Below, piece by piece: positions 1 through 64,000 of a stretch of DNA of 64,000 nt. The notes beneath the pieces are model-generated. The model did not search any database, was not told where the DNA came from, and worked only from the letters and a program-made list of their open reading frames with translations. Every line of letters starts with the position of its first letter. The first letter of the stretch is position 1. The translations under genes and the position numbers were made by a program. This stretch comes from Daucus carota subsp. sativus (Eukaryota; Streptophyta; Magnoliopsida; Apiales; Apiaceae): NCBI RefSeq assembly GCF_001625215.2, contig NC_030388.2, positions 25,904,558 through 25,968,557 on the forward strand. The letters are read 5' to 3'.

Positions 1-2
1 AC

Positions 3-1868
3 AATCACCAAGTTGTTACCCCTTCTAAGATGAGTTTGATAAGACGGGAGAAACGTGTTAGCGCGGCACAAAAAAATTTGATCAAGAGCTTATATGTTTC
101 GGGTGTCCAACCAAGACAACAAATGAATATATTTGGTAAAATGCACGGAGGAGCGGAACAAGTAGGTTTTAACAGCCAAAATTTAAGAAATGTCGTACGT
201 GATTTTAGGAAGGACAACATGGGAGTTAATGATGCTCAAGCCGGTTTGGATTTGTTGTACCGTTTGCAAGAAGAGAGCGGCGGTAAGTTTTTCATCAAGA
301 CTCTCCTCGATGACGAACAAAGATTGAAGTGTCTTGTATGGGTCGATCCCCGCTCTTTGATGGCCTACAAAAACTTCGGTGATGTGGTTGCGTTTGACAC
401 TACATATCGAACTAATAGGTATGCTATGCCGTTTGTGCCTTTCACCGGAGTCAACCATCACTATCAATCAATACTTTTTGGTTTTGCACTCGTTCGGGAT
501 GAATTGAAGACAACTTTTGAGTGGGTTTTGAGTACTTGGCTAGAAGCAATGGAAGGCAAAGAACCCTTGGTTATCATAACCGATCAAGATCAAGCCATGG
601 CCGCGGCTATTGAATCACAACTTCCGAACACATCACATTTGTTATGCTCATGGCACATTAGCAACAAATTCCCCGAGAAACTTGCAACATATTATTCCAA
701 GGAAGGGTTTAAATTCGATTTCAACAATTGCATATATCACTCTTTGACTGAAGTTGTGTTTGAAGATCGGTGGAATGCTTTGGTTTTGAAGTACAATTTG
801 GAAGGCAATACATGGCTTCAAGGGTTATATGCTTTGAAGCATAAGTGGGTCGAGGCTTACACAAGAAACACTTTTTCTGCGGGTCAAAAGACCACATCAA
901 GAAGTGAAGGAATGAATGCATATTTCGATGCCTATGTTGGTTCTTGCACCGGTTTGAAAGATTTTGTAGAGGGTGCACAAAAATCTTTGGAGAGGCAATT
1001 CATGCGTGAGAAAGACGAGGATTATGTGACGTTTCATAGAAGTCGTTGCATGCAAATGAAAACCGCTATGGAGCACCACGCAGCTTCCATTTATACGAAA
1101 GAAATGTTTCGAAGATTTCAGGAACAATTGGTTGAATCATCTAAGTACTTTGTGGAGAAAGATAGAGATCGGTCCTTGGAAGATGTTCAAGACACGTTCT
1201 ACAAATGTTATAGACCGTTGATGCGTGCTTCTCAGAGAAACACGTATCTTGTATCATTCAACAAGGTGTCATTATGGGGTTCATGCATTTGTAAAATGTA
1301 TGACAATGTTGGCATACCATGCCGTCACATTATTGTCGTCTTGACGAAGAGGTGTGTGGCGGAACTACCGGAACATTTTGTCAAACGGCGTTGGACAAGG
1401 GACGCCAATAGAGTTGATGGCAAGTTGCCATATCACTCGTCCGAATTTCAATCACAATCTCATGAAATGACTCCCACGGAAAGATTCAACCACATGACAT
1501 TACTTACCATGGCGTTTAGTCATAGTTGCATGGCATCGAAAGAGCGGTATGAGTATGCCGTTGGGGTTATTAATCGGGAAACAGAAATACTTGAGAGCAT
1601 GCCCGTTGACGGGGTCGAAAATGAAGGAGGTGAATTAAATCCAAAAACAACTCAAGAAGGTGGTGAGAAATTGCATGAGAGTATCCTTGACCCCTTGGTG
1701 TCGAAAACAAAGGGACGGAAAAAAGAGCACCGCTTTAAAAGCACCGTTGAGGAACTTACAAAAACAAAAAGAAAATGCCGATATTGCAATATGTTGGGAC
1801 ATGATGTTAGGACGTGTCCCAAAAAAAAAGAAGATGATTTAAGAAAAGCTCAAACTGGCCAATTGTAA
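3..1868 (+). CDS. FAR1/FHY3-like or MULE transposase-like protein, 5' end outside window
   Basis: The frame is open from the left edge and ends at a TAA, giving 621 visible residues. The first residues (NHQVVTPSK) match the end of a FAR1-type DNA-binding domain, so the start codon and most of that domain lie upstream. A MULE-type transposase core follows: FDTTYRTN near residue 130 and ITDQDQAMAAAI near 190, with CSWHISNK after it. A SWIM zinc finger (CICKMYDNVGIPCRH) is near 430-443 and a CCHC knuckle (CRYCNMLGHDVRTC) near 591-605. Domesticated FAR1/FRS proteins are transcription factors derived from Mutator-like transposases, and mobile Jittery-type MULEs share the same domains. The sequence alone does not separate these. 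The hairpins downstream and the unusual companion gene at 1971-2780 lean towards a transposable element. No break is visible in the part present. Confidence 0.85.
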   Translation, partial: NHQVVTPSKMSLIRREKRVSAAQKNLIKSLYVSGVQPRQQMNIFGKMHGGAEQVGFNSQNLRNVVRDFRKDNMGVNDAQAGLDLLYRLQEESGGKFFIKTLLDDEQRLKCLVWVDPRSLMAYKNFGDVVAFDTTYRTNRYAMPFVPFTGVNHHYQSILFGFALVRDELKTTFEWVLSTWLEAMEGKEPLVIITDQDQAMAAAIESQLPNTSHLLCSWHISNKFPEKLATYYSKEGFKFDFNNCIYHSLTEVVFEDRWNALVLKYNLEGNTWLQGLYALKHKWVEAYTRNTFSAGQKTTSRSEGMNAYFDAYVGSCTGLKDFVEGAQKSLERQFMREKDEDYVTFHRSRCMQMKTAMEHHAASIYTKEMFRRFQEQLVESSKYFVEKDRDRSLEDVQDTFYKCYRPLMRASQRNTYLVSFNKVSLWGSCICKMYDNVGIPCRHIIVVLTKRCVAELPEHFVKRRWTRDANRVDGKLPYHSSEFQSQSHEMTPTERFNHMTLLTMAFSHSCMASKERYEYAVGVINRETEILESMPVDGVENEGGELNPKTTQEGGEKLHESILDPLVSKTKGRKKEHRFKSTVEELTKTKRKCRYCNMLGHDVRTCPKKKEDDLRKAQTGQL

Positions 1869-1970
1869 TTCACATTTTAGAAAAATTTCTCTTATGTTTT
1901 ACTTGTGGTTTATTTGTCCTTCGTATGAGTTGGTGTAACTAACTTGTTCTTTGTTGGATTTGTAGGTGAA

Positions 1971-2780
1971 ATGGCCGACGGTTCGGATGATGAGTCAGTG
2001 TCACACGTCAGCAACTCAATCTCGGACTCGGAAGAAATGTGTGATTCACCTAGTTTTAGCTTCTTGGAGGACGCGATTCGTGAGCTCGACGAACTTGCAG
2101 AAATGTACGAACCACCATCCCACTCGGAAGAAATGTGTGATTCACCTAGTTTTAGCTTCTTGGAGGAAGCAATTTATGAGCTAGACGAATTGGCACAGAT
2201 GCACGAACCACCTCCCCAATTGGAGGAAGAAGACACCGAGTTGTACCCGCCTGAGGAAGCGGCCTACCGGTCAAGAAATTGGACCGAAGCTTGTCAGTGG
2301 TGTGCAAGCGATAACATGTTCGAAAGGGTGGCTTATAACTTGACCCCATATTTTCTACCTATTTTGAACTTGGGTAAGGACTATCCCGACGGGCCAAACA
2401 AAGTATCGTTGTGGGATGGTGGTGATATTGTGACGTGTGATAGGATAGCCGACATTATGAAGTTGAGGCCTCGCCCGGGTTGCACGCGTGACCAAATGCG
2501 AATTGAATATGTCAAGGGGTGGGTGTCCAACCTTCGTGGTGATGATACGGGAAAATGGATAACGCGCAAAGAACCATGGAGCAAATTTCGTCTCTACGAT
2601 GGGTCTAATAGCATTCATGTCACACTATGGAATGATCACAATACGCATGCCAATGTGACCGAAGGTGTGCTCCGTGAAGGTTGTGTTGTTGTGCGTATTG
2701 GGTGGCATGCTTCATTAGAGCCGATGCGACGCCCGGGCATTCCACACACCGACTATCGGGAGGCTTCTCCAACATTTTAG
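1971..2780 (+). CDS. Acidic protein with OB-fold-like C-terminus, companion of the FAR1-like gene
   Basis: About 269 residues from ATG at 1971 (MADGSDDES). The frame is open a little further upstream, but the bases before this ATG (ttgttggatttgtag) look like a 3' splice site or leader. The N-terminal third is rich in D, E and S and contains a 32-residue unit repeated twice in tandem. The C-terminal half (VKGWVSNLRGDD, WSKFRLYDG, IHVTLWND, GCVVVRIGWHA) alternates hydrophobic strands in a way that resembles the OB folds of replication protein A-type single-strand DNA-binding proteins. That resemblance is inference from pattern and was not searched. It lies 100 bp downstream of the FAR1-like gene on the same strand and may be the second gene of one mobile element, or the 3' exon of a single transcript. 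Confidence 0.6.
   Translation: MADGSDDESVSHVSNSISDSEEMCDSPSFSFLEDAIRELDELAEMYEPPSHSEEMCDSPSFSFLEEAIYELDELAQMHEPPPQLEEEDTELYPPEEAAYRSRNWTEACQWCASDNMFERVAYNLTPYFLPILNLGKDYPDGPNKVSLWDGGDIVTCDRIADIMKLRPRPGCTRDQMRIEYVKGWVSNLRGDDTGKWITRKEPWSKFRLYDGSNSIHVTLWNDHNTHANVTEGVLREGCVVVRIGWHASLEPMRRPGIPHTDYREASPTF
2026..2217 (+). repeat. Two tandem 96-bp coding units
   Basis: The block starting ACTCGGAAGAAATGTG at 2026 is repeated at 2122, a spacing of 96 bp or 32 codons. Both units read SEEMCDSPSFSFLE followed by an acidic helix-like stretch ending in EPP. The duplication is in frame and has diverged by several substitutions, so it is not very recent. Confidence 0.9.
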
Positions 2781-3210
2781 CAGTGTTTAGTTAGTTAGCT
2801 TCCCCGTACCTGATTAATGTTGATTTCAGGTTTTATATGTATTTTTGTGTAATCGCAACAAAATAGACACCGTTCGATGTATTATTGACATTGAAATGAC
2901 AATATTATGTAGTAATTTCTTTGTTAGTGCTAACATTGTCAAAATGGTACGAGGTTTTGTCATTACTTTAATTATGGTGTTTCTAGTCTATTGTAATTTA
3001 TTTATGATTTTGATTTTTGAACGTGTCTATTCGCGGCAATATGCATGCAAAGTTCACAAAATTGTTCAAAGTGGTCATTTTCCAAACAAATGGCAATAGG
3101 TAATGAAAACTTATTGTATGAACTTTTAAAAGTCATAATGTGGTTAAGGGGTCCTAGAAGAGTATATATGAGCATGAAAGACAGTAAGAGGAAGGGAAAA
3201 AAAAAAATCT

Positions 3211-3332
3211 TCCCACTGGAATATCCGCGGTAAATAACCGCGGACACTCCAGTCCATCCGCGGTTTTTTACCGCGGATACTCCAGTGGGGACAGGTGGAA
3301 TGTGCAGTCTGTTTCTGCACATTCCCACCTGT
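3211..3332. repeat. Two adjacent near-perfect hairpins
   Basis: Arms 3211-3244 and 3257-3290 are reverse complements over 34 bp with only two or three mismatches and a 12-nt loop. They contain CCGCGG motifs in alternation (ATCCGCGGTAAATAACCGCGG). Immediately next to it, 3291-3307 and 3315-3332 form a second hairpin around a 7-nt loop (ACAGGTGGAATGTGCAG paired with CTGCACATTCCCACCTGT). Together they form a 122-bp double stem-loop that could be the subterminal region of a transposon or a foldback MITE. Confidence 0.85.
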
Positions 3333-3708
3333 TTTCAACAGTGTCAAACAGTTCAAATTACATACAAACCTGAATAAACAGCATTCCAACAACAATCTCC
3401 CAAAAAAAAATTTGACCAAATTTTTCGAAGCCTTCAAATATGCCCCAAAACGTCAAAAATTCTCAAACATCCAAAAAATGAGCATACTCCAAAAATTCTC
3501 AAATTTAATCACAAGATAGAGATTGACATTCCTAACAATATGCAATAAAGGGGCGGGGGAAACTCAAACGAGAAACACATAAACAAAAATTGAATGAAAG
3601 GGGTCGGGGGGTGGACACGGTCGATAAACGACCGATATAATCAACAACCAAGATATATTGAGATTGAAATAAAGTAAACTACATCGTTCAACTTGAATAT
3701 ATATAACG

Positions 3709-3778
3709 TAAATGTCATAAACTACGAAAATGTCATAAACTACGAGACTAAGAAAATGTCATAAACTACGAAAATGTC
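3709..3778. repeat. Short tandem repeat, about 18-bp unit
   Basis: The unit AAAATGTCATAAACTACG occurs three times (about 3709, 3727 and 3753) and a fourth time in part at 3771. An 8-bp spacer (agactaag) separates the second and third copies. Confidence 0.85.
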
Positions 3779-4524
3779 CTATTCCTTGGCTCCTTCTAGC
3801 CTTTGCCGCATAAGATGACTAGGGATTCGCCTCGCTCTCCCTTTCTGAATTATAAGATAATTGCACTTGACATTCTAAATGATACTGCTCCAAAAGCAAG
3901 CTGTTAAACCTTCTTTGGGTCAATAGAGCAGAATTATAAGATAATTGCACAATGCCTCATAATTGGTAACTTTTCAACACACAGTAGCTTGCTGAAAATT
4001 GGTTGCTATATTGTTATTTATAACAACCACTAGGCCTGGTCTCAGGGGCGGAACCAGGATTTGGAATCCACCTGGGCTAGGTAAAAGACACAGTAAAATA
4101 TTCGTCGATTACTCCCTCAGATCAAGTTCGAGGTGGGGACTTCATTTCCCAGCCTTCCCCCATATATATTTTTTCCGTCCCATCTCCGTCCCATTCCCCG
4201 TGGGATATCTTCATTTCTTATTCAACATCATAGTTGTGAAAGACATCAGCTGAATGAATAGAGATATACCAGCTTTCTTGTAATTCTAATATCTTTGCAC
4301 TTCATTTATAACATGATTATGAGCCTTAAAACTAAAGTACCATTTTATACATACCATAATTCTTTACAAAACCTTTGAGCAAGTACAAATACATTTCTGC
4401 TTCTAAGTATACTTCCAGTTCTCTTTGGTGTAGACACATTACAGTATATCAAACCCACACAAAGAAAAAAATGAAAGAATTCAAGACATGGACTGCACAG
4501 TATAGCGAGAAGTATGGAACGGGC

Positions 4525-7500
4525 CTAGCCTGCAGCCAAAATCCAAAACATAATTACAGAGGATATTCCTATTGTTACCCAGGTTAAGAAGGCCAAACCA
4601 ACTGCCATCTGATATTTTTGACATTCTTCCCCGAAACTGCATCCACCCAAGTCACTGAAGTACAATACTGTAATACCAGCTGAGGATGCTGCTGCAGCAA
4701 GGGACAATGTTGCTGTGACCTGTGATATTCAGAAGAAAACTATGTAAGACAATTTTCATAGATTATATCGTAAATAAATTTTTTAGTTGGTATAAAATTA
4801 AGAATTTAGATAGTATGATGGTTATGATCCTCACCCAGTCTCCGACTACAAAGAGGCTAACTAGACCAGCATTGTGGATCACTTTCTTCTTTGCCAAGGC
4901 ATATATATCCAAAATTGCAAGACCAAAACTCCAGAGAATTTGCAATCCCATTGAAGCAATCAAAAAGCTGAAAACACAACTTTGGAACTTACTCAAGAGA
5001 TTAGGAAATGGGACAACAAAGTAAAATTGTGATGCATTCACTCAAAGACCACTGTTTGCACATCTTAATCTTGAAAGCTCTATTTTACAACCCACAAAGA
5101 GTAATAATTCTAGGCTCATACATATAAATTTAGAAGTCTGGCTAATATTTAAATCAATGTTCTTTTGTCAAAAGGAGTGTAAAATAATGTGTAGGTTAGT
5201 GTCAGGAGGGTGTCAGATAACCCTGAATGCATAATTATATAAACACTTACGTATTGCATATGTTCTGACTTGTGACTGGAAGTGGAAACAAGATGTGTAT
5301 GCCTTAACTTTTGAATTGTTCGGCAAACAAGCAATACCAACAACAAAGTAACAAGTATACAGGATATTTTACATGACAGAAAGAGGATTCAATTGTCATG
5401 TCTTTTAGAGCCAATAGTAAGGAAACTCTATTGATGCAAGCAACATTGGTAGTTGATTAATTAGCTTTGGCAAGGAAAATATATTACTTAGGTTGCGTTC
5501 ACTTGGATGGAACGTAATGAGGAGCGAATGGAATGAAAAATTATAAAGAAGTTCTATGGAGAAAGAAGAGTATATGAGAAAATAGTGACTAAATATGAAT
5601 GAGTCTAAATTTTCTATGATGATGATTGTAGAGAAACATAATGTTGAAGTGGAATAAGCATTCCTTCCAAAACATGTGGGTCAGATTTTTAGTTCAAATA
5701 GTTTGGAATGGAATGATTGGAGGAAGGAAAACTATAGACCTTTTCTCTAATCACCCCCGATTTTTCTCTAATCACCCCCAATTTAGAGTACATGTTCCAT
5801 TCCATCCAAGTGAACGCAGCCTTAGCATCCAAGGGCAACTGGGCAACCAGCTCCTCTTTAACTTTCAAGTCCAATGTACTAATACCAAGAACTTATGAGG
5901 CCACATCTTAGACTTTTAAAGTTCAGGAGCTCTGATCAACAGAACCAAAAACTATAAGATATGAGAGTATATTAAATACAGTCACACAACATTTCTAGCT
6001 CTTGGCTTTCCAGAGTACATATTGCTTTGAATTTGATTATGTCTGCACTTCAGTTGTAACCATTTTGATTACAAGAGATGCAGGTCAGATTATGCCGTGG
6101 CATAAGTTTTTCCATCCACTTTCTTATTACTCAAGTTTGTGTCAGTTACATGGATCAAATTGCCCTTTTAACCCGTGTACCATATCTGATAGTGTATAAC
6201 ATATGTTCATATGATATGAGTGTGGTTGCTGGAAATTTATATGCAGAGTTTAGCCAAAAGACAATAAACTGATCTTTGTATATGAATATACATGCAAAGC
6301 TGCTAGAAGCCTGACAATGGTAAGCTATGAGTAGCTCACTAGTATTATGGTAATAAGCTCTAAAAACTAAATGAGTGAACAACAGATAAAATTGCCGGTA
6401 TTATCAAATTGCTTATCAATATCAGTCTATGTATATAAGCATGCGACATAGTAACAGATCAAGTAAATAACAATTTGGAATAAACATCAGGAAGTAATGC
6501 TATCAGGATTAAGGACACTTTCTTGCTTCAATAAAAGATTGTTTAAAGTTTTGAATTTCTCAAGAATTCCAAAGTCCAACCTCTATATAGCAAACTGCAC
6601 TCTGCTCTAGCTGTCAAGCACAATCACACCACCCTTCATTTACATTAACAGAGCTAATTAAGCCCAAGTCGGCCACGTGTGATCAATTTACTTACCTAGT
6701 TAAGGCCCAAGCGAAAAATGTTTTAGGAATAAGATAACTACAATGATGGTGGGAAATCCAATCTTAGTTATTTAAAAGTTTAACCAGTTATGATGATAAA
6801 AGGATAAAATAGGTAGCTTGTGTTGATATAATTAACACATATAATGGAAGTTAGAGCATCTTCAAGGGTAGAAAACCCTTAGCTAAATTATCTATGTAGC
6901 ATCTAGGTGGCACTCTAAGAACTCCAACCTTCTATTCCCCTTCACAAAAAATATTGACAATGATATTTCTGTGGCTATATCTATTGAACCAACAAACCTC
7001 TAAGGTATAATTTTAACTAACCATAATTATACTTAACACTATTTGAGTAGTATACACTGTTCCCTTAGCTAAAATATTACACAGTAAATATTTCATCATA
7101 TTTTAGCCCTCCATTTTAGCTATTACCATTGAAAATGCTCTTAAGAATTCATCGCAACCATCCACTAGTTATAACCTAATGGTTTCCAGTGTAACTGATA
7201 ATCAGTATCTTGTTTTTCGTCCAAGATGATTTTTAGTTGAACACCATCGAAAGTAGATATAACGTAAGTAGAATTGTTGGACCCAAACTTGTACTCCTAA
7301 AAGTAGAAAACCTACAAATAAGTAAACGGTCTTTCTAATGTGTGCCCAAGGGCACACAATAAGCACCAACTCTCATGAAAATGGCTTCTTTTGATTGGTG
7401 GAATTGGTGTGAATGCAGGGGGGCCATCAACATTTATTATCTATCCACCAATCAAAAGCTAGTAATCTCATGGGAGTTAGTGACTATTGTGTGCCCATGG

Positions 7501-7732
7501 GCACACCATAGAAAATTCGATAAGTAAATTACCCCTTCTTTGTTGTTATTGCAGATAGAAATTGATGCAGCAAAACAAAAATATGAGAAAGAAGAATATA
7601 CCAGAAAGCAGTGAACTCAAAAAAGGTACTAGTAGTGGCCATAGAAGCAATAGAACCAGCTGCAAAGAAGCACTGCAACATTCTAAGAATAAGTGCAGTA
7701 ACAGTCCCTGGTGTCCCAGCAAAATCCCTCAT
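4525..7732 (-). CDS. CASPL5B: CASP-like protein, CASPL5B type (three exons)
   Basis: The coding exons are complement(7602..7732), complement(4835..4967) and complement(4525..4719), together 152 residues, close to the roughly 154 aa of Arabidopsis CASPL5B proteins. Introns are canonical: GTATAT at 7601 with AG before 4967, and GTGAGG at 4834 with AG before 4719. The protein begins [17 protein letters not shown] and contains [54 protein letters not shown] and SAGITVLYF, ending in the W-I-L-A-A-G tail. It has four hydrophobic membrane segments, the MARVEL-related CASP topology. CASP proteins scaffold the Casparian strip in the endodermal plasma membrane; the wider CASPL family is at the plasma membrane with mostly unknown roles. 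Intron 1 is 2.6 kb because three MITEs have landed in it. The reading frame is intact. Confidence 0.93.
5491..5821. mobile_element. Harbinger/Tourist-like MITE in CASPL intron 1
   Basis: Terminal inverted repeats GGTTGCGTTCACTTGGATGG (left) and TCCATCCAAGTGAACGCAGCC (right) bound 331 bp, flanked on both sides by TTA (5488-5490 and 5822-5824). A 3-bp TWA target duplication is typical of PIF/Harbinger elements. The inside has no coding capacity. It contains a short internal duplication of TTTCTCTAATCACCCCC near 5742-5780. Confidence 0.85.
6854..7140. mobile_element. MITE with GAGCATCTTCAA ends in CASPL intron 1
   Basis: 287 bp bounded by GAGCATCTTCAAGGG and its inverted form TTGAAAATGCTC, with TTA on both sides (6851-6853, 7141-7143). 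It belongs to the same end type as the elements at 55359 and 57589. Non-coding. Confidence 0.8.
7338..7509. mobile_element. Short foldback MITE in CASPL intron 1
   Basis: About 172 bp in which the left half (TGTGTGCCCAAGGGCACACA ... ATTGGTGG) is the reverse complement of the right half (CCACCAATCAAAAG ... TGTGTGCCCATGGGCACAC). The outer ends are themselves palindromic. No clear target duplication was identified, so the exact ends are uncertain by a few bases. Confidence 0.75.
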
Positions 7733-9242
7733 TTCCTATTCTCCAAAAATCAAGGGAAAAAACACAAAACCTTGACAAGTTAATCTAAACTGAAATCCCC
7801 CACAATCATCCAACCAAGAATGATACAATATCATGCACCAACAAACACCCACATTCTTTTCCACCTTCTACAGATAATTCAAGAAAATTACCCTTCTTGA
7901 TTACCAGAAAATCCAAAATTAAAGCAAAAACAAAATCAAGAAACTCCAAATTAGGATATACCCAGATACGAAATCACAAATGGAGAAATACCCAGATGAA
8001 ATCACACAAAAATAGAGGCACCCAAATGAAGAAAATCAAATCTTGATGAGATTTCGTTTTGTTGGTTAGAAATAGTTGGAGAGAAATTTAAAGAAAAGGA
8101 ACAACTTTTCACTTTACGCAACCCTGTGAAATACAGTCAACTAGCGTGGGCAGGTAGAGCCAGATAAGCAGTGAGGGGGGAAATTCTTGTAATTTTGCAC
8201 TAGCATTAATGGCAAAATATAGTGAGGACTCACCAATAATAATATTTGCGGCAATTAATTCTAGAAGGTGAAAGTAAAAGTTGACACTGGGATGCTGGAA
8301 TTTAGGACATGACAAAGAGCACCAAACTGTTTGTGTCGTGTGTTGCAGTAGTAGATTTGACAGTTTACCTAACACTTGTGTTCGAGATTTGACATTTTAT
8401 TCTTGTCCCCAATTTGACGTGTATCAGCCCTCCAATTTTATAAAACTATTTTATGAATGAATTTATTTGAGAGTTTGAAAAAAATTGAAATTTGTTTATA
8501 AATTTTATAAGATGATTTTGATTGTCCTAATTAAAATTAGCAGATTATCAAATTCTAATATTTTAAGATTAAATCACTTCTGGTAAAAGAAAAAAAATTT
8601 GTATTTTTGTTATACACTTATGATAAATTTTAAGATTATCATTATGGAATATATTGTATCAAATTCTAATATATTTAAAATTATACTGTGTTTTCTAACT
8701 AAATTGGAGCCCTGCATGGTCAAAACACACTTAAAAGTCCAGTTTCTTGATTTATAAGTTAGAACCAAACTAGGAGCAGTGGAAAAAAAATGTATTCAAA
8801 TAACACTTTTGCTGCTACAATTTTGGTTTCATGTCAAAACCGAGTGTTACTGACCGATCCTCGCATCAGAGTTTTGGTTCATGTCTTAAGTTTTAACTAC
8901 GTCTTAGCTTAGAAGCTCTGAAAACCTTGTACAATTCACGAGTTACAATTATTTTGATCAGAGTTACAGAGATATAGTATATGATACAACTGAGACCTCC
9001 TCCGTTCCTCCCAACAATTTATAATCATGTTACTGATTTTATCTTCATTTTAGTACAGGTTTTTGTTCAAGTGCAAACCAATGTATATGCAATTGTTTTT
9101 CACATTATGTGAAGTAAAATTCTTAGAATTGGTGGTGGCAACTTATACAAGCAGATGCAACTGAGAATTACAAACATTTCTTTTACTCAACAATGCTCCG
9201 TGCCACGAAATTTCATGTATAGACTACATTCTTGCACATATA
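7733..9242. other. Intergenic: CASPL promoter side and 3' flank of dioxygenase A
   Basis: The first few hundred bases should hold the 5' UTR and promoter of the minus-strand CASPL gene. The rest is AT-rich with poly(A)/poly(T) runs. No coding, RNA or repeat structure is recognisable. Confidence 0.5.
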
Positions 9243-10630
9243 TTATGTTCTTCTAGTTATAGGCTTATAGCCAAGCTTAAAAGGCAAAAGTGCAGAGGTT
9301 CCATCGAGGCCTTTGTTGTAATAGTGTGTGATGAACTCCTTAACAGTAGTCTCCCTATAGCAACACGGGTTTGTTTCTGACAGCAACTCCTTAATTGGGC
9401 CATATGACCTCGATGCAATTTCCTCTCGAAAGTGTGTTCTAAAGAAACTTGCCACTGATATCCTTGGACCAATTTTCTGTGCCAAAACTCTGTGATTTAC
9501 ACTCTTGAATTTGTCGTTGGTTATGAGCTGCACATACACAGAAATTCATCATCTTATAAAATGTTACGTATTCAATTTTTTCATTATTATAAGCATTACA
9601 CATTTCCAATTTATGTTGCAGAACTAAGCAGGATACTCCTTCTATGACAGTAATTAACAAATGACAGGATAAAGTGACGAAGGAAGCCTTACTTGCAAGA
9701 AGTCACCAATGTTGACGACTAAAGCTCCACGAACAGGAGTAACATCGATCCACTGGCTCTTATGCATGACTTGGAGGCCGCCAATATGATTTTGCAAAAG
9801 TATGGTAATGAAACCACTATCAGAATGGTTGCCAGTAGCTAGAGTAAGTTCGGGTTCAGGGCACGAAGGATAGTAGTGACCAATTTGGAAAAGCCCTTCA
9901 GCACAGGCTATATCTTTCAAGTAATTGGGAGCAAGTCCAAGAGCCTCAGAGATCAGTTCCAACACACTAATCCCCATCTCCATTATGTACTTTGAATAAG
10001 TAAACATAACATCTCTGAAATTTATTGTATCACAAAAATGTAACATAACGCAATAAAATTACATAAGATCTAGTTTACATATAGCCTAGAACAGCGAAAA
10101 CAGAGTTAAATTTGTGAATACCTGCAAACTGCTGGCATTTCTTCGGTTTCAGGGCACTCTGGAGACATAATACAGAAAATGGTATCTCCCCAATTGGCAG
10201 CAGGTCCTTTATACAGATCAAAGTTGCTATAATACAAAAACTTTCTAGTGAAATCACGCGAGTAGAATGGCTTCTTCAGCTCGGTATCTTGCTCATGAAA
10301 CTTACGAACCCCCTCTATCATTTCATCCATCACAGTTACCGGTATATTGTGATTGATAACTTGGAAAAAGCCCCAGTTGAGACAAGCATCTTTAACTTTC
10401 TCAATCACTTCACGACGTAAAGTTGCATCATTGTCAATGCCTTTGAAGTCGATGTTTGGGAGAGTAAACTTACAGTCTTTGGAGCCTGATTTTTGATGAT
10501 AGCGAGCTTGTTCATGCACAAAAATTCGAGGGATTTTTGTGGCACCAGCATCTACAATCCCCTTGACACCAGCTTTCGAATCATCAAATGCCTTGAGTTC
10601 TTTCTCTCGATCATATTCTTGTGTGCTCAT
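9243..10630 (-). CDS. 2-oxoglutarate/Fe(II) dioxygenase, copy A (ACC oxidase homolog / D4H-like)
   Basis: Exons complement(10122..10630), complement(9693..10014) and complement(9243..9527) give 371 residues. Both introns are GT-AG. The protein opens with the family signature [17 protein letters not shown], then the DIOX_N domain ([17 protein letters not shown]) and the C-terminal double-stranded beta-helix. The iron triad is H233, D235 (NHSDSGF) and H289 (SVNHRVL); 2-oxoglutarate binding is by R299 and S301 (GPRIS). Family members hydroxylate or desaturate small specialised metabolites in the cytosol; the substrate cannot be read from sequence. A groups with D and E by the [15 protein letters not shown] and FFRTHF stretches. 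It is the most isolated member, 6 kb from B across a Helitron-like nest, and ends a few residues longer (GYKPITRRT) than D and E. Confidence 0.93.
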
Positions 10631-11234
10631 TGCTTGGATATCTCCTATATAGTTGTGAACACTGGCCTATCTTTAAATTTTAAATAGAGACTCACCTTGT
10701 GATCTACACTCTTGCACAAATTTAAGACTTTGCAGAAAGGAATCTCACTATATCCATAACAGTGAGTAATATATAATATCCGAACTGCACGTGGGTTAAC
10801 AAATAATTTAGGTTGTCTACGACTACAAGTCCAAGAAGATCCCATTTGCATTAAATTGCTAGGAAGTTACAGTCTTAGAGAGTTACAGCCACGTTTATTT
10901 GAAATATATTTTGAGAAATTTATATAAATATAAAGCAAGTATTTAAATAAATAATATATATTAATTATTTAAATATTTATTTTGAAATTATTTGTCATTT
11001 ATTTTCTTATTGATGTGAATATTTAAATAAATTAAAAAGTGATAAATATTTTGAAGAGACGGAAACATCTTTTATTATGTAACCGGCAACATGAATAAGA
11101 TAAAAAAAATCTTGAAATAGGTTGATTTGCTTTTCCTATGGGAAACACCGATGACTTGACTAGACAAAAAGTTCTGTGACAGGAGAAGGCTTAGACAGAG
11201 CAGAGTGAAAAAAAGAGTGAGAGAGTGGAACAAA
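10631..11234. other. Upstream region of dioxygenase A
   Basis: Promoter-side DNA of copy A, increasingly AT-rich beyond 10900. No repeat or further gene is recognised. Confidence 0.45.
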
Positions 11235-12180
11235 TCCTATATTATAATACCTGAGTCTACCCAGGTATGCAGTTAACCAATCAGAAAAGAGGAATTATTT
11301 TAGGACCAATCAGAATTCATTCCTAAATTTTAGACCAATCATATTGATTCTCCAACTTTCCTTCTACCACTGTATGCAGTTAACCAATCAGAAAATAGGA
11401 ATTATTTTAGGACCAATTCATTCCTAAATTTTAGACCAATCATATTCATTCTTCAACTTTCTTTCAACCACCTTATGCAGTTAACCAATCAGAAAAAAAG
11501 AATTATTTTAGCACTAATATTATTTATTATACAATATAATTAATCAACTCTTTTTCATTATCTGATTATAACTCAACTAATTAGACTTCTTTTCATTATC
11601 TAATTAAAAATAATCTAATTAGATAATAATAGAATTTGAGATTTACTTTAAGTAATTTAATTTAATTCAATTCAATTTATGAAAAAATAAATTATTTTAG
11701 AATGTTAACCAATAAAAAAAAAGGAATTAATTTAGTACCAATATATCATTCCTTATTTTAGGCCAATAATATTTATCCGTTAACTTTAGATAATTTTAAA
11801 ACAAATCAGAGTCCATCCTCAAATGCAGTTAACCAATCAAAAAAGAAGAATTATTTTAGGACTGATTAGATGCCAATCCTAAATTTTAGACCAATCATAT
11901 TAATTCTTCAACTTTCTTTCAACCACCTTATGTAGTTAACCAATCAGAAAAAAAGAATTATTATAGCAGTAATATTATTCATCATCCAACTTTTCATCTA
12001 TTAAATTTTATCCAAAATATTAACCACATACAAGTTAATCATGAGTTAGTCAATACAATTTTTTATTATACAATATAATTAATCAGCTCCTTTTCATTAT
12101 CTGATTATAACTAAACTAATTAGACTCCTTTTCATTATCTAATTAAAAATAATCTAATTAGATAATAATAGAATTTGAGA

Positions 12181-12926
12181 GGGTGAGTGCCTTTTATAAC
12201 CACTTTACACAGAATATTGTCCAAAATGACCATGTGCGGGAACAGTGCCCTAAATGACCACTCAAACACGCATTCACCACATGCGTGTATAGAAAACAAA
12301 AAGAAACAAAGAATACGCATTCGTGATATGCGTATCTGGTGTTGAATAATCACATCCACGCATTTTCTACATGCGTATGCCACCATTTATGTGGGCCATC
12401 ATTTATGTGGGCCACCTATCATTCTGCAATATTTGCATGCCATCTCACGTGGTCAACTGGTACATGTCTTTGCTTAAAATATTACTCCCTCTGTCCCATT
12501 TAATTGTATACGTTTCTTTTCAACTGCTCGACACGCATTTCAATGCTCTTATAAAATATAGTTCCGTAACTTATTTTTGAGATTTTCTTTTTCTGAATAA
12601 AAATATAACATCCAAACTTTAATTCAGAAAAAGAAAATTTTAAAAATAAATTACACAACTACATTTACAGGAGCATTAAAGTCCGTGCCGCGTCCCCGTC
12701 CCCCAATGTATACAACTCAGGGGGACGGAGGGAGTATAACACAGCTTGGAGGCAACTGAGCAGAGTGAATACGCATTTGCTATGTGCGTCTTCTTTACAT
12801 TTAAAAAAATAAAATACATACGCATATGTAAGATGCGTGTTTGAGTGGGTAAAATGAACACATTTTCTGTATATGGTTATTTTGGACACATGACCCCTGA
12901 AAAACAGTTATTTCTGGCATTTTCTC
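12181..12926. mobile_element. MULE-type MITE with 9-bp target duplication
   Basis: Flanked on both sides by AATTTGAGA (12172-12180 and 12927-12935), the 9-bp duplication expected of Mutator-like elements. The ends are imperfect inverted repeats (GGGTGAGTGCC... and GAGAAAATGCC... read inwards, both reaching TGTCCAAAATRACCA). The interior is dotted with ACGCAT/ATGCGT motifs, several as short palindromes. It carries a Stowaway MITE at 12485-12734. Confidence 0.75.
12485..12734. mobile_element. Stowaway MITE nested in the MULE-type MITE
   Basis: Ends CTCCCTCTGTCCC and GGGACGGAGGGAG, flanked by TA on both sides, 250 bp. This is the classic Stowaway/Tc1-mariner signature. Confidence 0.88.
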
Positions 12927-13414
12927 AATTTGAGATTTACTTTAAGTAATTTAATTCAATTCAATTCAATTTATGAAAAAATAAATTATTTAGGATGTTA
13001 ACCAATAAAAAAAAGAGAAATTAATTTAGTACCAATATATCATTCCTTATTTTAGGCCAATGATATTCATTCGTTAACTTTAGATAATTTTAGAACAAAT
13101 CAGAGTCCATCCTTAAATTTTTTTTATATGAATAATCAATAATTATATGTTTAGATCAATTTGATAAATCTTTTTTAAAATTATACGAGTCTCCACACCC
13201 TACAGATTAGAACGAGCTTTTTATTTACTCGATGGCAAAGAAAAACAGTTTCCTTATGTTGCGGTGGATAAAATATTAACATGTTACATGACGTGCATGG
13301 TCTTTCGAGTATTATATGATATATAAAATTATATATTTACTATTTTAGAAAATTAAATTCACACTTAGCCAATATAAACATCGTTTTTATAATTATAAAT
13401 ATATAATTATAATG

Positions 13415-13463
13415 TGATTGGTTAACTGCATACCTGGGTAGACTCAGGTATTATAATATAGGA
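13415..13463 (-). repeat. Inverted 49-bp copy of the Helitron-like 5' terminus
   Basis: TGATTGGTTAACTGCATACC...ATAATATAGGA is the exact reverse complement of 11235-11283. This gives a perfect 49-bp inverted repeat 2.1 kb apart. It may mark the end of a TIR transposon or a second, inverted Helitron-like terminus. Confidence 0.85.
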
Positions 13464-14288
13464 TAAATACAAGTTAGCATCCAGAATGACCAGTTTTCAT
13501 AAACCTCACAGTGATTTTATAATTTACTAAGACAAATTTTTTATTAAATCCATAAAATTTATTGACATAAGTGAATTTTTACAAGATATACACTTTTACG
13601 GTATACTCGATTGAATTTAATAATTTTTATTATTTCATAAATATGTTAAGTGCATACAAATTATCAGAAATATGGCTATAATGACAATTATGCAAATTAA
13701 ATGAATATGCGTATAAATCAATTAAATTATATAATATAATAATAACGACTGATATTAGGCATGTTCCACCCGATCCGATCGACCTTAACCCAACATTACT
13801 TTATTCAATAGAGGAAATTAAAAAACATTATGACCTTGAAATTACTCGCCCGCTCGCGTCCCCATTCACTAACTGGCTCCCCAGTTCTCATATATATATT
13901 ATAAAAAATTTATACATAAATATTACAATATTGTTAAAATTAAAATAATTTTATACAAGTCCACCCATAAATTTTCATATGACTAAACAATATTTCTAAT
14001 TTGTTGCGGTGGTTAAAATATTAACATGTATTACGTGACATACATGGTTTTTTGAGTATTATATAATATAAAATTAAATATAAAATATTTATAATTTGTT
14101 GCGGTGGTTAAAATAATTTTATACGAGTCCACCCATAAATTTTTATATGACTAAACAATATTTCTAATTCATTGCGGTGGTTAAAATATTAACATGTATT
14201 ACATGATATACATGGTCTTTTGAGTATTATATGATATAAAATTAAATATTTCATATTTTATAAAATTAAATTCATACTCATCTAATAT

Positions 14289-14822
14289 CGTGAAAATGCC
14301 CTAAATAACTAATATTTATGTAATGCATGCCCAAAATAACAAACGTCGAGTTTGATGCCTTTTTGATGCCTCTTTTAATCAATCAGTGGCGCATTCAAAG
14401 GATGCGCGTATATGAATCAAGTGATTTAACCACTACGGGGTACTTCTGATCCAAATAAAGACAACCCATGCATATTTCTTCATATCCAAAATAGCTTTGG
14501 ACTCCGTGATGCTGTATGTATGATCATATATGTGTTTTCAAAAGCGAACAAAAAAAAAATGACACGCATTCTGACTATGCGTGTTTGTTGGTCACGCATA
14601 CTATATATGCGTAACTTGCAAGCAAATTCAAAATTTAGTCTAATCCTCACACACGATTGATGCTCATGCACAAAATCAGCCAAAGCATGCGCATTAACTA
14701 GATCCGCACTCAGTATTCGCATTCAGAGAATGCGACTCTTTGTGGTTATTTTGGTCCATTTTAGTGTGGGTGATCATTATGGACAATATGCGCAGAAAAT
14801 GAGTTATATTGGATATTCACCC
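14289..14822. mobile_element. Second MULE-type MITE of the ATGCG-rich family
   Basis: About 534 bp flanked by TCTAATAT (14281-14288 and 14823-14830); the ninth base differs. The left end (GTGAAAATGCCCTAAATAACT) resembles the inverted right end of the element at 12181. The interior again carries ACGCAT/ATGCGT motifs. Confidence 0.65.
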
Positions 14823-15843
14823 TCTAATATAAACATCGTTTTTATAAGTGTAAATTTATAATTATAATGAGAAAAATAATATAAAATAAACACAAGTTAA
14901 CATACAGAACGACAAATATAGAAATCTCACAATGACTTTACAATTTATTAGGACAAAATTTTCATTATGTTCGTGATTAAAATAGATATAGAAATAAAAT
15001 ATATTTATCTTCTTAAATTCATAAAATCTTATTTACATGAGTGATTTTGTTACAAATTTATACCTTTAAGGCATGCTCCATTGAATTTAATAATTTATAT
15101 TACTTCGTAAATAAGTTAAGTGCATACAAATTTTCTAAACTATGGCAACGAAAACTAATCATGCGGATATAAATGAATTTTTGCGTACAAATTAATTAAA
15201 TTATATATTATAATAATAATGACTGATATCAGGGGATGCATCCACCCGACCCGATCGACCTTAATCTGACATTACTTTATTTAATACGGAAAATTGAAAA
15301 AATTTATGGCCCTCAAATTACTCGCCCAGCTCCCTTCCCTGTTTACTAACTGCCTCCCCAATCCTCATATATACTATAAAAAAATTCATACATAAATATT
15401 ACATAATTGTTGACGATAATATAATTTTATATGTACATTTTTTATTCTCATATTAGTTTTCAATATCTCATATTATAAAAACAAATTAGTTTAGATCAAC
15501 ATCGGTGCAAATTCAGGATTCAGTATGAAATTGAGATAATTCAGATTTTGGATCCGAAACCGGGAGCAGGGATTGCATTCGCATTCCATGATCTCTAAAC
15601 GATAGTCGATCCTTATATAATATTTGATTGAAAAGAAAATATGATTATTTCATTTCATATAATATGAGGGTGTTGAGCAGAGTATTTAAGAAATAATATT
15701 ATTTTTCTTAAAAATTTATACCTATATTATGTAATAAAATTATATAAATGATAAAACAATATGTACTTGAATTTGTAAGTATACAAACTTATTTTTATTT
15801 TATAAAAATAACCATTCGGTGCGTAGCACGGGTAAAATGCTAG

Positions 15844-16563
15844 TGAGAGATAAATTGGCAGTAGTGACTAGTGAGTGAAAGAGCAACTGTGCATGAGATT
15901 AGTATTTAGTAGGATTGAAGGTGACAACATTTTTGGTTGCATAAAGAGGGATTCCACTTTCTCCATCACCATAAATCAGAACAGTGTCTGCATTAACCGA
16001 TCTACTATGTAGTCGACCTCTCATTAACTAACCAAGATGTACAAATTCTGCACTAAGCGCATGTGTATATTTAGATCTTATGTGAGGATTATTTGTCTAT
16101 AAGTGCTATTTTGATTCAGATATGACATGTGGGTTTTTAATTGTTTCGTTTTGATAGATAGTGACTGTTTGATTAACCTGTTTCATTAACCTTCATATAA
16201 AATACTATATACCAACCAAACACAAATTTGAACTTCCCATTTCTTATAATTTTCATAGTAATGAAATAATTTCTCATTGTTAACCAAACAATCATATATA
16301 TGCATCAAACTTTTCTTTAAAGGAAAAGTATTATTATGGACCTATATGTGAAGACTTCCTATGTTTACCACAGGGTCTTCATTCTTCAGGCACACGATGA
16401 TTATTAACACACCAGGCTTGCAAAAGCATTATTCCAATATATATGACTTATCAACTTTGGAAATTTTATTACAGGACAAATTATTCGTCTGATTTTTATA
16501 TTTTATATTTATTCATATTATTTATTTTGGCGTCGAGTTTATTTTCATCTTAGTTGCTGAAGT
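15844..16563. other. Intergenic, 3' flank of dioxygenase B
   Basis: AT-rich DNA after the Helitron-like terminus. It contains the 3' UTR side of copy B. No gene or repeat is recognised. Confidence 0.45.
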
Positions 16564-18011
16564 TTAGAGCCTGAAGGCCAGCAATGGAGCTTCCTTGTCG
16601 AACCCTTCTGAGAAGGAGTGTGACGCCAATTCTTTAACAGTTGTTTCTCTATACTTGGGAGGATTGTCTTCAGAAACCAACTCTTTGATAGGTCCATATA
16701 ACTTTGTAGATGGCATCATAGCCGTGCTAAAGAAGCAAGCTACTGATACCCTGGGGCCAATATTGTTCGCCACAACTCTGTGCATAACGCTTTTAAATTG
16801 ATCATTTGTTATAAGCTGAAAAACAACCATCAAACAAGAATGAGAAACTTGAACTAATCTTCTTTTTAGTCACTCGATGTACACTACATTTGAATTTGTA
16901 ATGCTTGCCTGTAAAAGACCTCCAACGTTAACTATAAGCGTTCCTGTAAGAGGTGGAACATCAATCCAATGGCCTCGGTGACGAATTTGGAGTCCACCAA
17001 TTTGATCTTGAAGAAGTATTGTGAGAAAACCATTGTCAGTGTGTGGGGTGGCACCTTGTGTGAGTTCTGGCTGCGGACATGGGGGATAATAGTTGCAAAT
17101 AGACGTAAGCCCCTTGGCACATTCCATATCGTTCAGGTGATTAGCATCTAGTCCCAGAGCCTCGGAGAGTAATTCAAATAATGTAAGCGCCAGTTTCATC
17201 ATTTGCTTCGCATACTCCATCTGGATATCCCTGCACATTTTAAGCATGAAATGTTCAACTTTTAAGGCATTTTTATAACCATTATAACCCAGACCGAGCC
17301 ATAAAAATTTAGATTTTAAATTTTTATTAAGAAAAAAAATCTTAAAAATAAGTTATAGAACTATACTTTATACTTTACAAGAGCATTAAAATACGTGTCG
17401 TGTCCCTGTCTCCAAATGTATACTATCCAGGGGGACGGAGGGAGTATCATTCAGAATTAAGCATACCTGTATGGTGCTGGCAGTTCCTCTGGTGTTGGAG
17501 GAGAAGGAGCCATAAAACAGGAAAGTGTGTCCCTCCAATCAGCTGCAGGTGCTCTAAACAAATCATAATTGCTATTATACACCACTTTTTTGCTATAGTC
17601 ACGCGTGTAAAACTGTCTTCTCACCTCAGTGTCTTGATCAAAGAACCTACTCACACTCTGAAGCATCTCTTCTAATACATTCACAGGAATTCCATGATTG
17701 GCAACTTGAAAAAACCCGAATGTCTCTGATGCATACCGCACTGTTTCCACTATACCTTGACGAGTCACCAAATCCTTGTCAAGGCGTTCAAGATCAATGA
17801 CAGGAATGCTAAATTCTGAGCACTTGTCATATGAGGTCTTGTACAAGGTATGAGGTGGATGAATGAATATCTCCGGAACCTTCCCAAGTCCAGCATCTAC
17901 AAGTCCTTTCACCCCGGCTTTCGTGTCATCAAAAGCTTGTACTTCTCTGCGACGGTTGGAATAAGATGTGATCAAAGGTACTGCTGCTTCCATGGTTCTA
18001 CCACTTACCAT
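16564..18011 (-). CDS. 2-oxoglutarate/Fe(II) dioxygenase, copy B
   Basis: Exons complement(17467..18011), complement(16909..17230) and complement(16564..16815) give 372 residues. Intron 1 is GT-AG. Intron 2 starts CAG|GCAAGC, a GC-AG intron. The start used is MVSGRTMEAAV; a second ATG six codons on (MEAAVPL) is equally usable. Signature [17 protein letters not shown]; iron ligands H245, D247 (PHTDNGF) and H301 (SVMHRVV); R311/S313 (GPRVS) for 2-oxoglutarate. It is the most diverged member of the B-H sub-clade, for example ELPAPYRD where its relatives have PCRD. Intron 1 contains the right half of a Stowaway MITE. Function within small-molecule oxidation is inferred from family only. Confidence 0.93.
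17300..17444. repeat. Truncated Stowaway MITE in intron 1 of copy B
   Basis: The stretch ending GGGGGACGGAGGGAG|TA matches the right half of the Stowaway at 12485-12734, including GTGTCGTGTCCCTGTC upstream of the terminal repeat. The left terminal repeat is missing. Confidence 0.75.
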
Positions 18012-19258
18012 GCACCATCTTGTGTTATCTGCATCTTATATAGTTATATTTTGAATGCTTGGATTTCATGGGCCACACCAATAATGAAAAAAATTAGTTA
18101 AGACAGCTCCAGCCAACAACAAGCTGTTCCCCAAGAAACTACTAACGTGCAGCTTTGCTATATTCTTCGCCACACAAATTATTCATAAAGTTCATTGACA
18201 ACTACATAGAACAACCGCTTTCTAAATAAAAACATTAAAATAACACTCGCCAACTCCATCTTAAAGTCATGTATAATCGCAAGTCATATATAATTACCAA
18301 AACTTCATTTTAGTGTCATACATTATTAGCAAAACTTTCACTTGACAAGTATTGATGGATAATTAGAAAAAATTTAATATCACAACTTGACGACTTCGTT
18401 TTAACAATTATTTTCATAAAATTTCTTCCCCAGACTGAGAAGGCTTCGATTTCATATGTTTGATTCCTAAACCCGTGTTCTTGTGAGATTTTTTTGCTAA
18501 ACTGAAATCTATGAAAGAAGTTAAATGTGTAAAATCAAACTCTGCAAATACCTACGTTCCTCTGAGAATAATTTTAGCCTAAAATCTCCCTAGAAGTACA
18601 AACGAGCTCCAAATTTCGTTTTAATACTTCTATAGAAATGGTGAAAAAGATTAACACTTTCATTAAAATGACGGCATGGCAGACCATATGTAATCCACAT
18701 GACATTCTCAGAGTACTCTGCATGTAATATTTGGTGTTTTATAATCTAAACTTAGTCATTAAAAAATTGAAATATTGTATCAGTTTCGTCACTGACAGAT
18801 GGTATCCTTGGACCTTGATTCAAATTTTCAAAGTAGTGAAATGACTCATTTGATATATTTGGATACAACAAGTGATGTATTTAATACTTAACCCTATAAA
18901 CTACTGTAGATCTGCATCATGTGTTTCCTGAACTTTTTGCATTTATGCTCAGTGAACTCATGTTCTTTATCACAAGGAACTGTGTAATGAGGGATCTATA
19001 GACCATTGCATGATAACAGTTAAGACTATGGTTTTAAAATTAAATTCCACTGGCAGGCATGAATTAGAATTTTATTCTGTAGACATAGCAGTTGATGCAA
19101 CTACATTCTTTGGATTCGACTTAAACATGTTCTGAAACAAGCACAACATTCCCAAATCTCAATCACTCAATTTGCAGAGTAATTCATTTCAAACCATACA
19201 ATCAATCATAGCAATAATTTTTTATTCTGGTGTGGAATTTCATCTCGGTTGATGAAGT
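18012..19258. other. Intergenic between dioxygenases B and C
   Basis: Promoter side of B and 3' flank of C. AT-rich; no repeat boundary or coding region is seen. Confidence 0.45.
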
Positions 19259-20588
19259 TTAGAGCCTGAAGTGCAGCAATCGAGATTCCCCACCAAGCCC
19301 TTTTGAAAAGGCATATGATGAAAATTCTTGAACAGTTGTTTCTCTATACTTGGGAGGATTATCTTCTGAAACCAACTCTTTGATGGGTGCATATAACTTA
19401 GTAGATGGCACTACAGAAGTGCTAAAGAAGCATGCTGCTGATACCCTGGGGCCAATAACATTCGACACTACTCTGTGCTCCACGCTTTTAAAGCGATCAT
19501 TAGTTATAAGCTGAAAAACAATCATTACACAAGAATCAGAAGAAAAAAGAATGGAAAACTTGAACCAGTCTTTGCTTCAACCATTTAATGTCACATTGGA
19601 ACTGCACTACTTGCCTGTAAAAGATCTCCAACATTAACTACAAGCGATCCTGGCAAAGGCGGAACATCAATCCATTGATCTTGGTGAAGAATTTGGAGTC
19701 CACCAACTTGATCCTGAAGGAGTACAGTGAGAAAACCACCATCCGTGTGTCTGGTGGTGCCTAATGTGAGTTCTGGTTGCGGACATGGGGGGTAGTATTG
19801 GCATGCAGATGTAAGCCCCTTGGCGCATTCCATATCTTGAAGATGATTAGGGTCCAGTTGAAGAGCCTTTGATAGTAATTCAAATAATGTTGTCCCCAGT
19901 TTCATCACATGTTTTGAATAATCCATCTGGATATCTCTACAAATTTTAATCATTAATTTTTAAATTTTCAGCTTCACTGGTAGGAAAATATAGGTCACAT
20001 TTACAAAGATCCAGAATTATCATATTAAAATTAAGCATACCTGCATGGTGCTGGCAATTCCTCTGGTTCAGGAGGAGGAGCCATAACACAGTAAAGTGTG
20101 TCCCTCCAATCAGCAGCGCGTGCACTAAACAAATACAAATTGCTATGATACGCCACTTTTTTGGTGTAGTCACGCGTGTAAAACTCTTTCTTCACCTCAG
20201 TGTCTTGCTCAAAGAACCTACGTACTCCATGAAGCATCTCTTCTAATACATTCACTGGAATCCCATGATTCACAACTTGGAAAACACCAAATGTCTCAGA
20301 TGCACACCGCACTTTATCCACTATCTCTTGATGACTCTCTTGATCTTTATCAAGGCCTTCAAGATCGATGACAGGAATACAAAAATCTTTGCACTTGTCA
20401 CCTGAGTTCTTTTCAAAGACATCAGGTGGATGAATGAATATATCCGGAATCTTCTTAACTCCAGCGTCTACTAGTCCTTTCACCCCGGCTTTGGTGTCAT
20501 CAAAAGCTTGTAATTCATTCTTCCGGTTGGAGTAAGATCTGTGGGACTGTTCTGCTGCTTCCATGGTACTATCAGTGACCATAAACAT
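19259..20588 (-). CDS. 2-oxoglutarate/Fe(II) dioxygenase, copy C
   Basis: Exons complement(20041..20588), complement(19615..19936) and complement(19259..19510) give 373 residues. Intron 1 is GT-AG; intron 2 starts CAG|GCAAGT (GC-AG). The start [13 protein letters not shown] could be trimmed to MVTDS or MEAAE. Iron ligands H246, D248 (RHTDGGF) and H302 (SVEHRVV); R312/S314 (GPRVS). Exon 1 and about 300 bp upstream are nearly identical to those of copy F, whereas exons 2-3 differ clearly from F ([14 protein letters not shown] against [14 protein letters not shown]). C is therefore one parent of the F chimera. No defect is visible. Confidence 0.93.
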
Positions 20589-21375
20589 CTTGCATTATGT
20601 GCATTATATATTGTAATTGCTATTATTTCTTGCCACGCCAGTAGTTCAAAGATAAATAATTGACAGCTCCATCTAACAACTAGTTTCCCAAAAATACTCA
20701 AACGTGGAACTTGACAGCTTCATTTTGATACGTCATACATAATTAGTAAAACTTCATCTCAGCAAGTCATGCATAATTTGCAACAATAATGATAATATCT
20801 GCGTGTTATAGTTATCTTTTCGAATTGCAAATGCATGAATTTATCATATTTGCTGGCAAATGGTTACAAGATAACATTTGATGCATCTCAGAGCATTCGC
20901 ATCTGGTGCCTTGTCCTCATCCTTGTTAAAGCAATTCTTGGCGGCTGGTGAGGTAATTGAGAGTTGTATCATCAACAAGTTTCAAGTCACTGCTCCGATT
21001 TAAGTAGGTGGCTGCGCACCAGGGGCGAACGCACGTAAAATGATGAGGAGAAATTTGCTAATCAAAGCAAAAATTATTATCCTTAAATCATAGTAATATA
21101 TTATTTTGACATTGTATTACTTGTAACAAGTCAAATATAAAAACAAAAAAAATTCCAGAGAAACAGAGTAATCCATAGACATATTGAATATCCCCTTTAA
21201 TTCACATACAGACATGGTACATAGGTGATTAATTTATCACTAATCAACTATGATAATTTAACTACCAAACAATTCATCTTGAATCTTTAGAGCCTGATCT
21301 GCAGTAATGGAGGAAGCCATTAAGCCCTTATGAATACGAGCACATAATGAGTTCCCCTTGATCCATATCAATAGC
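20589..21375. other. Upstream of C and 3' flank of pseudogene D
   Basis: 20589-20900 matches the upstream region of F (30400-30710). 21010-21375 matches 31140-31463 downstream of E, including GGGGCGAACGCACGTAAAATG. The block near 21285-21345 (GCCTGATCTGCAGTAATGG...) is the 3'-flank module that recurs at 28579, 31379, 33168 and 46653. Confidence 0.75.
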
Positions 21376-22597
21376 CTAGTTAAGCAACTTAAAAGCTGAT
21401 AGTGCAGAGGTTCCATCGAGACCTTTGTTGTAATAGTGTGTGATGAACTCTTTGATAGTAATTTCTCTATAGCGTGGCGGGTTTGTTTCAGATAGCAACT
21501 CCTTGATTGGGCCGTATGACCTTGATGCTATTTCCTCCGGAAAGTGTGTTCTAAAGAAACTTGCCACTGATATTCTCGGGCCAATCTTTTGTGCTAATAC
21601 TCTGTGGTTCACACTCTTGAATTTGTCATTAGTAATGAGCTGCACAGATAAAACAAGTTCAAACAATTTGTAATCTAGCCATAGTTTTGTACATAATGAT
21701 CAGTACTACTAACATAATAAACTGTTACTGCAAATGAGCTAATATATAATGAGTTTTTCATGACATATAACATCCCTTTACCTGTAAAAGGTCTGCAATA
21801 TTTACTATTAAAGATCCGGGGACATGAGGGATATCGATCCACTCATTGTCATGAATAACTTGGAGGCCACCAATGTTGTCTTGCAAGAGTATGGTAAAAA
21901 ACCCGCTATCAGAGTGATTGCTGGTGGCTAGAGTCTGGTTCAGGGCATACAGGGTAGTAGTGGCCAACTACGAAAAGGCCTTCAGCACAAGCTATGTCTT
22001 TCAAGTGGTTCCTATCAAGTCCAAGGTCTTCAGCACAAGCTATGCCTTTCAAGTGGTTCCTATCAAGTCCAAGAGCCTCTGAGAATAGTTCCAACAGTGT
22101 AATTCCCATTTTCATTATGTGCTCTGAGTAATCAAACATGATGTCTCTGCAGTACAGGATAATGCACAAAATCAAAAACCAAGAACTTGTCAATATTCAA
22201 AATATTATGTATCTGGTTTTTGAGTATATATGATACTACTCAATTCTTGGATAAAATTGAGCAGAGGCAAAACTAAGCAAACATTTAATTTTCGACCTAC
22301 TAAAAGAAGAGTAAGTTTTTTTTAACTGAGATTATCACAACCATGTAGTAGCTTATAGGTTCAATCAATTTCCATCCACAAAAACACGCATAATTCAGGA
22401 GTCTTGACATGTACCTGCACACTTCAGGCATTTCCTCCGGCTGAGGAGGCTCCGGAGCCATGTTACAGAAGATAGTATCCCTCCAGTTAGCTGCAGGTGC
22501 TTTATAAAGATCAAAATTGCTATTATACAGAAACTTTTTCGTGAAATCACGCGAATAAAACAGCTTCTTCAGCTCAGTATCTTGCTCATGAAACTTA

Positions 22598-23303
22598 TGT
22601 TGGGTTTTAGTTTCTATCTATGAGATTAAAAGCCCAATAGGATTACCCTTGTTTTGGCCCACAAGGAGATAAAAATAAAGGGAACCCTATATATAAATAT
22701 AGGAGGATATTTGTGAAAATAAGCAAGAGAGAAAATAGGCAAAAGAGATATATTGTGTGAAAATTCGTAGGTAATTTTCTGGTTGCGTTGGCTGCCTTAT
22801 TTTTGCGTTTCCCGGAGTTCCAACGGTCGGATCGTCCTGAATTTCGGACAGCATCTTCCTAACACCGATATCTAAATTCTGAACGGTGGAGATCGGATTC
22901 GGAGGTGTATTTGAGGGGCTGGGCAGTAGCTAAAGAGCCGTGGAGAGGCTGAACCTAGCCGTGGGTCTTTGTTCTTTTGTTGCTTATTTGATTCCATACT
23001 TCTTGACGAGTTATTCCAAGAGTGTGAAGGTGATTGTATTCCTCTAGTTTTATCTGGAGAAGAACTTGGTGTATTACCCATATAATTTATCATAGTGAAT
23101 TGTTTGGGTGGACTACGGTCCCGTGGTTTTTACTCCTTTCATTGAGGGGGTTTTCCACGTATAATTCTTGGTGTCTTGTTTATTGTTTATTGTTGCTTTA
23201 CTTGTTTGTTTCATCGAAGGTTCATACAAGTAGGGATAAGTATTGTCCAACGAAGATTAATTCCGCACTTAGTTGTTGCCGTTGTGGTCACTTTTTCCCA
23301 TCA
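22598..23303 (+). repeat. 5' LTR of the Copia element
   Basis: 706 bp, TG...CA bounded, same length as the 3' LTR and about 99.4% identical by eye. It is followed three bases later by the primer binding site. Confidence 0.95.
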
Positions 23304-23348
23304 GATTGGCATCAGAGCCAGGTTATTGTTTTTGAACTTGTTTGAACG

Positions 23349-26300
23349 ATGGAAACGAATACGAGTAGAATGGTTAATTTGAATGGTTCTAATTATCATG
23401 TTTGGAAAGGGAAGATGGAGGATCTTCTTTATGTGAAGGAATATTATCTTCCCGTGTTTACTACGGAGAAGCCTGCAAATAAAACCGAGCAAGAATGGAC
23501 TATTTTGCATCGACAGGTTTGTGGGTATATACGGCAATGGGTGGATGATAATGTTTTGAACCATATTAGTGGAGAGACACATGCGCGTACTTTGTGGAAC
23601 AAGCTCGAGCAACTCTATGCTCGAAAGACGGGAAATAATAAGTTGTATTTGATTAAACAGTTGATGTCTCTGCGATATCAAGATGGCACTACAATTTCTG
23701 ATCACTTGAATGCATTCCAAGGAATTATGAATCAGCTTGCTGGAATGGGTATCAAGTTTGAAGATGAGATACAGGGATTGTGTCTTTTGGGTACTTTACC
23801 AGATTCTTGGGAGACATTCAGGATGTCTTTGTCGAACTCAGCTCCGGATGGTATTATCAGTATGGAACTAGCTAAGAGCAGTATTCTGAATGAAGAGATG
23901 AGAAGAAAGTCACAGGGTTCCTCTTCACAATCAGAAATCCTAGTCACCGAAAGGAAGGGGAGAGCTCAAAGCAGAGGTCCAGCCAATAGAGGTAATCAAC
24001 GGAGTAGTTCTAGAGGTAAGTATTCTAATGTTGAGTGCTATCATTGTGGTAAGAAGGGACATACGAAAAAGTTCTGCAGAAAGTTGAAGCGAGAAAATAA
24101 AAAGAGCTCAGACAACGATCAGACGAAAACTGACAGTAGTAATGATAATTCTGTGGTGATTGCTACTACTGATGAGCACCTGATCTGTTGTGATGGAGAC
24201 ATTGTTAACCTTGCACAAGATGATTTGAGTTGGGCTATTGATAGTGGTGCTTCGTGTCATGTTACGTCACGAAGGGACTTCTTTACATCTTATACTTCTG
24301 GTGATTTTGGAGATGTTAAAATGGGTAACAGTGGCATATCAAAAGTTGTTGGCGTCGGTGAGGTATGTCTGAAGTTTGACACGGGCATGGAGTTATTTCT
24401 TCATGATGTGAAGCACGTTCCAGATATGCGAATGAATTTAATTTCAACAGGCCTTCTTGATGATGAAGGGTATGTTAGCAGCTTTGGTAATGGTCAATGG
24501 AAGCTCACTCGGGGTTCTTTAATTGTTGCAAGAGGAAAGAGGTGTCCAAAATTATATATGACACAACCTAAAGTCTCTACTAGCATTGTTAACGCTGTGG
24601 AGAATGTTGATATGATCGATTTATGGCATAAGAGACTTGCTCATATGACTGAAAAAGGAATGAATATGCTGTCGAAGAAAAAGGTACTATCTGGTCTGAC
24701 TGATATACATTTGAAAAGATGTTCTCACTGTGTTGCTGGCAAGCAAAACAGAGTTTCTTTTAAGAGTCGTCCTCCCTCTCGTAGAGAGCATATACTTGAC
24801 TTGGTGCATTCCGATGTTTGTGGTCCCATGAAAACCCGAACCAATGGTGGTTCATTATATTTTGTTACATTCATCGATGATCATTCAAGGAAGTTGTGGG
24901 TTTATACCTTGAAGACTAAAGATCAAGTATTAGACGTGTTTAAGCATTTTCAGGCTTTAGTTGAGAGACAGACTGGGAAGAAACTGAAATGTATCCGGAC
25001 AGATAATGGAGGGGAGTATACAGGTCCCTTTGATGTGTATTGCAGACAGCAGGGTATTCGGCATCAAAAGACTCCACCAAAGACACCTCAGCTTAATGGT
25101 TTGGCAGAGAGGATGAACAGAACACTAGTGGAGCGGGTCAGATGTTTACTTTCACATGCTGAGTTGCCGATGTCTTTCTGGGGTGAGGCACTGAATACTG
25201 CGGTAAATGTGTTAAATCTCTCACCTTGTGTTCCTTTACAGTTTGATATTCCAGATAGAGTTTGGAGTGGTAAAGATGTTTCTTATGATCACTTGCGTGT
25301 CTTTGGATGCAAGGCTTTTGTGCATATTCCCAAAGATGAAAGGTCTAAACTAGATGTGAAGACTAAAGAGTGTATATTCCTTGGTTATAGCCAAGATGAG
25401 TTCGGTTATAGGCTCTATGATCCAGTTTCAAAGAAGATCGTGAGAAGCCGAGATGTTATCTTTGTTGAAGATCAGAGTTTGAAAGATGTTGGAAAGGCAG
25501 AGTCAGTTCCTCAACATAATAATGATCTGGTTGATTTGGATCCAGTTCCTCCAAGACATGTGGACTCGCAGGTTGGAGACGATGCTCATGATAATGACCA
25601 ACATGACACTAATACTGATATTCCCGAAAATAGTGACATGGATGATGATGCCCATGAGGAATCACCGGTACAAAATGTTCCACCATTCGTTCCACTCAGG
25701 CGGTCTAACAGAGATCGTCATCCTTCCAACAGGTATTCTGCTGATGAGTATGTTCTATTGACTGATAGTGGTGAACCTGAATCTTATGCAGAAGCTATAG
25801 AAGATGAGCACAAGAAGGAGTGGGTTTATGCCATGCAAGATGAGATGAAATCCTTGTATGAGAATAATACTTTTGAGTTGGTGAAGCTACCTAAGGGAAA
25901 ACGAGCTTTGAAGAACAGGTGGGTTTACAGAGTGAAGCAAGATGAGCATACTTCACAACCACGGTACAAAGCTAGGTTGGTCGTCAAGGGATTCAGTCAG
26001 AAAAAGGGTATTGATTTTGATGAGATTTTTTCTCCCGTTGTTAAGATGACATCAATTCGTACGGTGCTTGGTTTAGCAGCTAGTCTTGATTTGGAGGTTG
26101 AACAAATGGATGTCAAGACAGCTTTTCTACATGGTGACTTGGACAAAGAAATCTATATGGAGCAGCCTGAAGGTTTTCAGGTTAAAGGTAAAGAGGGGTA
26201 TGTTTGTAGACTTCTAAAAAGTCTATATGGTTTGAAGCAAGCACCAAGGCGATGGTATAAAAAGTTCGAGTCATTTATGAAGAAGCAAGGCTACCGTAAG

Positions 26301-27338
26301 ACTATTTCTGACCATTGTGTTTTTGTTCAGAGATTTTCAGATGATGATTTTATCATATTATTGCTTTATGTGGATGACATGCTTATTGTTGGCAAAAATA
26401 CTGAAAGAATTTCCCAACTGAAGCAACAGTTGAGTAAGTCCTTTGCCATGAAGGACTTGGGGCCAGCGAAACAGATTCTTGGCATTCGTATTCATCGAGA
26501 TAGAGTGGCCAAGAAGTTGCATATATCACAAGAGCAATATATTGAGAAGGTGCTTTGCAGGTTCAACATGGATAAAGCTAAAGTTGTTAGTTCTCCTCTT
26601 ACTACCAACTTTAAGTTAACTGAAAAGGATTCTCCTTCTACGAAGGAAGAAATTGCAGAGATGGATGGAGTTCCATATGCCTCAGCAGTAGGAAGTTTGA
26701 TGTATGCTATGGTATCTACGAGACCTGATATAGCCTTTGCAGTTGGGGTTGTCAGTCGTTATCTTACAAATCCGGGTAAGAAGCATTGGGAAGCAGTTAA
26801 GTGGATTATGCGATATCTTCGAGGTACTTCCAAATTGGGTCTTACTTTTGGGAATGATAAACCAGTGCTTATTGGATATACAGATTCTGACTTGGCAGGT
26901 GATAAGGATACATTGAAATCCACTTCTGGATATTTGATGACTTTTGCAGGGGGAGCAGTCTCATGGCAATCTAGGTTGCAAAAGGGTGTTTCACTTTCTA
27001 CGGGGGAGGCAGAGTATGTAGCAACAACCGAAGCTTGTAAAGAGTTGTTGTGGTTAAAGCGGTTGATGCAGGAGCTTGGCTTCCCGCAACAACGCTATGT
27101 GGTTCTTTGTGATAATCAAGCAGCTATCGATATTGCTAAGCATCCAACATTTCATGCAAGGACGAAACATATCGACATGAGGTATCATTGGATTAGAGAC
27201 GCTCTTGAAGAAGGGTTGTTTGAAGTGGAAAAGGTACACACCGATGATAATGGTTCTGATATGTTGACAAAGTCTTTAGCTAAAGGGAAGCTAAAGGTAT
27301 GTTGTTCGATCGCCGGAATGGCGAACTCTTTCTCATAG
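23349..27338 (+). CDS. Copia gag-pol polyprotein
   Basis: A single 1,329-residue frame. In order: gag (LNGSNYHVWKGKMEDLL), CCHC knuckle (CYHCGKKGHTKKFC), aspartic protease (WAIDSGASCHVT), GAG-pre-integrase (LWHKRLAHM), integrase core (HSDVCGPM..., RTDNGGEY), reverse transcriptase (YVDDMLIV) and RNase H (YTDSDLAGDKD; ends with the DMLTKSLAKGKL tail). The order integrase before reverse transcriptase defines Copia. The domain set looks complete. Copia elements normally make gag and pol from one frame, as here. Confidence 0.95.
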   Translation: METNTSRMVNLNGSNYHVWKGKMEDLLYVKEYYLPVFTTEKPANKTEQEWTILHRQVCGYIRQWVDDNVLNHISGETHARTLWNKLEQLYARKTGNNKLYLIKQLMSLRYQDGTTISDHLNAFQGIMNQLAGMGIKFEDEIQGLCLLGTLPDSWETFRMSLSNSAPDGIISMELAKSSILNEEMRRKSQGSSSQSEILVTERKGRAQSRGPANRGNQRSSSRGKYSNVECYHCGKKGHTKKFCRKLKRENKKSSDNDQTKTDSSNDNSVVIATTDEHLICCDGDIVNLAQDDLSWAIDSGASCHVTSRRDFFTSYTSGDFGDVKMGNSGISKVVGVGEVCLKFDTGMELFLHDVKHVPDMRMNLISTGLLDDEGYVSSFGNGQWKLTRGSLIVARGKRCPKLYMTQPKVSTSIVNAVENVDMIDLWHKRLAHMTEKGMNMLSKKKVLSGLTDIHLKRCSHCVAGKQNRVSFKSRPPSRREHILDLVHSDVCGPMKTRTNGGSLYFVTFIDDHSRKLWVYTLKTKDQVLDVFKHFQALVERQTGKKLKCIRTDNGGEYTGPFDVYCRQQGIRHQKTPPKTPQLNGLAERMNRTLVERVRCLLSHAELPMSFWGEALNTAVNVLNLSPCVPLQFDIPDRVWSGKDVSYDHLRVFGCKAFVHIPKDERSKLDVKTKECIFLGYSQDEFGYRLYDPVSKKIVRSRDVIFVEDQSLKDVGKAESVPQHNNDLVDLDPVPPRHVDSQVGDDAHDNDQHDTNTDIPENSDMDDDAHEESPVQNVPPFVPLRRSNRDRHPSNRYSADEYVLLTDSGEPESYAEAIEDEHKKEWVYAMQDEMKSLYENNTFELVKLPKGKRALKNRWVYRVKQDEHTSQPRYKARLVVKGFSQKKGIDFDEIFSPVVKMTSIRTVLGLAASLDLEVEQMDVKTAFLHGDLDKEIYMEQPEGFQVKGKEGYVCRLLKSLYGLKQAPRRWYKKFESFMKKQGYRKTISDHCVFVQRFSDDDFIILLLYVDDMLIVGKNTERISQLKQQLSKSFAMKDLGPAKQILGIRIHRDRVAKKLHISQEQYIEKVLCRFNMDKAKVVSSPLTTNFKLTEKDSPSTKEEIAEMDGVPYASAVGSLMYAMVSTRPDIAFAVGVVSRYLTNPGKKHWEAVKWIMRYLRGTSKLGLTFGNDKPVLIGYTDSDLAGDKDTLKSTSGYLMTFAGGAVSWQSRLQKGVSLSTGEAEYVATTEACKELLWLKRLMQELGFPQQRYVVLCDNQAAIDIAKHPTFHARTKHIDMRYHWIRDALEEGLFEVEKVHTDDNGSDMLTKSLAKGKLKVCCSIAGMANSFS

Positions 27339-27355
27339 TTAGAAAGGGGGAGATT

Positions 27356-28061
27356 TGTTGGGTTTTAGTTTCTATCTATGAGATTAAAAGCCCAATAGGA
27401 TTACCCTTGTTTTGGCCCACAAGGAGATAAAAATAAAGGGAACCCTATATATAAATATAGGAGGATATTTGTGAAAATAAGCAAGAGAGAAAATAGGCAA
27501 AAGAGATATATTGTGTGAAAATTCGTAGGTAATTTTCTGGTTGCGTTGGCTGCCTTGTTTTTGCGTTTCCCAGAGTTCCAACGGTCGGATCGTCCTGAAT
27601 TTCGGACAGCATCTTCCTAACACCGATATCTAAATTCTGAACGGTGGAGATCGGATTCGGAGGTGTATTTGAGGGGCTGGGCAGTAGCTAAAGAGCCGTG
27701 GAGAGGCTGAACCTAGCCGTGGGTCTTTGTTCTTTTGTTGCTTATTTGATTCCATACTTCTTGACGAGTTATTCCAAGAGTGTGAAGGTGATTGTATTCC
27801 TCTAGTTTTATCTGGAGAAGAACTTGGTGTATTACCCATATAATTTATCATAGTGAATTGTTTGGGTGGACTACGGTCCCGTGGTTTATACTCCTTTCAT
27901 TGAGGGGGTTTTCCACGTATAATTCTTGGTGTCTTGTTTATTGTTTATTGTTGCTTTACTTGTTTGTTTCATCGAAGGTTCATACAAATAGGGATAAGTA
28001 TTGTCCAACGAAGATTAATTCCGCACTTAGTTGTTGCCGTTGTGGTCACTTTTTCCCATCA
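27356..28061 (+). repeat. 3' LTR of the Copia element
   Basis: 706 bp, matching 22598-23303 throughout. It is directly followed by the ACTTA target duplication and the rest of exon 1 of dioxygenase D. Confidence 0.95.
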
Positions 28062-28560
28062 ACTTACAAACTCCATCGATCATTTCATCCATGACACTTT
28101 CTGGAACACCATGATTCACAACTCGAAAAAATCCCCAGTTCTCACAAGCATCTCTAACTTCTTTAACAACTCTGCCACGCGAACTCTCATCGATATCAAT
28201 ATTTTTCAAGTCTATGCTTGGAAAACCAGATTTGCTGTGCCTTGAAGATGGAATTTGACTTATTTGAGCTTGATTATGTACAAATATTCGAGGGATTTTG
28301 GTGACACCGGAGTCTACAAGTCCCTTTACACCAGCTTTTGTATCATCAAAAGCTTTTAACTCACTTTGTCGATCATATCCTTGTTTCTCCATTGTTTTGG
28401 TAGCTCAAATGTTGTGACTACTGAGCTAAAATAGTGAGCAGATAAGATGATGTGGCGCGATGTGGACGCATTTTTTCCTGTATGACAAGGAAAAATTTAA
28501 TCAATACTTATCAACAACGTCACTGCCTCCGTCACTTTTTGGTCATATGTTATAATCATA

Positions 28561-28960
28561 TTATTAATTTGGAATCTCTAGAGCCTGATCTGCAGTAATG
28601 GAGGAAGCCATTAAGCCCTTATGAATACGAGTATGATACATAATCAGTTGGTGTGTTAGGAGTTGTCCCACATCGGTTGTGGGAGGGGTATAAAGCTAGA
28701 ATATGAGTAGTCAGAACATTTCTAAGATGTTTTATTGGAGGTGTCCAAAAACAAAATCGTGCGGATATCACACATAGTATCGTCGTGATTTTAGATTTAC
28801 CAATCCCGTCATCAGTAGAAAAAACAACATTTTAAAACCATAACAATGTTTTCATATGATACATGAAGAAGATTTCCTGCGTGTGCCACAAGAGATCCAG
28901 GAACAAGACAACATTAACTCAGTGATTACCGAGAGCGACTAGTAGGTCACTAGTCTTGCA
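28561..28960 (-). pseudogene. Dioxygenase relic with LTR/TRIM-like piece, copy 1
   Basis: On the minus strand the right part reads VPGSL(V)AHAGDLLHV, clearly related to the exon 2 end [15 protein letters not shown] of copies D and E. The left part is the 3'-flank module GCCTGATCTGCAGTAATGG seen downstream of D and E. Between them lies TGTTAGGAGTTGTCCCACATCGG followed by a TATAAAG box, a sequence type common at the start of plant LTR and TRIM elements. The whole block recurs at 33150-33500 and 46635-46985. It is a decayed fragment of an E-type gene, not a working gene. Confidence 0.6.
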
Positions 28961-29076
28961 AAGTATCACTCAGTTTAATATATCATAACAGCTAATCAGC
29001 TTGAGTGATTTTGTCACCAAGCAAATTATTCTTATATTATTATACATATTTATCTATTTTGGACTACAAATTTTAT

Positions 29077-30399
29077 TCATTTCAGCCTGAAGTGCAGCAA
29101 TCGAGATTCCCCGTCCAGCCCTTTTGAGTAGGAGTATGATAAATATTCTTGAGCTGTTGTTTCTCTATACTTGGGAGGATTATCATCTGAAACCAACTCT
29201 TTGATAGGTCCATAGAGCTTCGGAGATGGCATTAGACCAGTGCTAAAGAAGCATGCTACTGATACTCTCAGGCCAATTTTGTTTGCAACGACTCTGTGCT
29301 CCACACTTTTAAAGCGATCATTCGTTAGAAGCTGAAAAAACAATCATTAAACAAGAATGAGAAACCTGAACTTGTCTTCACTTCAATCATTCAATGTACA
29401 CTACACAACATCTAAATTCGCAATACTTGCCTGTAGAAGATCTCCGATGTTAACTATAAGTGTCCCCGGAAGAGGCGGAACATCAATCCAATGATCTTGG
29501 TGAAGAATTTGTAGTCCACCAATCTGATCTTGAAGAAGTACAGTGAGGAAATGAAAATCAGTGTGTTTGGTGGTGCCTAATGTCAGTTCTGGCTGCGGAC
29601 ATGGGGGATAGCAATGACAGAACAATTCAAGCCCCTTGGCACATTCCATATCTTCTAGGTGATTAATGTCCAGTCCCAGAGCCTCGGATAGTAATCCAAA
29701 TAAAGTAATCCCCAATTTCATTACTTGTTCTGAAAACTCTATCTGGATATCTCTACAAATTTTAATCATAATGGTAAATTATAAGCTTCACTGGTAGGAA
29801 AATATAGGTCACATTTAAGATCCGGAATTATCATATCAAAATTCAGCATACCTGCATGGTGCTGGCAATTCCTCTGGTTGAGGAGGAGGAGCCATAACAC
29901 AGTAAAGTGTGTCCCTCCAATCAGCTGCCGGTGCACTAAACAAATAAAAATTGCTATAGTACACCACTTTTCTTGTAGAGTCACGCGTGTAAAACTCTTT
30001 CTTCACCTCAGTGTCTTGCTCAAAGAACCTACGTACTCCATGAAGCATCTCTTCTAATACATTCACTGGAATCCCATGATTCACAACTTGGAAAACACCA
30101 AATGTCTCAGATGCACACCGCACTTTATTAACTATCTCTTGATGACTCTCTTGATCTTTATCAAGGCCTTCAAGATCGATGACAGGAATACAAAAATCTT
30201 TGCACTTGTCACCTGAGTTATTTTCAAAGACATCAGGTGGATGAATGAATATATCCGGAATTTTCTTAACTCCAGCGTCTACTAGTCCTTTCACCCCGGC
30301 TTTGGTATCATCAAAAGCTTGTAATTCATTCTTCCGGTTGGAGTAAGATCTGTGGGACTGTTCTGCTGCTTCCATGGTATTACCAGTGACCATAAACAT
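29077..30399 (-). CDS. 2-oxoglutarate/Fe(II) dioxygenase, copy F (C/G chimera)
   Basis: Exons complement(29852..30399), complement(29431..29752) and complement(29077..29331) give 374 residues. Intron 2 is GC-AG (CAG|GCAAGT). Exon 1 and the upstream flank are nearly identical to copy C. Exons 2-3 ([21 protein letters not shown]) and the downstream relic are nearly identical to copy G. The switch lies in intron 1 near 29760-29785. Iron ligands are H246, D248 and H302. The 2-oxoglutarate arginine R312 sits in GLRVS instead of the usual GPRVS, and the residue pair after HTD is F-H instead of x-G; G shares the latter. The frame is open throughout, so a hybrid enzyme is predicted. Confidence 0.93.
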
Positions 30400-31463
30400 C
30401 TTGTGTTATGTGCATTATATATTGTAATTGCTATTATTTCTTGCCACGCCAGTAGTTCAAAGATAAATAATTGACAGCTGCATCTAACAACTAGTTTCCC
30501 AAAGATACTCAAATGTGCAACTTGAAAGCTTCATTTTGATATGTCATACATAATTAGTAAAAGTTCATCTCAGCAAGTCATGCATAATTTGCAACAATAA
30601 CAATGATATCTGCATGTTTATAGTTATTTTTTCGAATTGAAAATGCATGAATTTGTCATATTTGGTGGCAAATGGTTACAAGTTACAACTGGTGCCTAGT
30701 CCTCATCCTTGTTAAAGCAATTCTTGGCGATAGTCTGAACTTCCTAGACACTAGTGAGGTAATTGAGAGTTGTAAATTAATTCTTGGAAGTTTGTATCGA
30801 GTTTTAGTTACGTTTATTCAGGAAAGTGCTAGTAAGGTAGTCAGTAGTGTAGGAAGTATAAATGGAGAAATTACGTAAAATCAAATAATCAATAATAATA
30901 TAACAGTATATATTAGAGGCACTTGAAAACCACACTATATTTAAAACAAATAAGCTCTTTCACATGGTGTTTGAAGGTGTTGTTGCTTCCATCTTCCAGG
31001 ATACAACGAATAGAGGTGATCTAAAGCACTAGAGACCCGCCTCCTACAAACCGAAAACTGAACAAATAGTCTTCTATCTCACAAGAACTGAACCCTGAAC
31101 CTACAGCTCTAACATGAATGAGTACAAGAACGGTGGCTGTGCAAGGGGCGAACGCACGTAAAATGATGAGGAGAAATTTGCTAACCAAATTAAGAAAATG
31201 TTTTTATCCTTAAATCATTGTGATATATTATTTTGACATTGTATTACTTGTAACAAGTCAAATATAAAAAACAAAAAAAAAATCCAGAGAAACAGAGTAA
31301 TCCATATACATATTGAACATCCCCTTTACTAATCAACTCCAATAATTTGACTACCAAACAATCTATTTGAATCTTTAGAGCCTGATCTGCAGTAATGGAG
31401 GAAGCCATTAAGCCCTTATGAATACGAGCACATAATGAGTTCCCCTTGATCCATATCGATAGC
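30400..31463. other. Upstream of F and 3' flank of E, duplicate of the C-D interval
   Basis: 30400-30710 follows the upstream region of C; 31140-31463 follows the 3' flank of D. The centre (about 30760-31130) is not found between C and D and shows no gene. Confidence 0.7.
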
Positions 31464-32933
31464 CTAGTTAAGCAACTTGAAAGCTGATAGTGCAGAGGTT
31501 CCATCGAGACCTTTGTTGTAATAGTGTGTGACGAACTCTTTGATTGTAATTTCTCTGTAGCACGGCGGGTTTGTTTCAGATAGCAACTCCTTGATCGGGC
31601 TGTATGACCTTGATGCTGTTTTCTCCCAAAAATGTGTTCTAAAGAAACTTGCCACTGATATTCTAGGGCCAATCTTTTGTGCTAATACTCTGTGGTTCAC
31701 ACTCTTGAATTTGTCATTGGTAATGAGCTGCACAGATAAAACAAGTTAAACAATTTGTAATCTAGTCATAGTTTTGTACACAATGATCAGTAGTACTAAC
31801 ACAAAGTACCAAAGTGTTGTTAATCTACCAGATTAAACGAGTTTTTTATGACATATAACATCCCTTTACCTGTAAAAGGTCTGCAATGTTTACTATTAAA
31901 GATCCGGGGACATGAGGGATATCGATCCACTCATTGTCATGAATAACTTGGAGGCCGCCTATGTTGTCTTGTAAGAGTATGGTAAAAAACCCGCTATCAG
32001 AGTGATTGCTGGTGGCTAGAGTTAGTTCTGGTTCAGGGCATGCAGGGTAGTAGTGACCAACTAGGAAAAGGCCTTCAGCACAAGCCATGTCTTTCAAGTG
32101 ATTCCTATTAAGTCCAAGAGCTTCTGAGAATAGTTCCAACAGTGTAATCCCCATTTTCATTATGTACTCTGAGTAATCAAACATGATGTCTCTGCAGTAC
32201 AGGATAATGCACAAAATCAAAAACCAAGAACTTGTCAATATTCAAATATTATGTATACTGTTTTTGAGTATATATGATACTACTCAATTCTTAAATAGAA
32301 TCGCGCAGAGGCAAAACTAAGCAAACATTTAGTTTTCGACCTACTAAAAGAAGAACAAGTTTTTTCTAATTGAGATCATAAATGTACACAAAAACACGCA
32401 TAAATCACAAGTCTTGACATGTACCTGCACACTTCAGGCATTTCCTCCAGCTGAGGAGGCTCCGGAGCCATGTTACAGAAGATAGTATCCCTCCAGTTAG
32501 CTGCAGGTGCTTTATAAAGATCAAAATTGCTATTATACAGAAACTTTTTTGTAAAATCACGCGAATAAAACAGCTTCTTCAGCTCAGTATCTTGCTCATG
32601 AAACTTACAAACTCCATCGATCATTTCATCCAGGACACTCTCTGGCACACCATGATTCACAACTCGAAAAAATCCCCAGTTCTCACAAGCATCTCTAACT
32701 TCTTTAACAACTCTGCCACGTGAACTCTCATCGATATCGATATCCTTAAGGTCTATGCTTGGAAAACCAGATTTGCTGTGCCTTGAAGATGGAATTTGAC
32801 TTATTTGAGCTTGATTATGTACAAATATTCGAGGGATTTTGGTGACACCGGAGTCTACAAGTCCCTTTACACCAGCTTTTGTATCATCAAAAGCTTTCAA
32901 GTCACTGTGTCGATCATATCCTTGTGTCTCCAT
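31464..32933 (-). CDS. 2-oxoglutarate/Fe(II) dioxygenase, copy E
   Basis: Exons complement(32425..32933), complement(31870..32191) and complement(31464..31727) give 364 residues; both introns are GT-AG (intron 2 CAG|GTAAAG). The protein begins [29 protein letters not shown]. Iron ligands are H233, D235 (NHSDSGF) and H289 (SVNHRVL); R299/S301 (GPRIS) bind 2-oxoglutarate. It is the intact sister of pseudogene D and the closest intact relative of A. Its flanks (3' module at 31379, relic upstream at 33150) mirror those of D, showing that a whole segment was duplicated. Role in specialised metabolism is inference from the family. Confidence 0.94.
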
Positions 32934-33661
32934 TGTTTTGGTAGCTCAAATGTTGTGATTACTGAGCTGAAATAGTGAGCAGATAAGATGATGTGGCGCG
33001 ATGTGGACGCATTTTTTCCTGTATGACAAGGAAAAATTTAATCAATATTTATCAACAACGTCACTGCCTCCGTCACTTTTTGGTCATATGTTATAATCAT
33101 ATTTATATACCCCTACTTCCGAAAAATTGATAACTTAACTACCAAGCAATTTATTTTGAATCTTTAGAGCCTGATCTGCAGTAATGGAGGAAGCCATTAA
33201 GCCCTTATGAATACGAGTATGATACATAATCAGTTGGTGTGTTAGGAGTTGTCACACATCGGTTGTGGGAGGGGTAGAAAGCTAGAATATGAGTAGTCAG
33301 AACATTTCCAAGAGGTTTTATTGGAAGTGTCCAAAAACAAAGTCGTGCGGATATCACACATAGTATCGTCGTGATTTCAGATTTACCAATCCCGTCATCA
33401 GTAGAAAAAACAACATTTAAAACCATAACAATGTTTTCATATGATACATGAAGAAGATCTCCTGCGTGTGCCACAAGAGATCCAGGAACAAGACGACATT
33501 AACTCAGTGATTACCAAGAGCAACTAGTAGGTCACCAGTCTTGCAAAGTATCACTCAGTTTAATATATGATAACAGCTAATCAGCTTCGGTGATTTTGTC
33601 ACCAAGCAAATTATTAATATATTATTACACATATTTATCTATTTTGGACTACAAATTTTGT
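32934..33661. other. Upstream of E and dioxygenase relic copy 2
   Basis: 32934-33105 is the upstream region of E and matches that of D (28393-28560). From about 33150 the dioxygenase relic with the LTR/TRIM-like piece follows (see 28561), minus-strand reading VPGSLVAHAGDLLHV near 33480-33450. In this copy the GTCCCACATCGG motif reads GTCACACATCGG. Confidence 0.65.
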
Positions 33662-34971
33662 TCATTTCAGCCTGAAGTGCAGCAATCGAGATTCCCCGTC
33701 CAGCCCTTTTGAGTAGGAGTATGATAAATATTCTTGAGCTGTTGTTTCTCTATACTTGGGAGGATTATCTTCTGAAACCAACTGTTTGATAGGTCCATAG
33801 AGCTTCGGAATCGGAGATGGCATTAGACCAGTGCTAAAGAAGCATGCTACTGATACTCTCGGGCCAATTTTCTTTGCAACGACTCTGTGCTCCACACTTT
33901 TAAAGCGATCATTCGTTAGAAGCTGAAAAAACAATCATTAAACAAGAATGAGAAACTGAACTTGTCTTCACTTCAATCATTCAATGTACACTACACAACA
34001 TTTAAATTCGCAATACTTGCCTGTAGAAGATCTCCGATGTTAACTATAAGTGTCCCCGGAAGAGGTGGAACATCAATCCAATGATCTTGGTAAAGAATTT
34101 GTAGTCCACCAATCTGATCTTGAAGAAGTACAGTGAGGAAATGAAAATCAGTGTGTTTGGTGGTGCCTAATGTGAGTTCTGGCTGCGGACATGGGGGATA
34201 GCAATGACAGAACAATTCAAGCCCCTTGGCACATTCCATATCTTCTAGGTGATTAATGTCCAGTCCCAGAGCCTTGGATAGTAATCCAAATAAAGTAATC
34301 CCCAATTTCATTACTTGTTCTGAAAACGCTATCTGTATATCTCTGCAAAGTTTAATCATGAAATGTTCAATTTTCCTAAGCCAAATAATAGGCAATAGTT
34401 GTAAGAACATTATGATTTTATATTAAGCATACCTGCATGGTTCTGGTAATTCCTCTAGAGGAGGAGAAGGAGCCATTGAACAGGAAAGTGAGTCCCTCCA
34501 GTTAGCTGCACGGCCAGTAAACAAATCAAAATTGGAATTATACACCACTTTTCTGGAAAGGTCACGAGTGTAAAACTGTTTCTTCACTTCGGTGTCTTGC
34601 TCAAAGAACCTATGCACCCCATGAAGCATCTCTTCTAAGACAGTCACCGGAATTCCATGATTCACAACTTGGAAAAAACCAAATGTCTCTGATGCACACC
34701 GCACTTTGTCTACTATCTCTTGATGACTCATTGGATCTTTGTCTAAGCATCCAAGATCAACTACTGGAATGCTAAATTCTTTGCACTTGTGATTTGAGTT
34801 CTTGTCAAAGGCGTCAGGTGGATGCACGAATATACTAGGAATCTTCTGAACTCCACTCTCTACGAGTCCCTTCACCCCGGCTTTGGTGTCATCAAAAGCT
34901 TGTAGTTCTCTTTGGCGATTGGAGGATGATGTGGTGGACAGTGGTGCTTCCATGATACTATTACTGACCAC
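33662..34971 (-). CDS. 2-oxoglutarate/Fe(II) dioxygenase, copy G
   Basis: Exons complement(34433..34971), complement(34021..34342) and complement(33662..33922) give 373 residues; intron 2 is GC-AG. It starts MVSNSIMEAPLSTTS (second ATG available). Iron ligands are H243, D245 (KHTDFHF) and H299; R309/S311 (GPRVS). It is the donor of exons 2-3 of F. Compared with F it carries a three-codon PIP insertion in exon 3 (SPIPKLYG). It lies just downstream of relic copy 2. It is exactly duplicated as G' at 47147. Confidence 0.94.
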
Positions 34972-35985
34972 CTTTCTGAACTCTCTGTATTATACTATAT
35001 GATTGCTCTTATTTTCTTTGCCACATATACAAGGGACAATGATTTAAAGATAAGCATATGACAGTTCCATCCGGCAACCACCAGTTACCTCAGAAAAACT
35101 CAACTCTATCTTGCAACTAATATCTTGAGGGGCTATATTTATCTTGTATGGTCTCAAATGCATGATCCTTTATTCATAAATTGTAAATCTCTATATGCTG
35201 TTAATGCACAAAATTCAAGTTGAGATGAGGCCAATAATTCAATGAAACAACTACATGCTGCAACTTGCCAATTTCATTGACTAGCTCAGGATGACACACA
35301 CTTAATAATATCAACTCAACGAACTACATTGATTATAAAAAATCAAAAATATCAGCTAATGTTCCTAAATAATTCTCATTTCATTCCGTTTTCTGCGACC
35401 AAACACAACATTAGATTTCAGCGACGCCACACAAACCAATGAGCTGATTAGAACATAAACCGGGCCTCCTGCAGAATTTATTCACTTTCTGACATTTTTG
35501 GCCTAGTAAGCCAACTTCAATTTCTGTCAGATAGCTTGGATAGACAAGAAGGGTGTATTGTTGTGAGCTAAAAAGAAGTTGGAGAGCTCCTGCAGCTCTT
35601 GTACCACAAATAATTTATTAAATGAAATATATTTTTTTAATTTTCTAATCTAGCAAACTCTTATCAAAAATAAATTTTTATACTGATTATTTACTTTACA
35701 GTTTGCGTAATTTTTTAAGCTTTATAACATTTTCAATTTATGATTCAAATTTCATGTATTAATAAGTTTCGTATATTACATAAACTCAATTTTTTAAAAC
35801 TATTTGAAAGCATAACTACGTTCACATTCGGAGAAAGATCCTCAAGTTTTCTAGAAGAGAAATAGGAACATCAACTCACTGTTTATGATGAAGAACTCTT
35901 AGTCCAGTGATCTTGCAAACATATGGCTATAACAACTAATCAACTTGTTGATTTTGATGCCAAACAGATGATACATTAATTATTT
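34972..35985. other. Upstream of G, 3' flank of H
   Basis: Contains about 85 bp (near 35220-35310, CCAATAATTCAATGAAACAA...) that recurs upstream of H near 37450-37530. It also contains AATCAAAAATATCAGCTAAT near 35340, which recurs downstream of the second segment near 51103. So G and H arose from an older tandem duplication that included the upstream region. No gene otherwise. Confidence 0.65.
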
Positions 35986-37388
35986 TCATATCAGCCTAAA
36001 ATGCTGCAATCGAGATTCACCGTCAAGCCCTTTTGAGAAGGAGTGTGACACATACTCCTGAACTGTTGTTTCTCTGTACTTGGGAGGATTATCTTCTGAA
36101 ACCAACTCTTTGATGGGTCCATATAACTTTGTAGATGGCATTACAGAAGTGCTAAAGAAGCATGCTACTGATACTCTTGGGCCAATATGATTCGCCACTA
36201 CTCTGTGCTCCACGCTTTTGAAGCGATCATTAGTTATAAGCTGAAAAAACAATTATTGAGCACAAAAGGAATAAGAAACTCAAATTTGTCTTCACTTGAA
36301 TCACTCTTAATAAAATACATTTGAATTTGCAAAACTTGCCTGCAAAAGATCTGCAATGTTAACTATAAGCGCCCCTGGCAATGGCGGAACATCAATCCAA
36401 TGATCTTCGTGAAGAAATTGGAGGGCACCTATCTGATCTTGCAGAAGGACGGTAAGGAAACCATCATCAGTGTGTTTGGTGGCGCCTAATGTGAGTTCTG
36501 GCTGTGGACACGCGGGATAGCAATGACCAATAAATATAAGCCCCTTGGCACATTCCATATCTTGTAGGTAATTAGGGTCCAGTCCCAGAGCCTTCGATAG
36601 TAATTCAAATAATGTAATCCCCAGTTTCATTACTTGTTTTGAATACTCCATCATTATATCTCTAAAAATTTTAATGATTAAATGTTAAACTTCCCAGCTG
36701 TTGATAAAACCAAACCAGGCCAAATATAGCCTCGTAGGTAAAGACAGGTTCATGCATATCTTAACGGGTATCATTTGAATCAGTAAAGTCATGCATATCT
36801 TAACGAGGTATCATTTGAATCAGTAAAGTACAAATAGACATACCTGCATGCTGCTGGCAATTCCTCTGGTTGAGGAGGGGAAGGGGCCATAAAACTGGAA
36901 AATGTGTCCCTCCAATTTGCTGCTGGTGAACTAAAGAGATCATAATTGGTATTATACACTAATTTTTTTGTATAATCGCGCGTGTATAACTGTTTCTTCA
37001 CCTCACTGTCTTGATCAAAGAACCTATGAACTCCATGAAGCGCCTCTTCTAAGACACTCACTGGAATCCCATGGTTGACAACTTGAAAAAAACCAAATGT
37101 CTCTGATGCACACCGCACCTTTTCCACTATGTCTTGACGACTCGTGGGATCTTTGTCAAGGCACTCAAAATCGATGGTAGGAATGCTAAATTCCTTACAC
37201 TTGTCACTTGAGTTCTTGCCAAATGCATCAGGTGGATGAATGAATATATTAGGAACCTTCTGAATGCCAGCATCTACAAGTCCTTTCACCCCGGCTTTGG
37301 TGTCATCAAAAGCTTGTAGTTCTCTGCGGCGGTTGGAATAAGATGTGATTAATGGTACTGCTGTTTCCATGGTACTACTAGTGACCAT
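35986..37388 (-). CDS. 2-oxoglutarate/Fe(II) dioxygenase, copy H
   Basis: Exons complement(36844..37388), complement(36340..36661) and complement(35986..36240) give 373 residues; intron 2 is GC-AG. The frame is open further upstream, but alignment with B, C and G places the start at [11 protein letters not shown] (37388; METAV at 37370 is an alternative). Iron ligands are H245, D247 (KHTDDGF) and H301; R311/S313 (GPRVS). Exon 2 differs from its relatives at [11 protein letters not shown] where they have GGLQILH. Intron 1 contains a 40-bp tandem duplication (CATGCATATCTTAACG...AGTAAAGT). Exactly duplicated as H' at 49471. Confidence 0.93.
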
Positions 37389-37585
37389 CTTCTTGTGTGT
37401 TATCTGTGTTATAAATTGTGATTGCTCTAATAATCTTGGCCACATATACAAGGGCCAATAATTCAATGAAACAATTACATGCTGCAACTTGCCAATTTTG
37501 TTGACTAGCTCAAGATGACACAGACACTTAATAATATCAACCAACTACACTGACTATATCATTACTCTCATACATACTAGAAAAA

Positions 37586-37720
37586 GTGCAAAAGACATCA
37601 CCCATTTAACAGCGGTCGGTGATGCCACCGATGTTAAAAAGGTTTTTAACATCGTCAAGTTTTTAACCGATGTTAAAACCATTTCTAGCATCGGTTTATA
37701 AAAGAACCGCTGTCTAATCT
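37586..37720. repeat. CACTA left subterminal repeats
   Basis: ACCGATGTTAAAA and TTTTTAACATCG alternate in both orientations (about 37628-37700). They match the ACATCGGTTGTGAGCCGATGT-type motifs at the other end. These are likely binding sites for the element's own DNA-binding protein. Confidence 0.75.
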
Positions 37721-37854
37721 CCATTTTTAAAAAAATTTAAAAAAAGCGCCCAGTACTTGTAATTATTTTGTCTATCTTATTACACACCCCGCTTCTTTTA
37801 TTACACAAAATACACCTCCCCGCCCTTAACCAAATATTTGCTCCCCGTTTTCCC

Positions 37855-37930
37855 CCCTTTCTCCTCTCGACTCTGCACTGCTCTCTCTCTCGACTCTCTC
37901 TCTCTCGCATCTCCTCCAGCTCTCTCCCTC
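37855..37930. repeat. CT-rich microsatellite in the CACTA leader
   Basis: Runs of CTCTCTCT interrupted by CGACT. Such pyrimidine-rich tracts are common in plant promoters and 5' leaders; this one lies 0.65 kb before the TNP2 start. Confidence 0.7.
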
Positions 37931-38575
37931 TCATATCCATCTCTGAGCATCTCTCTCTCACCTCCATCTCTCACCAGGCTTGAACTCATCTCTCAGCAGC
38001 TGTGACCAAAACCCTAGTTTTGAATTAGCTACAATGGAGCTTGCTTTGGGTTCCTAACTTCTTGGTATGGTTTTGGGTCTTTTGATTTTGCTATTTTGCT
38101 CTTAATTTTGGGTCTTTTTGCTTGTTTGCTCTTGCTTTGTTTTGTTAATTTCTTGCTCTCCTTTTCGGCAGATCTGGAAGTAGCTTTCGAATTAGCTTTC
38201 GGGTTGTTTTAAGGTATGAAGTTTCTCATTTTTTGTTTGATTGATTTGATTTTAAAATTTTAACAGCATGCATTAACATTCTTGTGTTCGATTGGTATTT
38301 TTTTGTTTGTATATTTCATATCTAAACACCAGGAGATGCTAAGCTTAGCATCTTACAGTTATGTGTACATTTTTATATATCATATATAAACATTAGGAGA
38401 TACCTTGCTGGTTTTGTGCTTATTTGTTTTTTATATATCATATATAAAATAATTTAGGATCCTTGCTGGTTTTGTGCTTATTTGTTTTTTGTGAATATGT
38501 ATTAAATTGTATTTCTTGTGTATGTTTGAATGATAATCAGGTAGGTTGGTTTGGTGATACCTTCTTGTGAAATTT

Positions 38576-41500
38576 ATGGATAAGTCGTGGATTTTGAAAG
38601 ATAGGGATTCATTAGACTACGAAATAGGGGTTGAAAATTTCTTGATCTTTGCCAAAGAAAATGCAGTTGATTGTAAAAACATTCCTTGTCCGTGTGGTCG
38701 TTGTGGTAATTTCAAAAAATTTTCTGTGAAAATCATCAGAGGTCATTTATATGAGAACGGTTTTAGTTTAGGGTACACTGAATGGATTTGGCATGGAGAA
38801 AAATGTGTCGAAACTAGGTCTTCAGCTGGTAGTTCATACCCTCCTGACTTGAACAGAGTTGCTGCCACACAAACAAAACAAGTTTGTGAGGCAGCATATG
38901 GTACTGGTGATTATGATGAGGAGGCACATGAGTTTAAGAGGTTTGTGGCCGACGCTGAACAACCTCTGTTTGAGGGTAGTGAGTGCACTAAGTTAGAGTC
39001 GATGTTAAAACTGCATAATTGGAAATCGAGGTTTGGCATTAGCGATGCTGCCTTTACCGACTTGTTGTCTTCTGTTGGCTCTTTCCTTCCAAGTGGTCAT
39101 GTTTTGCCTGTTAATGCATATGAAGCAAAAAAGAACCTATCTGATCTAGGACTTGATTATATAAAAATCCACGCATGTCCTAATGATTGCATACTGTATA
39201 GGGGTGTATATAGTGAAGGTTCCAAGTGTCCCAAGTGTAATTTATCTCGTTGGAAATTGGGGAAGGATGGTAGAGTTAGGACCAATGTTCCAGCAAAAGT
39301 TTTATGGTACTTCCCTATTATTCCCAGATTTAAACGGTTGTTTAAATCTCCTTCTACTGCTGAAATGATGTCTTGGCATGCAAACCACCGAATTCAAGAT
39401 GGCCTGATGCGCCATCCAGCCGACTCTCCTTCTTGGAGGAATATCGATCATAGGTGGCCCATCTTTGGTAGTGAGTCTAGAAATCTTCGCTTAGCGTTGT
39501 CGGCTGATGGTATAAATCCACATACTAATAAGCTAATCAATAGGTATAGCTGCTGGCCAGTGGTGTTGGTAACTTATAATCTTCCTCCATGGCTATGCAT
39601 GAAGAGGAAGTTTATGATGTTAACATTATTAGTTTCTGGTCCGCATGAGCCGGGAAATAATATAGATGTATACCTACAACCAATGATTGATGATCTAAAA
39701 AAGCTCTGGGAAGAGGGGGAACCAAATGTTTTCGACGGGTATAGTAAATCTTATTTCACTTTAAGAGCAATATTGTTGTGGACGATAAATGACTTCCCTG
39801 CATATGGTAATCTGTCTGGCTGCGTTAATAAGGGGTATATGGCATGTCCAATATGCTGCGATGATACCATAGCTAAATACTTGACTCATAGTCGAAAAAT
39901 GTGCTACCAAGGCCATCGTCGGTACTTGCCTCGACATCATCCATATAGGAGGCAGAAGACAAGTTTTAATGGAGAACAAGAGCATGGACAGGCACGTGAA
40001 CCCCTTTCCGGAGAAGAAGTATTAGCGCAGCAGCAAGAAGTGAAGTTTACTTTTGGGAAAGAAGTGAAGAATTCCCAGAGGGTAGAATGTGTATGGAAAA
40101 AGAAGTCAATTTTCTTCGAGTTAGAATACTGGAAGTTTCACCACATTCGCCATTGTCTCGATGTAATGCACATCGAAAAAAATGTCTGTGATAGTCTCAT
40201 TGGTACCCTTCTAAATATGCGGCATAAATCTAAAGACAGTGAAGCATCTCGCCGTGATATGATGGAGATGGGTGTCAGGGGTGATTTAGCTCCACAAGTA
40301 GGAGAAAAAAAAACCTACTTGCCCCCTGCACCTTATACTCTGTCAAAGGCGGAAAAAAAGAAAGTTTTGTCATCATTCTTATACATGAAAGTTCCTTTTG
40401 GACATTCATCAAACATCAAAAATTGTGTGTCGATGTCTGATATGAAAATGTACGGGCTAAAGTCCCATGACTGCCACATCCTCCTCCAACAGTTGCTCCC
40501 TGTTGCCATTCGATCTGTTCTTCCGAAACATGTTAGAATCAGCATAATTAGATTGTGTTTCTTTTTCAACTCATTGTGTAACAAAGTTGTAGATGTATCA
40601 AAACTAGATAAACTGCAATCAGATGTGATAGTGACTTTGTGTGAGCTTGAAAAGATATTTCCCCCCTCGTTTTTCGATGTAATGATACATTTGACAGTCC
40701 ACCTGGTTAGAGAATTGCGTTTATGTGGACCAGTTTTCTATAGATGGATGTATGCATTTGAAAGGTTTAATAAAGTGTTAAAGAGTTATGTTCGAAATCG
40801 TTATTATCCGGAGGGTTGTATAGCCGAAAGCTATATAAAAGAAGAATCAGTTGAGTTCTGCTCAGAATTTGTTGGACAGAGTGGCACTGCTGGACTTCCG
40901 AATGAAAAAAGCAAGCTTTCGGGTCCATTATCTGCTGCAAAAGTAATATCAGTTGAAGAAAACGAGCGAGACGAGGCACATCTGCATGTCCTTCAAAACA
41001 ACTCTGAAGTCTATCCTTATATTTTGTAAGTCTAAGCTATTACTTGTAACTACGTCTTCTTATATATTAGATACATCTTTTTTGTTTAATATTGTCATTT
41101 TTCAGGATGCATAAGGAGTATCTTGAAAGACTTTACCAAGGGAAAAAAAAAAGTGCTCAGTGGATGATGGGTGAACACAATCGGCTATTTGCTGATTGGT
41201 TTGAAAAAAAAGTAAGTTTGGCCATTGTTTATTTTTATTCAAGTATTTCCAATCATGAAATAAGATTGAATTCATTTTTTCCGGTTATATGTGCAGGTTA
41301 GCAATGAAATTAAGGAGAATGTTGATAGTGTTTCTGAAACGATTAGATGGTTGGCAGGAAAACCATCTTATTATGTTTTGACATATGGAGCATATCTAGT
41401 TGATGGAGTCCGGTACTTCACAAAGGAGCGAGATGATTTGAGAGTTGTCCAAAACAGTGGTGTTTCTTTAGTGGCGAAGACAGTCCAAGTCTCCAGTGCT

Positions 41501-41944
41501 AAGGATTTGAATCCCGTGGAGAGCGATATGAAATTTTATGGAATGATCTTAGATATATGGGAGTTAGATTATCATGAATTCAAAGCTCCCCTGTTCTTGT
41601 GTAAGTGGGCAGAGAATGAGAGAGGAATTAAGGTAGACGACCTTGGATTCACACTTGTGGACTTTAGTCGACAAGGGCACAAGAAAGATAAATTTGTGTC
41701 TGTTGACCAAGTAAAGCAAGTTTTTTACGTTGAAGATCCGATTGATGCTAGATGGTCTGTTGTATTAACCTCTACGACTCGAGACTATCACGATGTGTAT
41801 AATGAAGATGATTTAGGAGACACGGTCTTGGAAAATCCCCCATTCTGCTCTGCTATACCCACATGTGATGTTGATGCCCTTGAGCATAGTGTTAGTCATT
41901 GTAGACAGAACATTCAGGGAATTTGGCTTAAAAAGTCAACCTAG
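38576..41944 (+). CDS. CACTA transposase, TNP2 type
   Basis: Exons 38576..41025, 41106..41211 and 41297..41944 give 1,067 residues with canonical GT-AG introns. The ATG at 38576 (MDKSWILKD) is the family start. Domains: transposase-associated domain with cysteines (CPCGRCGN) in residues 1-75; TNP2 core from about 266 (WHANHRIQDGLMRHPAD, LSADGINPH, NLPPWLCMKRKFMM, TINDFPAYGNLSG); HCLDVMHIEKNV near 525; DUF4218-like region (FERFNKVLKSYVRNR) near 718; DUF4216-like region in exon 3 (VVQNSGVSLVAKTVQV, KFYGMILDIWELDY). It cuts and joins the element ends. No frame break was seen, so the element may encode an active transposase. Confidence 0.9.
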
Positions 41945-42156
41945 GATAAGTTTGTTGTTTTTAATATATTGCATCTTTTTATTTGCCTTTACCATGTCTG
42001 ATTGTTAGACTTTAATCTATTGCAATATGTGTTACGTGCATTTTTTAATTTTTCAACGTTATTCTTTTGCCTGCTTACTTTCTAACTATTCACCTGTATT
42101 TTATAATTGTTCACCTGCAATTGGCTTATATTGAATCAACAGATTGAAGGAAAAGA

Positions 42157-45100
42157 ATGGCACCAAAAAAGCAGAAAGTTAAGAAATCCAAGAAATCCAA
42201 GCCGGCAGCTGTGCAGGATAATGCTGATCAGCTGGTTGATGCAGGACAAGAAACACAACCTGAAATTACACAATCAGAAACTACTACTACAGAAACTAAA
42301 AAAAAACGATATGGAGGTGCTCGAGGTCCTTCGTCTATGTATAAAGTGGTGGTAAAAAAGGCTCAGGGCAAGAAGTTCAAAGTTAGATGCAATTATATTG
42401 GAGTTCCAGTGGGAAGAGTTAGGCACACTTTGCAGTCTTACATAGGAATGTTGGCGAGGACTATGATTCCGATCGATATTAAAAGCTGGCCATTTGTCGA
42501 ACGTGAATTAAAAAATAAGTTGTGGATGGATATCCAGGTAAAATCTAATAAAATAATAAAATTACATAGTCCTATAGACTTATATATAGTTGTTAATTGT
42601 TTAGTAAATGAATTTTCATGTGTTATATATATATTTAGTACTGTTGACTTATATATAGTTGTTAATTGTTTCAGAATGCTTTTAAAATTCCTGAGGAATG
42701 TGAGTCGCTTGTTCTGAAGTCTGCTGGAACAAAGTGGAGACAATTCAAATCTGAATTGACTACTGATTATGTCATTCCATTTAAGGGAGACAAGAAGAAA
42801 CTGCGGAAGCCTCCAAAAAAGTACGGATTTGTTGGTAAAGATGTTTGGAAGAGATTTGTTGCTGAAAGGACGAGTGATAAGTGGATGGTATTGTTTTACA
42901 TTTATTTTTAAATCACATTTGCATTTTAAATTCTTCCTTTAATTCCTTTATTGTCTATTATTTTTTCAGAAACTTCGTGCAAAACAGAGCAAAATAGTAG
43001 AGCAACGGAAGTATCCACATCGGCTGTCCAGGAAAGGCTACATTGGTTTAGAAGAAGAAGAAGTACGAAATTCCTTACTCTTATTGTAATTTCCAGTTTC
43101 ATAATTAATATGATTATAAATACTCTTCCATTCTGATCAGGTGAAGGCGGGAAGGTTGAAGCCTGGAGAGAAACCCGATCGAGCGATTCTCTGGAAGAAG
43201 GCACGTCAAACAGCGGAGGGTATGGTAGTTGATACCGGGTTGAGTGATGTTCTTAAAAAAATTGTAAGCTATAGTCTTTGTGTTTTGTTTTTTAATTGTT
43301 TTATTAATCAATTATGTGCATTTTATGCTTTCTTTCTGAATGCACACGTGGTGTTTATAGGATAACTTACTAGAGATGAAGAAAAAAGGTGAATTTCAGC
43401 CGTCTGGAAGTGATGACGTATTAACTAGAGCACTCGAGACTCCCGAGCATTCAGGCAGGGTTCGAGGAATTGGAAGTTATATCACCCCAAAACTATGGTT
43501 TGATTTGCCAAAAGAAAAAAAAAGAAGAATTACCAAGAGTGAGCTGGAAGATCGTGATCGTATAAGGGATGAGGAAATGGAGAGAACAAGACAGGAGATG
43601 GAGAGAACAAAGCAAGAAATGGAGAGTTACAAGGAGGAAATGGAGAGAACAAAGCAAGAGATTAATGCGCTTAAATCTCTTCTTAGTGCATCCAATATTA
43701 CATCCTCTCCACTGTCGGACAAAGACAGTTGTCCAGTAGAGAAAGCAACACATAACCAAGGAGCGGTTATACCAGCAGCTGCACCAACTTTGAGGGAGGA
43801 GTTGATTGTTGATGCCGATATTGAATATGTTGGTGGGGACCCCCCTCCACCCGCAAAGAAGGTAAAAAGTTGTGTATATATACTTATAACTAAACAGGAG
43901 AGATAATTGTCCATAGAAAACACTATATGTACATGACAATAAATACTATCTGAATGCAGGGTCCGCGATCCTGTGAGTTGTCTGTAGACAACATAGAAAA
44001 CAAGGTTGCATTCGGCACGATTTTTGATGATACAGAATTGAATACTGTAGTTCATGGTGTGCCTATCCAGCCTGGACATGTTCGTGTTGCGGTGGACGGA
44101 GCCATCCAGGGAGATGCCTTACTTCCTGTGCCAGTAGAGGGTGAACTAGAGACTGTGAAACAAGCAATTGGTTCTATGGTTTCTTGGCCAGAGGACTTGA
44201 TCACTATTCCACCTGCTGTGGTATTCCTTACTTTGTATCCATTTTATTGTATTTACGTGTGTTTTATTTACGTGTCTGTGTTATTTCTAGGAAAAAAATG
44301 TGTTATTGAAGTTCTGATTATTTATTTGCAGAAAACAAGAAAGGATGCATCGAAGAAAAAAGACAAAATTGAGATGCGAAATGTGGTTGCTAAGTTTAAG
44401 AAAGTGGAGGTAGCTAACAGTGTGCCCAATGGTTTTAACTCGTTGTATAAACATGCAACAACCATAATGAAAGAGACTGGGGACTCTATTGCAATTCCAT
44501 GTGACGTTGAGGTGTTTGGTTGTGATAAGGTTATCTACATATTGCATGAGAATTTAATTGCTTTATTAAAATTTGAAGAGATTGGCCAAGCTGCAATAAC
44601 AGCACATATGTCGTAAGTTTTTTTACTCCATATTCTTGTTTCATTTTCGATATTAATATTGCAAAATACTGTGATATTTTATTAATATTTATTTATTTGT
44701 AGTTACTTGCACGGTATGATTCGTGAGAATAATGAAATGGATGTGTATGGCTTTATTGATCCTGGGGCCACATTTAACCTTAACAAGGAGTTTGAAACTT
44801 ATGTTGTTAAGCGGTTGATGAATGGCAGCTATGATCGCATGTTCTTGATGCCGCATAATTTCAAGTAAGTTTCGACAGCCTTTGTAATTATGATCTCATG
44901 TTCTTGATTGAGATTTGGTGATGAATCTGACCTTACTTAAATTTTAAATGAAAACAGTTATCATTGGATTTTGGTCGTAATTTATGCTGGTGAAATTTTT
45001 ATCCTCAATCCTCTGTCGCATCCAACTCATTTTCCTCACTTGGAAAAACCATTATTAAGGTGAATTCTTTAAATTTGTTTGTCAAATTTAAATGTATCTA

Positions 45101-45609
45101 TGTTGAATTTTCTTATTGTCCCTAAAACTAAGGACACGAAAACATTCTTTACTGTAGTGCATTTAAGACTTTTAAAGCTCAGACTGGAAGGGGAAACACT
45201 GTTCCTAAAATTAAAAATTTGGCTGTAAGTATATTTTAGCATTTGAATATCAGTGATCAGCAGATCAAATTTTATGTTTGTTGTGCTGATAAATAGTAAA
45301 CTCTAATTTTATTAGGGATCTCCTAAGCAACCAGGTGGCCGTGAATGTGGTTACGCGATTATGCGCTATATGAAAGATATAATCGAGGATAAAGAAATGA
45401 CTTTTATAACTAAGGTATAGATTTGGTGTTCTGATGCAAGTACTTGACTATTATTGCTAGGTTTTTTGTTTTATACAGCTGCTTAACTATTATTGTTGTC
45501 TGTTTCTTATACTTTTCAGTGGGCTAACAAGAGTCGTAAATCTTACAAGATGGAGGAGCTGGATGAGGTTCGTGTAGAGACGCTTGCCTATATCCAAGAC
45601 AAATTGTGA
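42157..45609 (+). CDS. CACTA accessory protein: Ptta/En/Spm-type region plus Ulp1-like C48 protease
   Basis: Twelve exons: 42157..42537, 42675..42887, 42970..43062, 43141..43263, 43361..43861, 43960..44220, 44332..44612, 44703..44864, 44958..45059, 45158..45224, 45316..45414 and 45520..45609. All junctions are GT-AG and keep one frame of 790 residues. The N-terminus is basic (MAPKKQKVKKSKKSK). Next comes a plant transposase Ptta/En/Spm-like region (IPFKGDKKKLRKPPKKYGFV, LRAKQSKIVEQRKYPHRLSR), then a coiled coil of repeated EEMERTKQ units. The C-terminal third resembles Ulp1/SENP cysteine peptidases: H in YHWILVV (about 44960), N in ILNPLS where Asp is usual, and C in GRECGY (about 45346). Many plant CACTA elements carry such C48 domains. 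Confidence 0.82.
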
Positions 45610-46634
45610 TAGATATGGCCTCCTGTCCAGTAGCTAGTTGTATATATCCTGGTCTGCTCATATTTTGGTCTAGTACTTGATCGATCTTCAAACATTATGC
45701 TATAACATTTTGTCTAGACATGTCGTACTTATGATTCAGATCGATAGGTACTAGTTAATGAGGTTGGTAGTTTTTGGTTGGTTGGAGAAACTAGTGGTAT
45801 TATTTGGTTGGTAATTGTTTGGAATTATATATGTTGGATGGATTCTTGAATGGTACTTTTAGAAGATATTGGATGTTTGGATGGAATTTATATAAATGGT
45901 GATATTATTGGTAGTTTTTGATTTGTTGGTTATTGGTAGTTTTTGGTTGGTTGGTTATTGGTAGTTTTTTGTTGGTTTCTTGAATGGTGATTTTGGTTTT
46001 TTGGTTCATATATATATAAAAGGCAGGGGTGACTTGTAAACCAAAGCAACAGCGGGCACAAAATAAATCAATGTTGATACATGTAAATGACAACGGTTAT
46101 AATTAAAAAAACAATGTCTTTAAACACAGAACACATCAGTGCCTTAGAAGAAGATGATGTCCTATTGAGTTTTTACATCGGTTACTTATAGGCAAACAAG
46201 AACCAAAAATTTGATATTACATTGGTAAATCTAAAATAGAGATGTCTTTGTACTATTTTAACATTGATTTCTTAAAAAAAACCATGTTAAAACAAGTTAC
46301 TACATCAGCTAACTAGAAAGGGGTGATGTTAGAGGTTCCTATGGACATCATATCGTTTTTAAGAAACGATGTCTTTATCTTATTTTCTCTGTAATGTGAC
46401 ATGCTAAAATTGACATATATCAGGAGATAAACCAATATTCAAATAGAAATACTGTCATTAAATGTAATACAATTCAAAAACGACATCAGAAACTAAGTGC
46501 GAGACGATGTCTTTGTTTGTATTTAACATCGGCTCACAACCGATGTTAAATATGTAGGACCTTTCTCTACACATGCGAAGACATCGCTTACAAAATTTTT
46601 TAACATCGGTTGTGAGCCGATGTCTATTGCTCTG
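45610..46634. other. CACTA 3' region: low-complexity repeats then subterminal motifs
   Basis: 45760-45990 is built of TTGGTTGGTTATTGGTAGTTTTTGG-like repeats, imperfect and about 40 bp each. From about 46080 the strand carries repeated ACATCGGT / CGATGTC motifs, densest at 46510-46625, forming the right subterminal region. Confidence 0.7.
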
Positions 46635-47146
46635 TTTATTTTGAATCTTTAGAGCCTGATCTGCAGTAATGGAGGAAGCCATTAAGCCCTTATGAATACG
46701 AGTATGATACATAATCAGTTGGTGTGTTAGGAGTTGTCACACATCGGTTGTGGGAGGGGTAGAAAGCTAGAATATGAGTAGTCAGAACATTTCCAAGAGG
46801 TTTTATTGGAAGTGTCCAAAAACAAAGTCGTGCGGATATCACACATAGTATCGTCGTGATTTCAGATTTACCAATCCCGTCATCAGTAGAAAAAACAACA
46901 TTTAAAACCATAACAATGTTTTCATATGATACATGAAGAAGATCTCCTGCGTGTGCCACAAGAGATCCAGGAACAAGACGACATTAACTCAGTGATTACC
47001 AAGAGCAACTAGTAGGTCACCAGTCTTGCAAAGTATCACTCAGTTTAATATATGATAACAGCTAATCAGCTTCGGTGATTTTGTCACCAAGCAAATTATT
47101 AATATATTATTACACATATTTATCTATTTTGGACTACAAATTTTGT

Positions 47147-48456
47147 TCATTTCAGCCTGAAGTGCAGCAATCGAGATTCCCCGTCCAGCCCTTTTGAGTA
47201 GGAGTATGATAAATATTCTTGAGCTGTTGTTTCTCTATACTTGGGAGGATTATCTTCTGAAACCAACTGTTTGATAGGTCCATAGAGCTTCGGAATCGGA
47301 GATGGCATTAGACCAGTGCTAAAGAAGCATGCTACTGATACTCTCGGGCCAATTTTCTTTGCAACGACTCTGTGCTCCACACTTTTAAAGCGATCATTCG
47401 TTAGAAGCTGAAAAAACAATCATTAAACAAGAATGAGAAACTGAACTTGTCTTCACTTCAATCATTCAATGTACACTACACAACATTTAAATTCGCAATA
47501 CTTGCCTGTAGAAGATCTCCGATGTTAACTATAAGTGTCCCCGGAAGAGGTGGAACATCAATCCAATGATCTTGGTAAAGAATTTGTAGTCCACCAATCT
47601 GATCTTGAAGAAGTACAGTGAGGAAATGAAAATCAGTGTGTTTGGTGGTGCCTAATGTGAGTTCTGGCTGCGGACATGGGGGATAGCAATGACAGAACAA
47701 TTCAAGCCCCTTGGCACATTCCATATCTTCTAGGTGATTAATGTCCAGTCCCAGAGCCTTGGATAGTAATCCAAATAAAGTAATCCCCAATTTCATTACT
47801 TGTTCTGAAAACGCTATCTGTATATCTCTGCAAAGTTTAATCATGAAATGTTCAATTTTCCTAAGCCAAATAATAGGCAATAGTTGTAAGAACATTATGA
47901 TTTTATATTAAGCATACCTGCATGGTTCTGGTAATTCCTCTAGAGGAGGAGAAGGAGCCATTGAACAGGAAAGTGAGTCCCTCCAGTTAGCTGCACGGCC
48001 AGTAAACAAATCAAAATTGGAATTATACACCACTTTTCTGGAAAGGTCACGAGTGTAAAACTGTTTCTTCACTTCGGTGTCTTGCTCAAAGAACCTATGC
48101 ACCCCATGAAGCATCTCTTCTAAGACAGTCACCGGAATTCCATGATTCACAACTTGGAAAAAACCAAATGTCTCTGATGCACACCGCACTTTGTCTACTA
48201 TCTCTTGATGACTCATTGGATCTTTGTCTAAGCATCCAAGATCAACTACTGGAATGCTAAATTCTTTGCACTTGTGATTTGAGTTCTTGTCAAAGGCGTC
48301 AGGTGGATGCACGAATATACTAGGAATCTTCTGAACTCCACTCTCTACGAGTCCCTTCACCCCGGCTTTGGTGTCATCAAAAGCTTGTAGTTCTCTTTGG
48401 CGATTGGAGGATGATGTGGTGGACAGTGGTGCTTCCATGATACTATTACTGACCAC
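47147..48456 (-). CDS. 2-oxoglutarate/Fe(II) dioxygenase, copy G'
   Basis: Exons complement(47918..48456), complement(47506..47827) and complement(47147..47407); 373 residues, identical to G in protein and structure, including the GC-AG second intron. All catalytic residues are kept (H243, D245, H299, R309). Identity across introns as well as exons points to a very recent duplication or, less likely, an assembly artefact. Confidence 0.92.
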
Positions 48457-49470
48457 CTTTCTGAACTCTCTGTATTATACTATATGATTGCTCTTATTTT
48501 CTTTGCCACATATACAAGGGACAATGATTTAAAGATAAGCATATGACAGTTCCATCCGGCAACCACCAGTTACCTCAGAAAAACTCAACTCTATCTTGCA
48601 ACTAATATCTTGAGGGGCTATATTTATCTTGTATGGTCTCAAATGCATGATCCTTTATTCATAAATTGTAAATCTCTATATGCTGTTAATGCACAAAATT
48701 CAAGTTGAGATGAGGCCAATAATTCAATGAAACAACTACATGCTGCAACTTGCCAATTTCATTGACTAGCTCAGGATGACACACACTTAATAATATCAAC
48801 TCAACGAACTACATTGATTATAAAAAATCAAAAATATCAGCTAATGTTCCTAAATAATTCTCATTTCATTCCGTTTTCTGCGACCAAACACAACATTAGA
48901 TTTCAGCGACGCCACACAAACCAATGAGCTGATTAGAACATAAACCGGGCCTCCTGCAGAATTTATTCACTTTCTGACATTTTTGGCCTAGTAAGCCAAC
49001 TTCAATTTCTGTCAGATAGCTTGGATAGACAAGAAGGGTGTATTGTTGTGAGCTAAAAAGAAGTTGGAGAGCTCCTGCAGCTCTTGTACCACAAATAATT
49101 TATTAAATGAAATATATTTTTTTAATTTTCTAATCTAGCAAACTCTTATCAAAAATAAATTTTTATACTGATTATTTACTTTACAGTTTGCGTAATTTTT
49201 TAAGCTTTATAACATTTTCAATTTATGATTCAAATTTCATGTATTAATAAGTTTCGTATATTACATAAACTCAATTTTTTAAAACTATTTGAAAGCATAA
49301 CTACGTTCACATTCGGAGAAAGATCCTCAAGTTTTCTAGAAGAGAAATAGGAACATCAACTCACTGTTTATGATGAAGAACTCTTAGTCCAGTGATCTTG
49401 CAAACATATGGCTATAACAACTAATCAACTTGTTGATTTTGATGCCAAACAGATGATACATTAATTATTT
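48457..49470. other. Upstream of G', 3' flank of H'
   Basis: Copy of 34972-35985; same content, no additional feature. Confidence 0.7.
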
Positions 49471-50873
49471 TCATATCAGCCTAAAATGCTGCAATCGAGA
49501 TTCACCGTCAAGCCCTTTTGAGAAGGAGTGTGACACATACTCCTGAACTGTTGTTTCTCTGTACTTGGGAGGATTATCTTCTGAAACCAACTCTTTGATG
49601 GGTCCATATAACTTTGTAGATGGCATTACAGAAGTGCTAAAGAAGCATGCTACTGATACTCTTGGGCCAATATGATTCGCCACTACTCTGTGCTCCACGC
49701 TTTTGAAGCGATCATTAGTTATAAGCTGAAAAAACAATTATTGAGCACAAAAGGAATAAGAAACTCAAATTTGTCTTCACTTGAATCACTCTTAATAAAA
49801 TACATTTGAATTTGCAAAACTTGCCTGCAAAAGATCTGCAATGTTAACTATAAGCGCCCCTGGCAATGGCGGAACATCAATCCAATGATCTTCGTGAAGA
49901 AATTGGAGGGCACCTATCTGATCTTGCAGAAGGACGGTAAGGAAACCATCATCAGTGTGTTTGGTGGCGCCTAATGTGAGTTCTGGCTGTGGACACGCGG
50001 GATAGCAATGACCAATAAATATAAGCCCCTTGGCACATTCCATATCTTGTAGGTAATTAGGGTCCAGTCCCAGAGCCTTCGATAGTAATTCAAATAATGT
50101 AATCCCCAGTTTCATTACTTGTTTTGAATACTCCATCATTATATCTCTAAAAATTTTAATGATTAAATGTTAAACTTCCCAGCTGTTGATAAAACCAAAC
50201 CAGGCCAAATATAGCCTCGTAGGTAAAGACAGGTTCATGCATATCTTAACGGGTATCATTTGAATCAGTAAAGTCATGCATATCTTAACGAGGTATCATT
50301 TGAATCAGTAAAGTACAAATAGACATACCTGCATGCTGCTGGCAATTCCTCTGGTTGAGGAGGGGAAGGGGCCATAAAACTGGAAAATGTGTCCCTCCAA
50401 TTTGCTGCTGGTGAACTAAAGAGATCATAATTGGTATTATACACTAATTTTTTTGTATAATCGCGCGTGTATAACTGTTTCTTCACCTCACTGTCTTGAT
50501 CAAAGAACCTATGAACTCCATGAAGCGCCTCTTCTAAGACACTCACTGGAATCCCATGGTTGACAACTTGAAAAAAACCAAATGTCTCTGATGCACACCG
50601 CACCTTTTCCACTATGTCTTGACGACTCGTGGGATCTTTGTCAAGGCACTCAAAATCGATGGTAGGAATGCTAAATTCCTTACACTTGTCACTTGAGTTC
50701 TTGCCAAATGCATCAGGTGGATGAATGAATATATTAGGAACCTTCTGAATGCCAGCATCTACAAGTCCTTTCACCCCGGCTTTGGTGTCATCAAAAGCTT
50801 GTAGTTCTCTGCGGCGGTTGGAATAAGATGTGATTAATGGTACTGCTGTTTCCATGGTACTACTAGTGACCAT
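49471..50873 (-). CDS. 2-oxoglutarate/Fe(II) dioxygenase, copy H'
   Basis: Exons complement(50329..50873), complement(49825..50146) and complement(49471..49725); 373 residues, identical to H. Its upstream region is shared with H only as far as 51063, about 190 bp before the start codon. Beyond that point H has the CACTA end and H' has the ordinary flank, so the two may differ in regulation despite identical proteins. This is the last member of the array before ARP9. Confidence 0.92.
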
Positions 50874-51063
50874 CTTCTTGTGTGTTATCTGTGTTATAAA
50901 TTGTGATTGCTCTAATAATCTTGGCCACATATACAAGGGCCAATAATTCAATGAAACAATTACATGCTGCAACTTGCCAATTTTGTTGACTAGCTCAAGA
51001 TGACACAGACACTTAATAATATCAACCAACTACACTGACTATATCATTACTCTCATACATACT

Positions 51064-52573
51064 TCTCCAGTGACGCTCTCCTCAAAGATTCCTTGTTACA
51101 GAATCAAAAATATCAGCTAATATTCCTAAAAGATAAAATCATAGTATTGCAATAACAAAGTATATATATGCAAATAGTTGTATAAAAGCATCAACAAGAC
51201 AGTTCGATATTAGCAACTCAACACAAACAAGTGAGCTGACTTAAACATAGAACATAAACCTTCCAACGTGAGGAAACTACAGACAACATATGTTGAACCC
51301 TCAGCTACCAACAGGGGTGTAAATGAGCCGAACCGAGCCCAACTCTAGAATGCTCGCTTATCGTTTGTTAAAAAATTAGCGAGCTCGAGCTTGGATTTGA
51401 GCCAAAAATATTGTTTAATAATCGACTCATTAAAAAATAACTCTATTTACGAACGGCTCGCAAACCGCTCACAAACATGTCTCACGAGCGGTCTCACGAA
51501 CTTTTGCTCACGAACCGATCATTAACTTACGCTCACGAACATGTCTCACGAATTTTTGCTCACCAACCGCTCATTAATTTTGTTCACGAGTTTATTTAAT
51601 AAATTTTGCTAAAGAGCTAGCTTATGCTCATAAATATATTTACGAGTTTGTTTGCTATTAATTTAATTAAAAAAGTAAATCAAGTATTTTAATTTATGCT
51701 CTAAGGAATCATGAGCCAAGTTCACGAACCATGTTCCCGAACTCATAATTCGAACTTGTTCGCGAACTATCGAGTCGAACTCTACTGTGCTGGTCAAGTT
51801 CAACTCGTTTATAAAATGAACCTTAAAATTGTGCTCAAAATCGATTCGTTTATGAATCAAACTTTTTTCGAACCGAACACCGAGCGGTTATCGAGCGTAT
51901 CAACTTATATACAGCCTTAACTACCGCCTCTTGCAGAATTAATTCACCTCTGCTAAATAAATTATAATTCTAATATGTTTAATCAAAATAAATTAATTTT
52001 AAATTTTGTCGATATGTTATATAATTATAATTTCAAATAATAATGTTTTTCTCTTCAATTAAACCTATTTATAATCAACTACATTTTGATAGAATTTGAT
52101 ACTAATAAATCTTTTAGACTCTAATAAATAATAGATTCTATTTTGAAAAAATATTAATCAATTTTTTTCAAAAGTTAGAATCAATTTTCGTCAATTTAAA
52201 ATCAACTAATATATTAGAATCATATATTTTTATTAATATATTAAATTATGAATTAAATACACTTCTTTTCTACAAAATGAATACTATAATTAGATATCTA
52301 AGATAAATGAAATTTAATATATAATATTTATTTTCCTCATAATTTATATTATTTATTATTAATTTACAACATATACATTATTTTATAATTAATATGAGTT
52401 TATAATTTTGTTATATATTTTATATATATTTTGCATTTTAACTTATTTAAACTATCTTTTGTATTTTCATCTTACCACACAACTAATTCATGAGTTTAAG
52501 CTCCCCGTCATTTGTTATTGATATATTAAGTAAAAGTAGGTATAAGTAATTTAAGATTTGAGGCTCCAACTAA
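51064..52573. other. Intergenic: old G/H flank, GAGC-rich repeat, AT-rich DNA
   Basis: 51090-51300 is related to the region upstream of G (AATCAAAAATATCAGCTAAT; ACATAGAACATAAACC). It is interrupted by the repeat at 51314-51915, after which GCAGAATTAATTCACCTCTG resumes the similarity. 51955-52570 is very AT-rich with no feature seen. Confidence 0.6.
51314..51915. repeat. Dispersed plant repeat with CTCACGAAC subrepeats
   Basis: Begins GGGGTGTAAATGAGCCGAACCGAGCC and contains many TCACGAAC / GCTCACGAAC units before ending near TCGAGCGTATCAACTTATATACAGCC. Repeats of this start and composition are widespread in plant genomes. It seems to sit inside the older G-upstream homology, consistent with insertion. 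Family not assigned. Confidence 0.55.
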
Positions 52574-54099
52574 GAGCAAGTCCAATAGGTTACCTATCTA
52601 ATTACTTATTAATAATATAAAATAATGAATTATAGTGATCTTAGTATTTAGGTAATCTATTTTTAGTGCGAACTCTAATAGCGATCTCTATATTTGTTCT
52701 CCTAAGATTATTTTAATAATAAATTTGAGAGAGAAGGGGAAAGGGAGGGAAAAGACAGAGAAAGAAAGAAGGAGAAAGATGATTATTTTATTCATCTATA
52801 CTATACTATAATAAGCCAACATGGGTATAAATTGTAATCCAAGATTTTAGTTATATTTTTTGGTTTAGTACTCTCTTTTTGGTACTGCAAGTCTACAAAC
52901 GTGGAGTCTATCATTTTTTGGTTTGGTACTCTCCTTTTGGTACTACAAGTCTACAAATATGGAGTCTATTAATATCATATTGTTAAACATTTTCAAATAC
53001 TAAAAATACTCATAACAATCCATTATTGTATAATGTTTTATTAAAAAAATTATAATGATGTTATAAATAAAATTATAAATATACAATTTTGAATATCTTT
53101 CTTTTAACAAGAACCTTCATATAACTATTTTTAACTTTAACGTGTTCTATTTCAATATAAACACGAACTATTACATAACTCTTTTTAACTCTAATCTTAA
53201 AAGTTATTGTTGTCAAAAATCAAGATTACAAAATTACTATAATAAGCGGGTATAATTTGTAGTCCAAGATTTTAGTTATATTTTTTGGTTTGTTACTGCA
53301 AGTCTACAAACGTGTAGTCTATCATTTTTTGGTTTGGTACTCTCCATATGGTACTACAAGTCTACAAATATGGAGTCTATTAGTATTATATTATTAAACA
53401 GTTTCAAATACTAAAAATACTCATAACAATCCATTATTATATAATATTTTATTAAAAAAATTATACTGATGTTATAAATAAAATTATAAATATACAATTT
53501 TGAATATCTTTCTTTTAACAAGAACCTTCATATAACTATTTTTAACTTTAACGTGTTCTATTTCAATATAAACACGAACCATTACATAACTTTTTTTAAC
53601 TCAAATCTTAAAAGTTATTGTTGTCAAAAAATCAAAGTTACAAAATTACGTTGAAATTCGATTGATTAGATTACTGAATCTTTCAAAGGTATTATACGAT
53701 CGACTATGTTTGGAAAAGATTTGAATTTTCTGATTTTTTTATTTTTAAATCTACGTGCACTAAATTCAGATTAAATGTACTAAAATCCTGACACACACAT
53801 ATATATTAGGGTTTGTCCATTTTCAAGTAATCGGGAGAAATTTAATCCATTAATACTAAAATACTAATAAAATGATGTTAAAATTTAAATTATAAATAAT
53901 AAATTACGAACTATATACCCGCCCGTGCTTCACACGAGTTAAAGGCTAGTATATATTAAATAGGTAATGGTTAGGAGTTACTCATAAATAAGTAATGGTT
54001 AGAAAATCTGAGGTTGTGCTAAATAAAAAGAACTTTTTTTTAATACATTAACTAAACGTTAGTTTAGGAGTAAGTTTTGGTAATCTATTGGACTTGCTC
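52574..54099. mobile_element. TIR element with GAGCAAGTCCAATAG ends, host of a Helitron
   Basis: GAGCAAGTCCAATAG at 52574 and its exact inverse CTATTGGACTTGCTC ending at 54099 bound the region. The flanks (TAA left, TTG right) do not give a clean target duplication. The outer parts (TTACCTATCTAATTACTTATTAA and TAATGGTTAGGAGTTACTCATAA) are AT-rich and non-coding. Without the Helitron the element is about 370 bp, MITE-sized. Confidence 0.7.
52795..53949 (+). mobile_element. Non-autonomous Helitron, 1,155 bp
   Basis: 5' TCTATACTATACTATAATAAG preceded by A. The 3' end is CCCGTGCTTCACACGAG (hairpin), then TTAAAGGCTAG, then T: TC/CTAG termini in an AT target site. The interior is a tandem duplication of about 430 bp: ACTATAATAAGC...GGTATAA...TCCAAGATTTTAGTTAT appears near 52806 and again near 53237, and both copies run through ACATACAATTTTGAATATC-like text. 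No coding capacity. Confidence 0.85.
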
Positions 54100-54188
54100 T
54101 TGTTGGACCTGTATGCAAAATCAATTGATTATTTAATTCGGTTTCTCCGCCAGAATTTGAGTACACTGTCAAGTTTGGGTATATCACA

Positions 54189-57100
54189 ATGGTAAGAAAT
54201 TCGAACCCACTAATTTCTCAAATAATCACTCTGATTCTACAAGCATTAATCAATTCTTTTGTAAGTTTTGTTTCACAGGATTACCTCAAAACTGTAATTC
54301 CTTCTCAACTCTTCGCTGAACGTGGCTCCAATCTCGTTGTTATCAATCCCGGTACTCCCCTAAACCCTAATTCACAGAGAGAAAGAGAGAGAGAGATATT
54401 CAGAGAGAGAGAGAGAGAGATTATGTTGTTTATTTATTATTTAATGTTCAATTGCAATTGAAATGAATTGATGTTGTTAGGTTCTGCAAATATAAGAATC
54501 GGACTAGCTCAACAGGACACTCCTATTACTATTCCGCATTGTGTTGCTCGTCGCACTACTGGAGCTAACTCCACTCCAAGACGAAATGTGCAGGATCAAG
54601 TTAGAGTTTATCCTCTTTTGTGTTGTTCTTATCATTTTTTGAGGTTGTAATTGTGTTTATGTGTTATTGTTGTTGACGAGTGTGGTAAATTTGTGGAATG
54701 TAGATGCTCAATTCTCAAGTTACAACTGCTCAGCATATGGAGCGTGAGAAGGCTTATGATGAAGTAAGTTGACGAGTTCTTGTTTTCTCGACTTTTATGG
54801 TCAACTTGTAGCAAATCCTATTTATGGAACTAACGTGATTGGTGAAAATTGAAGTATAGTGTTTTGTGTTAGTAGTACTTTTACTAAATTATTACAGTAT
54901 TTATTTGGAGTGAACCAAAATTGAAATTGCTCACTTCAACTTGAGGTACAACATATGCTCATTTTACTTTGTGAAGCCAAAGTGTCGGTCTTCTTGTCTT
55001 GTGGACCAGGGGTGGTATAATTTTATGAGTCAGGAAGTGTGCGTATGTGTTTGATTAATCAACCAGTTTTTGTTTTTCGAAATTTATTTTTGCAGATTGC
55101 ATCATTATTGAAGATCCCATTTCTAGATGAAGAGCTTGGAAACAACTCAATACCGCGTAAGGTACAAGTACAACTAGATTAATGGTCAAAATTGATGTTT
55201 GGTTATTGTTGTATTTTTTATATACACCTCTAGTTTCTTTTGTACTTATATGTGCTGGTTTTATTGACTTTACCAAAAAATTGAAGCCTGCAACTATTTG
55301 TAGCCTACTATTAGTTTTGTCTAAATAAATAAGTACAGTTAGATGGTGAACTATGTAAGAGCATCTCCAATGTGAGGTGCCAACCAAAGTTGCTAAACAT
55401 GCTTATTCATCAAAAATATCAATATTTTATTTTCTCTTTCTTTTAAGTTACTTTTGGCACCCCTCTTATCAATATTCACTCCAATGGTTGGCACTTGAAG
55501 TTGTCAAAAATACTATAATTTTGTTTATCTAAAATTAGATAGAATATTATAGGCTTTCATGACAATAAATGAATTTTTCCCATTTTGGGAGGGTGCCAAA
55601 AATTGGCAACTTTGCTTGGCACCCCTATCACTCCAATGGGTAGCCAAAAAGATTGTTATGTCATGTCATGCCACATGGCATTTTAGCACCTCTCTTGGCA
55701 CCCCCGTTGGAGATGCTCTAACTATTAACAATTTTTTATAATGTTAGTTTGTTCTCAACTATATCATTCATCATATATTCTGTAAATTATATTTTAACAT
55801 GTTTCTGGACATATATTTTGTAATATGTTTGTTTTTACTACTATAATTTTACAACATACTTCAAATATTTTCTCAACTATTATTAAGATGTATTAAGCAT
55901 CAATTAGACATGTAACCTGGATAATTGAACCTTAACAATTCCCATGACGGCTAGCCGCCATTGGCTTTTATTGATGAATTCTCATATTAACACAATAGAT
56001 GACTTTTTCATGTTGCATTAGAATATGAGTATCAACTAAAGGGGTTCTCCCTATAGTGGGGATTTGCCCATTAGAGTTGGCCCTATGAGTTGATGAGTCG
56101 GAAAGTTCTCACATTCTAAAGAGCTAGTTGTGGAATGAGTGTCCTATTAGACTTGATTATTGGAGTAAGATTGAAATATTTGATTGCCTGTCTTCTTGGG
56201 TTGTGATCCATAATTTTTTTTCCTTTCCGTGGTTGGGAAACCCTTGAGGTAGTGGTTTTTTTGTTGTTAATCCACCCAAATTCATCTTGATTATTGCCTT
56301 TATATCTTAATCGTTGTTTTCCCTGTCAAATGGAATCGGAGTCAAAAAATTGGGAATTATTTACTTTTTTCAGAGTTACTGTTAATAGCGATGTTACTTA
56401 CAAACACCCCCCTCTTATATGCTCGACGTGGCCGGGTAGAGCTCTGATACCATTTATAACATTCCAAGCCCACAACTAGATGCATACCGGACCCAACAAC
56501 CCACCACAGGTCGGCCCAAAAGTGCTAGCAAATTGGTATACATAGTTATTTACTTGTGCTTATAAAGGCCCAAATACTCTTCATCTAAACGACGCGGAAC
56601 GATGTGGGATGTTACATTTAATCCTCCAGAAAACCCTAATTCTGTATAGCTCAACTCGGAACTTGAATACACCTTGAACTCCTAATTTCTAAACCTTGAT
56701 TCCAAGTCAAATTATAGTCTGAAATCCATCTTTAACATGTTGTTGCCCTAGTCGCCTCCAGTGCATGCTATTGTAGGAACACATCATTTGGTAAAAACCG
56801 GTACATATATCTTATATATTTATTTATTAGTAGACTTAATTATGGTCGAGCTGTGTGGTTTTGTATCTCCTTACATATGTATGTTGTAAGTTTTAACTGC
56901 AGACTGTTTGAACTTACAAATTTGGGGATAGTTTGGCCTTGGGTAAGATTGGATGTAGTTCAATCTCCCAAGATCTGTAATCACTGTTCTTGTTTTTTGT
57001 TTATCATTATATAAAATAATTTGCTTGTTGAGTCTTGTTCATGTTATTGGGCTGCGTCATTAGGCCATGTCTGCACTCTGCAGGAGGCAGAGTTGGTGCA

Positions 57101-60100
57101 AGAGTTGGCACGAGTGAGGAGAATGGATAGTATATTGGTTGAGAGGATTAAGAGGATAAGATGATTCACTAAAGCTAAATTTCAATGAGAAAATTTTTAG
57201 ATAAGAATTTCTGGAGACATCGAATTAGAGTAATTTATTTCTTTTAGGGTAGGTTGAAAGTTTTAGCATGAGGGAGTATTGGGGTTGGGGACAGTAGTTG
57301 GTGGTTAGGGTGCTTTTGCATGCTATTTTCTGCACAATGTTTTTATGTGTTTTCATGTCATTATTTTGCATGCTGTTTATTTGTTATTTTAGTTTGTTAT
57401 TTATCCATCTTTACTCTTTAGCTATATACTATAGCATTAGATTTTATTAATGTTTGGTGTTGCTTAAGTTGGGTTTATGCGGAAATAACCTCTCTACTTT
57501 TTGTGTGTAGAGTATGGTTTGTGTAAATCTTGCCCTTTATGCTTCTTTATGAGCGGGATACACGGGGTGTTTGGTTTAGTGTTTTTAAGAGCATCTCCAA
57601 TGGGCTCTTAACTCTAATTTAAAGAGGATGTGAAAATTTAGAGCTTCAATGGGCTCCTAGTGGCTCTTTAAAAATCTAAGAGTTTCCTCTCTCTCTCCTC
57701 TCTTTTAAAGAGCATATAGGTGCCTATAACTTATCATCATTGAATATAATATTCACTTTCTTGTAATTTTATTCACTTCTCTCTCATTCTCTCTCCAACT
57801 TTTCTCTCAAACAATAATAAAATATAAAATAAGAGCAAGTATAAAGAGTAGGGTTGGAGTTGTCACGATATTCAATGCATTAACTTGTTAGGAGCGATAT
57901 ATTATATTATTCTTTAAAATATGATTTAAGAGCACCATTGAGGATGCTCTAACTGTTGCATACTTTTTTACTTTGACCCTAAATTGTAACTATGACCAAA
58001 TCTTTTATATAATTTTTAAGCTGTATGTGAGACTATAGGCTTAGGGATACTCTATGAGTGTAATGCACTATAAAAATTGATGAAAATTATGGTGCAGATG
58101 GGTCGTGTTGATGGAGTGGTTTCGCAGGGTAATAAAAAAGAGACCGCCTATACTTGGACTGATGTACTTGAAAGAAATCCTGAACCATCTTCTGTACTCG
58201 GTTAAGTAAATCTTCTTATTGTTTTTGTAATTCTTTTCTTTTGTATACTTTTTTCCTTCTATTAAGTGACTCTATCTTACCAGCCTTGAAGGACATACTG
58301 ACATTTAACATGTATAGTAAAACAATGATTGCTCATATTTTATTTAGCAAAAAAAAATGATTGCTCATATTTATATTTATAATAATTGGGTCAATCTGTG
58401 ACATCAGTAATTGTCTTTTTTCCTATACAATATATTATTATCTATTAATTGCTAATGTTGCTATGGTTTATATACAGAAATGTGCACTTAGAGTGGCACT
58501 TCAATGTTTAAACAGAAATTACTTTTAATTGACAGATAGTGTATAATTAATATTTCTGTTTTTTGAAACATTTCTCAGCTCCCATGGTTTGATTGTCACT
58601 CTGATCTAAAGAGAACCTGGTTTTACCTTGAATTTCCTTGCACCAAAAATCTCTACCCTGCAATTTTATTGATGGTTCACTTGCCTTTTTGAATGCAGAA
58701 TTTTATAACTCATCCATTTTCTTTCATCCAACTTCTTCCCACATTAGTGTTGAGTACATCTACTTCATTGTTAACATGAGGTTCATCTTTACTTTGACTT
58801 GGGTGTAATCTGTCCTATTTCAAAAATAGTTTCATGAACTTGAGTTATTTGTAGTACAAAAGAGCTGTAAAGGTAATATTATCATGTCAACTGACTCAAC
58901 TATGTTGCTTATATCTTTGTAATATAATATATTGGAGTATGAGCTAAAGAGCCTGGAGACAAGGGAAGGGTTATTTACTCGGTTCTTGAACACAAAATTA
59001 GAGACATTTGAAGTGTTTGAAACTGATTCCATTCTGTAATCTTAGCCGGATCAATCATGTTCTCCCTGCCAGTGTAGCCTAGTGGGTACCCCTTGTCAAC
59101 ATATCGAGCCTCAACAGAGACATTGCATGTGAACATGCGAACATTTAAATTTCTGTAATTGACCTCTACACAAAAATAAAATAAATTAAGAATAATCATG
59201 TTTTTCTTGTAAATATTATCAGAAGTATCAGATATGGAAGTGTGTTTCTAAAGATACCATATCTTGTGTACTTTCTTATATATTTTTTGTGTTGTAGTAC
59301 GATGCTACTATGCAATGACTCCGTGTTGAGGTAATAGTGCTTGAATGTTGCAGAAAGTTCTTCTGATAAAGGTGAAACAAGTGCATCCCCTGCACAGCTG
59401 GAAAACACTAGTATTAGTGAGCTTCATTCAGGTCAACGGAAATATAGAGAATGTATCTACGGTGAAGAAGCTCTAAAAATATCTCCCACAGAACCATATT
59501 GCTTACGCCGTCCTATTCGCAGGGGTCATCTCAATGTATCTCAGTACTATCCTATGCAGCAGGTAATGTTAGTTCGTTGCCAATATGTTTTCTTGCATGG
59601 AATGGGGATTGATGTACACTTATCGATGATAACATAACATAGGTACTTGAAGATCTTCATGCTATCTGGGACTGGATATTAGTTGAGAAACTGCACATTT
59701 CTCAAAATGATAGAGATATGTATTCTGCTTTGCTTGTCGTGCCTGAAACCTTTGACAATCGAGGTAACTAAATCGTTATAACTCTCATTTCCCTCTGACA
59801 CCTCAATATATTTTATCATCCATCTGTTACCATGTATACAGTAAAGACTAAAGATCAATACCTCTATATTTTATGGAGACATAAAAATCTTCCAAGATAT
59901 AACACATTAACACTATATCTTTAATTTCAAATTAGTTGGTATTGTGACACTTATATGAGAATATGGCATTACTCAACGGGGCCTCTTCCCATGAACATGC
60001 TTTCAGAACTCAAATAATGTCACTATTAATTCCCTAGGTTAGTCTTTCTTTTGTTTTGAGAAGAGGTTCCACAATTATCATTTTTTTCCCATTAATATTT

Positions 60101-63100
60101 AGGTAAAGACCATTGGTGATAATTAGGACATTGCTTTTAAAAGGTAACCTATATTCTGGGCATCGATGAACTGAAGGTTATGCAGAACTGGGTTAACGTA
60201 ATAGAATCTTGAGAAAAATCCACTCAAATATTATACAGTTTTATATTAGTTTCTTGCAGAGTATCCAAAGCTTCTTTATAAAGTTCTCACTGTGCAGTGT
60301 GGCGAACATGCCATACAGTTAGTCACTAGACTATGTGCTTCACATCTTTTTGCCTTCCTTTCAGTAAAGCTTTGCATGCTATCATGGTTTTTCTATGTCA
60401 AGCTTTTTACAATTTTTAAAAAAAATTGTATGCTAAATGATGTAGTCAGTTACTTTACTATCTAGATTTTTATTTACTTAATGGCCAATGGCTTTGACTT
60501 TTTGTGGTTCTTAGAAGTAAAGGAGATGTTGACTATTGTACTACGGGATTTGGGCTTCAACACAGCTGTAGTTCACCAGGTTGGAATAGTTCCTTCAGTC
60601 ATCTAATATATCTATGTTTCTCTATCTTAAGCATATGAAGGTCTAATGAATAAATGCTGTTTAAAGACTAATATAGATCGGTTGTAGTTATCCTATAGTG
60701 TGCATTCCTTGAACTATCATTAGCGCTCCAGCCTCCAAGATAACATCTTTAATGTTGAAGTTTTGGACTTTCTTTTTATCACTTCGCGTTGATTATTGCA
60801 GATATTCCAAAAGTAAGACAATGTTGAATCTTGAACATATTATTCGTCCAAACACGTTATGTATATGAGCCTGAAAGAAAGCCGACTACATATGCTAGGG
60901 TTTATACATCTTGAGACCTTATTGTTCACCGACTATTGCTTTTTCTTCCTTTTTTTCCTTAATTATATAACATCATGTGGCACTGTTGTCTTCTAAAATT
61001 TTCTTTTTCTAGACATGCATGCATATATTTTGCCCTGATCTCCTATAAATTTATTTTTTTATATATATGTTTTGCATTATATTTACACTTTTTTTATATA
61101 TGTTTTGTTGTGGACTGATTGACCCAGGAAGGTCTTGCTGCTGTATTTGGGCATGGGTTGTCAACAGCCTGTGTTGTTAGTATGGGTGCTCAGGTGACTT
61201 CAGTTATCTGTGTCGAGGTAAGATAGAATTCTTTTAAGTACTAGGTTTCTGTTGGGCAATCTTTTATTGACAGGGTCTGTAAAGTATCTTACTACATTAC
61301 AGTAAAGTTGGAAAATTTGAATCTGGTTTACCTTTGCTGATTTTGTTTTAATATAGTATATTAAGATAAAAAAAAACTGCAGTTCCATCAATCGTGAGTT
61401 CTGGCATATACAATCAGCAGTGAGCACTGTTAACACCTAGATAGTGCTGTGACAATTGTTAACAGTAGAACAACTAGTTAAACAGTAATACAGTACCTGA
61501 TTTGTTCGATATTTTCCACATTCACTTGAAGTACCGCCATCTGTTTATTAATGTCAGTAGTAATCTGCCTTCTATATGTCGTTGCTGGTACTCAAACTTG
61601 CAGTATATCCTTGTTGCTCTCGACAAATATAATCTTACATAGATGACTAATTGACTTAAGTTTTGTCAGTATTGAGAATTTCAGGAATGATAGCCACCAA
61701 CATGTTAGTTTTGTGTATTTATCTTGCATCTCCTTATTTATTATCTTACTTTTCAGGATGGAGTTGCTTTGCCTAATACACAAATTATCTTAAATTATGG
61801 CGGAGAGGTGAACTCTTTTTTCTTTGTTCTTCAACCTTGTCCACTAATATTTTTTAAATGAATCTTATTAAATTTTCACAAGTCACTAATTTCATTAGTA
61901 TTATCTGTAACAACCACAATCTTTTATTGGATGACTGATTGAGGTAAATAAACTTAAATGAAACATTTTCGCTAGAGGAACTTATAAAACTTTTATGACA
62001 TTGCTGGCTTGCTGCACTAAATTAGTTTTGTTTCCTACCCCTCTGTTGCTGGAGCTTAATTCTTTTCTCAGTTTCTTTGCCAAGCATATAATATTGTCAG
62101 TCGTGGCTAAATATGTTACAACTGTACTTTCTAAGGATATATCAAGATGCCTTCTCTGGACTCAGAGACATCATCAAACATGGCCACCCATTCGTACTGA
62201 CACTCTCATGAAGCCTGTGGATTTGTTAATGCTGAACAGACTGAAAGAGTCCTATTGTGAGATCAGAGTGAGTATATGTTAATTGCTCTTTTGTATCATT
62301 GTTAATTTTGCCTTGTAGTATTATTTTTGTCATTTCATTAGCATTATCCAAACTTGCATGTTTGAAGAATCTTGAAGGAAAGCTTAGTAATAGCATCTAC
62401 CCTTGGCAAACTTAAATAGAATAGAGGATTGTGTTCATGGGAAAAAAATAATTATTTGTATATAAACTCTGTTGTGATAATTCCCTTGAAGTAAATAAAA
62501 ATTATAAACACTTGCGTGTTTTACTAAACTGAACAGCAGAATTAGAACTTGTATATGTGTATGTGTGTGCAATGTGTGTCTGCACATAATTAAATGTTTA
62601 TTTATATTTGTTAGCTTGTACGTTTGTACTTTGTAGTAAAGTTGATATTTTGTTACCAAAGCAATAAGTAATGTGAAAGTTCCTTCAATTTGAAGGAAGT
62701 GGGAAGCCAGGATTACCACAATAAGAGGGTGACTGAGTGGCTCCCACATATAGCTTTCGCAAAACCCTCGGGAGTAATTAATATAAACCCATTAGGAGTC
62801 AATCTGAGCACAAAGCTGCACTCATCTCTGAATACACCAAAGCTCCAAGCCACTACATGAATGAAAACAGCATATAGGGAGAACACGATCTACACTGATC
62901 AGGGTCTAATCCACTACCACATTAATTAATGGGGTTTTATATCAAACTAGCCACCCATTACGTCAAAATATCTCACTTGACCCACCCATCTCATCGGGGA
63001 CTCATTTAAGCCACTATAAACTAAATATATATCATTAAACCCACATCACTATTCATATCTCTTTACTTAATCATTTATCAAAAATTAACAGTTTAACTTT

Positions 63101-64000
63101 TTACTGCAAAACCACTTCGAGTACTTTCATAATTGTCTCGGGTATTTATCAAAATAATTTGGGAATTCCTAAAGTAACATAGCGACGTAGTTGAAAAAAT
63201 ATATAGCTATAAATATATATATTTGTGTGATCACCCTAACTATGTTGCTCTATAAATTCCCAAATTATTTTGATAAATACTAGAGACAATTATGAAAGTA
63301 CTCGAAGTGATTTTGTAGTAAAAAGTTAAACGGTTAATTTTTGATAAATGATGAAGTAAAGAGGTATGAATGATGATGTGAGTAAAATGATATATATTTG
63401 GTTTATAATGACTTAAATGAGTCCCCGATGAGATGGGTGGGTCAAGTGGAATATATTGACGTAAAGGGTAGCCTGTTTGATATAAAACCCTTGATTAATG
63501 ATAGTGTTGTTGAATACTCAACCTCTCAATGCTATCAAGGGAGAAAAGAACCTTTAGGCCACAGCTTCTTGACCACATTAATATTGATCTTACTCAAAGT
63601 GTTCCTATCTGTAAGACAATCCCTTAAGTGTGTAACACCTTATTATTAAGTTTCTGCCTTGAATTTTTTTTCCTTATATCAGGTTTTTCTGGGGAACCCC
63701 CCATCATGTACCATAAATTAAATGTGATTGGCAGACAGTAGTTATATATATGTAGAATAATTTTTTTGTCCTTTTTCTGCAGGAGGGGGAGGTTGAAGCT
63801 GTTTCTACAGTTCATTCTTATGAGGATGGCATGCCAGCTGGGTCGCACAAGACGAAACTAACCGCTCTTAACGTATTTACATATTGTTACTGTGATTTAT
63901 TGTTGTTATGTCAGATTAACTAATGTTTGTGTTATACCTACTAAATTTGACCCGATAAATCACTCATTAGGATGCATGACTTCGGAGAAAATATTATCTT
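54189..64000 (+). CDS. ARP9: Actin-related protein 9 (ARP9), 3' end outside window
   Basis: Coding exons: 54189..54191, 54279..54351, 54481..54599, 54704..54763, 55096..55161, 58098..58200, 59354..59562, 59643..59763, 60515..60579, 61128..61217, 61757..61807, 62136..62267, 63783..63872; more must follow beyond the window. The 394 residues visible read MDYLKTVIPSQLFAERG, NPGSANIRIGLAQQDTP, QVTTAQHMEREKAYDE, VLEDLHAIWDWILVEKLHI, EVKEMLTIVLRDLGF, GLAAVFGHGLSTACVVSMGA, LNYGGEDISRCLLWTQRHH and SYEDGMPAGSHKTKLTALN, matching plant ARP9, which is about 600 aa long. ARP9 is a plant-type divergent nuclear actin-related protein, thought to act in chromatin complexes. The start codon is alone on its coding exon (ATG|GTAAGA), confirmed by the MDYLK start of the family. 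Introns 5, 6 and 12 are swollen by repeats or long spacers. Confidence 0.92.
55359..55718. mobile_element. MITE with GAGCATCTCCAA ends in ARP9 intron 5
   Basis: GAGCATCTCCAATG at the left and TTGGAGATGCTC at the right, with TAA on each side (55356-55358, 55719-55721); 360 bp, non-coding. The TWA target duplication suggests a Harbinger-type element. Confidence 0.85.
56441..56615 (-). mobile_element. TRIM-like LTR end with primer binding site
   Basis: On the minus strand a short LTR-like stretch starts TGTAACATCCCACATCG (56615) and runs about 160 bp to a site TGGTATCAGAGC (56452-56441), the tRNA-Met-type primer binding site. A short LTR followed directly by this site suggests a TRIM fossil. 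No second LTR or internal domain was recognised, so it is a remnant. Confidence 0.6.
57589..57949. mobile_element. Second GAGCATCTCCAA MITE in ARP9 intron 5
   Basis: GAGCATCTCCAATGGGC at the left, CATTGAGGATGCTC at the right, TAA flanks on both sides (57586-57588, 57950-57952); 361 bp. Same end type as 55359 and 6854, though the interiors differ. Confidence 0.83.
62920..63500. repeat. 580-bp foldback (long inverted repeat) in ARP9 intron 12
   Basis: The left arm (GGGGTTTTATATCAAACTAG ... CCCATCTCATCGGGGACTCATTTAA ... TTATCAAAAATTAACAGTTTAAC) is the inverse of the right arm (GTTAAACGGTTAATTTTTGATAA ... TTAAATGAGTCCCCGATGAGATGGG ... TTTGATATAAAACCC). Arms are about 280 bp with roughly 10% mismatch around an AT-rich centre near 63200-63220. 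Transcribed as part of the ARP9 pre-mRNA it would form a long hairpin. Confidence 0.85.

Follow-up and report, generated by a model that had tools for sequence, protein, structure and literature searches.

How did two adjacent enzyme genes of carrot (Daucus carota subsp. sativus) come to lie twice, in identical form, on either side of a transposon? The window analysed here is a stretch of 64,000 nucleotides (NC_030388.2, positions 25,904,558 to 25,968,557), in which the two genes were duplicated recently as a single identical 4.4-kb block, with a nearly complete CACTA element between the copies. The block and its genes are arranged as follows, in window positions:

33150..37578, unstranded: duplicated block copy 1, 4429 bp, identical to 46635-51063
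33662..34953, minus strand: gene G copy 1, 2-oxoglutarate/Fe(II) dioxygenase, three exons with script-chosen splice sites, Pfam assignment from the identical copy 2
35986..37388, minus strand: gene H copy 1, 2-oxoglutarate/Fe(II) dioxygenase family, Pfam assignment from the identical copy 2
46635..51063, unstranded: duplicated block copy 2, 4429 bp, identical to copy 1
47147..48438, minus strand: gene G copy 2, identical to G copy 1, assigned by Pfam
49471..50873, minus strand: gene H copy 2, identical to H copy 1, assigned by Pfam

Self-comparison of the window gave 0 mismatches over 4429 bp at a constant offset of 13,485, exactly at the coordinates proposed in a first-pass annotation of the locus, and the identity ends abruptly at both edges. 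Since the remaining self-matches of at least 500 bp, among those listed, reach only 65-90% identity (apart from a 706-bp LTR-like repeat pair at 99.4%), the identity of the block exceeds what chance or shared ancestry within the gene array would give. A genome search with positions 36700-37578, the right-hand portion of the block, as query returned two full-length matches, both within the window. Two complete 2-oxoglutarate dioxygenase genes are doubled, and the native 5' region of the upstream H copy is cut to 190 bp, measured from its first in-frame ATG to the CACTA junction; H copy 2 probably carries the longer, original upstream region. Copies that agree at 100% could also reflect a false duplication made during assembly. 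Against this, the assembly matches one for which PacBio, Nanopore and Hi-C data of a doubled haploid were combined (PMC10581907), which makes merged haplotypes unlikely, the joined sequences overlap by 3-4 bp alone, too short for any assembler overlap, and neither 20-base junction recurs elsewhere in the window. We regard an artefact as highly improbable, the least probable of the explanations weighed here.

The sequence between the two blocks is accounted for by one element:

37579..46634, plus strand: CACTA (En/Spm-type) element, 9056 bp excluding shared junction bases, filling the gap between the blocks exactly
38576..41029, plus strand: TnpD-type transposase reading frame, 817 aa, Pfam Transposase_21 (2.4e-91), DUF4218 (1.1e-41) and Transpos_assoc (1.5e-17)
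41291..41944, plus strand: further reading frame, Pfam DUF4216 (5.3e-17)

Including the microhomologies described below, element homology spans 37575-46637. The Transposase_21 match (2.4e-91) places the element in the CACTA (En/Spm) group; the 817-aa frame is presumably TnpD, and the DUF4216 frame is probably a later transposase exon. Four close siblings in the genome (C3a, C3b, C6 and C9) all keep the family ends CACTACTAG...CTAGTAGTG, with the CACTA...TAGTG termini intact, and three of the four are flanked by a perfect 3-bp target-site duplication (TSD; GAA, CTA, AGT). The fourth, C6, seems anomalous in this respect, but the sequences beside it (CAATT/CAATC) point to a duplication of 5 bp at that site. 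Beyond these siblings, CACTA is kept in 26 of 27 related left ends examined and TAGTG in 11 of 13 right ends. A more diverged relative on C5 (86% over the left end) reads AACTACTTGG at its left end; its right end is absent from the 3 kb fetched, and it was left out of the sibling set.

Compared with the four siblings, the window copy is a damaged member of this family: i) the left end is without 3 bp (CAC), ii) the right end is without 9 bp (CTAGTAGTG), and iii) no 3-bp TSD surrounds it. The annotation had noted the loss on the right, put there at about 10 bp, and had overlooked the loss on the left. The window copy differs from its nearest, intact-ended sibling C3a on chromosome 3 by a single SNP (46442) in 9063 bp, at which the window base is common to the three other siblings and C3a deviates. 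With a duplicate free of mismatches and a single SNP across the element, later erosion of both ends is unlikely.

The element is joined to the blocks as follows:

37575..37578, unstranded: left inner junction, where TACT is common to the native flank (CATACATACT) and the element end (CAC-TACTAG), a 4-bp microhomology
46635..46637, unstranded: right inner junction, where TTT is common to the element (CTCTGTTT-CTAGTAGTG) and the native site (CAA-TTTATTTTG), a 3-bp microhomology

The null probabilities of such overlaps are 0.021 for the 4-bp and 0.050 for the 3-bp microhomology, jointly about 0.001. Homologies of 4 bp and 3 bp together with end losses of 3 and 9 bp are what is expected of microhomology-mediated end joining. 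Moreover, one join lies within 3 bp of the left terminus of the element and the other within 9 bp of its right terminus, for which two random cuts would have a probability of about 1e-6. This agrees with the proposal of the annotation that breakpoints at both element ends reflect a transposition-linked event, and it supports a common origin of duplication and element. A plain tandem duplication, as also argued there, leaves the proximity of the joins to both termini unexplained; the variant in which the element inserted afterwards exactly at the junction is ruled out by the missing TSD and the trimming of both ends. Homologous recombination between CACTA copies is likewise ruled out, the outer edges being without element sequence. 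Microhomology at both joins is also what replication template switching (MMBIR/FoSTeS) would leave, if a replication fork stalled, used a chromosomal CACTA element as template and returned 4.4 kb upstream, and template switching at TIR transposons is reported for Pack-TIRs in animals (PMC8277862). However, in an element of 9 kb the switch points would by chance have to come within 3 bp of one terminus and 9 bp of the other (about 1e-6), and we consider this course very unlikely.

The outer edges of the duplication are these:

33149..33150, unstranded: outer left edge, native and continuous, related sequence crossing the edge in two array units (at about 21264 and 31353)
51063..51064, unstranded: outer right edge, within about 58 bp missing from the paralogous unit at 35337-35341

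On the right, a 29-bp match to the same paralogous unit (35337-35341) picks up again at 51102-51130, and from this one match the edge is probably native. It may itself have been altered, because the breakpoint falls within the stretch of roughly 58 bp that is present at H and absent from the paralogous unit. A search of the forward strand for local templates of the 59 bp at the right edge and of the 46 bp left of 33150 gave longest exact matches of 9-11 bp, compared with a mean longest match of 11 for 100 shuffled 59-mers; a 73-bp query from the right edge matched itself alone in the genome. The 46-bp stretch left of 33150 turned out to be native.

The left junction can also be parsed as CTCATA|CA(C)TACTAG, that is, as the junction of an insertion that lost 1 bp, and this parse counts against an origin by end joining. 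It belongs to a two-step course. A normal insertion would first have placed CACTA on the right of H, flanked by a TSD (ATA, for instance); after replication, the element would have been excised from one chromatid, leaving the footprint CATACATA at the outer right edge, and on the other chromatid its broken right end would have been joined to 33150. The outer right site CTCATACATACTTCTCC, which resembles ATA-C-ATA, and the position of the breakpoint inside sequence absent from the paralogous unit are in line with this. Such a course nevertheless requires a coincidental 6-bp identity (CATACT) of footprint and junction as well as a separate 1-bp loss at the left end, and more events, whereas the 4-bp microhomology accounts for the same bases in a single step. 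We therefore judge it unlikely.

The annotation had pointed to alternative transposition of the Ac/Ds type, in which the transposase itself would have linked both ends of the element to a sister-chromatid target, with trimming of the ends during or after the event. The layout at the carrot locus is indeed like that of the reversed-ends duplications at maize p1, with two direct copies, a transposon between them and one outer edge free of the element (PMC3744419). In contrast, the de novo maize duplications described there end precisely at the Ac termini in nine of nine cases with 8-bp TSDs at the breakpoints, a twinned duplication/deletion pair shares a common 8-bp TSD, and two nearby element ends are required (PMC3744419). 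The carrot locus has one element with both termini trimmed and joined at microhomologies, not at intact transposon ends, and searches of the window with each of its ends as query gave no second element or end; a partner that has since departed is conceivable. Of three natural maize duplications assigned to this route in the same report, one holds an element whose 5' TIR is short of 12 bp and another has fractured elements (PMC3744419), so that trimmed ends by themselves cannot decide against it. At the carrot locus, though, both ends would have to be trimmed within a very young event, and we hold this mechanism, for which the junctions give no support, to be distinctly improbable.

Break repair, another option raised in the annotation, fits the trimmed ends and microhomology joins best. 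The explanation we favour, with somewhat better than even confidence, is that a linear CACTA element was captured by microhomology-mediated end joining at breaks 4.4 kb apart. In one recent event, L - GH - R would have become L - GH - CACTA - GH - R: the transposase would release the linear element, its insertion would not be the work of the transposase, and host end joining, presumably of the polymerase-theta type, would take it up, with the ends losing a few bases and annealing at TACT and TTT. A free, excised molecule is favoured because both joins lie near both termini. The two breaks might have fallen on the two sister chromatids, or on the opposite strands of a single molecule with subsequent fill-in; either geometry would leave a G-H block on each side of a bridging element, so that the block would resemble a "target-site duplication" of 4.4 kb. 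Before the event, one G-H pair would be expected, with CAAGCAATTTATTTTG and CATACATACTTCTCC uninterrupted, an ancestral site that we infer from the paralogues.

Comparable cases are known from other plants. T-DNA is likewise taken up as linear DNA at breaks, with trimmed ends and microhomology (PMC8395108), whereas the captured molecule in carrot is an endogenous transposon. Maize composite insertions formed by transposition-mediated re-replication, as presented in PMC4270019, also combine a duplication with an element, with a 3-bp microhomology join in one allele and a truncated Ds in the old allele bz1-m4-D6856; there, however, the insertion is flanked by an 8-bp TSD and the junction made by end joining lies inside it, while in carrot both element ends are the joined ends. 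In rice, perfect tandem duplications of up to 4.9 kb, attributed to patch repair (PMC7971508), speak for the favoured explanation; that they are mostly shorter than 125 bp and drop sharply above that length counts against it, and the part of the report drawn on here describes no 9-kb transposon between copies. In Arabidopsis, a TSD accompanies 119 of the 122 somatic TE insertions that were fully resolved, and for two TSD-less insertions the authors of that account allow DNA-repair-type integration (PMC12312487). Within literature available without subscription, none of the titles listed concerned a trimmed CACTA element between tandem copies, and a targeted search for captured transposons gave no match.

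The locus offers a clean, young natural case in which junction bases help to tell alternative transposition from end-joining capture in tandem gene duplication. A single step would have given second copies of two genes and, for H copy 1, a different upstream region. Direct copies with a trimmed, near-complete transposon between them and microhomology at the joins provide a signature for other plant genomes. As a tentative and rather doubtful generalization, excised DNA transposons might bridge end joining between sister chromatids in a process triggered, and not completed, by the transposase, with the right-edge break perhaps itself an excision site of the same element; if true, this bridging route would duplicate whole genes while disabling the transposon.

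The duplicated unit and the element inside it are arranged as follows:

33150-37578, copy 1 of the GH block, carrying the adjacent dioxygenase genes G and H, both on the minus strand
37579-46634, one CACTA element, which occupies the gap between the block copies
inside this element, a reading frame encoding a transposase of 817 aa (domains Transposase_21, DUF4218, Transpos_assoc)
inside this element, a second reading frame with a DUF4216 domain
46635-51063, copy 2 of the GH block, with the second copies of G and H

Self-comparison of the window confirmed the two identical segments of the first-pass annotation: they agree base for base over 4429 bp with 0 mismatches. In the genome (441,086,747 bp in 11 contigs; C1 to C9 total 440,708,879 bp, the longest 64,558,952 bp; the window is C8:25904558-25968557), a query with the right-hand portion of the block (36700-37578) found two full matches only, both being the block copies, and the next-best matches are 80-83% relatives, most within the same dioxygenase array and one at C8:12.68 Mb. 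Carrot DH1 v3 is described as a doubled-haploid assembly that combines PacBio, Nanopore and Hi-C reads, with 440.7 Mb, nine chromosomes and a longest sequence of 64.5 Mb (PMC10581907). The array also holds an LTR-retrotransposon-like insertion (22598-28061; 706-bp direct repeats with 4 differences, ACTTA on either side), and an inverted, palindromic self-match of 581 bp (86% identity) lies at 62920-63500.

Close siblings of the element are found on C3 (two: C3a and C3b), C6 and C9, the last one internally deleted; a more diverged C5 relative with a degraded left end was excluded from these counts. All four begin with CACTACTAGAAAAAGTGC and end with TTGCTCTGTTTCTAGTAGTG, and three have target site duplications (TSDs; GAA/GAA, CTA/CTA, AGT/AGT), while the C6 sibling lacks a 3-bp TSD and is flanked by CAATT/CAATC instead. 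Over 9063 bp, the window copy and C3a disagree at a single base, a substitution at 46442 at which the window copy agrees with the three other siblings; C3b and C6 differ from the window copy at 35 and 58 positions, respectively. Compared with the siblings, it lacks CAC at the left end and CTAGTAGTG at the right, so that the previously noted loss of about 10 bp on the right holds but the left end is trimmed as well. C3a (C3:4411792-4420866) is intact with GAA/GAA TSDs, its flanks resembling a putative membrane transporter coding sequence by eye only; C3b (C3:17933446-17942520) sits within a long tandem-repeat array, and its two flanks align mutually at many offsets.

Among further related ends read as short stretches, CACTA is kept in 26 of 27 left ends (35 matches listed, 8 already read and 27 newly fetched) and TAGTG in 11 of 13 right ends (37 listed, some being inverted self-matches; 5 already read, 13 newly fetched, weaker matches left out). 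Therefore, trimming is uncommon in this family but not confined to the window copy. A right end at C2:35464553 (L018/L078) lacks its last 15 bp and adjoins a dispersed repeat; this element, which may be a further end-joined copy or one damaged later, is identical over 1766 bp to an intact-ended sibling 227 kb away, and a CACTA left end lies nearby at ~C2:35467840. At C6:2419310-2419380 (L053), a left end reads ...ATATACTACTAG in place of CACTACTAG and adjoins an AT repeat.

Both inner joins carry microhomology: TACT is common to native CATACATACT/TCTCC and element CAC/TACTAG on the left, and TTT to element CTCTG/TTTCTAG and native CAA/TTTATTTTG on the right. When join points were drawn at random, from the 700 bp surrounding each native site and from the outermost 12 bp of the element, the chance of at least 4 bp on the left is 2.1%, of at least 3 bp on the right 5.0%, and of both ~0.1%. 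By formula, the chance that two random cuts in a 9-kb element land within 3 bp of one end and 9 bp of the other is near 1e-6.

We somewhat favor a capture event, in which a linear CACTA element would have been released and its ends joined by microhomology end joining to two breaks 4.4 kb apart, either on sister chromatids or as staggered nicks with fill-in; the product fits either. This single step would explain why the block is duplicated, why the element ends are trimmed and joined at microhomologies, and why there is no TSD. Alternative transposition of the Ac/Ds type, proposed in the first-pass annotation, is not borne out and appears improbable, since insertions made by a transposase, this type included, have intact ends at their joints and short TSDs beside them, and no joint here is so formed. 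In a maize study, nine de novo Ac duplications end precisely at Ac termini, unlike here, but natural duplications assigned to reversed-ends transposition show a 12-bp TIR loss and fractured elements (PMC3744419). These natural cases with damaged elements slightly weaken the case for capture and slightly strengthen that for alternative transposition. A printed precedent was not found among the matches listed in our literature searches.

The outer edges bear on a further variant. The left one (33149/33150) is native because two related array units, found by motif at ~21264 and ~31353, continue through it (ACTACCAAACAATTCATCTTGAATC, ACTACCAAACAATCTATTTGAATC vs ACTACCAAGCAATTTATTTTGAATC); a closer unit (~28.6 kb) is about 45 bp shorter at this site, most likely through a deletion of its own. 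On the right (51063/51064), the unit downstream of G aligns in two pieces, its 35229-35337 with 50938-51043 and its 35341-35369 with 51102-51130 (29 bp). Compared with this paralogous unit, H has ~58 bp extra upstream (51043-51102), for which no template was found within the window; a 73-bp right-edge query had no genomic match other than itself. Since the breakpoint falls inside this extra stretch and the C8:12.68 Mb relative aligns only as far as 51043, this edge, previously called ordinary flank and probably the empty site, is probably but not certainly native. A two-step origin, with an earlier insertion and excision at this edge, is a less likely reading, suggested by CATACATA at that edge and by the left junction, which is readable as a 1-bp loss in CACTACTAG.

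At an assumed mutation rate of 7e-9 per site and generation, 0 of 4429 differences set a 95% upper limit of ~48,000 generations for the duplicate, which could look younger through gene conversion, and 1 of 9063 one of ~37,000 for the element.

The DIOX_N and 2OG-FeII_Oxy domains place G and H among the 2-oxoglutarate/Fe(II) dioxygenases, and the first exon of G has feruloyl-CoA ortho-hydroxylase 1 as best solved-structure match (E 6.7e-20). For both genes, splice sites chosen by a script, not from transcripts, give a full reading frame of three exons (the G run began one codon ahead of its ATG). Owing to the minus-strand orientation, the CACTA end limits the upstream region of H copy 1 to 190 bp from the first in-frame ATG, whereas H copy 2 keeps a longer one. 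Without its terminal bases, the element is probably no longer mobile, so the duplication will likely stay where it is.
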